Part shown: piece after piece, positions 1 through 64,000 of the stretch | Layout: each line of letters begins with the position of its first letter | Numbering within the stretch: the first letter of the stretch is position 1 | Source: Lunularia cruciata | Lineage: Eukaryota > Streptophyta > Marchantiopsida > Lunulariales > Lunulariaceae | Direction of reading: 5' to 3' | Length of the DNA stretch: 64,000 bases | Assembly (NCBI GenBank): GCA_948567375.1 | Contig: OX419758.1 | Coordinates: 66,803,965 to 66,867,964 of the forward strand | Program-made: the position numbers and the translations under genes | Notes under the pieces: generated by a model | The model's input: only the letters and a program-made list of their open reading frames with translations | What the model was told of the DNA's origin: nothing | Database searches by the model: none

Positions 1-1
1 A

Positions 2-319
2 GAAATTTATGGTGCTTGCCCAGATGTGAAGGTGAAGGTGAAGGTTGGGGATATAATTACCAAACAAAATTTCTTTGTTCAAGAGATTACATCATACCCA
101 ATAATCCTTGGACAACCGTACATTAGGGCGGTGAGGATGGAGACCAAAGTCCTTGATGATGGTTCTGCCTATTCTCAGATTAGGGGCCAAGATGGCAAGA
201 AAGCAGTGCAATTTCTCACTTTATGTGCAAACCACAAGCGCAATCAAGTCTACTCGAGGAGTGGTTGTCTACCTAAAGTGACGATGGAGTTCAAGGATTT
301 TCTCCAAGTACCACTATAG
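2..319 (+). pseudogene. Ty3/gypsy aspartic protease relic (left edge truncated)
   Basis: The frame is open from the window edge to a TAG at 317 and encodes the C-terminal part of a retropepsin-like domain. The reading begins GACPDVKVKVKVGD, continues with NFFVQEITSYPIILGQPY (the ILGQPY segment is the usual late protease motif of plant gypsy elements) and then KVLDDGSAYSQIR and GKKAVQFLT. The catalytic DSG triad would lie left of the window, so activity cannot be judged. RT and RNase H relics of the same element follow on the same strand, which supports the call. The domain order PR-RT-RH is what Ty3/gypsy polyproteins show. Confidence 0.6.
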
Positions 320-348
320 GGTAAGAATATAATGGTACATTAAAGAAG

Positions 349-960
349 GTGCTCTCACTTCAGAGGGGAAGTAACCTATGTATAGGGGTGATGAGGTTTT
401 CTCAAAGTGGGTTTAGTGTTTATATGAAACTTGCCAATTTGCACAAAAGGGAGTGGAAAGTTGTGCAAGAACAAGAAAAAGAACTAACAAGAGTGGAGTT
501 GATTGATGAGGATGATACCATAATAGGAGTGTATATGGAGATAGGGTTGGAAGATACTCTAGGAGAGCTTGAGAGGATGGAACCTGAGCACAAGCATGAG
601 GATCAGGTGGTGGAAATACATTCAAGGGAGCTTTATTCAGCGATAGTGTTTTTTGGTTCTAAAGCTAGGGTGGAAAGAGTGTGGAGTGTGGAGAAAAAGG
701 TCAGGCCTATGGCTTAACCTCTTCCAAGTGAGTGTGATCAGCATGTCCAACTTGCTCAAAAGCAAAAGAGCTTAAGGGATCTGGATTAGATAGATCACAA
801 GTTCACCAAAGCTACACTCAAGGAGTTAATAGTTGGTTCGTTAGATTTTCTTCTACCAATGGAGGAGAAAAGGTTTTGAGAGATGTTAAGTTGGCATGGG
901 AAAGCTTTCTCCTTTGAGCTTTCTGAAATTGGGTTTGTAGATACAACTATGGTGGCTCCA
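349..960 (+). pseudogene. Protease-RT linker of the relic gypsy element
   Basis: This stretch joins the protease and RT relics. The open part at 349-717 is acidic and charged (for example EQEKELTRVELIDEDD) and shows no recognisable domain. After 717 the frame is broken several times. It is kept as part of the relic element only because of its position; the sequence alone would not identify it. Confidence 0.35.
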
Positions 961-963
961 ATG

Positions 964-1157
964 ATCATCTTTACAGTTCCACATGCACCTTGGGACTTGA
1001 GACTCATTCCAGTACCTAGAGCTTACCATTCCGGTACTGCCAACGCTTATGGATCTCTTGATCATCTTTACAGTTCCACATGCACCTTGGGACTTGAGAC
1101 TCATTCCAGTACCTAGAGCTTACCATTCCGGTACTGCCAACGCTTATGGATCTCTTG
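964..1157 (+). repeat. Perfect 97-bp tandem duplication
   Basis: The 97 bases at 964-1060 are repeated without a visible mismatch at 1061-1157. The unit reads as the pre-RT segment of the relic polyprotein (PHAPWDLRLIPVPRA). The surrounding relic is heavily decayed, so the perfect identity means the duplication is recent or was made during cloning or assembly. Confidence 0.9.
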
Positions 1158-1159
1158 AA

Positions 1160-1967
1160 GGAGAAAACTGATGCAAAGATCCTAGAGCTGTCATTTGCAC
1201 CTTATTCTAGTTGCTGATTTACAATGCCTAAGAAGAATGGAGCTTTGAGGTTCATCCAAGATATGCAACCTGTGAATCGAGTGACAATTAGGAATAAGGG
1301 TTGATTGTTGGAGCATTTGCTGAAGCTTTTGTGGGTAGAGCCATATATTCTTTGGGAGATCTACAATTTGGTTATGACCATTCTAACTTGTTGAAGGGAG
1401 TAGGGATGTTACCACAATGTGGATGCCATTGGGGTTGATGAGGATGTGCACATTGCCACAATGAGCAACAAATTCTGTTGTGCACATCATGAATGGAATG
1501 AATAAAGTTCTTAGGGATTTCATTCCAAAGAAGACAATGCCTTTTATGGATGATATTCCAATAGAAGGGTGCATAGAAGAAGAGAAGGATGAAGTACTGG
1601 ATCAGAGGGGGTGCCGTAAGTTTGTAGCTGATCATATTTCAGATTGTGATCATATCCTATCACGGCTTGAGGAGGCTCATTTGACCTTGTCGGGTGCTAA
1701 ATCTAAGTTTGAAGAGGTGAAGAGGTGGTCATTGTTGGGAATCTATGTGGATGTTTTGGGCGCAAACCTGATCCAAGCAAGGTGGATGTGATTCAGCAAA
1801 TGAAAGACACATGCAACTCACCAATAGAAAGTAAGGAAATTCTTGGGAGCTTGATGTTTTATCATGTATGCACTTTGCACACAAAGCAGATCCTCTCTAT
1901 GGTTTATTATGGAAAGTTCAGAAGTTTAGATGGGAGGAGAGACACACAAAGGCGGTTTAGAAGCTGA
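1160..1967 (+). pseudogene. Ty3/gypsy reverse transcriptase relic
   Basis: Fragments in shifting frames give typical RT blocks: MPKKNGALRFIQDMQPVNR near 1223-1285 (finger/palm start), then an open piece at 1480-1791 with MNKVLRDFIPKKTMPFMDDIP. There the FMDD at about 1545-1556 corresponds to the YxDD catalytic box. GCRKFVADHISDCDHILSRLEE and LTLSGAKSKF follow, then VDVIQQMK in another frame at 1725-1967. At least two frameshifts and several stops make it non-functional. The sequence between about 1290 and 1480 is too damaged to read. Confidence 0.7.
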
Positions 1968-2024
1968 AAAAATTGTTGTCCTCTCCACCTATACTACGAT
2001 AGACCAGCCATGAGAACAACAAGA

Positions 2025-2403
2025 TTATAATACTCACGGTTGATACTAGTCTCGTAGCTATCGGTTAGGCAGTAGGGCAAGATGATGAAGATGGGAACTG
2101 ATATGTTGTACATTTTGGGGCAAAGATCCTGAGTGAACACCAAAGAGTCTACCCTCAAGTTAAATGAGAGCTATGGGAAGTGGTTACAGTGATGAAAGCT
2201 GAGAAGGACTACCTGATTGGAGCACCAATTATAGTGGAGATGGATTGTTTGCCACTATTAGGGATGATAACAAATTGTTATACTCCAGACATTGCAATGC
2301 TCAGATGGATTGCAGACATCAAGTCCTTGAAACATGAGTTTTGACACATAGCATGCAAGGATAATTCAATAGCTGATATGCTATCTCGGGTTGAGTCCTG
2401 GTA
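2025..2403 (+). pseudogene. Ty3/gypsy RNase H relic
   Basis: The frame reads ILTVDTSLVAIG, AVGQDDEDGN, VVHFGAKILSEHQRVYPQVK, ELWEVVTVMKAEKDYLIGA, VEMDCLPLLGMI and ends in DNSIADMLSRVES. The first Asp (TVDTS), the Glu in the ELW block and the Asp in EMDCLPL are the expected RNase H acidic positions. ADMLSR is the standard end of the gypsy RNase H domain. Several stops interrupt it. No integrase is recognisable after it, so the element is truncated or too decayed beyond 2.4 kb. Confidence 0.7.
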
Positions 2404-2701
2404 TTCAGCTTGGTAATGTTGGAAGTGATGACCAACAGACCAGGATTGTGTGTTATGACAATAGGTTAGGTTGCCCGTTACCACCTTACTTGATAGTAAG
2501 AATATCAAAACATAGAGCGGAAGGTTTTATTAGTTGGGTTTTACATACGCTCAAACTAGTAGGGACGAGTTAATCTACAACCTTTGATCTATAGGCTCCA
2601 AGGCTAGGGATCCTATGTGTTCCTAGAGAAGGAAAGGCAAAGTACAACAATGTCCCTATAAAAGAAAGCTATGGGTACAAAAAAGTGGTTTATGGGCGGG
2701 A

Positions 2702-2849
2702 GGGGTTTCAATTTCAAACTGATATGGAGTTTTATGGTGGAGTACACTAGTGAAATCTGGCAATTAATTAATAACAAGGGGTTTCAATTTCAAACTGTTG
2801 TCCAGTTTTATGGCAAATTACACTAGTAAAATCCAGCAATTAATTAGTG
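2702..2849. repeat. Degenerate 75-bp direct repeat, two copies
   Basis: A unit beginning AGGGGTTTCAATTTCAAACT occurs at 2702 and again at 2777. Both copies continue through a similar GTTTTATGG..ACACTAGT and end in CAATTAATTA. They are roughly 80-85% similar by eye. No gene is associated. Confidence 0.65.
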
Positions 2850-5400
2850 TCTTGATTCAAGGTCAATCCTAACCACCCATATTATCCTAACCACTTCCTT
2901 TGCATTATGCCAAATGGAGAATGATGGAAGGAAAATAAATTAGCATAATTTGAAATTTGTTGACACTCTCAATTTCTGGTTTTGACTAGCTCGTGGGTGA
3001 GGGAGATGGTTCCATGTTTTTTATTGTGAATTTGTAAGATAAAAGCTTAGTGTTAGATCCAAGTTTAAGCATGCCACACCTTGCCCAACATCACCCCCAA
3101 CAAAGGACCTAACTACTAATACAAGTTTGCACATGAAAATTGAAATCAAAGTTTGGGATTTTTAGTGAATTAGAGAAGCCATGGGTAAATCTCACACTCA
3201 CACTCAAGACATTGAAGAACAAGTAAATTGAACCCTCCCCCTCTCCAATTTGGATTTCAAGAACTCCTCAAGATGATGGTTGCATCTATTCCAATTTATG
3301 CCGGCACGGTGCTCCAATATCTGCTAGCAAGGGTGGTTTGGTTGGATTTAGGAGCAAAGTTGGTTTTGGTGGATCGGGGAGAAGGAATAGCAAAGCAACT
3401 AAAGGTGAGGATGATAGATTGAGAATGGTTTCTCACCACTATACCTAGATACTAGAGTATTTGGATAACCCCAAACACTTCAGTCAAATTCATCATGATA
3501 ATAGTAAAAGGCCTGTCCAAAAAAGCACCACATTTAATTACATGGCTACTTACTTAATGCAAATGAGATTTGATTTTTGTGATGATATCAAGACCAACAA
3601 GACCAATACACAAGACCAGCTCCGGAGGAACACCCAATGAAACAAGAGAAAAACACAAGATTGGGCTAGGAGGAATACCTTATGAGACAAGAGAAGAGGA
3701 GGGTAGAGGAGACATTAGAGAGCACACAAGAGAAGCATCCAATAAGAAAGTTCCAACTAGAGAAGAAGTTTCAAAATAGAAGGAAATGACATTCAAAAGA
3801 GAAGGAAAAGTTCTAAAGTTTCCAAGATTACACTTGGACTTGCTTCTTTCTCACAGGATAGCTAGGCAGCAAATTGAGAAATGACTCCTTGAATCCAAAG
3901 AGAGGTGTAAAATAGATGAGATTGAAGCACAACAAGCTACCAAAACTCAAGAGACAAGTAGAGGTTGAGAATATATTCAGAATAGAGAAAATAAGGCCAA
4001 GGGTAGAAAGGCTCCTTATCAAAAAAAATTGTAGAATCAAAATATTTTTACTCCATAACACTTGAACTAGCCCAAGCCGGGAAGAACCACAATGAGATCA
4101 AAACTACTATTAAAACTTTACCTGATATAAATCCATATCCTTACAATGGCTCTAGTCCTAGTTATAGTGCGGATCCCAAGTTCCTTGTACCAAAGCCAAT
4201 AATACAACAAATTCCACAAGTTGGAATGAGAGTGAAGAATAGTAAGAGATCTTGGTGGTTCTTAGGTGTAGTTAGCTCTCTGAGGTTTTTGGAATGGCTC
4301 TTTCACAAGTCAAAATGAGAGTGAAGAATAGTAAGAGCTCTTGGTAGTTCTTAATTGTAGTTAGCTGTTTGGAGTTTATGGAATAATAATAGCTCTTGGC
4401 AGTCTTTAGAATAGTAAGTGCATATGTTCTTAGGATGTAGCTAGCTCTTTGAGATTTTTGAAATAGTAAGAGGTCTATATGATACGAATTATATGATTTC
4501 TTGATCTCATATGTAAATGGATGATTATGTATAGATTTTCTAATGTTTCTATTTTTTACATTCCATTAAAAGAGTTCCTTGTAATGTAATGTTAATCTTG
4601 TTAATCTCTCCATGTTTTTCCAAATTCATCTTTTATATCAAATTTTTTCTCCCCTCATATTAACATGACCGCACATTTATATTACAACATTAGTTCATGC
4701 TTAAAAAGTTCAAGATCAAACCAGAATAGGTCCAATCCCACAATGCACCCTGTGCAAACAAGATTTCAAATCTTTGCTATCTAATTCTACTTTGTTTAAT
4801 TCAAGCTTACATAGTGTATACGGTTTGTGCAATTTGTGTGGTCTATGCGGTCTACATGACTAATAAGATCTTATGCAGGTTGTACATATTGGTGTTTAAC
4901 TTGGTGCTTACCTAAGCTAATTAAATCTCACCTGGTTTACATAGCAAATTGATGTTTAACTTGGACCAGGGTTTAACTATCAAGTTATGGTGCTAACATC
5001 AAGTAATGATACATGCACAAAACCTGAAAGGAATCAATCAACACAAGAATAGGTTAGGGTGAAAGTATAGTAGCTTAAGTATATACTCCATGGAGCTATA
5101 AGAACTCATGGAAGTACAATAATCCCTTGTGTATCAATAGAGTACAAGACATCAAAGAAATACATCAAAACCATGATAAAGAATCTAAGCAAGTTGTGAA
5201 AGTATAGAAGATGAAGTGTAAAATACATAAATATACATGTTTGTATATATATAGTCCTATGTATATAGTACACATAACTCTTTGGTACATGTTGCTCCAA
5301 TATTTCATGTAAGCACTTATAGAAGATAGGCTCTAATAAAAAAGAACCATAGCACCATATCCACCTCCTCTCTTGCCCATGCATCTTGGGCTCATAGAAT
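2850..5400. other. AT-rich gene-free stretch
   Basis: No open frame with a recognisable domain is present. The region includes short similar blocks around 4250-4470 (repeated TAGCTCT and GAATAGTAAGAG phrases) and a purine-rich segment around 3600-3780. The small open frames at 3228-3422 and 3570-3779 are low-complexity and have no family signal. Probably old, unclassifiable repeat DNA. Confidence 0.5.
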
Positions 5401-5407
5401 GCCCACT

Positions 5408-6698
5408 TTAAAGATCATAAGAGCCAAAACTATAATCCCTCAATCTACAAACATGTAGTCTACTCTTCCTCTTGGAAAGGTATAATGGAAGAGTGGAGTC
5501 TCTAAATCTATCTAGAGGAGCTACAAGAAGCTGAAATAATGATGCATATGGAGTACAAAGTATAGCCATTGGTCTGAAGCTGAGAGGATGTATAGCTTCA
5601 TGAGGTTGACTCCTACAATAAGGTAGAGCATTTTTGTTCACAAATAGTATATCTTGGATGGATAAACCTAATGACATAAATGTATTGTAGGGTCTACCTA
5701 TGAAACCTCTATACTCATCAAAGTATCCATTGCTCACAAAGACATGCCATGATATGTGCTCCCATATGTACTCTATTAGATAGTAGACCATGCTTCACAT
5801 GGAATGCAATAGAACCTCCACCTCACACTTTGGACCGCATGTCCATATGATCACTTGAAAGTGTATGATACAATAATCCATAAACTCTTTCATGCCCAAC
5901 TATGGGATATATGATAAAGTACTACTTGCTTGCTAGGAACACCATCTCCACCTCACAATCTCTACACACCACTCCAATAAATGAGGAATAGAGGAATTCT
6001 CATATCCACTATACATCTCTAATATTACTATCCTCTTCCTCAAATTAGTGGGGAAAATGATGTGGGATAAACACTCTAGATAAGCTCATAGTCTCTCTCA
6101 ATATAGTGACTCTATGTACCTTATCTCTCAAAGAAGCACTCCTCTCCTCTTGGAGCTCCAAATACTCACAAGGAGTACCACTAAATCTTGGAGCCCGAGT
6201 CATATCCTCTACAGTCTTAGTGATGTAGACCTTCTCCTCTCCACCTCCATTGCTATATAAAATCTCATCCTCACTCACAACCAACCCACTCTCGATAGAC
6301 AAGTGTATGAGAACCTGCCTCACATAAGTCACACAAAAACATATCCCATATGGATGGCTAAGCTACCTCTGGACTACCACAAGCTATGCCTTAATAGCCA
6401 ATAGCATAAACTCAACCTAGCCTAGTCCACTAGAGTAGATGTACCCATCTTACTCTTCACTATGAGAATGATGTTCCCATGTACTACCTTGGACACCGGG
6501 GTAAGAAGTGAACAAAACAGTTGGAAAAAAAGATCTAAATGTAGTATAGGCACATTGCCTAGCTAGATATCTCCTAGTTGTCTTGTCTCTAACAAGAAAC
6601 CAATCCTCCACCAAATTTTGTGAAACTATTTTTCTCCTTGGTGTGCTACTTAAAGGCAAAAAAAATGCCCCGCTTATCATATCAACATCAAGTCTCAA
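5408..6698 (-). pseudogene. Unclassified degraded minus-strand coding relic
   Basis: Three minus-strand open segments follow one another: 6450-6698 (82 aa), 6045-6332 (95 aa, with VVSEDEILYSNGGGEEKVYI and EYLELQEERSASLRDKVHR) and 5408-5791 (127 aa, with LIEYIWEHISWHVFVSNG and GFIGRPYNTFMSLGLS). Amino-acid composition is protein-like and the segments lie on one strand with short broken gaps. A decayed coding region, possibly a transposon gag or accessory protein, is therefore plausible. I do not recognise the family. Confidence 0.3.
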
Positions 6699-6719
6699 AC
6701 CTCTTCCTCTTACTTTTCC

Positions 6720-9700
6720 ACTATGAGTTTCATGGTGCTAGCAAACTTCTTACACAATGAAACCTATATTATATAAAATTCATGTTAGTCTAACCCACCA
6801 TACACCAAGTACTAGGAAAACCAATTGCAAAAACTGAGTATTGGGAAAACCAACCAACACAATCTATGCAAACCACACACCTCATAGAAACAAGTTTGCA
6901 TGGGTTGTGCAACATGAGGAGCAGGTTTGCATGGTGGGATAGAGAAACACACATTTGCATGGCAAGAATTGAGACAATCATTCACAAAAAACATGCAAAT
7001 TTTCTTACATGGGGCTTTGGATACTCAATTCCAAGAGCAATCTTGAGTTTGAGTGCATCTAAGTCCTCTTGTCAAATTGTCTTCACTGCATCTCTAATTT
7101 GGAACCTATCCAACCAACACCATTTAATGTATGGCATATAATCCATCAAGGCATAGAACCAAATTTACCATGTCCCTTCTCTCATCTATTCCATGTGTTC
7201 AGTCTTAACTGCTCTCTCATAAGTCTTGTGTCTTTTAGACCATGTTTCTTTCTCCGTGCACTTTCAGATTTTACTAAACCTTGCACTCTGATTTCACTAA
7301 ACCGTATGCTTTGTGGATGATTTCACTGTCCCCTTGGATTTCACACTTCCTTGTGCTACACAGATGGTTCCATTGTCCCCACCTTGGGTTGTCATCTCTC
7401 CTTATCCCTTGATAACTTCCCTTGTTCTCCAATTATTGTCACCCCAAAGCTCCAAACTCCTCTCCTTTGAACTCCTCTCCTTTGAACTCCTCTTTCTTGC
7501 TCCTAAATTTTCCCAATTTCTAACCAATGTCTTCTAATTTAGTACAAAGACTCTTAACTCTCTCCTTGTCTCCTCCCCTTATTATTTCTTCCTATCTCCT
7601 CCCTTGATTACTCCCCAATTATTTCCTTCCCTTGATTTCTCACTTTGGACTCTTCCATCTCCTTGTCTCCTCCTTTGATTACTCTCCCAATTATTTCCTC
7701 CTATCTCCTCCCTTGATCAATCTCCTCCCCCAATTACTCCCCAATTATTTCCTCCCCTAATTATTGTCACCTTGGGCTTGGGCTCCCATATCCTTTGATT
7801 TACTATCACCAAATCCTCCCCAAAAAAATGATCTCTTTCAAATGATTCTCTTCTTTTTTCTCTTGACTGATCTCTCCCTCTCAAAGTCTCTCAAATTTCA
7901 CTCAAATGACCTCTCCCTTTCTCTTCATGATTCTTAAGTTGACTCTTTCACTAAACACTCCTTCCAACTTGTTATCTTGTTCCCTCACTCTCTCCTATAC
8001 ACTTTCAACAATTTTTAAATTTTAGATTGATTTTTTTCTTCTCTTGCATTTTGCTTCAAATTCTACCTTCCTTCCTTGACCCTCCAACCACCAACAACTC
8101 CTTTTTCTTGATAGTGAGTCAATACATCACTCCCAAACATAAAAAATCTCATGCATACATACTCACATACATTCTCACACAAGAAAATTCTCTTGCATTC
8201 CATGCAAACTACCCAAATATTCTCACACAAAAAAGATTCTCAAGCAAACTAGCATTCTCAAATTTCACACAAACTATCATACTCACACATTCCATGCAAA
8301 CTAAATTAGCTCATGGCAAATAATAACCAAAGCATTATGAATTTTACATGCAGTATTCAATCATATGATTATAATATATAATCATTTCAAAAATATCAGG
8401 TCCCAAAACATATCATTGACTTGATAGCACAAAAGCCAAACAATTTTGCATAGCAAAAGTTCTTGCTTCTTCTTTGTTCTCTCCTTGATATTTCAAAATT
8501 ATGCTCCACCAATGGTTCTCCTTCACTTTCCATTTCTTAATTGTAGTCTTCCTTTACCTAGTTGTCTGCCCTATTTATCAAAAAAATTTGGAGTATAATA
8601 CATAAGTGATCTATCTTAAGAGATGTGCATTTCTCTTAGGATCAATTAATTGCACTCTTATTTCTTTGAGAGAATGTCACATAGCTTTGAAAATGTCTTC
8701 ACTTGAATTCAAATCCAACCATATAGGAAACTTTTTCAAACATGGCATATCATAGCAAGAGCCAAGCATTCTTATGATCACATCCCATTTTGGCACAATG
8801 AATAATCTTACATCACACAATAATACATCTCACAAAACAACACAATTGTAAGTCACAAAAAGAACACAGCAATTTGCACCACATTTTACACCACAGTTCA
8901 CACCACAAAACAACCATTCTCATTCTCACCTCCTACAAAATGGATGATCCTTTGCTTGTTGTTACACACCATTGATGGAATAAAATCCTTTCTTGCAAAA
9001 AGTACATCTCCCCATCTACAATTGGCCTCTAAGAAAGTCAAAATATAGTCCCATCCACTAAACCCACACAACTAAGAAACCCTTTTTGATTAAAAAAAAA
9101 AAATAGAAGATCTCCTTGACCTCTCCTCTTTTCCAAGGCACTTCACCTCCTTGCCAAAGGTAGCTATGATTGAAATCATGACACCTCTATAAATACAACA
9201 GTAGACCCCACACTAATCTCCCATATGTTTAAGCCTCTTGCCACACTTACCCCCTTGCCATGATGCCAAAACTTGTCCAAGGTGAGTGCAACTTGAATCC
9301 AAATAGGAGATTGGGACTTGCAAGATGCATTTTCAAATACTCTATGATCTTTTATGTCATTCACAAAGCTTGAAACAAAAAACAAACACATTCTTGTGAG
9401 ATGTCTAAAGGCATTGCAATTCCAATCGAAAAAACATTTTAACACAAACTGATTACTTCTTGTACATTGGACACTCTCTTGCAAATACCAAGATTCCAAG
9501 TATAATTCCACCACTTCATTAGGATATCCATTGAAACTTCCTCCTTGTCAGAGGTCCAATTTGTCTATCCAAGTTAAGAAAGTCACTTCTACTCTCAAAA
9601 TCACCCTCACCAATTTTGCAATTTAATGGAGGAGGAAAATCAGATCACTAGTCCAAGGTATCTTAGCAAGGATTCAGCTTGGCAAATATCCAAGTGGTTA

Positions 9701-9800
9701 AAAAAGAGAACTTGTACTGAACAATACGAGAGTTACATACAATGGGGACAAAGAGAGGAATAAGAGGAAGGAATGAGCCTGCATGAACAAGAGGAAGGAG
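6720..9800. other. Gene-free region with pyrimidine-rich low-complexity DNA
   Basis: Between about 7300 and 8000 the plus strand is dominated by C and T. The phrase CTCCCCAATTATTTCCTCC and variants recur at about 7610, 7680 and 7735, and CTCCTCTCCTTTGAA is repeated at about 7450-7480. The rest (8000-9800) is AT-rich with scattered CACA-rich stretches and no domain-bearing open frame. An A-run sits at about 9092. Confidence 0.55.
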
Positions 9801-10247
9801 TGTCACGCCATTTGTAGTTCCGCATCTAGATGCTCGGACACTGGAGTTCCAATGATGGTAGTTAGAGTTATTCTAGCAGTTTCTTAGGGACTACTTTCCG
9901 ACGGTTAGATTTTGTGTTCAGGGTACTGACTTCACGGTGGGGCCCACCGTCACTTTGCACCGTTTGCACCGTCGAGTGTGCCGTCAGTGGGACCGTTAGG
10001 GTTTCAGGGCTAGCTCAAGTCCAGGGGGTATAGTTTCAAAGTGAGCTCCAGAGAGCTTACTTCTTTGATGTTGAGCCTTCGAGTTCCTGGCTATGGTGGA
10101 CAGAGGCCGGCGAGCGTCACCTGGATTCTTTATGCTTGAGTGGGTGTGGCTTGACTGTAATCAGTGCCCAATTGTTGGCAGTTTATAGAGTGACAGATCA
10201 AGTACCGATCTGAGTTGAGTTGAGTGGAGAATGTTAAGCAATCTGAT
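9801..10247 (+). repeat. 5' LTR of the methyltransferase element (lacks first ~105 bp)
   Basis: It starts TGTCACGCCATTTG and ends near CTGATTACA before TCAAAGAAG. It matches 19193-19641 with about 17 differences. Compared with the 3' LTR that follows the polypurine tract, it lacks the first ~105 bases (TGTGGCACTTTA to GCACGA). No standard TGGTATCAGA primer binding site is visible just downstream, so the priming tRNA is not identified. Confidence 0.85.
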
Positions 10248-11811
10248 TACATCAAAGAAGTGAAGTCAGGGGGAAATCGGGTGCAGGAACGTTGAGTGTT
10301 GGTGGTAACTCCAAGCTCGGTGGATCGTGGTAGCTCGATTCAGGTTCTGTGTTTCCCTAGTGTGCAGAAGCTTTTGTAGTTGATGCAAATTTGGCAGTTA
10401 GGCGGATGGTGTGCGGAAGCGCTGGCCAAATTTTGAGCAAAGAAGGAGCAATTTTCGAGCAGTGTTGTGATTTTGAGCTCAAGAGGTGAAGGAAGGACCA
10501 ATTTGCTGCGAGTTGGGCTCAGAAAGTGAAATTGAAGGTGGAGTTAGAAAGCTCTTCTCATAAAATTGTGATTTGGAAAAACCCATTTTGTCGGAAAATG
10601 GAAAGTTGGCTCGAGTGGAAAGTTAGCGGGGGATTTGGTGGACATCCATCTTTAGGGTTTATCTCAGATTTTATGTCAGATTTTACGTCAGATTTTTGGG
10701 CCAGAATTGGAGGAGTTTCGCTATTTGGCCAGATTTGGAGAAGTTTCGCTAGTTTGGAGGAGTTTCGCAGATTTGGAGAAGTTTTGCCAATTTTGGAGGA
10801 GGTTCGAAGTGGCAACAAGAAAGGCCTCATTTGGCTGAATTTCGGCGTTTTGAGGCATAGGGCTGTGGGCTATGAGAGGCTACGAAGGCCTAGAAGGGCC
10901 AGCAAGCCAGCTTGCTGGCGTGAGGCTAGCTAGTTTAGTGTAGATCTTGGTCATTGGTTGGCATAATCTGCCTTTCTTGCTAGACTGTGCGCAATAGGGT
11001 TTGACCCCTAGATCTCTTGTTCCTAGACTGGTGCCCTAGCCAACTGGTCCACCCTCACTTGTTGTCATAGTGACTGTGCCACTGTTATCTATACACATGT
11101 AGCTTTGGCTAGTAGAGGCAGTTTGATCCCATTCTTGGTGATCCTGGTAGCTTAGGACTTAGATACGAACTACTCTTATGTCAAATGCCAAATGGTGGCA
11201 CAGTCAGTCCCGTGTTGTGTTATGAGATGGAGGGTTTTTCTTTAGATTTCTTGTGATTGGATCCCCTCCATTCTCTGCTTCCTGTTTGTGCACCATGTTT
11301 GTGTGAGGTGCCCTGACTTTTGAGCGTTGGTGCTCTGGTGTGCTCTCGGTGGTGAGGCTGGAGTGATGACCAGTCAGACTACCTTTGTTTCTCTCCGGTG
11401 AGGCGGGAAGTGATGACCTGCAGACCGTGAGAGTGCGTGTTATGATGGCAGGTTACAGGTTGCCTTTCCCCTAGTGTAGTTATCTCGGTTAGAGTTACAT
11501 TAGTGGGTGGTGTCTAGTTGGTGTTGGCACGCGGTGGTATTGGCACTTGGTGGGATACTTGCGGTTGCGACTTGCGGTTGCAATTGGTGGTTCAGGTTTG
11601 CTGTTGCAGTTACGTGGTCACGACGGAGTTCTTTGGAGATTCTAGAGGAGTTAGCCCTGCAGTACGCAGTGGGTTTACTCGGAGTGGTGCTCGGTATTAG
11701 CCTGTATCTCAGGTCCCAGTGAAGGAGGAGATTGACTCTGAGTTGGAGTTGGACACAGGAGCTGATTCAGTTGAGAGTGCACTTGGTGTGTCCGCACCGT
11801 TGTTGTGGGAC
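10248..11811 (+). other. Long untranslated leader of the methyltransferase element
   Basis: About 1.5 kb separate the 5' LTR from the first in-frame ATG of gag (11812). A 135-codon open stretch at 10526-10933 consists largely of a short repeat (AGTTTCGC and GATTTGGAG phrases, 10680-10800) and looks non-coding. A short hairpin (GCCAGCAAG...CTTGCTGGC, about 10897-10918) lies at its end. Long leaders can hold packaging and dimerisation signals; nothing here proves that role. Confidence 0.5.
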
Positions 11812-13743
11812 ATGGATGAGATTTATGGGGCCTCCAAAAGCCCTAGGCGTTACTCTGGTACAGTGGGTACCATTGAGTTGGATGACTTCATCCAGGAGTT
11901 CGATAGTTGGTGTGATCTGCAGTAGATGCGGAACCCGACTTTGTTCACACCCTTCATGGCATGGAAGGGGTTGTTTCAGCACTTGGAGGATCCACCGATG
12001 GACGACTACCATGAGTTCAGGAGAGCTCATTTGGAGGAGATTGAGTTATGGAGACAGTATTGGTCTCCACACTATGTCTCCATCACTTCAGGCTTGGTGG
12101 CCATGAGTAGATCGGCTGTACCTACGAGTTCTAGCTCGAGTAGTGTTGGTGGAGCTAGTGGAGGTGCACTAGCTGGAGATAGTGCTACTACGAGTGGAGG
12201 TACCGCTGCAGGAGGTGGTGTGGTACCGGGGTTTAACCCCATGGTTGAGTTCTTCCTATGTTTGAGGCAGAACTACCAGGGAGTGCGGACTGACAAGCTG
12301 AGGAGCTTGCAGGAGTTCCAGCGGAAGGCTGGAGAGAGCCTACGCGAGGCATATACTCGCATGAGGCGGCTGATCAGTTTCACTCAGGGAGTTACTGAGG
12401 CCCAGGCAGTCCAGTTTTGGTATGGGATACTGGACAGGGAGTTGCGACGTAGAGTTCGTGATGCTACGTTGTTGCAAGCTACTTCGCCCACTTTGGCAGT
12501 AGTCTTTGGTTTGGCTGAGCGTATTGAGCTCAACATGGTGGAGGAGAGAGTGGTGACAGCTGGATTTGGTAGAGAAACCTCATCCACGGTTGTGACTTCT
12601 TCTAGAGTGCAGCAGAGTGCACCACGCCCAGTTGGTTTTTGAGGACAGGGTGGATAGCCCAGATCCTATGGAGCGAGTGGAGGGCCTAGTGGAGTTAGAC
12701 CCTTACTCTCATTTTCGGGTCAGCAACAGCCAATGAGTGGTGGTGTTGCTTGTTGGACTTGTGGTGGACCTCACCATAGGAGAGAGTGTACTCAGGGCAG
12801 CGGACCTGATACCTCTGGTGCATCACAGCCAGCACAGAGGCAGTGTGAGCATTGCCACAGATTTGGTCACACTAGTGACCGGTGTTTTGACCTACACCCG
12901 GAGTTACGGAGTGGTAGGGCTGCTATGGCAGGTAGTAGAGGAGCTCCAGTTCATGGAGGACGAGGTGGTAGAGGTGGTGGTAGAGGATCTACACCTAGTA
13001 GGGGTGCAGTACTTGCCCTTACTTCTGACACAGCTATGGCTACTCGGATTGAGCAGTTGGAGCAGAGATTGGCTAGTATGGCTATTGCTCAGAGGAGATC
13101 AAATTTGGGTGCTGAGGCTTCCACCTCATATGCTGGTGATAGAGATGCTTTGGACTTCATGTGCGGAGCAGCACAGGTGGATGCATCTGCAGCAGTGACT
13201 AGGAGTGCAGTACGTGCTCCAGAGCCTAGAGGAGCATCAGTGGAGTTGGACCCACAAAGCGGAGAGGTTGGGAGACAGGTCAGACTTCCCCAGTCTTTCA
13301 CGCTATCTCAGGCATTGCAGACGACATCCATGGTTCCTAGACGTCCCAGTGCAAGTGTGGTAGGTGGTGATGGAGTACCTGATGGAGTACCTGCTAGTCA
13401 GCCACCTGCTACTACACAGACTGAGTCTAGCATGATGTTGGGGGCGGCTCAGCTGATTATGCGGCATCCTTTATTTTCAGCCAGTGACATGTTTACATTG
13501 GGAGTTGACCCAGCTCCAGTGTTCCGGTTGGCTGCCATGTTGTGTGAGAGTAGGGATGGTGCGGTTCCTACTACTAGAGCAGAGGTGGTTGGTAGTGGAG
13601 CTGACTTGGTTGAGGAGCATGGGATCCGTTCAGCAACCAGTGGTTTATGGCAGGCAGCAGCGGCTAGACTGGAGGAGTTGCCAGCTAGACCGGCCTTTGA
13701 GAGAGCACGGTTTACACCTGGTGTTGTCCTATTGGATAACTAG
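11812..13743 (+). pseudogene. gag of the methyltransferase element
   Basis: The frame starts at ATG 11812 (the same frame is open from 11719, without an ATG) and runs to 13743 with internal stops at 11923 (TAG), 12640 (TGA), 12655 (TAG) and 13741 (TAG). A capsid-type gag region is visible around 12240-12540 (MVEFFLCLRQNYQGV, SLQEFQRKAGESLREAYTRM, FWYGILDRELRRRV). Two zinc knuckles follow: a variant CWTCGGPHHRREC (C-x2-C-x3-H-x4-C) near 12760 and a canonical CEHCHRFGHTSDRC (C-x2-C-x4-H-x4-C) near 12845. An RGG-rich stretch near 12960-13000 comes next. The protein would form the capsid and bind the element RNA. The frame continues directly into the protease, so gag and pol were probably one polyprotein. 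Confidence 0.85.
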
Positions 13744-14170
13744 AGGGGGATCTTTCATTTAGTGGGACCTTCAGGGAAGGTCTATACACCACAGAGAGTC
13801 TTGTTAGACTCTGGTGCGCAGCCCCTTATGTTGGGGAAGGCTGAAGTTGTCGGTCTGGAGTTACGGAAGACCGATGTGGAGAGGTGTCCATTTTAGATCC
13901 AGACATCTCTTGGTGGTGGTTCGACACAATACATCACACGTGGAGAGCTTGTTGTCCAGGTTCAGCCTGGTCATCCGACTGATAGCTTGGTGGTGAGAGC
14001 TCAGGCTATTACGACGATAGTTGAGTCATATGATGTGCTAGTTGGGGAGCAGTGTTATACCCTATGGGTTTCAGCATTGACTATTGGGAGGAGACAGCCT
14101 CTTATAGACCTGGTTGGCAGTCTGGTGAGGGACGGGTATGTCGCCTACCAGTACGCTTCAGTAGTGGCAG
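13744..14170 (+). pseudogene. Retropepsin (aspartic protease) of the methyltransferase element
   Basis: The catalytic triad is in RVLLDSGAQPLML, with Asp codon 13807-13809. A later block reads YDVLVG in the gag frame, then LYPMGFSIDYWEETASY in the next frame (from 14052), the standard end of the gypsy protease fold. The change of frame inside the domain at about 14050 fits a single-base deletion. A TAG at 13894 also interrupts it. The enzyme would cut the polyprotein. Both lesions make this copy inactive. Confidence 0.8.
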
Positions 14171-15551
14171 TCTTGGCTCACTACAGTCCGGGACCATGGC
14201 AACATCAGTTTTAGCTTTTAGCGGTGCAGTTACTTGGCCTGGTGACTTGTTGGAGGGGAACGTCCATGCAGAGGATACTCCAGTACCAGAGGAGATCACT
14301 CGGCTATGGAGTACGAGTGGGATTGTTCCATCCACCTTGGATGTTCCATTGTGGAGTTCAGAGGAGGCATTGCAGCAGCATGCGGATCAGTTGGTGCAGC
14401 ACGCTTGGAGTGGAGCCTCCGTACCATTAGGGGATGAGTGTGAGGATGAGCCTCCAAAGGCGATTGCTTTGACACCTCTGGATACCACACTCATTGCTTG
14501 GCAGTATCAAGTAGAGGGGATATGTCTATTGGAGTTGTTTGGTGGGATCAGCACCGGACTAGCTACGGTGTTACAGGCGGGTATCCGAGTACAGAGGTAC
14601 TTGTATGTAGAGAGAGATGAGACTGCTAGGCGAGTCTCTCTACATCATGTGGCACACTTGGCCTATCGGTATCCGGAGTTATTACCGATGTCAGCAGTCA
14701 GAGGTTACCAAAAGGCCTTACCATGAGACATTTCCTTACTGGGGGCGCATGACCTAGAGAGGCATGGGCCTATTCACTTGGTGATTTCTGGATGGCCATG
14801 TCAGGGACATACACATGCAGGCTGCGGTTTGGGTCTTCAGGATCCTCGTTCTTGTGTGTTTTGGGAGATGTTACGGATATTACGACATCTCCAGGTTCAT
14901 CAGTCTGTTTCTCCAGCTTACCTTTTGGAGAACGTTCCTTTGTTGGGTGATTCTCGCACTAGAGTGGTGGCGAGTACACATCAGGTCCATTCTTGGATGG
15001 GACCTGCTGTATTGTTAGATGCAGCCAGAGTGGGATCACGGGCTCATCGTCTTCGTCTTTGGTGGACAAACCTCTTACCCAGAGAGGTTCTACAACATAG
15101 TTATGATGGGATTCAGCGACTAGACCACATTCTTGTTGATGATATCTTGGATGTTGGACGTCAGTCTCAGACAGTGGTAGTGGCTGATAGGTCACCTATG
15201 GCAATGGTAAACCTAGTTGGACAGCCTAGAGCTGCATTTCCCACACTCATGAGTTTCCCAGGCTCTCATGCTTTTCGAGAGGGAGGACCTGGACTTGTTT
15301 GGGACTCACAATTACAGCAGTTGGTGGATCCCAATGCTGATGAGAGAGAGCGGGCAATGGGTTTTCGCACCGGTATTACCGCTGTTCCAGCAGTGTCAGA
15401 GGCATCCAGGCGTCAAGTGTTAGGTCAGGCTATGGACCTGAACTGTTTGACCTGGATTGTGAGCCTTGGTTTGGCAGAGCAGCGTAGGATGCGCTTGATA
15501 GGCATCACCACTCGGACACTTGTGAGCCCTGTGCCTATTGAGACGATTTAG
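14171..15551 (+). pseudogene. C5-cytosine DNA methyltransferase domain inside pol
   Basis: After a linker (14171-14516) the motifs of a C5-cytosine methyltransferase appear in the usual, non-permuted order: motif I LLELFGGISTGL (about 14524-14559, SAM binding), motif IV SGWPCQGHTHAG (catalytic Cys codon 14799-14801), motif VI LLENVP (Glu 14928-14930), motif VIII RAHRLRLWW (about 15039-15065), motif IX region DERERAMGFRTG (about 15340-15375) and motif X RRQVLGQAMDLN. The GI.TG form of motif I and the motif IX-X wording resemble DNMT3-type enzymes, while PCQ resembles DNMT1 and bacterial enzymes. All catalytic residues are present. The only lesions are TGA at 14724 between motifs I and IV and TAG at 15549. 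The frame is shared with RT downstream, so it is a polyprotein domain, not a separate gene. It would methylate element cDNA or target chromatin. Confidence 0.93.
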
Positions 15552-17297
15552 GCACATGCTGGGGGTGATGGACCGAGTGGACATGGTATTCTTGGGACAC
15601 ATCCAATAGCTACTAGGGAGAGTGGTCTACTTGGAGTCCATCTAGGTGAGCGTGGGCTACTTGGATTACACCCTTGGTCCACATGGGATGCAGCCAGAGG
15701 ACGTATGGAGCTTGCAGCCAGAGTGGAGGGAGTTTTTCACACAGAGGTTGGGACCTCTAGTGGTCGGGAGCATGACACCATTGCTCCCAAGGGCCCAGTG
15801 TAGCAGCCAGTCAGTACGTCTTCCACTCCTACTACAATTACAGAGGATACTTGGGAGCCAGATCTTGGACCCAAGCTTACTGGAGAGGAAAGACAAAAGG
15901 TTTGGAGGTTCTTGAGGAGTCACACGAGTTGTTTTGCCTTCAGTATGAAGGATTTGGGTGCTCTGAAGGGACCTGGTATACGGATTGAGCTGACTAGCAA
16001 CACACCAGTTTTCCAATGTCCTTATCGATATAGTGAGATGGAGAGGACATTGATTCAAAGCCGGAGTATTGACCTTTTTGGGGCTAGTTTGGTAGAGATT
16101 TCACATGGAGAGTATGCATCAGCGACAGTGATGCCAGCCAAGAAAGATATGCATGGCAACTATACAAATAGGCGGATGTGTGGAGATTACCGTCCTATCA
16201 ACCGACAGACCAGGGCTGATCGGTATGCCATGCCTACATCGGAGGAGATTTTTGATGCAATTGGGCATGCAAAGGTCTTCAGTACTTTGGATCATCGAGC
16301 GGGATATCATCAGTTGCCGATCAGGGAGGAGGATAAGTCCAAGACAGCATTTTGGGCTATTGATCCTCACGGCAAGGATGTGTTATATCAATGGAGGTTC
16401 TTACCATTTGGGTTAAAGAACGCTCCCGCTGAGTTCCAGAGGGTCATGGATAGGATCCTAGCTGGATTGGATTTTGCTCGGTGCTATATTGATGACATTT
16501 TGGTTTATAGCACTACTGTGGAGGAGCATGAGAGACAGTTGTTGGAGGTGTTTGAGAGGTTGAGATCTCATGGACTCAAATTACATCCTGGGAAGTGTAG
16601 GTTCTTCCATGAGCAGGTTGAGTATTTGGGTCACACTATCTACCCCGGAGGACTTGGTGTTCAGCAGACCAAGGTGGAGGCTATTGCACGTATTCCTCGG
16701 CCTACGGATGTGAGCAGAGTGCAAGCATTCCTTGGGTTGGCAAACTTCTATCGCCGCTATGTTAGAGGATTTAGTGCCATTGCTAAGGCCTTGACGAAGC
16801 TGACCAAGCTTACACAGGAGTGGTGTTGGGGAGATGAGCATGAGAGAGCTTTTGTAGAGCTCAAGGAGAGGTTGACATCTATTCCTATTTTGAGGAGACC
16901 GATCAGGGGACGACCATTTCAGGTTCACACTGATTGGAGTATGTTGGGGCTTGGAGTGGTGCTCACCCAACATGATGATGAGGAGAAGGAGTTTGTGGTG
17001 TCCTATGCTAGTCGCTCCAACAATTCAGCGGAGGCGAAGTATAGTTCATATGAGGGAGAGTGCTTGGCAGCAGTTTGGGCAGTAGCACATTTCCGATGTT
17101 ACCTATTTGGTAACCCCTTCACTCTCGTCACTGATCATCAGCCGCTGAAGTGGTTGATGGAGTCCGACAAGCTTTTAGGGAAGCTTGCACGATGGGCTCT
17201 GATTTTACAAGAGTATGATTTTATGGTTGTTCACAAACCTGGAGTGGTGAACCGTGATGCAGATGGGTTGAGTAGAAACCCATGTCCCAGCCAGTAG
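15552..17297 (+). pseudogene. Reverse transcriptase and RNase H of the methyltransferase element
   Basis: From 15804 to 17294 the frame is uninterrupted. RT shows VMPAKKDMHGNYTNRRMCGDYR (fingers, about 16130-16190; here read in parts), FSTLDHRAGYHQLPI, FLPFGLKNAPAEFQRVMD and the catalytic YIDD (Asp codons 16491 and 16494). The connection has HPGKCRFF and FLGLANFYRRYV. RNase H shows FQVHTDWSMLGLGVVL, the SYEGECLAAVWA block, TDHQPLKWLM and NRDADGLSR, so all four acidic positions are present. A TAG at 15801 lies ahead of RT and a TAG at 17295 follows RNase H. It would copy element RNA into DNA in the capsid. Length and order match Ty3/gypsy. Confidence 0.92.
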
Positions 17298-18720
17298 GAT
17301 CAGACCGGAGCACGTTGGCATGGTGAGACAGATGAGGAGATGGTGCCAGGTTGGCATGCATCGGTCTTTCTGTGTATATTTGCAGAGACTTTGGTGGTAT
17401 CTCTCTCAGCGCATACAGGAGGAGTTATTGAGGTCACAGATCCAGAGAGTGAAGATATTGGTACAGTTCAGCGAGACATTCATGATGATGTCTTAGTGAT
17501 GGACTATCTTCGCACTGGTGTTGTGGGTGGCACAGTTGGGGCCAAGGAGAGAGACCGTGTTCTTCAGCGAGCCAGACGGTTCAGATTGGAGGGTAGACAC
17601 CTTTTGCATGTATGGGAGGATGGTAGAGTGCGAGTAGTACCACTTCCATCACAGAGACCACAGTTGGTCCGTCATGCTCATGAGGAGCTAGGACATTTGG
17701 AGTAAAGCATGCATATAGCTTACTTTAGAGTCATTATTGGTGGCGCGGTATGCAGACCGAGGTACAGCAGTTTGTTGCCGGATGTATGGTTTGTGACCGA
17801 GTTAGAGCATCATTCAATGCTCCTACGCCACAGTTACACCCATTACCTATCATGGGATTGGGTTACCGTTGGATTTTGGACTTTGCCGGACCTTTACCGC
17901 TGACTGTGAGACATCATCGATATGTTTTGGTGATGGTGGAGCACTTCTCCAAGTGGATTGAGTTGGTGGCACTTCCTGACAAGTCTAGTGAAGGGACAGC
18001 TTACTCGTTCCTGGATCGAGTTCTTAGTCATTTTGGTGCACCAGCTGAGGTTTTGACTGATCAGGGTACAGAGTTCTTGGGAGAGTTTCAGGTCTTGTGT
18101 GACAAGGCTTTGATTGATCATCATACTACATCCCGAGATCACCCTGAGGCAGATGGCTTAGCAGAGAGAGTGGTTTAGACGGTGAAGAGAGGATTGCGAA
18201 AGTATGGTTTGCAGAGAGGCCACTTGGGAGATTGGGATCTCCAGTTACCTTGGTTGGCCATGGGCTATCGATTCAGCCGGCAAGCCTCCTTAGCATCCTT
18301 CTCTCCATACTTTCTACTCTATGGACAGGATCCAGATTTACCTACAGCCATTTGTCGAGATGCTACTGTAGTTTTGGACTTGGATGACCCCGATGTATGG
18401 ATGAGCGCATGTTCTCAGCGGGCAGAGATCTTTTGGAGAGTGATGCCGATGGCCTTTGAGAACTTGGCGATTGCTCAGCATAGAGATACTTTACGCTATG
18501 CTACCATTCAAGGAGGAGGTTATAGACCCTCGATCCGTCGATTTCATCCAGGTGACTATGTATATCTACAACAGATAGCACCGACGACACTTGATGTTTC
18601 TACAGGCCGCACTATCTTGAGAGTGCACGAGGTTTTGCCATCTGGAGTCCTTTTGTTAGAAGGACGTGATGGTGTTGTTTGGAAGGATCATGTGCGCAAT
18701 TGTACACCATGCCACCTTCC
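17298..18720 (+). pseudogene. Integrase of the methyltransferase element
   Basis: The N-terminal HHCC finger is HAHEELGH in one frame followed, after an apparent 1-bp deletion near 17700, by CMVCDRV in the next frame. The catalytic core has Asp 17879-17881 (ILDFAGP), Asp 18059-18061 (LTDQGTEF) and Glu 18164-18166 (GLAERVV). The spacing of 34 residues between the last two is one less than the common DD35E. TAG at 17726 and at 18176 interrupt the frame. The C-terminal part (LPWLAMGYRF, SPYFLLYGQDP, YVYLQQIAP, LRVHEVLPSG) is the usual gypsy GPY/F-like region. It would insert the cDNA. The frame runs on into a PHD finger instead of a chromodomain. Confidence 0.88.
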
Positions 18721-18775
18721 AAACATTGATGGTACGATGGACCCAAGCTTGGCACTTGTACGTGCAGGCTTGAGG

Positions 18776-18916
18776 TGTATGTTATGTGGCTCTTCTGGTG
18801 GAGCTGCTACTATGTTAGTGTGTGATAGCTGTTCGAGAGGATGGCATATGGCATGTATGACTCCTCCCCTCACGGTGGTTCCTCAGGGACAGTGGTTATG
18901 TCCTAGATGTACTTGA
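18776..18916 (+). pseudogene. PHD finger at the integrase C-terminus
   Basis: The last 46 residues of the polyprotein carry C4HC3 spacing: CMLC, then CDSC after 11 residues, GWH (His), MAC, and finally CPRC before the TGA at 18914. VCDSCSRGWHMAC and QGQWLCPRC are near-canonical PHD wording. PHD fingers read the histone H3 tail, often the K4 methylation state. In this position the domain replaces the chromodomain of chromoviruses and would be expected to steer integration to particular chromatin. All zinc ligands are intact. It belongs to the integrase frame opened after the TAG at 18176, so it is part of a dead copy. Confidence 0.92.
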
Positions 18917-19071
18917 CCTATAGCTAGTTCATTCTTTATATGGTATAGATTGCAGACAGGCGACTAACGATGGGGCTCCATAGCACCCGGCCTCCTGATC
19001 TTTGGCCATTAGAGGGTATACCATATACTTAGAGTAGATGGCTATCTGGAGTTAGAGGGACCTAACCGCCA

Positions 19072-19085
19072 GCTAGGGGGGCGAT
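19072..19085 (+). other. Polypurine tract of the methyltransferase element
   Basis: The run AGGGGGGCGAT directly precedes TGTGGCACTTTA at 19086. A purine run abutting a TGT start is the normal plus-strand primer of LTR elements. This places the true 3' LTR start at 19086 rather than at 19193. Confidence 0.65.
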
Positions 19086-19747
19086 TGTGGCACTTTAGAG
19101 TCTATGTATGACTTATGTGTGAGTTTTGCTTTTATAGTGTATGATGTTGACAGCGATGTATGTTGTGTAGCGATGTATATACGCACGATAGCTGTCATGC
19201 CATTTGTAGTTCCGCATCTAGATGCTCGGACACTGGAGTTCCAGTGATGGTAGTTAGAGTTATTCTAGCAGTTTCTTAGGGACTACTTTCCGACGGTTAG
19301 ATTTTGTGTTCGGGGTACTGACTTCAAGGTGGGGCCCACCGTCACTTTGCACCATTTGCGCCGTCGAGTGTGCCGTCAACGGGACCGTTAGGGTTTCAGG
19401 GCTAGCTCGAGTTCAGGGGGTATAGTTTTGAAGTGAGCTCCAGAGAGCTCACTTCTTTGATGTTGAGCCTTCGAGTTCCTGGCTATGGTGGACAGAGGCC
19501 GGCGAGCGTCACCTGGATTCTCTATGCTTGAGTGAGTGTGGCTTGACTGTAATCAGTGCCCAGTTGTTGGCAGTTTATAGAGTGACAGATCAAGTACTGA
19601 TCTGAGTTGAGTTGAGTGGAGAATGTTAAGCAATCTGATTATTGTGGCACTTTAGAGTCTATGTATGACTTATGTGTGAGTTTTGCTTTTATAGTGTATG
19701 ATGTTGACAGCGATGTATGTTGTGTAGCGATGTATATATGCACGACA
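19086..19747 (+). repeat. 3' LTR followed by a second copy of its first 103 bp
   Basis: 19086-19641 is a full LTR of about 556 bp. Its first 103 bases (19086-19188) are repeated almost exactly at 19643-19745, straight after the LTR end. The 5' LTR lacks this same segment. The pattern is a circular permutation of the LTR pair. Confidence 0.8.
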
Positions 19748-20592
19748 GGAGCATGAGTGCCAGAGTGCAAAGAGGAGTGTGAGGTAACAAGTGAAGTAAT
19801 GTGCACACAATAGAAGTCCCAATACTATTCATGAACCAGAAATCCTAGATGTGAATAATAAAACTCAATAGAATACTCAAGGTGACCTTGACAGGAATTT
19901 TGTGATATGTAATTTGTGAACAACAAATTCTTGTGGTGATGATAATTGAGTGCAAGTATGAGGTTTAGTGATAGGAGAGGTGATGGAGAAGCTGGATTGA
20001 TACATGAGAAGGAAAGATTAATAAGATTAAAAATTATATTAGCAAGAATTTTCTTTCAAAAACTAACTAGCAGGATCTTTATCAAGGGGTCTTAATTAGC
20101 CATTAAGATTTATGGCAATATGTTAAAAGTACTATATCACCATAAACATCTAAGGGAACAGGTTTTGATTTCATATAAAATTTCTATGGTCATTGGGTTC
20201 TCCACCTATAAACCAATTTTCACTTCTTGATCTGCTGCACATTAACTTTTCCCGGTTACCCATAAATGACTTTATGGAATCTTATAGACCATCAAAAAAG
20301 CTAATTTTAAAACCCCTTATTGTGCCTAGTGTTCATGTTTGAGATCAACCAAGTCCAACTATCTCTCTACATTGTAATCTTCCTATCTTACATTGGTAGG
20401 AAGTTTGGAGTGCCACAAAGAATTGTCTCTTCTACCTGTATTATATGTCTCAACAAAATAAATGGTTGATGTAGAGATGTTATTGGCCATATTTCTGCCT
20501 ATTCTCTTGGCAGAGGCTTGGATTCCTCTTTTGCAAGTGAGGAGGTCTTTCCTCGCTAAAACTCTAGATATGGGATGAAACATAAAAAGATG

Positions 20593-20802
20593 ATGAACTA
20601 CATCTACCACTAAATACATTTTGGATTTCTTGTTAGCAATTTTTTTCTTGAGATGCTTACTCATCAACACTAAACATACCCCATTAACTAAACATCAATG
20701 AACTATGTCTAAAACTAAATACATTTTGGATTTCTTGTTAGCAATTTTTGTCTTGATATATTCACTCAACAACACTAAACATACTCCATTAACTAAACAT
20801 GA
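20593..20802. repeat. 105-bp tandem duplication
   Basis: A unit starting ATGAACTA and containing ACTAAATACATTTTGGATTT occurs at 20593 and 20698 with a few mismatches. A fragment of the same sequence (CAACAACACTAAA) recurs near 31113, so it belongs to a dispersed repeat. Confidence 0.75.
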
Positions 20803-20943
20803 AATGAAAATAGGATCTAACATGGTTCACTTCCGGTCCCAAAAGCTACATCCATGGCCAAATAGTCTTCCAAATACATACAATTAGTGATGTTTGTAAC
20901 AACTTGGTGTCGTTCAAATTTGTAATGTTGTGGTAAGAACCAG

Positions 20944-21315
20944 TTGATCCCACAAGGATACAAGTTTGAGATGACTAAAAGCAAGATAAAAATGTCACTA
21001 GATGATGATCTATTGATTTTTACTTAACATCTTGGGCAGATTCATTCCCAAAAGAGAATACATCACAGCTCTTGGCACACTATGAAAAGATAAAAAAAAC
21101 ATAACTTTACAATGAATTGATCCCACAAGGATACAAGTTAGAGATGACTAAAATCAAGATAAAATGTCATTATGATATTGCTATCTATCTATTGCTATAT
21201 CTAACAATCTATTGCTTTTTATTTAACATCTTGGACACATTTATTCCCACAAGAGGATATTGTCACCACTCTTGGCTCACTATAAAAAGATAAACAAACA
21301 TAACTTTTCATTGCA
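20944..21315. repeat. Degenerate tandem repeat, two units of about 175-195 bp
   Basis: TTGATCCCACAAGGATACAA starts both units (20944 and 21117). Both continue through GAGATGACTAAAA, AACATCTTGG and CTCTTGGC.CACTAT. The second unit carries a short insertion. No coding signal. Confidence 0.75.
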
Positions 21316-22200
21316 GCCTATCTAACTATGTAAAAATTATGTACATATTCAAAGTGTCTCATACTATGGCTACAAAAGCTATCCTATCCTATTGAAGAGA
21401 TGACTCTTTATCATTGTTGACTAAGTTAGTTGCTGCTCGTTTTGTATGAAGTCATCAAGATTGTGCTATACAAAGGTGTTACTTGTCCATTGGATGCTTT
21501 AGTAGTACTTGTGCCTCTGTGAACTTGGAGTTTGTATGGCTATGCAACTTCAAGGACAACACATTAAGTTGGTCATTTGTATAGACCTTCCTTTCTTGTG
21601 CATCAATCTACATGCTGAAGTTCTTCCTCTTTGTTCTTTGAGGGTTCTAATTAGCTATTTGTTCTACCTGGTTTAGGAGTTGAGTTGCCATATGCCAGAT
21701 TGTAGCAAGCAACCCAGTTTGTTGGTTTATGCTCCTTGAAGTTCTATTGTTATCTCATCACAAAGCTTGGCTACCAACTCATCTTCTCTTTCCTTTTGTT
21801 GTTTAAGGCTCATGGTGAGTTCTTGCACCCAAAGATTGGTAAGCCCTTGTAATTTTGGCATTTTACACTAGTTGCAATTATCATGGCTTAGGCCTCCTCC
21901 AACTCTGCTGGTAGCATTGTCACCTCTTCCTCTTATGCATGTATTTGATCTTCATGTTGGGCTTTTTGTTCCATGACCTTGTTGTTGTTGATGTTGTTGA
22001 TGATGTTCATAAAACTACCTTGTGTTGCTCTTGTAGCATCAATTCTTCCTTTTGAATATTTTCTAGTAAATGATCTTTCTCTTTGCTTGCTATGACCTCC
22101 TTCTTGCGCTCCTATTGGACTCTATTGAGCCTATTTCAGAATTAGGCTTTATCCATCACCTTTATCTTTGCCAACTTATGCAGATTTTATATTAGTGTGG
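21316..22200. other. Gene-free stretch
   Basis: No open frame of note and no repeat beyond short T- and CTT-rich words. It probably continues the decayed minus-strand relic to its right, but I cannot read a protein in it. Confidence 0.4.
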
Positions 22201-23250
22201 CTGGATCTTTTGATTGTAGAATCTAGCTCACAATAGAATGGCATAATTCCTCCAATGCCTCCATCATTTGTGTCACCATGTTGATGGTGTTGATGGCCAT
22301 GAGCCATAAGAAGATAACTCTTGCATTTTAGTATTTGTAGGATCTTCTCTATTGTCTTCTTTGTCGACTTTATTCCTTGGTCTACGGGCCTTGGGCTTAT
22401 AGACCATAATAGCTCTTCTACCTACTCCTCCTTGTAGGTGGTGGCCATGTTGTTGGATACACCTGCAACTCATTTCTTATCTTAGAGGCATCCTTTGGTG
22501 GATTCTTCTTCCTTTGACTTCAATAGTTTAGCTATTGTTGAAGTTTCAGACCATCCTTCTTGCTCCTTTGGTCTTTGTTGTGATAATCTCCCTTTGTTGT
22601 TGTTTGTTCATAGGATGAAGTTAGAAAAGTATAGAATGCCTTTGTTTTCCTTGCCCTTTGTCTATTTGGGGGAACTTCCCAATTTTCATCAGTGATATTC
22701 TTCATTTTCTTCTTGAAGAAGGAGATAGAAACCTCCTCATTTTTCTTCATAGTCTCCTTAGTCTTGGTTGACAATCCTGCTTCATCCATGTCATCATTTA
22801 TTGGATGATATGATTGGACTTTGTCATTTGGTCCCATAGCTCCCACTTTGTCACCAACAACAATATTCTTTTGAATGAACTCTCACAACTTGAGCCTTTG
22901 TTGTGACATGAAGCCACCTGATTGTGTTTGGATATAGTTTGTGAGCCCAATTTTTGTGCCTCTTCCATACCTTTGTTGTTCTCTTTGTTGCCTTTTTTTC
23001 ATGATTTTCTCCTTGTCTTTTGCTCTCTCTTGATGATGTCTATCACTTGGGCCAGTTTGCATTTCTTGGACACTATGGCCTTCTGACAAGCTGCTATTGG
23101 CTTCTTACAATCAATTTTAGTGTGGTAGAATTTTTCTACATTGACAAACTTTGTTGTACTTGCATACTTCTTGTCAACTAGCTTTATTTTTCAATTTGTA
23201 TCAAGGCATCAAGGAAGTAGTCAAGATGATTTAAATGGATGGGATACTTC
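22200..23250 (-). pseudogene. Lysine-rich minus-strand coding relic, family unknown
   Basis: Consecutive minus-strand open pieces at 22883-23089, 22532-22846 and 22273-22473 encode strongly basic, charged protein (ERAKDKEKIMKKRQQREQQR; KTKETMKKNEEVSISFFKKK; KARRPRNKVDKEDNRED). The preceding bases read CKKPIAACQKAIVSKKCK. Charged composition and clustering on one strand suggest a decayed nucleic-acid-binding or gag-like protein. No catalytic motif is visible and I cannot name the family. Confidence 0.3.
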
Positions 23251-23785
23251 TTCTTTCTTTGTTTTTCAAGAGGCCCATATCTAAGTAAAAATTTATTATG
23301 AAGGGCTATATGATTGTAGCTCCTCATTGCTCCTTCATCTTTTCTAGTAACTTTGCTACTCTTTCATGAAACATTTGTGAACAACTCACTAGTTTCTTCT
23401 TGTGTAAGGGTTGGAAGAAGATGGCTTGGTTTAAGTTTACATAAGTTGTTTGTTTAGACTTGAACAACTTCTTGACAATCTTGGTAATGGTTTGTTGAAT
23501 GGAATTTATGCTGTATCTATTGGTTTTTTCTCTACTTCAGAATTGTAGTCTATCTTAGATTTAAGTTGTACACTAGAGTAACCATGCTATGTATGCTATG
23601 AAAACTTATCCAAAAGGTGAGGTTTCTTCTCCTAGGAAATGTGCCAATCATCACTGGTCCATAGTGTGAGATTGGCTCTCAAGAATTTATTGCTTGTTCC
23701 TTATTCTCACAAATCTCTTCTAGCATGGAAATATCCAAGATGTTCCAATCCCACAACAGGAATTCCACTTTTCTACTTTGAATGT

Positions 23786-23868
23786 AATGGGGATTGTACA
23801 ACATCATGTTGGTGTTGTATTTCTAATTTCTAATTTTCTAACAATTTTGGTGTTGTACAATCCCCATT
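23786..23868. repeat. Perfect 18-bp inverted repeat with 47-nt loop
   Basis: AATGGGGATTGTACAACA at 23786-23803 is the exact reverse complement of 23851-23868. Possibly a small MITE remnant or a hairpin from template switching. Confidence 0.8.
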
Positions 23869-24067
23869 CATAAATGTTGTGTTGCTTACACATGATTTCA
23901 AAAAGTTTTAGTTGTTTTCTCTTGCACTTCTTTTCTAGTACCATAGCTACACTCTAGTTCTATGCACTAAGACAAAAGATCCTTCTTGTTGAAAACCCAT
24001 CCCCTTGCACAAACTCTCAAAATATGCAACTATGAAGTTGGTGCTCCTACAAAAACAAGTCAATTGT

Positions 24068-24492
24068 TGTAACAATATGGAGTTTAGCAACATAGTTAGT
24101 AAGGCTAACAAAGTAGAGAATAAGCCAAATTAGCCCAAAATAGTCTAGGAGCACCTAGGAAGCTTCTTGGGAAGCTTTTTGACTAGCTTAACTTGCACCA
24201 CAAGTAGATAGTTTATAGAAGAAAGCTTCTAGAAGCTTCTAACTAGCTTAGCTTGTATGCCAAGTAGGCAGTTTCTAGAAGAAAGCTTCTTGAGAAGCTT
24301 CCTGGTTAACTTGGCTTGTACTCTAAAAAAGCAGTTCAAGGAAGCTTCTTGAGAAGCTTCTCAAGGCCTTGTATGCTACTTATAAATACCAAAGCCAAAA
24401 TTCATGCTAGGCATTCAAAGTTTTCCCACATTCAAGTGTCCCATTGTGAGTTTCCATTCTCCTATTTCTCTCCTTGGTCTCGGTCTTTTACA
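24068..24492 (+). repeat. 5' LTR of the older chromovirus
   Basis: TGTAACAATATGG to CTTTTACA. TATAAATA at 24381-24388 marks the core promoter. Upstream lie repeated GAAGCTTC modules, including TTCTAGAAGCTTC at 24227-24239. A decayed tRNA primer site (TTGGTATTAAAG, from TTGGTATCAGAG) follows at 24493. Confidence 0.9.
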
Positions 24493-24514
24493 TTGGTATT
24501 AAAGTAGGAAAGGG

Positions 24515-25660
24515 ATGGATGGAATTTATAGACCACCAAATCCACTTCCACCAAACCATAGGGATTTTTTTGTCCAAGTACTACCCCAGCATCATTTCAC
24601 ACAATTCATGACCTCACACTTTGAATAAGAATTTATGCATATGATCATCATATCTGAGGAACCCAAGGTACTTCCGGTTATAACTTATGGAGAACGGTGG
24701 ACGTGTTGCTTCTATGTGTTAATAAATTAGATAGATTAGGGATGGCATGATAGAGTAGCAACCATGGTGGCAATGTCCAAGGTTATCCTTGCTATGCAGC
24801 AACAAATCAAGCACCTTACTAGATTGTTAGATGAATGAGAGCTTTGACGACAAGAGCACGTAGAGAGAGTACCAATTCAAGAAGGAGAAGATCAAATCTG
24901 ATTCCCTAAACCCCAAGGTATTTGAAGGTAAGAATCTCTTGGGTGCAGTGGAGAATTTTATATTTGACTATGAATGTTACTTTGAAGCTACCAATCTGCA
25001 AGATGAGCAAAAATAGATTCTCTTGGCTTCCCGCCAATTGGATGGAGTAGCAAAGCTATAGCAGAGATTCCAAGTGGAGCAAGGTAAGCAACAAATTTTT
25101 GCACCAATCTTGACGTGGGCAGAATTCAAGAGTGCAATAATTAGTTGGTTGTAAGCTATAAATGCCACATGAGTTGCATGGGATAGGTTGGTAGAGTTGA
25201 AATAGATTGGCTCTGTAAGAAGTTACATCACGTAATTCCAGAACATCATCATGCAAATTTTAGATATATTGGAAGGTGAAGCTCTGGATCAATTTGTGAG
25301 GGGCTTGAAGTCAAGAACCAAATTAGAGGTAACCATGCAAGAGCCACAAGACTGGGAGGAAGCCATGCGGTTGGCCGTACATTTTGATTCCTTGGTTGCA
25401 ACAACTTGGTCTTGACCTTGACCTCCACAGAACCTACCAAAACACTAAACACAAGTGGAGGAGCAAACATCAATGGAGATTGATGTCGTTCAATGGAGAA
25501 CACTTGGCACTATAGATAGAGAGAAATTGCAAGTAAATGGGGGCTATTTTTATTATTGCATCATTGAATGTCCACTCAAGAATGAGTGACCTCAACAAGT
25601 TGCCTAGATGGAGTTTGTGGAGCAAAACAATAAAGGAAATGAGGAATTCCAATAGGAGAT
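24515..25660 (+). pseudogene. gag relic of the older chromovirus
   Basis: The start is ATG 24515 (MDGIYRPPNPLPPN), directly parallel to the start at 57226 of the younger copy. Readable parts are VILAMQQQIKHLTRLLDE, FEGKNLLGAVENFIFDYE, LTWAEFKSAII and LEVTMQEPQDWEEAMRLA. The zinc knuckle near 25545 has lost its pattern. Many stops and frameshifts make it non-functional. Confidence 0.75.
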
Positions 25661-25689
25661 TTCAAGCTACCTATTGGGAGCTTGATTAG

Positions 25690-26110
25690 TTCCAATGGAA
25701 TTGAATGCTTGACCTATGCAAGTTTGCTTCACTTGCAAGATATGATATCTAATCAGGGTTGTAGGATTTTGGTTGATTTAGAAGTTCAAAGAATTGCATG
25801 TTTGTGCAAGTAGCAAAGGAATTTGGTATTCCTATCATGCCATTAGTTGGAAGTAGATTGATGACGGTAGATAGTAGAAAGGGTTTTGCATTCAGTACCT
25901 TGCATCCTATACCTTCAAGATTGGGAAGGAGTATTTGGAGTGTGTGAGGTTTGTAGTGGCACCTCTACACTATGATGTCATTCTAGGACTACCTTGGCTT
26001 GAATATCATAAGGTTCAATTTGATTGGAATCGATGACAAATTCAAATACAACACCAAGGCAGGAATTCCTGATTAGGTTGTCTAGAACCTTTGAGTAAGA
26101 CACCTAAAAA
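25690..26110 (+). pseudogene. Protease relic of the older chromovirus
   Basis: It is readable by comparison with 58418-58855: the block ILVDL.VQRIACLCK replaces the catalytic region (the DSG-equivalent is damaged here), and YDVILGLPWLEYHKVQFDW marks the late protease motif at about 25972-26030. Frame breaks near 25780 inactivate it. Confidence 0.7.
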
Positions 26111-26116
26111 TATTCA

Positions 26117-26296
26117 ATCCCCAAGATGGGAAGTTTGTCAAGAAGGTAGCAATAGAGCAAGCCTTGAAGGGGGATAAGTCCCAAGATGGAAATTTTACCA
26201 GGAAAGTAGCCATTGAGCAAGCTTTGAAGAAAGATGAGTCCCTAGATAGAAAGTTTGTTAGTAAAGCAGCCATAGAGCAAGCTTTGGAGGAAGATA
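26117..26296 (+). repeat. Three 60-bp (20-aa) tandem repeats between protease and RT
   Basis: Units start at 26117, 26177 and 26237 (consensus AGTCCCAAGATGGAAGTTT then AAAGTAGCCATAGAGCAAG). They encode an SQDGKF..KVAIEQALK.DE repeat. The same three units are at 58854-59033 in the younger copy, so they are a property of the family. Confidence 0.85.
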
Positions 26297-26502
26297 AGCC
26301 TATTTTTGTGGTATGAATCAAGCCAATTGCATAAGGACAATCTGAGGAGGGCCAAGAGCCTCATCAAGAAATGGTTGATCACATTGTTCAAGAGTTTACA
26401 AATGTGTTCTCAGATGATCAGCCAAAGTGCAATGGTTGATTAGATAGTTCAGGAGTTTGCAAACATGTTTCCAGATGATCTACCAAAGGGATTACGCTCT
26501 GA

Positions 26503-26893
26503 TTTCTAACCCCTATTTGTGCATATGTGTGATAAGATAAGATCACATGCTTAGTGGAATATACCCATGTGGATGGATATTCCTTTATACTTTTTGACTT
26601 AACTTGACTTTTAGCCTAGTAACTTGAGTTACTCTAGTAATTAGTAACTTTTGTGCATAACTATTTCACAAGCATATAAAATAGAGGTGAGGAAGTGCTC
26701 ATCATCCTTTCATTTACAACTATATCTCTCTCATTGAGTTCTTTAGTGAGCAATATCTTGAGTCTTGGAATTTAGCCTTGGAGGAGTATGATGATGGAGT
26801 TGGGGTTCCTTGCCTTCTAAGTCCATGATGCGCTACCATAATAGCCATCAAAGTTCATCTTGAGTGAGAGACAGGCCGGCTCACAAATCGTGG
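26503..26893. mobile_element. About 390-bp insertion in the older chromovirus, solo-LTR-like
   Basis: Compared with the younger copy (continuous at 59172-59190), the sequence between CTCTGAT and GGTATGCCC is interrupted by about 390 bp. The insert contains a TATA-like CATATAAAATAGAGG near 26675 followed by a plausible transcribed leader, which is what a solo LTR would look like. I could not fix its exact ends or a target duplication. Confidence 0.5.
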
Positions 26894-26929
26894 TATGCCC
26901 TTCAAGATTAAGTTATTGCCATGGAGTAC

Positions 26930-27640
26930 TCTAGTGAGTAGACCCATCTACCAACTCTCACCAAAGGAGTTGGAGGAGTTACAAACAACACTTACAGAGT
27001 TGTTGGAGAAGGACTTCATATGACATAGCACCTCCTCTTTGGGGAGCACCAGTACTAGTTGTTCCAAAGAAGGATGTAGGACTTCATTTCTATATTGATT
27101 ATTGTGGGCTCAATAAGCAAATAGTGAAGAATGCATATCCCTTGCCTCGGATCGATGATTTTCTTGATTAATTGAGTGGAGCACAATACTTTTCCAAGTT
27201 GGATCTTTGTAGCAGCTATCAACAAATCTTCATTGATAGGGAGGATGTGCAAAAGACTACCTTTCACGTGAGGTATGGGCATTTTGAGTGGAAAGTTCTA
27301 CCTTTTGGGCTCATTAATGCTCTAGCAATCTTCATGGATCAGATGCATCAGGTGTTGGATGGACTATTGGATTGGTACATGGTTGTGTTCTTAGATGATA
27401 TCTTAATCTATAGCAAGATAGAGGTAGACCACATGAATCATATGCAAGAAGCCCTAAGACAAGTACGACAATGGAAATTTTATTGTAAGAAGTCTAAGTG
27501 TACCTTTTGGCAAAAAGAAGTTACCTTCTTGGGTCACAAGATCTTGTCGGAGGGGGATCAAGATAGAAGAGGGAATAATCAAGGCCATTACTTATTGGCC
27601 TACTCCAAAGGATGCTATAGAAGTACGTGCATTTAATGGA
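26930..27640 (+). pseudogene. Reverse transcriptase relic of the older chromovirus
   Basis: It reads [37 protein letters not shown], then the open piece 27172-27636 with YFSKLDLCSSYQQI, LPFGLINALAIFMDQMH and the catalytic FLDDILIYSK, and KKSKCTFWQKEVTFLGHKI. A frameshift near 27555 (GDQDRR) and stops at 27019 and 27171 destroy it. Confidence 0.85.
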
Positions 27641-28190
27641 TTGGCCAATTTTTACCGATGGTTCATCCATTATTATACTCATGTAGCTGCACCATTGACT
27701 GACCTCTTGGGGAAAAACTTGAGCTTCCAATGGACCACCAAGCACAAAGAAGTATTCTAGAAGTTGAAACATATGGTGTTGTCAAGGCCCATTCTTCAAG
27801 CATATGATCCTCATCTACTCTATGTGGTTGATTTTGATGCTTCTAACTTTGCAATTGGAGTCGTGTTGCAATAGGAATTCCCAAATGGACTACATCTCAT
27901 TACCTTTGTATCTCACCGACTAAATATTGCTAAAAGAAATTACTCTACTCAAGATCAAGAACAACTTGGAGTGGTATATGCCACCAAGGTATGGGGCATT
28001 ATCTCTTGGGGAAACAAGTGATCATGCAAACTGATCATAAACCATTGTTATAGACCGTACACTTTGAACACATGAAGAGTCAACATCATCAATGGAAGGA
28101 ACAACTCCAATTGTTTGATATCAAACTTGAGTACAAACTAGGTCGGTTCCATGTCATCCTTGATGCTCTATCACAATGACTTGATTTGAA
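27641..28190 (+). pseudogene. RNase H relic of the older chromovirus
   Basis: It reads GLANFYRWFIHYYTHVAAPL, FQWTTKHKEVF, VVDFDASNFAIGVVLQ, RNYSTQDQEQLGVVYATK, MQTDHKPLL and FHVILDALSQ, the equivalents of the younger copy. Asp and Glu positions are mostly retained, but stops occur near 27758 and 27871 and there is a frameshift near 27990. Confidence 0.75.
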
Positions 28191-28199
28191 GTCTCTTCC

Positions 28200-29400
28200 T
28201 CTCATCACGGCAGCAATTACGACAATGTCAATTGACCCCAAGGTCCAACATAAGTTTTGATCAACTTTACAACAAGAATCCTTCTTCCAAATGGTACATG
28301 GTCATCTTACAGCATGCAACAAGAAGTACAACACCTTCTCCTTCAAGGAAAGGCCTTCTATTCCATGAGAACCAGATCTATTTTCCAACCAAAGGTGATC
28401 TCCGAGTTGTGCGCCTTCAAGAAGCCCATGATTTACTAATAGTTGGTCACATAGGTGTGGACAAGACCTTGGGTACCCTCCAATGCCAATGGTGGTGGCC
28501 CAACATGACACAAGATGTTTGAGAGTTTGTCCGATTGTGTGAGAGCTACTAATGTAACAAGGCCAGCAACCAGAAGCCGAGTGGACTCCTTCAACCACTC
28601 CCCATTCCATTCTCTCAATAGGAACACGTGAGCTTGGATCTCATTCCATCCTTGCCCAAGACAAAGCAAAGACACATAGCAATCGTGGTGCTTGTGGATA
28701 AGCTTAGTAAGCAAATCCACTTGGCACCAACCTTTGATATTGAGGATGCTCCAACCTTAGCGCAAATCTACTTTGACAATGTCTTCAAGCATCATGGGAT
28801 GCCAAGTGTACTCATCTCCAACCATGATTCTTGATTCACTGGGAAGTTTTGGCAAGCACTCTTCCTGATACTCGGCACCAAACTTGCTTTGTCCATGGCC
28901 TATCATCCTCAAACTGATGGATAAACCAAATGTGAAAAATCATACCTCGGAGGATATGTTGCGTGCCTTCGTCAATGCTCACCATACCAATTGGGATGAA
29001 TGTCTTGCAGTTGCAAAATTAGCCTACAATACTTCCAAATAGGCAAGCACCAGATTTTCTCCTTTCTTTCTCAATTTTGACCAAGATCTGCTTGTTCTAG
29101 ATTCTCTTCTTGCTCCTCCTCCATCTCAGGTCCCTCATACCTCAACCTTCTTGACCACCATATCTCAATCTCTCCAACAAGCCAATCTCATCTCCTTGTT
29201 GCTCAGAATTGTCAGAAACAATATGCAGACCACCGTCGTTGTGATCTCACCTTTGAAGTTGGCGATAAAGTCCTATTATCCTCTAGTAACCTACCTCTCC
29301 CACTTGATACTCAAGTTTGTAAACTTGCCCCTAATTGGCTAGGACCCTTTGATGTCACCTAAATCATCTCTCTTATTGCTTATCAACTTGCCTTACCTTG
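28200..29400 (+). pseudogene. Integrase relic of the older chromovirus
   Basis: The N-terminal part reads LRVVRLQEAHDLLIVGHIG (His ligands) and LGTLQCQWWWPN. The core reads MSLDLIPSLPKTKQRH (first Asp), VDKLSKQIHLAP and FKHHGMPSVLISNHDS, where the second catalytic Asp is changed to Asn. The DDE glutamate segment near 28920-28960 is shifted out of frame. It cannot encode an active integrase. Confidence 0.8.
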
Positions 29401-29712
29401 TCATATGCGCATCCACCTTGTCTTTCACATTTCCAAGTTAAAACCTTTTGTTCCTAACCCATCTTCCTTTTCCTCTTGTGTCCAACTTCCTCCTCCTCCC
29501 ATCCCTATCAATGATCATGAGGACTACAAAGTTGATCATATCCTTGCACATTGCCACATTCAACGAGGACGCCAAAAACATATAGTGTACAAGGTTCTTT
29601 GGAAATGGTATCCCCTTCATGGTGCCACATAGGAACCTCTTTCTCACCTCCAGAGTGTACTGACGGCCATCTAGGAGTTCAATGAAGATGAAGACGTCAC
29701 CAACTAGTAGTG
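29401..29712 (+). pseudogene. Integrase C-terminus and chromodomain relic
   Basis: It reads MRIHLVFHISKLKPFVPN (integrase tail), then DHEDYKVDHILAH, HIVYKVLWKWYPLHGAT and EPLSHLQS, a chromodomain with the YKVLWK and EP.SHL blocks recognisable. A TAG sits where the aromatic-cage Trp (ATWEP) is expected. Confidence 0.85.
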
Positions 29713-29720
29713 GGGGAATA

Positions 29721-30134
29721 TGTAACAATATGGTGTTAAGCAACGTAGTTAGTAAGGCTAACAAAGTAGAGAATAAGCCAAATTAACCCAAAATATTCTA
29801 GAAGCACCTAGGAAGCTTCTTGGGAAGCTTCCAAACTAGCTTAATTTGCACTCCAAGCAAGTAGCTCCTAGAGGGAAGCTTCTAGAAGCTTCCAACTAGC
29901 TTAGCTTGCACGCCAAGTAGGCAGCTTCTAGAAGGAAGCTTCTTGGTTAATTTGGCTTGCACTCTAAAAAATCGGCTCAAGGAAGCTTCTTGAGAAGCTT
30001 CTCAAGGGCCTTGTTTGCTACCTATAAATACCAAAGCCAAAGCTCATGCTAGGCATTTGGAGTTTTTCCACATTCAAGTGTCCCAATGTGAGTTTCCATT
30101 CTCCTATTTCTCTCCTCGGTCTTGGTCTTTTACA
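29721..30134 (+). repeat. 3' LTR of the older chromovirus
   Basis: It follows a polypurine tract (TAGTGGGGGAATA). It contains an uninterrupted four-module heat-shock element, GAAgcTTCtaGAAgcTTC, at 29875-29892 and TATAAATA at 30023-30030. Confidence 0.9.
29875..29892. promoter_or_regulatory. Four-module heat-shock element in LTR
   Basis: GAA-nn-TTC-nn-GAA-nn-TTC with no mismatch, about 130 bp upstream of a TATAAATA box. This is the textbook binding array for heat-shock factor trimers. Further two-module copies surround it. Confidence 0.6.
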
Positions 30135-31190
30135 GTTGTAGATAGGATTTTTTGAAAATGGAATTGTTGAATAGTTTTGTCCCATAGCTTGAGTCTTCCT
30201 TTAATACTCATGGTGTACTATTTAGACAGTTGATGGTTGCTTTTGTTGGTGAAGAGTCATACATCTAGCATGAAAGCATTTCAATTGTGTGAAATAGTCT
30301 AATTTATTTTTCTTTTGTGGCACTATTCCACCGCTTGAATGTTGAAATTGACACTTGGCTACACATGTGTTATAGTTGTACCACTAGCCAACTGATGTTA
30401 ATATCCTTTGTGAGTTTTTACTCATTTTATTCTTCTATGAGCAGTCATCATAAGGTGTCTTTGTAAGGTTTTTAGCTTGTTCAAGTTGACTCATACTACA
30501 AAATGACAAAGATAGGAGGCCATAATCTTACAAAGTCATGAGAGAATGACTAGGTTTGTAATTACAACCTCTACTAACTCCTAACAAGGGATTGTGTTAC
30601 AAGGCTAATGACCCCAAATTTATGAACACATGGATCTCCATCTTTCTATTGTATCATGTCCAAGAATATTATTTGTATTTTTTTATCCTATCCACTTTAT
30701 ATCCATGTATAATGATAAATAAAAATCCCTTTGTTTTTTCATTTATCTTGTGTACTACCTCGCTTTATCTTTTAAACTAAACAAAAATATGATTCTACTC
30801 TAATAAGACAAAGTGGGTCACCAAAATTGTTCATCCATCAATATGATCTTCCAAAATAATTCTGACTCTAACTAAGTGGTTCTAGTCAATTTAATAATTC
30901 ATCATAGTCTTGACTGAATATATCTTGATTATGGCCTATCTTGCACCTTGTTGTCTCAGCCGTCACATCTACTCTTGACTGTCTCAAACTTCAACAGTTA
31001 GGCAATACTCACATTGCAAATGTAGCATTTGATATCAATATTATATCTTCCATTTTTTAAACTCAAGATGAGCCTCACTTTGATTCCAATTGTTACCATT
31101 TTTTGTATCAAGATATTCATGCAACAACACTAAATATACCATCATTAACTAAAAAATATCAAGGTATAAAGTGGTTCACTTACCCCATGA
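30135..31190. other. AT-rich gene-free stretch
   Basis: No domain-bearing open frame is present. T- and A-rich runs and short open pieces (for example 30592-30780) have no family signal. Confidence 0.5.
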
Positions 31191-31202
31191 ACTAAACATC
31201 AA

Positions 31203-31372
31203 CCAAAAACAGAATATAACTTGGTTAACTTTGTATCAAGGAAACTACCTCCAAGGCCAAACAATCTTGCAGATTTATTTTCAAGCACCAAAAACAAGAT
31301 ATAACTTGGTTCACTTGGTGTCCCGGAAACTACCTCCAAGGCATCAATCTTGCAGATTTATTCAAGCACCTT
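31203..31372. repeat. 85-bp tandem duplication
   Basis: CCAAAAACA(A/G)(A/G)ATATAACTTGGTT starts both units at 31203 and 31288. Both contain GGAAACTACCTCCAAGGC and end CAGATTTATT. Confidence 0.75.
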
Positions 31373-31469
31373 GTTAGTAATGAGTAATGGTTAGTTCATA
31401 AATATGATCTTCAAGATCAGAAAACACCTGATAAAACATGATAAATAGATTTATGCATGAGACAAAGAA

Positions 31470-32215
31470 ATGACTATGTTATAGATTGATTTGGATAAGG
31501 CGCAAGTCAAGATTGTCACCAAAGAGATTACTTATGGGAATTACAAGGAGCTTGTAAAATTCTGCATTGAGGAGTTGACCAAGAAGTATGAAAGACAATA
31601 GGAGAGAGAAGACTTCATCTGAGTACAAGTGAGATAAGAGCTAGAAGGAGATTTTCAGGTCATTTGTGTTAGCCTAGAAGAGGAGTGTACAAGAGTGCTC
31701 ACAACAATTGAAGACATGGAGAACCAATGAGGCACACAAAGAAATAAGCAAAATCCCTACAACTTCAAGTCAAACTACATAAGCTCAAGACCAACATTCA
31801 TGCATTAGAGGCAAAGATGTATGACAATGAGCAGCTCATACTCTAGCCCACTTGTCTCAAGAGGCATACAAACCAAAAGTTTGAGGAGATATTAAATACA
31901 ATGCTTCTCAAGTTTGTAAACTACAAGTAGAAGATCTCAAGTCTTGAGATTACAAGAGCAAGGTCAAATTGCTCATTAAGATGTGTAAAAGTGAGGTTAG
32001 TTTTTTGCAATTGAGTAATGATTTGTGAACTAAGAAATTGTAATATGAACTACAAATAGAATGATCATCAACCTAGAAGTACAAAGACAAAATCTTTCAA
32101 GCCAAAGATCTTTGTGACTGTATACTACTGACTTACTACACTTTTTGTGATGGTCAATTTTGTAGTCAAAGACTTTTGTGATAATCAGCCAAAGGAAATT
32201 TTGAAGACAAAATCA
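31470..32215 (+). pseudogene. Degraded coiled-coil-like coding relic
   Basis: Readable pieces include IDLDKAQVKIVTKEITYG, NYKELVKFCIEELTKKYERQ, LEEECTRVLTTIEDMENQ and SLRRY, separated by many stops. The charged heptad-like composition suggests a former coiled-coil protein. Similar wording on the minus strand is found near 34600-34900 (VYNEKYEALVARK), so it may be part of a dispersed family. The family is not identified. Confidence 0.3.
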
Positions 32216-34439
32216 AGGTGTTGATCATGCATTGCTATCCAAGCAAATCTAATTATGTTGGATTAGAATAAGATAAGATAATCATATAAGATGAGCAATC
32301 AATGAGGTATATGTAATTGGGAAATATCTATTAAATTTTAGTCATTGAATTTCCTCTATGAGAGAGTAGGAATAGTATAAAGGGTTTTGGCTCAAGGTAA
32401 ACCAAGTTCATTCAATTAGTCAAGTTTTGGCAAATGAAGGTTTTTACTCAAAGAACTCTCTTGTGTATGTTGTATGTTGTTTTCATTCTCCATAGTGGAT
32501 TATTTTCTTAGTTGAGTATTGGTGAAGAACCTTGAATTATGAACACAAGTGCTTGAGTGAAGAGAATCATTTGCACTTTTCAGGAGTGTTGGATCTCCAT
32601 GGTCCCAAATAATTAAGGCAATGTATTGAGTGGCTGACCAAAACTAGGAGTTTTGTGAAGTACCACTAACAAAAAGCTTAGTTACCTTTAGAGTGGTACC
32701 TTTTGGGAAGGGTAGTGCACATTCTTTGTGGTTGTAGTCATCCAAGTGATAGGGTCTTCACAGTGAAACTACACAAGAAGTTGGAACTACCATTGGTGTG
32801 TGCACAATATTTGTGATGCTAATGAAATTTGGAGCATACAATGATAGGCTTGCCACTAATAAATTTTGAAGCTTTAATGAAGATTGAATGATAACAACCA
32901 TTAATGCAATCACATCTTCAGCATCTTTGAAGCAAAGTAACCTTTGTGACAATTGAACCATCACCTTCAAGAATAATTTGGAAAGGATCTATTGTGAGTA
33001 ATTTTCATTATCCCTTTTGTAGTGCATTATACAGGAGTACACAACCTTTTCTTTGGAATAATTTCACCTACAAGGTTAAATAGGAAACAAAAGTGCATTG
33101 ACAATTGTGACACTTTCTTTCATTTTCTAGTCATTTCCAACCTGTATTTCATGGGACAACCAACTCTTACCATTTTACCATATTTTGGTTGACATTGAAT
33201 AACAATATTTATACAATGATTTCTTCCATATTCTACCACAAACTCTAGATCTTTAGAAATATCTTTAATCTTTGAAGCTTCTTTCATTGTTATGATTGAT
33301 TCTTCTGAATAAATCATTGATGTAATTTTTTATAAATATAAAGGTACATAAATTTCTTCTGGAAGAAGATTTATTGTATGCATATATATGTGCATATAAT
33401 ATATATATTATGTTCATAATTAACATCTTTTTGGAAATAATTAAAGTTTGAAGTCCAAATTTTCTTCATTCAAATTGACATATATATAAGAGACTATTTT
33501 ATATTGCCTTCTCTCTCTATTAATTAAATATAATAAAGTTTCTCATGTATAATCAGAATAGAATAGAGTTGGATTCAATTGCTCAAAATTTAGTTTCCAA
33601 ATAGTATAGAAATTCCTTAGAATTTGAGTTTCAACCAATGTGTACCCTAGTGTACACATTGGTGACTATAGTATCTTGGTGGTTTTGAGTAGTTGTAGGT
33701 AGTTTAGTTTAGTAATTTCTAAATTAGAGGTATCTCTAACTAAATTAGCATGGCAAAAAAAGGAGAAAAATCAAATATTTAAATGTTAGATGTTCAATAC
33801 AACCACTTTGTGAAGATTAGATCATATTGGAGAACAATATCTGAAAAGAATCTTCCATTAGAGTGGGATCTTGTAACAGATCTTACCTTAGATTATATTT
33901 AAAGGGGACTTCTATTCTAAACATGATCAACTTGACTTGTTATAGGGCTATCAAAGTTCTTTGTGCTTTACCAAATCTGTTGACCTTTAGTATTAGAGGT
34001 TGTTCAAGTTAGAATTTACTTGATCTCAAAATATATCATACTTTCTAATTAGGAGAAAGGAATTGTAATTCCAAATAAATTAATAAATGTCTTAGAAATT
34101 AGGTTTAATGTAGTGAGTAGATATTTTATGCAAATTTTTTTCAAAATTTAGTTTCCAAGCAAGCTAAGAATAATCAACCATATAATTCAATTTCATGCAA
34201 TTCAATTTTACACATAAGTGTAAAATGCTTAAAACTTAAGTTTCAAATGATTTTTGAAAGCCTTTGAAATTGAATTGTATGCAGAAAAGTTGGTTTATTA
34301 TTCTTAGCTTGCTTGGAAACTCAATTAGCAACCTTCTTATGTGTAAGGTTGTAAAATATTGAGTTTCAAGAACTATTTGAATGCTTTGGAAATTGAATTT
34401 TAAGTTGAGTTGATTGAGTTGTGATTTTTAGAAACTTTA
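32216..34439. other. AT-rich stretch with no gene
   Basis: AT-rich sequence with an alternating AT run near 33380-33410. From about 33580 on there are words such as GTTTCCAA..AAGC that recur at 42640-43140, which suggests the segmental duplication described below extends left of block A in decayed form. Confidence 0.4.
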
Positions 34440-35921
34440 ATCAAGGTCAAAAGCTTCCTTATGTCATTTTTTATTCCAATCACTTGAGAAAGATTGATTC
34501 CCATATGGAAAGACATAATAATGAAGTCCTTTAAGATTTAATTGTGTAAAACCTACATTTTAAGAAATATTATGCCAACAGCTTCTCCATTTTGATTGTA
34601 GTATTCTCTTAATAACTTGTTGTTGAATCCTCAAGCTCATCTACTTGGACTGAAGTCTTGACCAAACAATTTGTCTACTTATCAAATAGAGTCAAGCAAA
34701 GATCTCTCTCTGATTGCTCCTTATATGTGGCTGTATATTCCCTCTTATTCTCTTATTGACATAGAACTTACGTGCTACCAAGGCTTCGTACTTCTCATTA
34801 TAGACTTGCAAGCAAGCAAATACAGCCCTAAAAATAATCAGGCCATCAAGTCATGCAGAAATTGTAAGCATGATAATACATGAGAAAACTGATCACTAGG
34901 ATGTGGGATGAAAAACCATGTTTGTAATTGGCTCTTTAGGAGATCCATCTTTGGAATCTATGTCTTGTTCTACAGAGGATGCAAAGAGTCTTGTGCAAAT
35001 GCAACAACACCGTGATCTTATGCTTCCTTGAAGGTACGATCTTTGGATAAATATCCAACAAGGGTTACTTTCTCCTACCACTTTGGTCCTAGACACTTTT
35101 CTCCTTCTAAATTGGTCTCAAAGAAGTATCATTTTCCACCATTTACTAGAATTAAACCTGGTAGCTCTAGATCTCCTTGGCCTTTAGATAAGAGGAGGAA
35201 GAGATTAATTCCTCGATCCATAATTTTTCCTCTTGCTTTCCCTCATGTCTTATTGTCTAGCATTTTGGACTGCAACTTCTTCCTTTATCAAGACATCTTA
35301 TGGATCTTATACATATAAAACAAGAGGCAATTTAAGAAAGAAAGGAAGTAAATCAACCATTTTGAGTACATAGTTTCTATTTTGGATTTGAACATCCTTG
35401 CACAATTTGCCGTCTCACTCTTCAATTCTTACTCATAAACCTAACTTTGTATGTATCAAGGTATGTTTTGGATGAAGAGTAAAAGTTACTACAGAAAAAC
35501 AAAACCCAAAGTCTAGGCTTAAGGTTGTGTGTACAATTGCCATGCAACTGTTGAAGTTCAATTGCAAACTAGTTGACAATTAACTCTCAATTCCCAAATC
35601 CTAAACCGTAATCAAGTTTATTTTTTGTGTTGCAGGTATCATTGAAAACTAATGAAAGTGAAATGACTAAAATCTAGTTTAAGTACCCAATAAAATTTTG
35701 CTCTCACATGGGATTTACCACTAAACACTGAAAAAAAATGCTTCATATGCCATTGGATATGTGGCACAAAGAGTTCTTCCCATTTTTTCAAATTGTCCAA
35801 GTCAACATCAGACTTTCTCAGTCATTGACTCATCATCAGACTTGAACCACCTTATATTTTGGAACTCCTTCCAATTTTGTAGTTTGTAGTATTATGTCTA
35901 CAAGGTCATACTTGTAGTAAA
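34440..35921. repeat. Segmental duplication block A, copy 1
   Basis: It matches 44704-47557 in the same orientation: ATCAAGGTCAAAAGCTTC at the start, TGCTTCATATGCCATTGGAT and TGTGGCACAAAGAGTTCTT near the end (35740-35780 versus 47382-47420). Copy 2 has about 1.6 kb extra (45230-46890). It includes a plus-strand 96-codon open frame (35028-35318) with no recognisable family. Confidence 0.85.
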
Positions 35922-36867
35922 CAGTACGCCTTATGGAAAGTCAGTCCAGCGCGGATGATTGTCCATATATCGATGTTCCAAGATTTTGTGTAAAATGGAA
36001 AATGGACAAAAATTTGGTGGAACATTTTCCACAAAATGTTTAGACATTAGAAATTAGAAGGTCATGTTTGCGAGATAGTTGTGGATTTTAGATTACTTGA
36101 CACTCAGATAAACGGAAACATACCAGTAACCGTTGTGAGCTCGGATACTTCAGATTCTTACTTTAAGATTGTACTCAACGGATATGTCTTTTATTTCATC
36201 CTATGAGATAAAACAACGCATCAGGACTACGTCTTGATTTGATCGAATACCAAGGTAGTCCTGATTTTGATCAAAGAGCAAGATCTTATGCACCCTCCGA
36301 ACCTGCTAAGCCAAACGTAGAATTTAGATGAACTACATGCACGTGAAGCTGGAGTTGTTTCCATTATTTGTAAATATGATCACACAATTATCGTATAGCA
36401 ACGGAAGTCCAGGTCGACGACCTGCGTCTGCACATTTGACATTTCATTGAACATAACCGTATGGACAACGTCAATGGCAATTAAACGCTGAGCGACTGAT
36501 GCACAAGCGCCAAGGTCATGCCACTCACTGCATAACGCTGCAACTGGTTAACACTAATTGAGACGGTTGTACGAAAACTAGCTGGGAAATACGATTACGG
36601 GTTCATTCGCCAATTCTTATGCATCGCGATTAGGCATTTGGAAGGACAAGCTCAACGATCAAGTGACCCAATCAACCTGGACTCAATGAGTGGTGTGAAT
36701 GAAGTCTCGCATCAGGAGGAACTAGCTACACCTGCCAACATGCATATTGTAGAGGTTCGGAGTTCAGTTTAACAATCAAAGCAATCTCAGTCAAATTCCA
36801 AACAAATTTCTATATAGAAATACTGTACAAATACACCTCGATTTGACCAACTTTTAGGAATCATACC

Positions 36868-37329
36868 TTATGTTAGTAGGGCTAAGATTGACCGCAAAAG
36901 AGCCAGCAAACTAGCTGTTAAAGGTAGAGCCACGGTCAGGACAAGCTGGAGTACGTTGTTCACGAGTCCGAAAACCTGGACGACCAGCTGCCTTGTCAGT
37001 AAGTTCAGTGAGATCACCACGAGGTCAACCGCAACATCAGCAGCAATGGTGACAGTCCCGATCACAGTCCCTGCAGCGTCGCTAAGTTGAAGTACGGTTG
37101 GTAAAGTGCTCGTTACTAGGACCGATACAGTTGTGTTACTGAGAGCAGGCAATGGCTGGACTGTCGCCAGTGTACCATCAGGGAAAAGCTGGCGTATAAG
37201 GAGATCCGCATTAATGTTGTTAACAACATTCAACGTGTCTGTGATGGTCGTTTGTGCGGCCACTCTCGTCGAGAAAGTGGATAGCACCACAACAAGAGCA
37301 AGCATAGCAACGGTGGATTTGGCCTCCAT
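36868..37329 (-). CDS. Small secreted hydrophobic protein, copy 1
   Basis: This is an intronless frame of 153 codons ending in TAA. I chose ATG 37329 because MEAKSTVAMLALVVVLS is a classical signal peptide (charged start, hydrophobic core, small residues VAAQ before the cut near residue 26). The paralogue starts at the same place; the frame is open further upstream (to 37476) without signal-like sequence. The mature part (about 127 aa) has no cysteine and is dominated by Val, Leu, Thr and Ala: INADLLIRQLFPDGTL, SVLVTSTLPTVLQL, AADVAVDLVVISLNLL, then a very hydrophobic tail ending LLALLRSILALLT. Two or three membrane-like segments are possible. I do not recognise the family. The frame is open in both copies at about 90% identity despite decayed surroundings, which suggests function. 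Confidence 0.75.
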   Translation of the reverse strand: MEAKSTVAMLALVVVLSTFSTRVAAQTTITDTLNVVNNINADLLIRQLFPDGTLATVQPLPALSNTTVSVLVTSTLPTVLQLSDAAGTVIGTVTIAADVAVDLVVISLNLLTRQLVVQVFGLVNNVLQLVLTVALPLTASLLALLRSILALLT

Positions 37330-37489
37330 CTTGAACGGGTGGATATGAATATGGTGGTGAGTATATGACCGGTCCAAGCAGTAAGTAACCAAGCGAACAG
37401 AAGCTGGATGAGATCGGTAGCAAATGTGAAACGTTAAGGGATTGCGAGTGAACTCAAGGCTCTGAATGATATTCACGGAGGCAAGGCAT

Positions 37490-37503
37490 GTATCTTATAG
37501 CAG
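37490..37503 (-). promoter_or_regulatory. Possible TATA box of secreted-protein gene copy 1
   Basis: On the minus strand CTATAAGATA lies about 165 bp upstream of the chosen ATG. The same CTATAAGAT is conserved at the same distance before copy 2 (51735-51744). Transcription from it would leave a leader of about 130 nt. Confidence 0.35.
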
Positions 37504-38049
37504 TTTGCAGTAGTGGATGTTTGTGTCTCCTTCTGTGTTTGATCGTGGCACATTTAGAAAAGAGCAATTTGATGCCAGAATGGACGCTCATGTCCAAGGC
37601 CATATGTAGGTTCCTGGTGTTGTCTGTACCTTGTCACATTAACCTATAACATTGAGTTGGGGTGAGCTGGTAAATAAGGTTGGAGTACTTTTACTTCTGG
37701 GATTGCTTTATCGAAAGATCGTATGACTTGGAATCAAAAGGTAACTGAAATTCTGAAAAATAAATAAATAAATATAAAATTTACATATTGAAAAGCATTA
37801 TATTCTCTCCGTGCAACGTATCTAACTGGCACGTATATAACTTGGCACTGTAATATATACATGTGTAAAGATATGGAAATACAATTACGCATTTATGTAT
37901 ATCATGTAACTTTTTATGGATCGTATATAATTTTTCTAGGGTCTATATAAATTTTCAATATGTTTTGATATATTAACAATAAATTATTACATGGTGTGAC
38001 TTATAACAGCAAGGATAGATTAGGAAGAAGTATAAAAGAACTATATAAG

Positions 38050-40730
38050 AGAATCAAAACATCCAATTTTCAATTTTCAATTTTATCAATGATGAATTGA
38101 GGTAGGTCCACTCCAAGTAACCATAACCCTAGGCAGCGCTCCCACCTCTCAATACAGAAATTTCTATCACCGTGATTTTCGAATAGTATCTTTAGACTAT
38201 GCAATTTCAAATAGTTGGACATACATACTAATGATAAGTTTTGTTCCAGGCATAGGCATAGGGTATGACAGGATATTACGCTAGTTAGATGCCCATATCA
38301 TGCATTGGACACCCATGCCATGCATCGAATGCACATGCTATGAATTTACTGAGCCCAGAATCATTTCAAAATTGAGTTCCAATATCTTTGCTGTGCTATT
38401 TGTTTGCCGTATCGATCAGCAATTAATTGAATCCGATGGATCCATAGAATTTACCTATTGGTGTTCCTTTGACTTTTTAAAGATTTGATATTCTCTCAGG
38501 AATATAAAATACTGACATTTTTAGTCATCTGGAACTTGTGACTTAGTTTAGTACGTATACGCCATAATTAAACAAGATTACTTCCAGCGATTCCAAAGGC
38601 CTCAAAAGTTTCAGTTTTGATTAATGTGCATCTCAAATAGATTTGTAGACACGGAAGTGAGTGGTGTCTATGCTTGATGGCTTCTTCATTGTTTGTTAGG
38701 AAACAGGTCTTCCCCTTTCCCGGAGCCTTTGTCTTGCCATCCTGGTCCCAGATCGCGATTGTGCAGCACGAAGAAAAGTGAAGTCCAGGCGGTGATAGTC
38801 GAAACTCTAGGAAACACTTTCGCTTGCGAAAGAGTTCTTGAAACGTTGCGAAAAACTTGCCAAAGAGTCCTTGAAAGGTTTACGTTCTTGTTGAAATTGA
38901 CCCTATAACGAGACCTTGATTTGACTTGACTTGATTGTTCACTTCAGTACTGTGGTTGCACGCATATGTGTAGATGTCTGTTGACACTTATATCTGCATG
39001 CGACTCTTTGCTAATCGGTCCGGATAATTGAAACTTAGTTGAAATGAAGTTGGTTTGATCTGTTCACTTTTACGGCGAAACCTAAAATCCTATGTGTTCA
39101 ATAGCATTGGACTCAATTGGCGTACTCTTTGCTTCCTTGGTCGTGAAGAATAAAATACTTAAGCAGGCTAATCCCTTGTGTTATACTTGAGAAAAGAGAG
39201 AGTCCTGTATTACTAAATGGGAACTTTCAAATCTATATTATTAACTAAGATGAGTCTAGTCTCTGGAAAGCCAAAGAACGAGAATTTGCATGGAACAACC
39301 TACACACTAATTCTCGACTGTGTAATATTTATTCCTTTCTCTTCAGAAGTACAGAAATGGATTGTAAACTATCCGAAATACCACCTTTGTATATATTACC
39401 GAATAAAAAATACAAAAGTTTAAGTTCGGTAGACGGAAAAGAGATATGTACAACGCAACGCATTTTGTAAACGTGATCAAGTTTTTGTACTCTTTTCAGA
39501 TAATCCAAGAACATCCCGTTTATGATCATTATCCTTGTACTCTACTCTACTTTGTGCCCAAGAAAGTTCTTTGTTTTTTTGTTTTAAAGCATCATATTTC
39601 ATGAGTTTGGATGGTTCCTCGTGACCATACACGTACTAACATTTTGCAAGTATCATGATAACATATCTGGCAAAATATGTAACATGAGATTGAGTGTCTA
39701 GCTCAAGAGGAAGTACTTCTTTCCTTTTGAATTGTTTGACAAGCACACGGTAAATCTAGTCTATGGTTGCATAGACCAGTGAGCTCATCATAGCGGAATG
39801 TACATTTAGGCTTGCAATAAAACTGCTAGACGTTCAAGGTAAGGACAAAATTATCCATGAGGACTGTATCGTGCAACGAACCATCAATCCCTTGTGGCAT
39901 CAAAAGTGTACATGAATAATTTATAATGGGTTTTAGAAACCAATGATATTGTCAAAAAAAACTGTATTGGACCATATTTTAGTATCTACTTGTATCTTTG
40001 AAAAACATTGGCTTAGAAATTTTATTTTGCATAAAATGTTGAAGGATTGTTCTTGTGTCTATTGATACTTGCAAATAATCATAAGTATGAGAACATTCAA
40101 ATGACAAAAATTATTTCATAAAAGCACCACAAGCCATGCAAGTGATGTACTCCATGTCAAAGAGTGATATACATCTTAAGATATAAAACAAGGAATGAAG
40201 TCCTTACATATTAATGATAGGATGCTTATTATATAAAACGTCCCTGCCAACTACATGGTTATATGGATCTATAGAACAACAAGCAACCAATATTCTAAGC
40301 TTGTTCTAACTCCTTGTGGGAAATAGATTTTTGATTTTGTATTTTTATTTTATATATGAATTTTGTGACTAAGGAATAAGGTTAAAGTGCACAAATGGAT
40401 GTAAATTATACAAAAGAATTATCTTTGTACTTCATATTAGACAAACTATATAGTTTGTCTTGTTGGGAAACTTTGAATTAGGAAGGTGTTAATATCCTAA
40501 GTGGTTATGTCTTGTTCATAAACAAAGGTTGGAATGCATTGCTTGGTATAACTAGAGTACAATAGGTGTTTCAAAAATTTGTTAACTTTAGGGTTAAATG
40601 AAATTAGTTGTGACACTCAATTGTAGGAGAGGTATTCAAAATCCAAATTTGTGTTGTGTGATATATTATCAAGTGCAAATAATATTTAAGGTAATTTCCG
40701 GATTCAAAAGAGGAGGCAAGTCAATGTTGA
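38050..40730. other. Intergenic part of block B copy 1
   Basis: No intact gene. A minus-strand relic at about 39300-39700 reads RVEYKDNDHKRDVL and VYKMRCVVHISFPS, parallel to 48564-48878 in copy 2. The short plus-strand frame 38693-38908 is antisense to nothing recognisable. Confidence 0.4.
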
Positions 40731-40731
40731 A

Positions 40732-42425
40732 CGTTCTGTCTGCTCTGAACCCAACTTCGCAAATATCTACACAACGTAGTTAATGCTTCCCATGCTTTTT
40801 TCCTATATGTGAATGTGTGAATATACTATTTCTTTATTATTTTTTAAAAATGATAAAGGTAAATAATATAAAATTATAATATTTTAGAAAACTACCATAT
40901 TAATAAAAATTTCAATAACACGGTTGTTTTATATTTACAAAGTAACGTATATCTAAGTTAAATTTCCATAGAATTAAATGTGTAGAAGTTCTGGAGGTAA
41001 TGTACATTTGAATATATTAATGAAATTATATCTCTGTTTGAATATTTCTAGAATTAAATATCAAATATCAGAATGATATACTCACAAATATATACTTATA
41101 TCATATTATATAATATTTATAAATTTATTTTGCATTTATATAATAATTTTATAAGTTTAAATTTCAATTTATGTTTAAGCACACAAAATAATCCATATTT
41201 AACATAAAATATTAAACTTTTCCATAAAAAATTAAAAAAAATTCAATGATAATTGATCTTTGTATACAAGTGAATGACAAAGTGCACCAAGTAGAGTGGC
41301 CCCTTCTCATTGTACATCTTTTGAGTATAATCATGAAAAATGTACACCTAAGTGACCACCTATCTTGCAATCAAATTCTTAAAGATGATAGCTTGGTTTG
41401 TCAATAGGTAAGTCATCCACTATGGTTGGAAGAGCTTCATGGTTGCCATTAAAATGCCATTCTTTGCCAAATCTTGATAATGATGTAGCGACCATATGCT
41501 CTTGACAGTTGGTAAGAGACAAAGGACTAACTCAATTGCAAGTCCATCTTCCCATCTCAATGTACTTAGAGTTGAGGGTATGCACATAACACAAACTTGC
41601 ATTGTCATTGTGGATCTATTGCTAGTGTCCTTCTGTCTATTTTTGTGCAATATCCCAAGAGTGTCTACTCTCAATTTTTGTCCACTTTATATCTCCTAGG
41701 CAATACTCATCAATGTGAAACTTCAATCCCATAATAGGAATGGAAGGTGGAGCTTGTGGAAGAGCTACCTATGTGCCATCATCTTCCACTTATCAAGAAT
41801 CAGCATGCAAATGTTCAAAGCTTTTGCCTTTCAGTTTCCCTTTAATACTACACCAAACACCATCTTGCAGTTTGAATCAATCACTCCATTGAGTAAGTGT
41901 CCTAAGCAATCAACCTCCTTCAAATTATTGTTCACTCTCAACTCAAGCTCTCATTGCTTTGTCATGAAATTCTATCTTAGGATTAAATTTGACTAGCAAT
42001 AAGATCTCTATAATGGGAACAACCACTTTATAACCCAGGACATCAAATATTTCAACTCATCAATCAGTCATCCATAGGTTTCTCATGTGTTTGACATCTT
42101 GGTAGTTACCAATGGTCATCTTCCAAAAGTACTTGTGACCTTTTGCAACCTCCAAAAGTCCTTTCCTTTAGGCAGACTTCATATGTAGTTCAATTCCTTT
42201 GGGTAAAGGTATTCCATAACACAAGTCCTTTGGCTCAACTCCTAGTAATCTAAAGACAAAGAGTTGTTTTGGTTGACCAAACTTCTTCTCCATGAAGAAA
42301 TACAAAACAAATGGATCCCTTCTCCATACATAAGAAACCATCATTTTCAAAATAAAAAGTAAGTGAAAAGAAAGAAAATAAATTTTTTGATACAAAAATT
42401 TATGTTCCAATTTCTTACACCATTA
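40732..42425. repeat. Segmental duplication block C, copy 1
   Basis: It matches 53313-55717 in direct orientation: TCTGCTCTGAACCC and GTAGTTAATGCTTCCCATGC right after the inversion breakpoint (40735-40793 versus 53318-53374), then 41240-42325 versus 54596-55717. The sequence between the two matching parts differs in the copies (very AT-rich here, coding relic in copy 2). Confidence 0.85.
41420..42410 (-). pseudogene. Unclassified minus-strand coding relic in block C copy 1
   Basis: Open pieces 42168-42410 (KFGQPKQLFVFRLLGVEPKD, CYGIPLPKGIELHMKSA) and 41420-41674 (GLAIELVLCLLPTVKSIW, HHYQDLAKNGILMATMKLF) have homologous but differently broken counterparts on the minus strand at 54780-55690. 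Being read from both copies, the protein was probably real before duplication. Possibly a gag-like or domesticated transposon protein; no motif lets me name it. Confidence 0.35.
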
Positions 42426-42429
42426 TTAG

Positions 42430-43290
42430 AGTGCTAAGGAATAAAATAATTCTCATAACATGTTCTATTGAATCAATAGAACATAATCTCTCACATACCA
42501 TTTAGATTGAATTCATCAAAACCTTATTCCAAACAATAATTTTTTATCTTGGAAATTGAGTTTTATGTAGAAAATTTTATTTTTTATGATTATTTTACTT
42601 TCAAACTGATATATAAAACTTGCTCAAGACACGTCCAAATTATACTTCCAAATAGTATGAAAATGCCTTAAAAATAGACTTTTATTTGAGTGTATGTCCA
42701 AAGATTGTTCAGAAATTGAGTTTCCATCCTCTCTAAATGTATGTTTGTAAGAAAATAAGTTTTCAAATAATAAATAAAAGCTTTGAAAACAAAGTTTTAT
42801 ATATATTGAAGTTTATTTCATTTTCAAAACTTGTTTGGAATCTAAGGTATTGATAGTTTAAAACCAAATTGAACTGATTTTTGCATACAAAACAACATAG
42901 GTATGTGCAAAGCCCAACATGAAATTGAGTTTCCAAATAAATTATAAATGCCTTACAAGCTAAGTTTATATAGTTTAGTAGATTTTATTTGCAAAGGATG
43001 CTTTAAAAATTAGTTTCCAACCATCTTAGTTGTAAAGCTTGCTCACAACATTGAGTTTCCAAACAATTGCCTAATGCTTTGAAATATAAAATTTATATAG
43101 AAAATTTGATTTACTGTTCTTAGCTGGCTTGGAAACTCAATTAACATTATATTTGTGTGTAAAGCTTAGAAGGAAACCAAGTACTAAAAGCTATGTAAAT
43201 GACTAGGAAATTCAGTTTTCAATGATTGTATGTTAAATATGGTTAGCCAAGCTTATTGAGCGGTAGAGGTAATTCACAATGCGGTTAATT
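42430..43290. other. AT-rich spacer between duplicated blocks
   Basis: Degenerate AT-rich sequence with repeated GAGTTTCCAAA and TTCTTAGC.GGCTTGGAAACTCAATTA phrases that also occur at 33590-34350. No gene. Confidence 0.45.
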
Positions 43291-43302
43291 TCTCCATGTT
43301 TT

Positions 43303-44150
43303 GTAGTCCAAACAGGGTGTGATTCATCTTGTTATAAGCATCTCTCAAGGGCTCTCCATAAATACCAAAATTGTGACAAACAAAGGCATGAAAAAGAAGT
43401 TACAACCAGTTGAAGGTTTGGCTCTTCCTTGAACTGGTTTGCATAGAAGAAGTCCTGTAGGTGATCTTACAAGGCATTCTATAGCCAAATCCTATAGGTC
43501 CAAGGCAAGGCATTTTGAAATTTAAGGAAAGATTTCTCTATGGTTCATAATCCATATAGGGTGTGATTCATCTTGTTAGAAGTGTCTTCTCACGGGCTAT
43601 CCATAGATAAAAAAAAATAAAAAATTGTGAACAACAATCTACAAAAGAAGTTATAGCCACTTGAAGGTTTCTATAGGAGTCTATAGGGGGATCTTACAAG
43701 GCATCCCACAACTAAATCCCATAAGTTTGAAGTAGTACATCTTGTAATTCACATTGGGGTTTATTTCTTTATGGGTTGTAGTCCAAACAAGATGTGCTTC
43801 ATTTTATTAGAAGCATCTTCTCAAGGGGCTATTCATAGAAATCAAAATTGTGGCAAATGAAGTCTACCCAAGAAGTGCTAGTCAATTGATGGTTTTTGGT
43901 TTTCCTAAAACTAGTTCTTATAGAGGGAGTCCCACAAGGGATCTTACAATGCAATTTCATACCCAAGTACCACAGGTTCAAGGAAGGGCATCCTACGGTT
44001 CACATCAAGGTTAATTTCTCTATGGTTTGTAGTCCAAATGGGACTTGATTCATCTTTTTAGAAGCATTTTCTCAAAGGCTATCCATAGACAACAAAATTG
44101 TGTCAAACAAAAGTCTACAATAGAAGTTATAGCTTGTTGAAATTAACCTT
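43303..44150. repeat. Four degenerate tandem repeats of about 240 bp
   Basis: Units begin near 43303, 43545, 43778 and 44029 with (TAGTCCAAA)..GGTGTGATTCATCTT, continue through GAAGCATCTTCTCAAGGGCTAT and ATAGAAGTTATAGCC, and end with GATCTTACAAGGCAT. Periods are 242, 233 and 251 bp. No continuous reading frame spans them. Confidence 0.75.
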
Positions 44151-44703
44151 GATGAAGTAGACATCCTCGTATTGACTGAATTATCACAATTGATGTAAAT
44201 TTGGGCTAGAATTGAAGAATTCTGATTTTGACTGACCATTATTTGTGGCAAGACCTGTGATGATTGTTTGCTAGACTCTTCTAGGTCTTGTTTCTGCCCA
44301 AGAGTTTAAGAGTAAGATATTAACTTCTTTTTACTATGTATTTGAGCATTTCTGATATGTATCTCTATGGAAATGAATGATTACTCACACATTACTGCAA
44401 AAGTGACATTTATTGAGTTGTCACACACCTATAGTGTTCTTGTTGTCCAAATGTATATCAATTTTAAGATGGGCTCACTACATTATAGAATCAATTCAAA
44501 GCTAGGAGACTACATTTTGCAATATTTGGATCCATGTCACACATTTTGAGTTTAATTTCTTGCAAATTTTGTTGAGCTTGCAATATTTTGACGGTTTAAA
44601 CACTCATTTCTCCACATATCCTCCAATTTCCTAGTGCTAAAAAGATCCATTGCTATTACCACTTGTAATCTTACAACTTTAACTTGTGCTACACAAATAC
44701 TTC

Positions 44704-47557
44704 AATCAAGGTCAAAAGCTTCTTTGCATCTTTATTTATTCCAACCACTTGAGAAATCTTGCTTATGGTATGCAAAGACATATTAGTGAAGTCCTTTACT
44801 ATATGCTTGTGTAAAAGCTACATTTTTCTTAAAAAATATTATGCAAACAACTTCTCCATTTTGAATGTAGTATTCTCTTGTAGTAACTTCTCATTCAACC
44901 TTCAAGTTTATCAACTTTGACTTGAAGTCTTGATCAAGCATTTTTTTGAGATTCCAACTCTCAGGTGAAATAAAGAACTCTTTCTAATTGCTCCTTATAT
45001 GTGGCTTTATATACACTCTTATTGACATAGAGCTTCCACTCTACCAAATCTTTGTACTTCTTATCGTAGATTTGCAAGCAAGCAATTACAAAAGATATTT
45101 GGGTCATCAAGTCATGCACATGTGATCATCAATAATACATGAGAAAACTAGAACACAAGCTTTCAAGAAGGATATGGGATGAAAAATTGTGTCTAGTATT
45201 GGCTATTTCAAAGTTCCATCTTTAGAATCTATTAGGGTGCCTACAATTTGCAATTTTTTTCCTATTCTTAGTAAAATCGAGAGGTGTTAATTTACTATTC
45301 AAAGGGAGAAATGCTTGTTTTTAGGTATTCTTTGGATGCATTTCCTTACAAATGGAGGTACAAAGAAATAGGCTAGAATAATGAAAAGGAATAGTCAAAT
45401 ATGAAGAATAGACCAAGCCAATGAGGAAGGGTACAAAGACTCTTCACCCAAAGAATTTTAGAACCAAAGAACATACTCCAAGTTTGAATGCCGGTGCTAA
45501 CTAAGCAAAAAACTACCAGCAAGAACCATTGGTGCCTGCCAAAGATTTCCTACATGATAATATTCACTGTTCACCTATTGAAGATTGTTGGCCAAAAAGC
45601 CATGACTATAAATTAGGTGTTGTGCTAGTAATTCTTTCTTTTGCAAGAAATTTCCTACAAGTGAATTGTCTTCTATATGAAAATCTATGAATGCAATCCA
45701 AGGAAATTTCAATGAGTTAGCATCCTTTTGAGTTGAAATTTACTTGATAGAAAACATGGTGCAAGGACATAGAGTGATGAGAAAGACCCCAATATTAATT
45801 CTTTACTACCTACTGTTAGATAAGTGGAGCATGCATATTAGAAGTGAATTTCTCCAAAGCAAGCACTTGAGCTTCTTGCTTTGGAACTAGGATCTTATCT
45901 CACCATCTATGGTACAAGATATGAGGATTAGAAACCAAGAAACTTGTAACTTAAGAGAAAATCCAAAGGAGTAGAGTCAGGAACACTGTAGGACGGTCCC
46001 AAGATTAGACACCAGTAGCTTTGTAGAGCCATGAAACACAAGTAGTGGTTGGACCAATTACAAGGACCCAACCCAAAGAGCAGGTGTATTCTGTCTCATC
46101 AAGCTATTTTGCACAAAGAAGACAACCTACTTAACTATCAACTAGGCAAGCTTCTTTGACCAAGCATATGAGAGAGAAGTAATGAATTACCCAAACATTT
46201 TCTATTGGCATACTTGGGCAATGATTCAAGTGTTGGAGGAGGATGGAGGTGCTACATAATTGGCTCCTTTGCTATCCAGTTCTACATGGGGCTCAATCTA
46301 TTGAGCAAGGAGGAGTGCAAGAAGTTACCAAGTCCCTTCCACTTGGAGGAGTGTTTTGAGTCATAGTGTGAAAGAAAGGGAATTACAAGAGCAGTTCAAG
46401 AGGTGGACAATGAGTTCATGATCAAAAGCAAGTTTGTGGAGGTGAAGGAGGTAATTCTCCCATATAAAAAGAGTGCAACCTCTTCAAGATTGCAGCATCG
46501 TACAAAGAAAGTAAGAAAGAATCCATAGGTGGTGGATCTCTCTTTGGATGAAGGTGAGGCCAAAGATGAGGAGGAAGAAGAAGATGAAGACAAAGAACTC
46601 AACTTACATGAAACAAAGACAGATGCAAATGGGGAGAACAAGCATGCAGATGCAAAGTCTGTACCTCAAGGTAAAGGTAGTCATCCAACCAAAGATCAAG
46701 AAGATCTCCAGAGCAAGGAGCCATTACAACCAAGTTTGCCCTCAAAGCAGGGAATGAAGGATACTGAAGAAGGAGGGGCCAAGGACAAAGGAATTTTCAT
46801 CCAAGAAAAAGACACTCCAAAGGAGTGCAACACAAAGAAGAAGCTTTGATGATCACCAACTAGACCACATAGGTATTTGATGGCAAAAACAAAAGTATAT
46901 TGTTGTCTAGCACACAGACTGCAATCTTTTACCAAGACATCTCATGGATCTTGTAAAATTAAAAAAAAGGACAATTTCAGCAAGAAAGGAAGCAAGAAAG
47001 GAAGTAAAATCATTTTCAGTACATAGTTTCCACTTTCTCTTTGGACGTCCTTGCACAATTTTCATTCTCACACTTCAATACATTGATAAACGTAACTTTG
47101 TATGTATCAAGGTAGGTTTTTCATGAAGAGTAGAAGATACTATAGATAAAAAAAATTCACAAAGTATGGGCTTAAGGGAGTGGTAAATTTTCCATGTAAA
47201 AGTTGACCTTCAATTGCAAATAGTTTGGAACTTACTCTCAATTTCCTAAACCTTAATAATTTTCTTTTCTTTGTTGCAGATTTAATTTAAAATTAATGAA
47301 AGTGAAAGGACTAAAATCCAGTTTAAGCACCCTATAAAAATGTTCTCTCTCATGGGAATTACCACTAAACATTGAGAAATGCTTCATATGCCATTGGATA
47401 TGTGGCACAAAGAGTTCTTTCTATATGTGCAAATTGTCCAAGTCAACTTCAGACTTTGTTCCATTCATCAACTTTAACCATTTTAACTTTTGGAACTCTT
47501 TTAAATTTTGAACTTTGTCATGTCATGTCTGCAAAGTCATTCTTGAAGTAAAAAATT
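44704..47557. repeat. Segmental duplication block A, copy 2
   Basis: Direct-orientation match to 34440-35921, with an additional 1.6 kb (45230-46890) that copy 1 lacks or has lost. Confidence 0.85.
46190..46849 (+). pseudogene. Broken gene with acidic/lysine-rich tail, family unknown
   Basis: After stops, 46529-46849 is open for 106 codons: VVDLSLDEGEAKDEEEEEDEDKE (read in part), then a Lys/Glu/Gln-rich region ending NTKKKL and TGA. The upstream sequence reads YLGNDSSVGGGWRCYIIG, FYMGLNLLSKEECKKL and FVEVKEVILPYKKSA in one or two frames. The order globular part then charged tail is gene-like, but stops at about 46355 and 46526 break it. It lies in the extra 1.6 kb of block A copy 2, so it may be an insertion. 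Confidence 0.35.
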
Positions 47558-48554
47558 TCAACACTGACTTGCTTCCTCTTTCCAATCCAAAAATTACCTT
47601 AAATAACATTTGGACTTGATAATATATCACACAACTCAAACCGTGGATTTTGAAAACCTCTCCAAAAATAGAGTATCACGTGTAATTACACATTTTACTT
47701 GAACCTAAAATTGAATTTTTTTCTAAACACCTATTTCACTCTACTTATATCAAGCAATGCATTCCAAACTTTGTTTATGAAAAAGACATAACCACTTTGG
47801 ATATTAACATCTTCCTGGTTCAAAGATTCACAAACAAGACAAACTATATAATTTGACTAATACCGAGGAGAAAGATAATTCTTTTGTGAAATTTTATGGA
47901 CTTTAACTTTATTCCTTAGTTACAAACTTTATATTTAATATAAAACAAAACAAAACCAAAAATGAAATTACCACAAGGAGTTAGAACAAGCTTAGAATAT
48001 TGATTGCTTTTTGCTTTATCGATCCATATATCCATAACCATGTAGTTGGCAGGGAATTTTTATACAATAAGCATGCAATCATTTTGAATTATCATTAATA
48101 TATAAGAAATTCATTCCTTGTTTTATATTTTAAGGTGTATATATCGCCCTTTGATTTTGCTATATGGAGTACTTCACTTGCATGGCTTCTGGTACTTTTA
48201 TGAAATAATTATTTTCATTTTGAATCTTCTCGTAATTCTGATTATTTGCAAATATCAATAGACACAAGAAAAATCCTTCAACATTTAAAGCAAAATAAAA
48301 TTTCTTAGCAATTTTTTTCAAAGATACAAGAAGATATTGAAATATGGTACTTAAAGTTTTTGTTGACAATGTCATTGGTTACTAAAATCCATTATAAATT
48401 ATTCATGTCCACTTTTGATGCCACAAGTGCTTGATGGTTCTTTGCACGATATAGTCCTCATGGATAATTTTGTCCTTACCTTGAACGTCTAGCAGTTTTA
48501 TTGCAAGCCCAAATGTACATTCCGCTATGATGAGCTCTTTGGTCTATAGACTAG

Positions 48555-48878
48555 ATTTACCGTGTGCTTGCCAAACAATTCAAAAGGCAAGAAATACTTC
48601 CACTTGAGCTAGATGCTCAATCTCGTGTTACATATTTTGCCAGATATGTTATCATGATAGTTGCAAGATTTTCGTATGTGTATGGTCACGAGGAACCATC
48701 CAAACTCATGAAATATGCTGCTTTAAAAAAAGAAAAATTTCTTGGGCACAAAGTAGAGTACAAGGATAATGATCATAAACGAAATGTTTTGGAGTACCTG
48801 GAAATAGTACAAAAACTTTGTCACGTTTACAGAATGCGTTGCGTTGTACATATCTCTTTTCCGTCCATCGAACTTTAA
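48555..48878 (+). pseudogene. Short coding relic in block B copy 2
   Basis: Open from a TAG at 48552 to 48878 without a good ATG start: FKRQEILPLELDAQSR, YGHEEPSKLMKYAAL, KDNDHKRNVLEYLEIVQKL, MRCVVHISFPSIEL. Copy 1 has the same segment with different frame breaks (about 39330-39700, minus). Probably the remnant of an older gene; family not recognised. Confidence 0.3.
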
Positions 48879-49956
48879 ACTTTTGTAATTTTTTATTCCG
48901 TAAGCTTTTGAATATCTAGATTGTATTTACGGATTGTTTACAGTCCATTTCTTTACTTCTGAAAAGAAAGGAATAAATATTACACAGTCGAGAATTAGTG
49001 TATAGGTTGTCTATGCAAATTCTCGTCCTTTGGCATTCCATAGACCCATCTTAGTTAATAATATAGATTTGAAAGTTCCCATGACCCCTAAACCCAACCC
49101 CCTTTCCCCCCACCCTTACTTTTCTCAAGTATAACACAAGGAATTAGTCGGCTTAAGTATTAAATTCTTCACGACCAAGGAAGCAAAGAATACGCCAATT
49201 GAGTCCAATGCTATCGGACACAAATGGTCTATACACATAAGATTTTTGGTTTTCGCCTTCAAAGTGAACATACGAACCAACTTCGTTTCTACTAAGTTCC
49301 AATTATGCCGACCGATTAGCAAAGAGTCGCATGCGGATATAAGTGTCAACAGACAACTACACATATGCGTGCAACCACAGTATTGAAGTGAACAATCAAG
49401 TCACGTCAATTCAAGGTCAATGTCAAAAAGAACGTAAACCTTTCAAGAACTCTTTTGCAACTTGTTTCCTGGAGTTTCAACTATCACCGCCTGGACTTCA
49501 CTTTCCTTCGTGCGGCACAATCGCGATCTGGGACCAGGATGGCAAGACAAAGGCTCCGCGAAAGGGGAAGGCCTGTTTCCTAACAAACAGTGAAGAAGCC
49601 ATCAGAGCATCGACACCACTCACTTCCTTGTCTACAAATCTATTAGAGATGCACATTAATCAAAATCTGAAACTTTTAAGGCAAAGGGAAGCACAGGAAG
49701 TAATCTCGTTTAGCTATGGTGTATACATACTAAACTAAGTCGCAAGTTCTAGTTGACAAAAAAGTCAGTATTTTATATTACTAAAGGAATATCAAATCTT
49801 TAGAAAGCCAAAGGAAAACCCATAGACAAACTCTATGGATCCATCGGATTCAATCAATTGCTGATTGATACGGCAAACAAAGATATTGGAACTCAATTTT
49901 GAGATGATTCTTGGCTTAGTAAATTCATAGCATTCGCATTCGATGCATGGCATGGG

Positions 49957-50002
49957 ATGCCCATATCATGCATTGGGTGTCCAATGCATGATATGGGCAT
50001 CT
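49957..50002. repeat. Perfect 21-bp hairpin with 4-nt loop
   Basis: The arms 49957-49977 and 49982-50002 are exact reverse complements around the loop GTGT. The corresponding place in copy 1 (about 38289-38325) has only one arm, so the second arm appeared after, or was lost since, the duplication. Confidence 0.85.
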
Positions 50003-50981
50003 AAAGCGTAATATTCTGTCATACCCTATGCCTATGCGTGGAACTAAACTTACCAGCATGTATGTCCAACAATTTGAAATTTCATAGTCTAATGATACTG
50101 AAAATCGATACTATTTGAAAATCACGGTGATAGAAGTTTCTGCATTCAGAGGTGGGAGCGCTGCCTAGAGTGGAGAAGGTCAGTTATGGTTACTTGGAGT
50201 GGACCTACCTCAATTCATCATTAATAAAATTGAAAATTGAAAATATCCTTTCAACAAAATATATCCTGAGATGAATATTTAAATTAAAAATGTATTTTCT
50301 GTTTATCTCATATATCTCATATAGTCTTTTAATAATTTCCTAATCTAACCTTGCTATTATTAGTCACAACATGTAATAATTAGTTGTTAATTTATCAAAA
50401 CATATTAAAAATTTGTGAATAGACCCTAGACAAATTATATATGATCCATATTAAATTTACATGATAAAAATACATTAGATTTACAGGATATATGTATCTA
50501 AATATAATAAAATAATTACATAATATACATAAATACATAATTGTAGTTCCATATCTTTACACATGTACATATTACAGTTGTTGATTTATATGACTCTTGT
50601 GAAAATTCCAAGTTGCTCGACATATTTGGGAGAAAGCACATATAGCGTGAATTATCAAATCAACATAAGTTGAAATGTTCATAAAGTTATAAAAACATAC
50701 ATAATAAAAAATTCCAATAAACATTCCTCACATAACCAGAGATACCTCAGTCGGACAGTCTGCAAACTTGTCCGACTTCAAAGCACTTACAGAAACTATG
50801 CCCTTGAGACTTTCATGATCCCATCGTCCCCCGTCCCAAACACACACCTGATATCTCTTTGTCCCCCCTGAACCAGAGCTTCCTCCCTCTGCCCTTTCCT
50901 ATTATCTGTCCACCACTCCGGAGCAGAAAGGGATGCTTATACTTTATCTTGATGAGATAGTACCGCATGAACTAATTAAGT

Positions 50982-50982
50982 C

Positions 50983-51017
<35 letters not shown>

Positions 51018-51027
51018 TGTGAGAGAG
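50982..51027. repeat. TA/GA microsatellite
   Basis: An alternating TA run of about 16 nt is followed by GA repeats of about 20 nt and a second short GA run. It lies inside the 0.76-kb stretch present only in block B copy 2. Confidence 0.95.
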
Positions 51028-51542
51028 TTTTATTGCGACTTACTTAGTTCCTCAGCAAAGACAATAGGCGTTGTTGATGCGGTGCCTAGCAATCGATGAA
51101 GTCAAGTACACCGGTGAATTTAGTGTGGTCCGTTAATCGAGCTTTGGTGTTCAATGCTCCTATGCAGGCTGCTCAGTTTTTCACCAGCCCTTATTATACA
51201 ACCCACCTGGTGCCACATCCACCTTCTCATGCCCCATAACAGGTGCAGCAACAATCGGCAGGAGGAAGTCCTGGAGGTGGATCGACCCATATATATATAG
51301 ATGAGATTAGAGACTAACTTTTCATCATGAGAAGCCCTAGTGGGGTATTCCATTCATCATCAATGGAATGTTCCTCCTGTAACAAAATACGTTGTCAAGG
51401 AGAGAATATAATGCTTTTCAAAACGTAAATTTTTTTAATTTTTATTTCAGAATTTCATTTACCCTCCGATTCCAAGGTCATAACTTTTTCTCGATGAAGC
51501 AATCCCAAAAGTAAAAGTACTCCAACCTCCTTTCTTACCAGC

Positions 51543-51543
<1 letters not shown>

Positions 51544-51574
<31 letters not shown>
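51544..51574 (+). repeat. C31 homopolymer
   Basis: An uninterrupted run of 31 C about 330 bp upstream of the secreted-protein gene copy 2. The same position in copy 1 (near 37660) has only CACCCCAACTC. It could be a true expansion or a sequencing/assembly artefact. Confidence 0.9.
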
Positions 51575-51576
<2 letters not shown>

Positions 51577-51734
51577 CTCAATGTTTATAGTTTAATGTGA
51601 CAAAGTACAGACAACACCATGAACCTACGTATGGCCATGGAAATGAGCGTCCATTCTGGCCATCAAATTGCTCTTTTCTAAATGTGCCACGATCAAAGAC
51701 AGAAGGAGACACGAACATCCACTACTGCAAACTG

Positions 51735-51744
51735 CTATAAGATG
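51735..51744 (+). promoter_or_regulatory. Possible TATA box of secreted-protein gene copy 2
   Basis: CTATAAGATG about 160 bp upstream of ATG 51902, conserved in position with copy 1. Confidence 0.35.
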
Positions 51745-51901
51745 AATGCCTTGCCTCATATCATTCATAGCCTTGAGTTCACTCCCAATCGCTAATCGTT
51801 TCACATTTGCTGCCCCATCTCATCTAGCTCCTGTTCGCTTCGTTACTTACTGGTGGGACCGGTCATATACTCACCACCATATGCATATCCACCCGTTCAA
51901 G

Positions 51902-52363
51902 ATGGATGCCAAATCCACCGTTGCTATGCTTGCTCTCGTTGTGGTGCTATCCGCTTTCTCGACGAGAGTGGCCGCACAAACGACCATCCTAGACACATTG
52001 AGTGTTGTTAACAACATTAATGCGGATCTCGTTATACGCCAGCTTTTCCCTAATGGTACACTGGGGCCAGTCCAGACATTGCCTGCTCTCAGTAACACAA
52101 TTGTATCGGTCCTAGTAACGAGCACTTTACCCACCGTACTGCAACTTCTCGACGCTGCAGGGACTGTGATCGGGACTATCACCATTGCTGCTGATGTTGC
52201 GGTTGACCTCGTGGTGATCGCACTGAACTTACTGACGAGTCAGCTGGTCGTCCAGGTTTTCGGACTGGTGAACAGCGTACTCCAGCTTGTCCTGACCGTG
52301 GCTCTACCTTTAACAGCTAGTTTGCTGGCTCTTTTGCGGTCAATCTTAGCCCTACTAGCATAA
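51902..52363 (+). CDS. Small secreted hydrophobic protein, copy 2
   Basis: An intronless 153-codon frame ending in TAA. The chosen ATG gives MDAKSTVAMLALVVVLSAFS, a signal peptide with likely cleavage after VAAQ. It differs from copy 1 at about 16 residues, among them T18A, L44V, D51N, A55G, T56P and P59T; length and hydrophobic pattern are unchanged and there are no cysteines. The C-terminal 45 residues (QLVVQVFGLVN.VLQLVLTVALPL and LLALLRSILALL) are nearly invariant, which points to constraint there. Upstream about 300 bp and downstream about 900 bp are also well conserved with copy 1. The function is unknown: a secreted or cell-wall/cuticle-associated hydrophobic protein is possible, but nothing in the sequence proves it. 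Confidence 0.75.
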   Translation: MDAKSTVAMLALVVVLSAFSTRVAAQTTILDTLSVVNNINADLVIRQLFPNGTLGPVQTLPALSNTIVSVLVTSTLPTVLQLLDAAGTVIGTITIAADVAVDLVVIALNLLTSQLVVQVFGLVNSVLQLVLTVALPLTASLLALLRSILALLA

Positions 52364-53312
52364 GGTATAATCATACCTTACAAAAGTTGGTCGAATCGAG
52401 GCATATTTGTGCAGTTTTCCTTATCTAGAAATTTGTTTGCAATTTGACTGAGATTGCTTTGATTGTTAAACTGAACAACGAACCTCTACAATATGCATAT
52501 TGGCAGGTGTAGCTAGTTCCTCCTGATGATGCGAGACTTCATTACACTACTCATTGAGTCCAGGTTGATTGGGTCACTTGATCGTTGAGCTTGTCCTTCC
52601 AAACGCCTAATCCGATGCAGAAGAATTGGCGAATGAACCCGTTCTCTTACTTCCCATCTAGTTTTCGTACAACAGTCTCAATTAGTGTTAACCAGTTACA
52701 GCGTTATGCAAGTGGTGGCATGACCTTGGCGCTTGTGCATCAGTCGCGCACCGTTTAACTGCCATTGAAGTTGTGCATACGGTCATGTTCAATGAAATGT
52801 CAAATGTGCAGACGCAGGTCGTCGACCTCGAATTCCGTTGCTTTACGACAATTGTGTCATCATATTTACAAATAATGGAAGCAACTCCAGCTTCACGTGC
52901 ATGTAGCTCATCGGAATTGTGCCCTTAGCTTAGCAGGTTCGGAGAGTGCATAAGATCTTGGTTTTTGATCAAAATCAGGACTATGCTGGTCTTTGATCAA
53001 AGCAGGACGTAGTCCTGGTGAGTCGTTTTATGTCATACGATGAAATAAAAGACACGTCCATTGAGGACAACTTTAAAGTAAGAATCTGAAGTATCCGAGC
53101 TCACAATGGTTACTGGTATGTTCCGTTTATGTGAGTCTGAAGTAACCTAAAATCCACAACTATCTCACAAACATGACCTTCTAATTTCTAATATCTAAAC
53201 ATTTTGTGGAAAATTTTCCAACAAAATGTTGTACATTTCCCATTTCCCACAAAATGTTGGAAAATTGAGATATGGACAATCATCCGCACTGGCCTGACTT
53301 TCCATAAGGCTT

Positions 53313-55717
53313 ACGTTTTGCCTGCTCTGAACCCGACTTCGCAAATAGCTACACATGTAGTTAATGCTTCCCATGCACTATCAAACACAGAAGTATATTT
53401 AGATTTCAATATTAGCACCATGGGCAATCCGGAGGTCAATAATTTTCAACGGATGGTTTTAGTTATTACAGCTTGGCCATGGTGCTGCAGATATGGAACT
53501 TCTTTGCAAGGGAAGATGCATTGAGATATGGAACTTCTTTGCAAGGGAAGATGCATTGAGAAACAGGAATAAGTAGACTTTCAATATGTATATGTGTTAA
53601 GCTATAGGCTAGTTTATAACATTCTGAATATAGTTTGTCATGTTTTCAAAAGCAATGCATACTCAGATTCAACAATAATGCCTCGTTCTCCGACTTGAAT
53701 CATGGATGAGAACTTATTATTAGGAATTTGTAACCTGTTTCAAGTGAGATTTTGTAATATGTTCCCCCCGGGTAGTCTGGCTTGAACGGTTTTAACTCAC
53801 ACATATCGTAGACAGGATGTCCAATCTTGATCACGAACCCAATATACTATTCATACCATAACATGGCTTGTACATATTAACCTACAGACAAAGAACTCGG
53901 GGACGGACGTAAAGCTTGCTAACGATAACTTGGATAAGATGTAGATTGTATAACCAGTTCATCTCCCTTGCCAATCTTTTGCAATTTGCTCCATGTATTT
54001 GGGGTAAATTGCCTCTAAGAACTCCATGAATGGCATGATGGCCTACACCCCTTCAACAACCCAATAACCAACAAACCAAAAGGTCTTCATATTGTAGTCA
54101 AATGCTCCTCCCTCAATGGTCATTGGCAACTCTCATAGCAACAAAGGTTTGCCAACAACAAAGGTTTGCCTGCCTAGCCAAATTCAAATCTTGGCCCGTC
54201 TAACAACACATAGGTGTGTAGGTATTTCATTTTGGTGTCTTCTTTTACACAATTCCTTGGTATGTGGAGCGTCCCTTCCTCTTTAGTTTCAACATTCTTC
54301 TCTTTGCCTTCCTCCTTAGACCAATCTACTATCAATGAAGATATCTCTTCTATCTACACATCCATCGCTATTGTTTCTCATTGGTGCTTACTCATTTGGT
54401 ACAAAGAATGTGCACCAAAGGTCCTACAAACACCTTCTTCTTCCCTCAAGACTTTGTCAAAGCTTTGGAAAGCTTTGGCTTTGGCATTTCAAGAAACTTG
54501 GCATCATGTTCCTTGTTGCTTGAAGAATCTGCTCTCCTCTCACAAAATAACTATTCTCAATGGAACATTCTCCTAAAACCTCCTACTAGTTGTTAGTGAG
54601 CAACTTGATCTTTATATACAAGTGAATGATAGAGGGCACCAAGGAGTGTGGCCACTTCTCATTGAACATCTTTTGAGTAGAATCATGAAAAATGCATACC
54701 TAATTGACCACCTCTCTTGCAATTGTTTTTTTAAAGACAATAGCTTGGTTTGTCAATAAGTAAGTCAACAACTACAATTGGAGGAGCTTCATGATTGCCA
54801 TTATATTGACATTCTTTGCCACATCTTGATAATGATGTAGGGACCACATGCTCTTTGACAATTGGTAAGAGGCAAAGGACTAACTCAATAGCACGTTCAT
54901 CTTCCCCATCTCAATGTGCTTAGATTTGAAGGTATGCAAAAAAAAAACTTGCATTGTCATTGAGGATCTATTGCTAGAGTTCTTTGGTCTATTTTTCTGC
55001 AATATCCCAAGAGTGTCTATTTTCCAATTTTGTCCACTTTATATCTCCTAGGCAATACTCATCAGTGTGAAACTCCAATCCCATGATAGGAATGAAAGGT
55101 GGAGCTTCTGGAGGAGCTACCTCTATGGCATCATCTCCCACTTATCAAGAATCAGCATGCAATGTTCAAAGCTTTTGCCTTCTACTTCCCTTTAATACTA
55201 CACCAAACACCAACTTGCAATTTGAATCAATCACTTCATCAAGTAAGTATCCTAAGCGATCAACCTCCTTCAAACTATTTTTCACTCTCAACATCAAAGT
55301 ACACCCTCAACTTGTGACCTCACTCTCAACTCAAGCTCTAATAGCTCTGTCATGAAATTCTATCTTTAGGTTTAAATTTTGCTAGCAACCACTTTATACC
55401 CCAAGGAACATCAATCGTTCAACTCATCAATCATTCATCCATAGGTTTCTCATGTGTTTGGCACCTTGGTAGGTACCAATGGTCATCTTGAAAAGTAGTA
55501 GTTGTGACCTTTGGCAAATCTTGTGGCAAAGTAGTAGTTGTGATCTTTGGCAACCTCCAAAAGTTCTTTCCTTTAGCCGGCCATCATATGTTGTCCAATC
55601 CATTTGGGTAAAACTACTCCATAACACAAGTCCTTTGGCTCAACTCCTAGTATTTCTAAAGATAAAGACTCTTTCAGGTTAACCAAACTTCTTCTCCATG
55701 AAGAAATACAAACCATG
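53313..55717. repeat. Segmental duplication block C, copy 2
   Basis: Direct match to 40732-42425 at both ends. The middle (53380-54595) is not shared with copy 1. It ends where CTCCATGAAGAAATACAAA stops matching copy 1 (about 55717). A 39-bp exact tandem duplication (GAGATATGGAACTTCTTTGC unit) lies at about 53485-53562. Confidence 0.85.
53950..55690 (-). pseudogene. Unclassified minus-strand coding relic in block C copy 2
   Basis: Minus-strand reading gives AKAFQSFDKVLREEEGVC, FGAHSLYQMSKHQ, EEGTLHIPRNCVKEDTKM, YLHTYVLLDGPRFEFG and RPFGLLVIGLLKGC at 54000-54580. Further left in the protein direction (54780-55690) it parallels the relic in copy 1 (IELVLCLLPIVK, GLEFHTDEYCLGDIKWTKL). Stops and shifts are frequent. 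It looks like a single decayed gene of perhaps 500 codons; family unknown. Confidence 0.35.
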
Positions 55718-56840
55718 TTCTATCATATTGGGATTTAAGGGAAGTGTGATGCATAACCCTTATGTTGCTTCACAAGGACACTCAAAGGTGGCCTACTTTT
55801 ATGAGAGAGCACCCGCAACTGCACCAGGCCCATATGAAACATACCAAGCAGTGCCCATATACTACCACATGCCCTTAGGTCTTCTCATAATACCCTCAAC
55901 ACCGCCCACCATTACTAACATGATTCCCACAACACCCACTAAAATGGAGGATAGACTTGTAAAATTAGAACACATGGAGAATCTTCACTTAGTGGAACAA
56001 CTGCAAGAGAGGAATCCAAATAATGCTACTACTAAAGGAGAAATATCTTGTACACAATGTATGGGATAAGGGCATACTAATGCCTAGTGCGCAACACTAG
56101 ACAATTCAAATTTTTGTGTTGATTTGCAAGAGATATTGGCATATTGTGGCAAACTACAGAACATTGCAAAGACACCAAGAACCATGAGAAGAGAGAACAC
56201 ATGTTGTAGACATTTTCCTGTAGCATAACAACTTCAACTAACATTTACATGACTTGACTTTCCAAGGAGGAAAAGGAAATAGACAAGGATAAAGTCTACT
56301 TGGCCCAAATATATGTTGTCACATTTGCAATGAGAACCACAATGCAAATAAGTGTGCTTATAAGCCTACTTGCTACTTGTTCTGCACAAGAGCACATATA
56401 ATGGCAGAGTGCTCCAAGTTTCAGAATTTCATCATCGAGGTTCATGGAGTGCATGTACAAAATAAACAACAAAATCCTCATATCCTTAATCCTCATGGAT
56501 CTAACAAGAACATGCACTTCGTTGCAATCAAAGAGGACTCCTTGGAAGGAGATGTATTTTCATAAAATTTCATGCTCCCATGGAGGCAAACATCTTTCTT
56601 ACTATGCAATCCTCCACTTATGCAGTGCCAGATCTAGCAAGCAATCCGTCTTCCATAAGCTACTCCTCCATAGAGATTGATGATGAACCTCTTTGGGAGG
56701 ATACTTCATAGCCAATCTTGGAGATGTACCATGCTGTGGTTCCCACATTTGAAATAGTGGCAAAAAAACCTTCTAGTTTGGTCATTCACAACTATGACCT
56801 TTTAGCATACCTGGCTAACACTAGGGCAAATATTACCCTC
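55718..56840 (+). pseudogene. Relic gypsy gag to pre-protease, split by a chromovirus
   Basis: It reads HNPYVASQGHSKVAYFYE, MEDRLVKLEHMENLHLVEQL and a zinc knuckle CTQCMG.GHTNA.C at about 56050-56092 with exact C-x2-C-x4-H-x4-C spacing (two stops inside). A second Cys/His-rich part follows (AHIMAECSKFQNF), then IHNYDLLAYLANTRANITL just before 56841. The ANITL.. phrase continues after the chromovirus at 62443-62494 (LE.LCKVALIEHQK), which shows that the chromovirus interrupted this element. The pre-protease wording fits the same Ty3/gypsy lineage as the relic at the window start. Confidence 0.65.
56836..56840. repeat. Target-site duplication CCCTC, left copy
   Basis: CCCTC directly precedes the 5' LTR; the same CCCTC follows the 3' LTR at 62443-62447. 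A five-base duplication is the norm for Ty3/gypsy integration. Confidence 0.9.
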
Positions 56841-57203
56841 TATAACAATATGGAGTTTAGCGACGAAGTCAGTTGGCCTCACGAAGTAACACATAAGACA
56901 AATTAGCCTAGAATATTCCGGAAGTATCTAGGAAGCTTCTTTGGAAGCTTCCTGGTTAGCTTAGCTTGCATCTTAAGTAAGTAGCTTCTAGAAGAAAGCT
57001 TCTAGAAGCTTCCAACTAGCTTAGCTTGCACTCTAAGAAAGCGGCTTGAGGAAGCTTCTTGAGAAGCTTCTCAAGGGCCTTGTATGCTACCTATAAATAC
57101 CAAAGCCAAAGCTCATGCTAGGCATTCGGAGTTTTCCCTCATTCAAGTGTCCCAATGTGAGTTTCCACTCTCCTATTTCTCTCCTCGGATTTGGTCTTTT
57201 ACA
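56841..57203 (+). repeat. 5' LTR of the younger chromovirus
   Basis: TATAACAATATGG to CTTTTACA. It contains GAAGCTTC modules at 56932-57070, including TTCTAGAAGCTTC at 57000-57012, and TATAAATA at 57092-57099. It lacks 63 bp present in the 3' LTR, removed between two CTTGCA words. Confidence 0.93.
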
Positions 57204-57215
57204 TTGGTATCAGAG
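57204..57215 (+). other. Primer binding site (initiator Met-tRNA type)
   Basis: TTGGTATCAGAG directly follows the LTR end TTTTACA. TGGTATCAGAG is complementary to the 3' end of plant initiator methionine tRNA, the most common primer of plant LTR elements. Confidence 0.88.
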
Positions 57216-57225
57216 AAAGAATGGG

Positions 57226-58390
57226 ATGGATGGAATTTATGGACCACCAAATCCACTTCCACCAAATCCACTTCCACCAAACCATTGGGACTTTCATGTC
57301 CAGATATTACCAAAGCATCGTTTCACACAATTCATCACCTCGCACTTTGGGCAGGATTTTCTACATATGATCACCGTGTTAGAGGAACCTTTGATACTTC
57401 CAGTTGTAACTTATGGAGAATGGTGGACGTGTTGTATCTATGTGTTAATCAACTAGGTAAAATGAGTGTAGTGGAATAGAGTAGTAGCGATGGCGGCAAT
57501 ACCGGATGTTATCCTTACAATGCAACAACAAATCGAGCATCTTACTTGATTGTTGGATGAACGAGACCAGCAACGACGAGAACAGATAGACAGAGCACCA
57601 GTTTGAGATGGAGAAGATTACATTCGATTTCCAAAACCCAAGGTGTTTGAAGGCAAGAATCTTCCAAGCACTATGGAGAATTTTGTGTTTGATTGCGAAC
57701 GTTACTTTGAAGCCACCAATCTTCAAGACGAGCGGAACAAATTCTCTTGGCTTCTAGCCAATTGGATGGCGTGGCAAAACTTTGGTGGCGATTTTGAGTA
57801 GAAAGAGCTGAACGACAAATTGTTACACCAATTTTGACATGGGCAGAATTCAAAGATGCAATACTTGGTTGATTTCAAACAATAAATGCCACCCGAGCCG
57901 CACGAGATAAATTGGCGGAGTTGAGGAAGATTGGCTCAGTGAGAAGCTACATCACACAATTTCAGAACATCATCATGCAAAGTCCAGATATCCAAGAAGG
58001 TGAAGTTCTGGATCGATTTCTGCGAGGATTGAAGTCACAAACCAAATTGGAGGTGACCATGCAGGAGCCACAAAACATAGAAGAAGCTATGCAATTGGCT
58101 GAGTGTTTTGATTCCTTGGTTGCGACAAATTGGTCTCGACCTCGACTTGCACAAAGCCTACCAGTACACTACACACGAGTGGAAGAACCGATACTAATGG
58201 AGATTGATGCTATCCAATGAAGACCACTTGGCATAGCAAATAGAGAAAGATTATGACAAAATGGAGGTTGCTTTTATTGTCACCAAGTTGGACATCGCAT
58301 TGCATGTCCACTTCGGAATGGGCGATCTTGACAAGTTGCCCAGATGGAGTTTGTGGAAAAGAATGATCAGGGAAACAAAGAATCCCAATA
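57226..58390 (+). pseudogene. gag of the younger chromovirus
   Basis: Start ATG 57226 (MDGIYGPPNPLPPN). Readable parts are VILTMQQQIEHLT, FPKPKVFEGKNLPSTMENFV, LTWAEFKDAILG and the open piece 57912-58220 with RKIGSVRSYITQFQNIIM, VLDRFLRGLKSQTKLEV and EEAMQLAECFDSLV, the Retrotrans_gag pattern. A canonical zinc knuckle CFYCHQVGHRIAC lies at about 58270-58310. A shift near 57740 and stops near 57800, 57872 and 58218 break it. The protein would form the particle and bind RNA. Confidence 0.85.
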
Positions 58391-58417
58391 GGAGATTTTG
58401 AGCCGCCTACTGGGAGC

Positions 58418-58855
58418 TTGATTAGTTCCAATGGGATTGAAGGCTCAACCTATGCAAGTTTGCTTCACTTGCAAGGTACAATATCTAATCGGGGTTGTAG
58501 GATTTTGGTTGATTTTGGAAGTTCAGAGAATTGCATGTCTATGCAAGTAGCAAAGGAATTGGGTATTCCTATCAAGCCAGTGATTGGAAGTAGTTTGATG
58601 ATGGCGGATGGTAGAAAAGGTTCTGCATTCCGCACCTCGCATCCTGTTACCTTCAAGATTGGGAAGGAGTATTTGGAGTGTATGAGGTTTGTAGTGGCAC
58701 CTCTAGACTATGATATCATTCTAGGTCTACCTTGGCTTGAACATCATAAGGTTCAATTCGATTGGACCCGACGTCAAATTCAAGTACAACACCAAGGTAG
58801 GAATTTCCGATTAGGTTGTCTGGCACCTCTAAGTAAGACGCCTAAGAATAGTTAG
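58418..58855 (+). pseudogene. Aspartic protease of the younger chromovirus
   Basis: Open for 145 codons. The catalytic region is ILVDFGSSENCMSM: the triad Ser of the family's DSGSS is Phe here (a C-to-T change would do this), while the catalytic Asp remains. Downstream, LGIPIKPVIGSSLMMADGR, FVVAPLDYDIILGLPWLEHH and VQFDWTRRQIQV are typical for chromovirus protease. A stop (58855) separates it from the repeat linker. Confidence 0.85.
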
Positions 58856-59033
58856 TCCCAAGATGGGAAATTTGTTGAGAAGGTAGCCATAGAGCAAATC
58901 TGGAAGGGAGATGAGTCCCAAGATGGGAAGTTTGCCAAGAAGGCAACCATGGAGCAAGCTTGGAAGAGAGATGAGTCCCTAGAAGGGAAGTTTGTTAATG
59001 AAGCAGCCATAAAGCAAGCTTTGGAGGAAGATA
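58854..59033 (+). repeat. Three 60-bp (20-aa) tandem repeats between protease and RT
   Basis: Units at 58854, 58914 and 58974 encode SQDGKFVEKVAIEQIWKGDE-like repeats in the RT frame. Identity between units is about 75-85%. They are present in the older copy too, so they predate both insertions. They form a charged linker of unknown role. Confidence 0.92.
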
Positions 59034-59970
59034 AGTCTGTATTCACGGTGTGGATCAAGCAGATTGCATAAGAACAATCTGAGGAGGGCCAAGTGCCGCA
59101 TCAAGCAATGGTTGATCGGATAGTTCAAGAGTTTGCAGATGTGTTTCCGGATGATCTGCCAAAGGGATTACCCTCTGATCGAGGTATGCCCTTCAAGATC
59201 GAGTTATTGCTAGGGAGTACTCCAATGAGTAGACCAATCTATCGGCTCTCACCAAAGGAGTTGGAGGAGTTGCGAACAACACTTACAGAGTTGTTGGAGA
59301 AGGATTTCATACGACATAGTACCTCTCCATGGAGAGCACCGGAACTATTTGTTCCAAAGAAGGATGGAGGACTTCGTTTCTATATTGATTACCGTGGGCT
59401 CAATAAGCAAACCGTGAAGAATGCATATCTCTTGCCTCGGATTGATGACTTGCTTGATCAATTAAGTGGAGCACGCTACTTTTCCAAGCTAGATCTTCAT
59501 AGCGGCTATTGGCAAATTCCTATTTAAGGAGAGGACGTGCAAAAGACTACCTTTCGCACAAGGTATGGACATTTTGAGTGGAGAGTTCTACCTTTTGGAC
59601 TCACTAATGCTTCAACGGCCTTCATGGATCAGATGCATCAGGTGTTGGAGGGACTATTGGATCAGTCCGTGGTAGTGTTCTTAGATGATATCTTAATCTA
59701 TAGTAAGACGGAGGCAGAACACAGGAATCATGTGCGAGAAGTCCTAAGACGACTACGACAGTGGAAATTTTACTGCAAGAAGTCAAAGTGTGCTTTTTGG
59801 TAGAAGGAGGTTACCTTCTTGGGTCATAAGATCTCATCAGAGGGGATCAAGATGGAAGAAGAGAAGATCAAGGCCATTATTGATTGGCCTACCCCAAAGG
59901 ATGCTACCAAAGTACGAGCATTCAATGGATTGGCCAGTTTTTACTGACGGTTCATCCACTATTATGCTCA
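59034..59970 (+). pseudogene. Reverse transcriptase of the younger chromovirus
   Basis: It reads [66 protein letters not shown] (stop TAA 59525), YGHFEWRVLPFGLTNASTAF, the catalytic FLDD (Asp codons 59684 and 59687) and KKSKCAFW (stop TAG 59801), then VRAFNGLASFY (stop TGA near 59945). All blocks are in one frame; three point stops inactivate it. Confidence 0.93.
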
Positions 59971-60475
59971 CGTGGCTGCACCATTGATTGACCTCTCAGG
60001 AAAGAACTCGAGCTTCCAATGGACCACCAAGCATGAAGAAGCATTCCAGAAGTTAAAGCATATGGTGTCTTCAAGACCCATTCTTCAACCATATGATCCT
60101 CAACTACCTTGTGTGGTTGATTTTGATGCTTCTAACTTTGCAATTGGAGCTGTGTTGCAACAAGAATTTCCAGATGGACTACATCCTATTGCCTTTGTGT
60201 CTCATTGACTAAATACAGCTGAAAGAAATTACTCTGCTCAAGATCGGGAACAACTTGCAATGGGATATGCCACCAAGGTATGGAGGCATTATCTCTTGGG
60301 GAAACAAGTGATCATGCAAACTGATCACAAGCCATTGTTGCAGACCTTACATCTAGAGCACATGAAGAGTCAACATCACCGATGGGAAGAGCAACTCCAA
60401 TTGTTCAACATCAAACTTGAGTACAAACCAGGTTGGTTCCATGTCATCCCTGATGCTCTATCACGATGACCTGAT
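59971..60475 (+). pseudogene. RNase H of the younger chromovirus
   Basis: It reads FQWTTKHEEAFQKLKHMV, VVDFDASNFAIGAVLQQEF (first Asp), HPIAFVSH then stop TGA, RNYSAQDREQLAM (the conserved Glu of EL.A is changed to Gln), MQTDHKPLLQTL (Asp) and FHVIPDALSR at the end. Same frame as RT. Confidence 0.9.
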
Positions 60476-61700
60476 TTGAAGTCTCTTCCTCTCATCGCGG
60501 TAGCAATTACGACGGTGTCAATTGATCCCAAGATTCATAATGAGTTTCGGTTAGCTCTACAGCGAGATCCCTTCTTCCAAATGGTACATGGTCGGCTAAC
60601 AATAGGTGACAAGGAGTACAACACCTTCTCCTTCAAGGAAGGACTTCTATTCCATGCGGACCGGATCTATGTTCCAACCAAAGGTGATCTTCAACTTGTG
60701 CGCCTTCAAGAAGCCCATGATTTACTATCGCTGGTCACATGGGTGTGGACAAGACCTTGGGTACCCTCCAACATCAATGGTGGTGGCCCAACATGACATA
60801 GGATGTTTGAGAATTTGTCCGATCGTTTGAGAGCTGCCCACGTAACAAGGCCAGCAACCAAAAGCCGGGTGGACTCCTTCAAACGCTTGCCGTTCCATCA
60901 GCTCGTTGGGAGCATGTGAGCTTGGATCTCATCATATCCTTGCCAAAGACAAAACAAGGACACACCGCCATCGTGGTGTTTGTGGATAAGCTTAGTAAGC
61001 AAATCCACTTGGCACCAACCTATGATACAGTGGATGCTCCAACCTTAGCGCAAATCTACTTTGACAATGTTTTCAAGCATCATGGAATGCCATGTGTGCT
61101 CATCTCCGACCGTGATCCTTGCTTTATCGGGAAGTTTTGGCAAGCACTGTTTTAGATACTCAGCACCAAGCTTGCTTTGTCCACGGCCTATCATCCTCAA
61201 ACTGATGGACAAACCGAACGTGCAAATCGCACATTGGAGGATATGTTGCATGCCTTTGTCAATGTCCACCATACCAATTGGGATGAATGTCTTGCTGTTG
61301 CCGAATTTGCCTACAACAATTCCAAACAGGCAAGCACCGGATTCTCTCCTTTCTTTCTCAATTTTGGCCAAGATCCGCTTGTTCTAGATTCTCTTCTTGC
61401 TTCCCCTCCATCTTAGGTTCCTCATACTTCCACATTCTTGACCACTATATCCCAATCTCTCCAACAAGCCAAGTCTCACCTCCTTGTTGCTCAGAATCGC
61501 CAAAAACAATATGCGGACCACCATCGTCGCGATCTCACCTTTGAAGTTGGTGATAAAGTCATGCTATCCTCTAGTAACCTCCCTCTCCCACTTGATACCC
61601 AAGTTTGTAAACTTGCTCCTAATTGGATAGGACCCTTTGATATCACCCAAATTGTCTCTCCTGTTGCTTATCGTCTTGTCTTGCCTTGTCACATGCGTAT
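60476..61700 (+). pseudogene. Integrase of the younger chromovirus
   Basis: LQLVRLQEAHDLL is followed by a 1-bp deletion near 60727 and then GHMGVDKTLGTLQ-type sequence, the HH half of the zinc finger; the CC half reads SFESCPRNK, with the first Cys lost. The core has MSLDLIISLPKTKQGH (Asp), LISDRDPCFIGKFW (Asp) and DGQTERANRTLED (Glu). Stops at 60799, 60808, 61153 and 61414 interrupt it. C-terminal blocks YADHHRRDLTFEVGDKVML and YRLVLPCHMRIHLIFHVSKL are clear. Confidence 0.92.
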
Positions 61701-61794
61701 CCATCTTATCTTTCATGTTTCCAAGTTGAAACCCTTTGTTCCTAACCCCTCTTCCTTTTCCTCTCAAATCCAACCTCCCCCTCTTCCTATCCCT

Positions 61795-61995
61795 ATCAAT
61801 GATCATGAGGAGTATGAAGTTGATCGTATCCTTGCGTGTCGCCACATTCAACAAGGCCGTCGCCAACATACGGAGTACAAGGTCCTTTGGAAAGGATATC
61901 CCCTTCATGATGCCACCTGGGAACCTCTTTCTCACCTCCAAAATGCACAGACAGCCATCCAAGAATTTGAAGCTTCACTGGCGATGAGGACGTCA
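61795..61995 (+). pseudogene. Chromodomain at the integrase C-terminus
   Basis: NDHEEYEVDRILACRH, EYKVLWKGYPLHDATWEP and LSHLQNAQTAIQEFE form a complete chromodomain of about 55 residues with the usual YEVD, LWKGY and TWEP blocks. It is intact here. Chromodomains bind methylated histone tails and steer chromovirus integration to heterochromatin. Confidence 0.95.
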
Positions 61996-62107
61996 CCAAC
62001 TAGCGGCGGGGGAATATGTAACAATATGGAGTTTAGCGATGAAGTCAATTGGGCTCACGAAGTAACACATAAGAAAAATTAGCCTCGAATATTCCGGAAG
62101 TATCTAG

Positions 62108-62309
62108 GAAGCTTCTTGGGAAGCTTCCCGGTTAGCTTAGCTTGCATCTTAAGTAAGTAGCTTCTAGAAGAAAGCTTCTAGAAGCTTCCAACTAGCTTAG
62201 CTTGCATGCCAAGTAGGCGGCTTCTAGAAGGAAGCTTCTTGAGAAGCTTCCTAGTTAACTTGGCTTGCACTCTAAGAAAGCGGCTAAAGGAAGCTTCTTG
62301 AGAAGCTTC
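62108..62309. promoter_or_regulatory. Heat-shock-element cluster in the LTR U3
   Basis: Perfect GAAnnTTC or TTCnnGAA dimers occur at 62108, 62120, 62162, 62222, 62231, 62243, 62290 and 62302, and a three-module TTCtaGAAgcTTC at 62176-62188. All lie 20-225 bp upstream of TATAAATA (62331-62338). Such arrays bind heat-shock factor trimers. The cluster is conserved in all four LTRs of the family in this window. Confidence 0.6.
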
Positions 62310-62330
62310 TCAAGGGCCTTGTATGCTACC

Positions 62331-62338
62331 TATAAATA
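62331..62338 (+). promoter_or_regulatory. LTR TATA box
   Basis: TATAAATA, conserved at the same place in all four LTRs (24381, 30023, 57092, 62331). Transcripts would start about 30 bp downstream. Confidence 0.7.
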
Positions 62339-62447
62339 CCAAAGCCAAAGCTCATGCTAGGCATTCGGAGTTTTCCCTCATTCAAGTGTCCCAATGTGAG
62401 TTTCCATTCTCCTATTTCTCTCCTCGGATTCGGTCTTTTACACCCTC

Positions 62448-62494
62448 GAATAACTTTGCAAGGTAGCCCTTATAGAGCACCAAAAGCATCAAAC
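62448..62494 (+). pseudogene. Continuation of the relic gypsy element after the chromovirus
   Basis: Reading on from the duplicated target (ANITLE, stop, LCKVALIEHQK) restores the frame that ended at 56840. The relic is cut again at 62495 by the LTR of another element. Confidence 0.55.
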
Positions 62495-63250
62495 TGTAAT
62501 ACTCTGAGGATAGGAGACCTGAAGAGAGACACACCATGAGAAACACACACTTTCACACTCAAACTCCGATGCCCCAAAGGAGCACCTTCTCTTTATTATT
62601 TAGGCAAAGCGGATCTCCTTCAATGAAGCTCCACCATAAGATTAGGTACATAGATAGGTGACATGTCAGCAAGATCCACCCTTGGATTACTTACTTGGAT
62701 GGATGACATGTTGGTCCTGGTCATATATGGTTGTTCAAACAAGCTTTGACCGGAGGGAATCTTTTAGGGAATCTTCTTGTAGGAATCTCAGAATCACGTG
62801 GGTGAGGTACCATTGGAAAGCTCTCGATGAGAAAAATCAGGGGGGAGGAAAGGCGAGCCTTTCCTCTATTGGGGGGGGGGAATTGCACATTTTCAAGGCC
62901 TAATTCATCCATTTAGGCCTCCGAAATTGCCTTCAAAGATTTCAGGCATATTTTGATTCCAACTCTATCAGTAGAAGTCGCCTTTTGGTGAAACCTCTTT
63001 CTGATCTATTTAGTCCATCCTATGTAAAATTCTTCCTGATGTTACCAACCCGATTCTCACCTTCAAATGATATGTCTAGCTATTGGTTCCAAGGTTTTCA
63101 AATCTATTTTGGTTTTTTGCCCTATAAGTAGAAGTACCCTTTTGGTGATACTTCTATCTGATCTATTTTGACCATCATGTGTAATATCATTCTAGATATT
63201 ACCAAACCAAATTTCACATCTAGATCATATGGCTAGCTCTTGGTATTACA
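62495..63250 (-). repeat. 3' LTR of the minus-strand chromovirus
   Basis: 756 bp with perfect 8-bp terminal inverted repeats (TGTAATAC at one end, GTATTACA at the other). It contains an internal degenerate duplication (CTTTTGGTGA.AC.TCT.TCTGATCTATTT.G at about 62980 and 63140) and a G9 run at 62872-62880. Confidence 0.85.
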
Positions 63251-63265
63251 AACCTCCCTCCTTTT

Positions 63266-64000
63266 AAGACGCAATGTCCTCGTTGTGCAACTATTGCTCA
63301 AAAGCTTGCACCAACACCGGTGCATGTGTCAAATTGGCAGCGGGTTCCTAGGTTGCTTCAAAGAGGGGGTAACCATTCCACTGGACAAGATAATCCACCC
63401 ATGGATGACGAGTACGACGCATGCGTTTTTGGAGAATACACTCCACTTCATATTCCTCGTTGCTATCAACGAGTGTCAGGCAAGGTCGAATGTCTTGTGT
63501 GGAATGACCCAAGCCTGATCGGGGAGCATATCTACATAGGAGGGAAACATGGAACACTAGATGGATCTTCATGTGTGGTGGTAGCTCAAGGTGATAGGCC
63601 ACAGCGCTGACTCGACGGAGAATTGAGAAAGGCCCAATAAAACGAGGTTTGAGCTTACAAGGTCCCACTAATGTGAGGTTGGTTGTCGATAGCCACACCT
63701 GATCCCCAACATTGAACTCCATGTGTCTACGGTGTGCATCAGCATACTACTTTTGGCAATTTTGTGCAATCTATAATTTGTGCTTTGCGCTCTCCCCCCC
63801 GTGTTGGATTCTAGAAATAAATGTGTTGACTGTATCGACCTTGGTAGCCACCGGACGGATCTTCATCAAGCTGAAAGGTGTGAAGGGATGCTCCCCATAC
63901 ATGAGAAAGAACGGAGTGACCTAGGTGGATGCATTCACTGAATTTTTGTAAGCGAATTCCACCAACGGGAGTAGGGTGTCCCACCTCCCTTGCTCTTCTA
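63266..64000 (-). pseudogene. Integrase C-terminal part and chromodomain, minus strand
   Basis: Reading from 64000 downwards: WDTLLPLVEFAYKNSVNAST (stop) VTPFFLMYGEHPFTPF, then the open piece 63722-63348 with MEFNVGDQVWLSTTNLTL, CKLKPRFIGPFSILRRV, LELPPHMKIHLVFHVSLL and a chromodomain EEYEVECILQKRMRRTR, VDYLVQWNGYPLFEAT (stop TAG at the cage Trp) EPAANLTHAPVLVQAFEQ. Stops also at about 63780. It belongs to a different chromovirus family from the two plus-strand copies. Confidence 0.88.

What the first reader, a model, noticed from the sequence alone, without database searches (positions are those of the whole stretch)
14171..15551. A Ty3/gypsy retrotransposon that encodes its own DNA cytosine methyltransferase between protease and RT
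Seen: motifs I, IV (Pro-Cys), VI (ENV), VIII, IX and X of a C5-cytosine methyltransferase, in canonical order, lie in the same frame as the protease end and RT, between LTRs. Known: Ty3/gypsy pol normally has no methyltransferase. Retrotransposons with captured DNMTs have been described in dinoflagellates and charophytes (de Mendoza and colleagues, 2018, as I recall it). Inference: the element could methylate its own cDNA or insertion site, trading expression for tolerance. If the host is a land plant, this extends the phenomenon, and the gag-PR-MTase-RT-RH-INT-PHD architecture may be undescribed.
Basis: partly seen in the sequence, partly recalled or inferred. Interest (0 to 1): 0.92.

Follow-up and report, generated by a model that had tools for sequence, protein, structure and literature searches.

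The report
Retrotransposon carrying a DNA-methylating enzyme
A moss- or liverwort-like plant genome holds many young copies of a jumping element that carries its own DNA-methylating enzyme, and its unusual ends suggest that it inserts itself from a circular DNA form; such enzyme-carrying elements were known from algae.

Summary
Window 9801-19747 is a decayed copy of a Ty3-type element with a DNMT3-type cytosine methyltransferase between protease and RT, and a PHD finger after a DDE integrase. It is no one-off capture: of 34 family matches fetched with the MTase as bait, 33 run on into the same RT, and variants shared between copies show purifying selection. Relatives occur in Marchantia, Riccia, Calypogeia, Sphagnum, Klebsormidium nitens and many metagenomes. 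The kind is known (KnitGypsy-Dnmt3, de Mendoza 2018); my searches found no land-plant report.

Beyond that report: (1) Gag-protease-MTase ends at an in-frame TAG-CAG-CCA, the TMV-type readthrough signal, before RT (TAG-CAG in 33 of 33 copies). (2) The 15 nt after the left repeat are the complement of a stretch inside the repeat (Tf1-like self-priming). (3) Copies are not LTR-coding-LTR but A-coding-B-A-B with TGTC..GACA ends and 4-bp target duplications (13 of 16); the A2|B2 joint recurs with leftover primer-site bases, as a linearised two-LTR circle would give.

Not shown: MTase activity, readthrough, circles. The likeliest role, methylating its own cDNA or circle before insertion, is inference.

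The parts
9797..9800 (.). target-site duplication, left (GGAG)
   Evidence: matches 19748-19751
9801..10248 (+). repeat A1 (448 nt), left end of the element, begins TGTC, ends CTGATT
   Evidence: 96.2% identical to A2; 18 left ends read (20 tried) all begin at the same base
10029..10033 (+). TATA-like pentamer, 28 nt upstream of the self-primer sequence
   Evidence: read; weak motif, not tested statistically
10057..10071 (+). self-primer: predicted 5' end of the RNA, complementary to the primer-binding site
   Evidence: the A2 version pairs 15 of 15 with the site, the A1 version 14 of 15
10249..10263 (+). primer-binding site (ACATCAAAGAAGTGA) directly after A1
11812..13740 (+). ORF1, Gag part with two CCHC zinc knuckles read by eye (12.7-12.9 kb); several stops in this copy
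   Evidence: start by homology to Marchantia P0122; Retrotrans_gag E 0.006 only, below its cut-off
13744..14045 (+). aspartic protease (LLDSGA); frame changes near its end in this copy
   Evidence: Asp_protease_2 in the relative P0144
14520..15470 (+). DNMT3-type C5-cytosine methyltransferase, with TGA at 14724
   Evidence: fold of the relative P0003:
15801..15809 (+). TAG-CAG-CCA: end of ORF1, in-frame stop in a type I readthrough context (UAG-CAR-YYA)
   Evidence: TAG-CAG in 33 of 33 other copies covering it, CARYYA in 32 of 33; 5 of 2111 TAGs in the window have this context
15804..17294 (+). ORF2: reverse transcriptase and RNase H, in the frame of the MTase
   Evidence: RVT_1 E 1.1e-31, RT_RNaseH E 2.4e-35
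17640..18770 (+). DDE integrase (H2C2 and rve), approximate limits; broken in this copy
   Evidence: frames; PF17921 and PF00665 in the copy L012 = P0190
18776..18910 (+). PHD finger, C-terminal
   Evidence: PF00628 E 1.6e-11
19075..19083 (+). polypurine tract (AGGGGGGCG) directly before B1
   Evidence: unchanged in 8 of 9 copies shown
19084..19190 (+). repeat B1 (107 nt)
   Evidence: 98.1% identical to B2
19191..19192 (+). 2-nt spacer GC; B1-GC-A2 forms the palindrome GACA-GC-TGTC in 6 of 9 copies (GATA-GC-TGTC in the window)
19193..19640 (+). repeat A2 (448 nt)
19641..19747 (+). repeat B2 (107 nt), right end of the element, ends GACA
19748..19751 (.). target-site duplication, right (GGAG)

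Best explanation
A decayed copy of a young, high-copy Ty3-type family that belongs with the DNMT3-carrying elements first seen in Klebsormidium. Inferred working: the RNA starts at about 10057 in A1; its first 15 nt fold back on the primer-binding site after A1 and prime reverse transcription (Tf1-like). ORF1 gives Gag-protease-MTase in bulk; ribosomes pass the TAG-CAG-CCA stop in a minority of cases and add RT-RNase H-integrase-PHD. Ordinary strand transfers, with the plus strand begun at the PPT before B1, make a linear cDNA with LTRs of the form B-GC-A. Its ends are joined into a two-LTR circle; integrase cuts one LTR at GACA-GC-TGTC and inserts A-coding-B-A-B with a 4-bp target duplication. 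The MTase, packaged with Gag, most likely methylates CG sites of the cDNA or circle, or of the insertion site; the PHD finger probably tethers integrase to chromatin. Shown by sequence: domains, selection on the MTase, stop codon, complementarity, ends, target duplications, recurrent joint. Inferred: readthrough, self-priming as such, circle, enzymatic activity, role.
For: MTase: catalytic Cys in 112 of 115, motif VI Glu in 113 of 117, motif VIII Arg in 111 of 116, against a median column majority of 0.54; the 50 PDB matches listed are all DNMT3 entries, best E 4.9e-14. Selection: MTase core, CG/CHG sites left out: shared variants 12 silent to 5 replacing, singletons 31 to 61, Fisher p 0.006; the same test on RT agrees. 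Co-divergence of MTase and RT: (45 elements, r 0.68, 0 of 2000 permutations). Stop codon. Self-priming complement: (14 of 17 copies pair 15 of 15). Ends and target duplications: 13 of 16 copies with both ends read (12, L010). Circle joint: 1504 places; of 100 listed 95 blunt, 3 with +A, 2 with +ACATC; 10 places with +ACATC; these do not form one group. DDE integrase.
Against: No activity was measured; the K. nitens enzyme gave no methylation in yeast, which its authors call inconclusive. The copies are young, so an unchanged TAG among them is weak evidence of selection; no RNA structure follows it (z 0.15 to 0.58). Window-wide, the readthrough nonamer is no commoner than chance (5 found, 5.2 expected). 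The CG > CHG > CHH decay of A1/A2 can be due to host methylation alone. 3 of 16 copies lack the target duplication. A circle is inferred, not seen. Only 5 of the 10 variant-joint copies were compared; one of the 5 has another variant copy as nearest neighbour and one a tie, so a partly shared origin is not excluded. The MTase clade's split from host DNMTs rests on host rows one third filled.
Confidence: 0.6

Rival explanations
1. The MTase is a passenger without catalytic use, kept for a structural or nucleic-acid-binding role in the Gag-protease-MTase particle.
For: No activity is shown; the K. nitens enzyme was silent in yeast; the motif IV proline is Glu in 30 of 116 relatives.
Against: Catalytic Cys, Glu and Arg are kept in 96-97% of relatives at a median column majority of 0.54; shared variants show purifying selection.
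Confidence: 0.12
2. The MTase acts after insertion, on the host chromatin round new copies, and lowers the harm of insertions, rather than on the cDNA.
For: The PHD finger on integrase could bring the complex to a chosen chromatin state; A1/A2 decay suggests that integrated copies were methylated at CG and CHG.
Against: The host has exons that look like its own DRM and DNMT3 (named by eye), which suffice for that decay; nothing ties the decay to the element's enzyme.
Confidence: 0.25
3. ORF2 is reached by splicing or by reinitiation at an internal ATG, not by readthrough of TAG.
For: Some Marchantia gene models join MTase and RT across a gap (P0128); the first ATG of ORF2 is at codon 48; relatives P0191-P0194 have ORF2 models that begin with Met near the same place.
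Against: ORF1 and ORF2 share one frame with a single stop between them in copies L012 and L016, and the stop sits in the UAG-CAR-YYA context, which 5 of 2111 TAGs in the window have.
Confidence: 0.25
4. The A-coding-B-A-B form is copied as such from parent to daughter by an unusual template switch, without a two-LTR circle.
For: The same repeat order exists in tyrosine-recombinase PAT elements and is reported for KnitGypsy-Dnmt3 (legends).
Against: The A2|B2 joint equals the U5 end joined to the U3 start and recurs with extra primer-site bases in copies that do not form one group; the integrase is DDE with 4-bp duplications.
Confidence: 0.3
5. Chance capture of a host DNMT by this one copy.
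For: None found.
Against: 33 of 34 fetched MTase matches run on into the same RT; the retroelement MTases group apart from two host exons (support 97; host rows only one third filled).
Confidence: 0.01

Closest known systems
KnitGypsy-Dnmt3 of Klebsormidium nitens (de Mendoza et al. 2018, PMC5890265; parts 1-4 of 7 and found passages read)
   Same: Ty3/gypsy domains, intronless DNMT3-type MTase in the coding region, repeats said to be as in DIRS (A-coding-B-A-B), purifying selection on the DNMT.
   Different: Land-plant-like host. The main text has no hit for PHD, liverwort, moss or Marchantia, and mentions target duplications only for the LINE elements; in the parts read there is no stop codon before RT and no self-priming. 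It places the DNMT in the Pol ORF and calls the acquisition independent in the K. nitens lineage; the RT clade here suggests an older, wider one.
SymbioDIRS-Dnmt3 (dinoflagellates, same paper)
   Same: DNMT3-type MTase in a retroelement with A-coding-B-A-B repeats.
   Different: Tyrosine recombinase and DIRS RT; here a DDE integrase and a Ty3 RT.
Tf1/sushi-type self-primed Ty3 elements (PMC7175516, passages read)
   Same: The start of the RNA (predicted here) is complementary to the site after the left repeat; 15 nt here, 11 in Tf1.
   Different: Permuted repeats, MTase and PHD; the RNA start is not mapped.
Tobamovirus-type (type I) stop-codon readthrough, UAG-CAR-YYA (PMC3542737, passages read)
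   Same: Exact motif at an in-frame TAG between two ORFs.
   Different: In a retroelement, after the MTase, not in a viral replicase; readthrough not measured.
PAT/Ngaro split-direct-repeat elements (PMC4157794, passages read)
   Same: Repeat order A1-B1-A2-B2.
   Different: They use a tyrosine recombinase; here DDE integrase and 4-bp target duplications.

Membership tests
DNMT3-carrying Ty3/gypsy elements (KnitGypsy-Dnmt3 type) | Ty3/gypsy RT-RNase H-DDE integrase order | tested here: met
   Ty3 is the best PDB sequence match of the relative P0144
DNMT3-carrying Ty3/gypsy elements (KnitGypsy-Dnmt3 type) | DNMT3-type MTase inside the coding region | tested here: met
   fold of relative P0003
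DNMT3-carrying Ty3/gypsy elements (KnitGypsy-Dnmt3 type) | A-coding-B-A-B repeats | tested here: met
DNMT3-carrying Ty3/gypsy elements (KnitGypsy-Dnmt3 type) | same RT/MTase clade as K. nitens | tested here: met
   RT clade of 80 rows, support 97, holds P0232 and P0248; in the MTase tree P0180 is a long, unresolved branch
DNMT3-carrying Ty3/gypsy elements (KnitGypsy-Dnmt3 type) | purifying selection on the DNMT | tested here: met
DNMT3-carrying Ty3/gypsy elements (KnitGypsy-Dnmt3 type) | methyltransferase activity | not testable with these tools
   inconclusive for K. nitens too
chromoviruses | chromodomain after integrase | tested here: not met
   PHD finger instead, no chromodomain named by Pfam in P0190
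DIRS/PAT elements | tyrosine recombinase | tested here: not met
   rve-type DDE integrase
self-primed (Tf1-type) elements | RNA 5' end complementary to the primer-binding site | tested here: inconclusive
   complementarity of 15 nt met; the RNA start is not mapped
type I stop-codon readthrough | UAG-CAR-YYA at an in-frame stop followed by an open frame | tested here: met
   passage of ribosomes not testable here

The most novel reading that the evidence does not exclude
A retroelement with a DDE integrase whose normal integration precursor is a two-LTR circle: integrase cuts inside one LTR at a palindrome of abutted ends (GACA-GC-TGTC), so that every provirus has the permuted form A-coding-B-A-B with a freshly made LTR-LTR joint near its right end. 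The element also makes a DNMT3-type methyltransferase at Gag level by placing it before a readthrough stop, and could methylate this circle before it inserts.
Probability: 0.45. Interest if true: 0.87.

Novelty: new variant of a known kind. Interest (0 to 1): 0.76.

Why it matters
It moves DNMT-carrying retrotransposons from one charophyte and dinoflagellates into land plants, with relatives in the laboratory plant Marchantia, so the open question why a parasite would carry the enzyme used to silence it becomes testable. The MTase before a readthrough stop predicts an enzyme made in Gag amounts. The permuted ends with 4-bp duplications point to integration from two-LTR circles by a DDE integrase; as I recall, that was proposed for retroviruses in the 1980s and then dropped. 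The recurrent joint makes it checkable by sequencing extrachromosomal DNA.

Tried and rejected
Chance insertion of a host gene: rejected. Ordinary LTR element with a truncated left LTR: rejected, since all 18 left ends read begin at the same TGTC without B before it and all 17 right ends read carry A2-B2 (ends of 20 copies were tried: left not found in L018 and L023, right not found in L019, L023 and L028). An RNA structure after the TAG: none. The TAG at 15549, first taken for the family's stop (note), proved private to the window; the conserved one is 15801. Related DNA in viral contigs: none. No collection offered here holds the DNA of the Marchantia, Sphagnum or Klebsormidium elements, so stop codon and repeat order could not be checked there. 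MTase-less relatives in the same genome: not answered (below). The 34 family matches were found with the MTase as bait, so that they carry it is by construction; what they show is the common RT and family. A label ('noMT_full': more than 150 residues upstream without MTase) is coarse; P0240 and P0205 may have an MTase in a separate ORF. The rows P0248 and P0193 were labelled MTase-bearing there because a partner protein lies on a contig of the same name or length. In one search my right end was 3 nt too long and my primer site 1 nt off; coordinates were settled. In one search L010 met filler N's at my join and is counted. The search scored 123 of 2161 candidates, so copy numbers are lower bounds; region L013 was requested off target and covers only part. 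Copies were mostly picked for long open frames, so the intact fraction (15 of 35, L013 among them with 60% covered) is biased upwards.

Full report
What is there. Window 9801-19747 is one insertion. From left to right: A1, a primer-binding site, Gag with two zinc knuckles (by eye), protease, a C5-cytosine methyltransferase, a stop codon at 15801, RT-RNase H, DDE integrase, PHD finger, polypurine tract, B1, A2, B2. The MTase is real: Pfam E 6.2e-7 on the clean part of the window frame, and DNMT3A leads the PDB sequence hits (E 0.0005). A model of the relative P0003 (mean pLDDT 68.7, pTM 0.70) has DNMT3 entries in all 50 PDB matches listed, best E 4.9e-14. The window copy is dead: stops at 14724 and 15549 inside the MTase frame, others in Gag, protease, after RNase H and in integrase, and frame changes near 14045 and 17,700.

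It is a family, not an accident. The window lies in an unnamed 565.8-Mb genome of 74 contigs; a PF00145 search scored 123 matches of 2161 candidates. The four best-scoring are not this family: L002 has motifs IX-X before motif I, the order that I recall as the mark of DRM; L001 and L004 look to me like DNMT3-like exons, and L003 is a different match. I fetched 34 further matches (L005-L038); all 34 align to the window's MTase-RT stretch at 94.6-96.8% identity, two of them (L013, L036) only in part, and 33 run on into RT. As the MTase was the bait, its presence is by construction. The pattern that spans the A2|B2 joint occurs 1504 times, with 0 for the reversed control; this counts solo A-B remains too.

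Selection. Among 35 rows (window plus 34), variants shared by three or more copies in the MTase core, with CG- and CHG-type transitions left out, are 12 silent to 5 replacing, while singletons are 31 to 61 (Fisher p 0.006); with all sites it is 31:33 against 49:104, p 0.03; the linker after the MTase shows no clear difference (all sites 4:6 against 12:43, p 0.25; without CG/CHG 1:3 against 9:26, p 1). In 14 copies with RT covered (three of them about half), without CG/CHG, the MTase gives 10:2 against 21:46 (p 0.001) and RT 4:0 against 12:33 (p 0.009). So the MTase is kept by selection in the lineages that multiply, as RT is. Across 117 related MTases the catalytic Cys is kept in 112 of 115, the motif VI Glu in 113 of 117 and the first motif VIII Arg in 111 of 116; the motif IV proline is Glu in 30 of 116; the median column majority is 0.54.

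Relatives. Protein searches (120 of 307, 68 of 68 and 120 of 295 hits listed) find close relatives named from Marchantia polymorpha, M. paleacea, Riccia sorocarpa, Calypogeia fissa, Sphagnum troendelagicum and S. fallax, more distant ones from Klebsormidium nitens (P0180, P0232, P0240, P0248, P0254), Closterium, Monoraphidium (P0189, 16% covered) and an entry labelled Tetstr1, and many unnamed metagenome proteins. The host is therefore very probably a bryophyte, but it is not named. In the MTase tree (106 rows) the window family sits in a 28-row clade with named liverwort and moss rows (support 99). For the RT tree (96 rows) I left out 19 rows to thin the set (own copies, near kin and outgroup rows) and short ones. 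All 45 rows labelled with an MTase lie in one 80-row clade (support 97), with 3 rows that I labelled MTase-less and 32 of unknown upstream; of the 16 rows outside, 12 show no MTase upstream and 4 have too little upstream to tell. MTase and RT distances of 45 elements agree (r 0.68, 0 of 2000 permutations; 3 of the 45 are two ORFs put together by copy or contig). One clade (31 RT rows, support 100) carries the MTase after RNase H instead of before RT. The simplest reading is one old acquisition with one relocation, older than the split of Klebsormidium and land plants or spread between them, rather than an independent event in Klebsormidium as de Mendoza et al. proposed. The trees were short searches without bootstrap.

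Two ORFs and a special stop. In copies with long frames, ORF1 (Gag-protease-MTase, open frame up to 1428 codons) and ORF2 (RT-RNase H-integrase-PHD, 1037 codons) lie in one frame with one stop between (L012, L016). In 33 of 33 other copies that cover it the stop reads TAG-CAG, and in 32 of 33 it fits UAG-CAR-YYA (exception L029, CAG-CTT), the type I readthrough signal of tobamoviruses (PMC3542737, passages). Of 2111 TAGs on both strands of the window, 5 have this context, as many as chance predicts; what counts is that one sits at the stop that must be passed. The copies are young, so conservation among them is weak evidence; the stronger point is that the copies which multiplied carried the stop. 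No structure follows. Related ORF1s of Marchantia (P0122, P0123) and metagenomes (P0134-P0141) also end after the MTase, while P0144 and P0145 run on into RT. If readthrough is a few per cent, as in known cases (recalled), the MTase is made in large excess over RT.

Priming. The 15 nt right after A1 (10249-10263) are the exact complement of TCACTTCTTTGATGT inside A2; in the window A1 itself has one further change. In the other copies the site reads ACATCAGAGAAGTGA and its partner TCACTTCTCTGATGT. Of 17 copies with both sites read, 14 pair 15 of 15 between A1 and the site; the window, L020 and L025 have one mismatch in A1. The window has changed in A1, A2 and the site together, as expected if the site is copied from the primer; but this is one event and C-to-T decay is common here. 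None of 500 shuffles of A (blocks of two) reached the 13-nt match of the window's A1. A TATA-like TATAG lies 28 nt upstream. This matches self-priming in Tf1 (PMC7175516, passages).

Ends. Ends of 20 copies were tried; 16 had both read. Thirteen have a 4-bp target duplication (12; L010, TAGC); L015 and L016 have none, and L020 runs on into another A repeat. All 18 left ends read begin TGTC, and all 17 right ends read have A2 followed by B2. B1 and A2 are joined by GC, which makes GACA-GC-TGTC in 6 of 9 copies shown; a polypurine tract stands directly before B1 (8 of 9 unchanged). Read by retroviral rules, the LTR is B-GC-A (557 nt), from the PPT to the primer-binding site. The A2|B2 joint is then exactly the U5 end joined to the U3 start. 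A linear cDNA B-GC-A-coding-B-GC-A, circularised and cut at GACA-GC-TGTC in one LTR, gives A-coding-B-GC-A|B, which is what is seen; a one-LTR circle or a linear molecule would not give it. Of the first 100 of 1504 joints, 95 are blunt, 3 keep one more base and 2 keep ACATC, the first five bases of the primer-binding site (the pattern cannot show joints that lost bases); ACATC occurs 10 times in the genome. Six of these were fetched and five compared over 1.24 kb with nine other copies (L082 dropped, 36% covered): the nearest neighbour is a blunt copy in 3 of 5, a tie in 1 and another ACATC copy in 1; mean distances are 0.032 within, 0.034 to others and 0.037 among others; the tree does not group them. 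So the joint seems to be made anew, which favours circles over copying; the small set and the shallow tree are limits.

Methylation traces. A1/A2 pairs of eight copies differ at 89 sites, 80 of them transitions: CG 36 (34 sites in A), CHG 21 (47), CHH 23 (139), other 9; without the odd L016 it is 24, 10, 10 and 1. Inserted copies were thus probably methylated at CG and CHG, but host enzymes can explain that. A1-A2 divergence is 0.2-3.8% in the six full-length pairs other than L016 (10%); L010 is read over 74 nt only.

What it does. The likeliest role, which I hold at about 40%, is de novo CG methylation of the element's own cDNA or circle, since the enzyme is made with Gag and would be inside the particle; next is methylation at the insertion site (25%), then a non-catalytic role (12%). 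The PHD finger is probably a chromatin tether: the PHD of relative P0144 is closest to KDM5/Lid PHD fingers in the PDB; its histone mark is unknown.

Known and new. DNMT3-carrying Ty3 elements with DIRS-like repeats are in print for K. nitens (PMC5890265; parts 1-4 of 7 and found passages read). A 2025 survey cites that report for streptophytes, calling the elements LTR Copia and DIRS (PMC12344493, passages). Searches for bryophyte cases and for PHD listed none in the held open-licence library, which lacks most subscription papers; two papers on bryophyte chromatin and plant DNMT3 do not mention them in the passages seen, and a plant LTR-element survey has no hit for methyltransferase, PHD or Marchantia in its main text. 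For split direct repeats in gypsy elements one search listed five papers (passages of one read), for readthrough in retroelements one search (passages of two of the papers read), for self-priming one (passages of two read); these are too few to claim that no one has reported the combination. New as far as I could see: land-plant-like host and scale, PHD, the readthrough stop, self-priming, 4-bp duplications with permuted repeats, and the recurrent joint. I file it as a new variant of a known kind.

Noticed in passing
P0158, P0168, P0183 and others: A large metagenome clade carries the same MTase after RNase H, before integrase; P0158, P0168 and P0183 have a further C-terminal stretch with a DPWAG motif that looks to the eye like another methyltransferase, though Pfam did not name it in P0158.
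   Followed up: partly
P0192 (1083 aa): ORF2 relative, 68% identical, from a transcriptome assembly (eukprot, TRINITY): some family member is transcribed in an unnamed eukaryote.
   Followed up: no
window 57873-62079, + strand: Remains of an ordinary Ty3 element with a chromodomain-like end by eye (EYEVDRIL..TEYKVLWKGYP); other RT and integrase pieces at 27172-28519.
   Followed up: no
window 36871-37494 (-) and 51746-52360 (+): Two very similar ORFs for a small secreted-looking protein with a leucine/valine-rich body, in opposite orientation.
   Followed up: no
L014: This copy seems to be inserted in another copy of the same family: both its flanks look like element sequence.
   Followed up: no
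L020 right end (L053): B2 is followed by GC-TGTC, as in a head-to-tail tandem of two elements.
   Followed up: no
window 9926-9935 and about 10260-10269: A second, 10-nt complementarity (CTGACTTCAC) between A1 and the bases at and after the primer-binding site.
   Followed up: no
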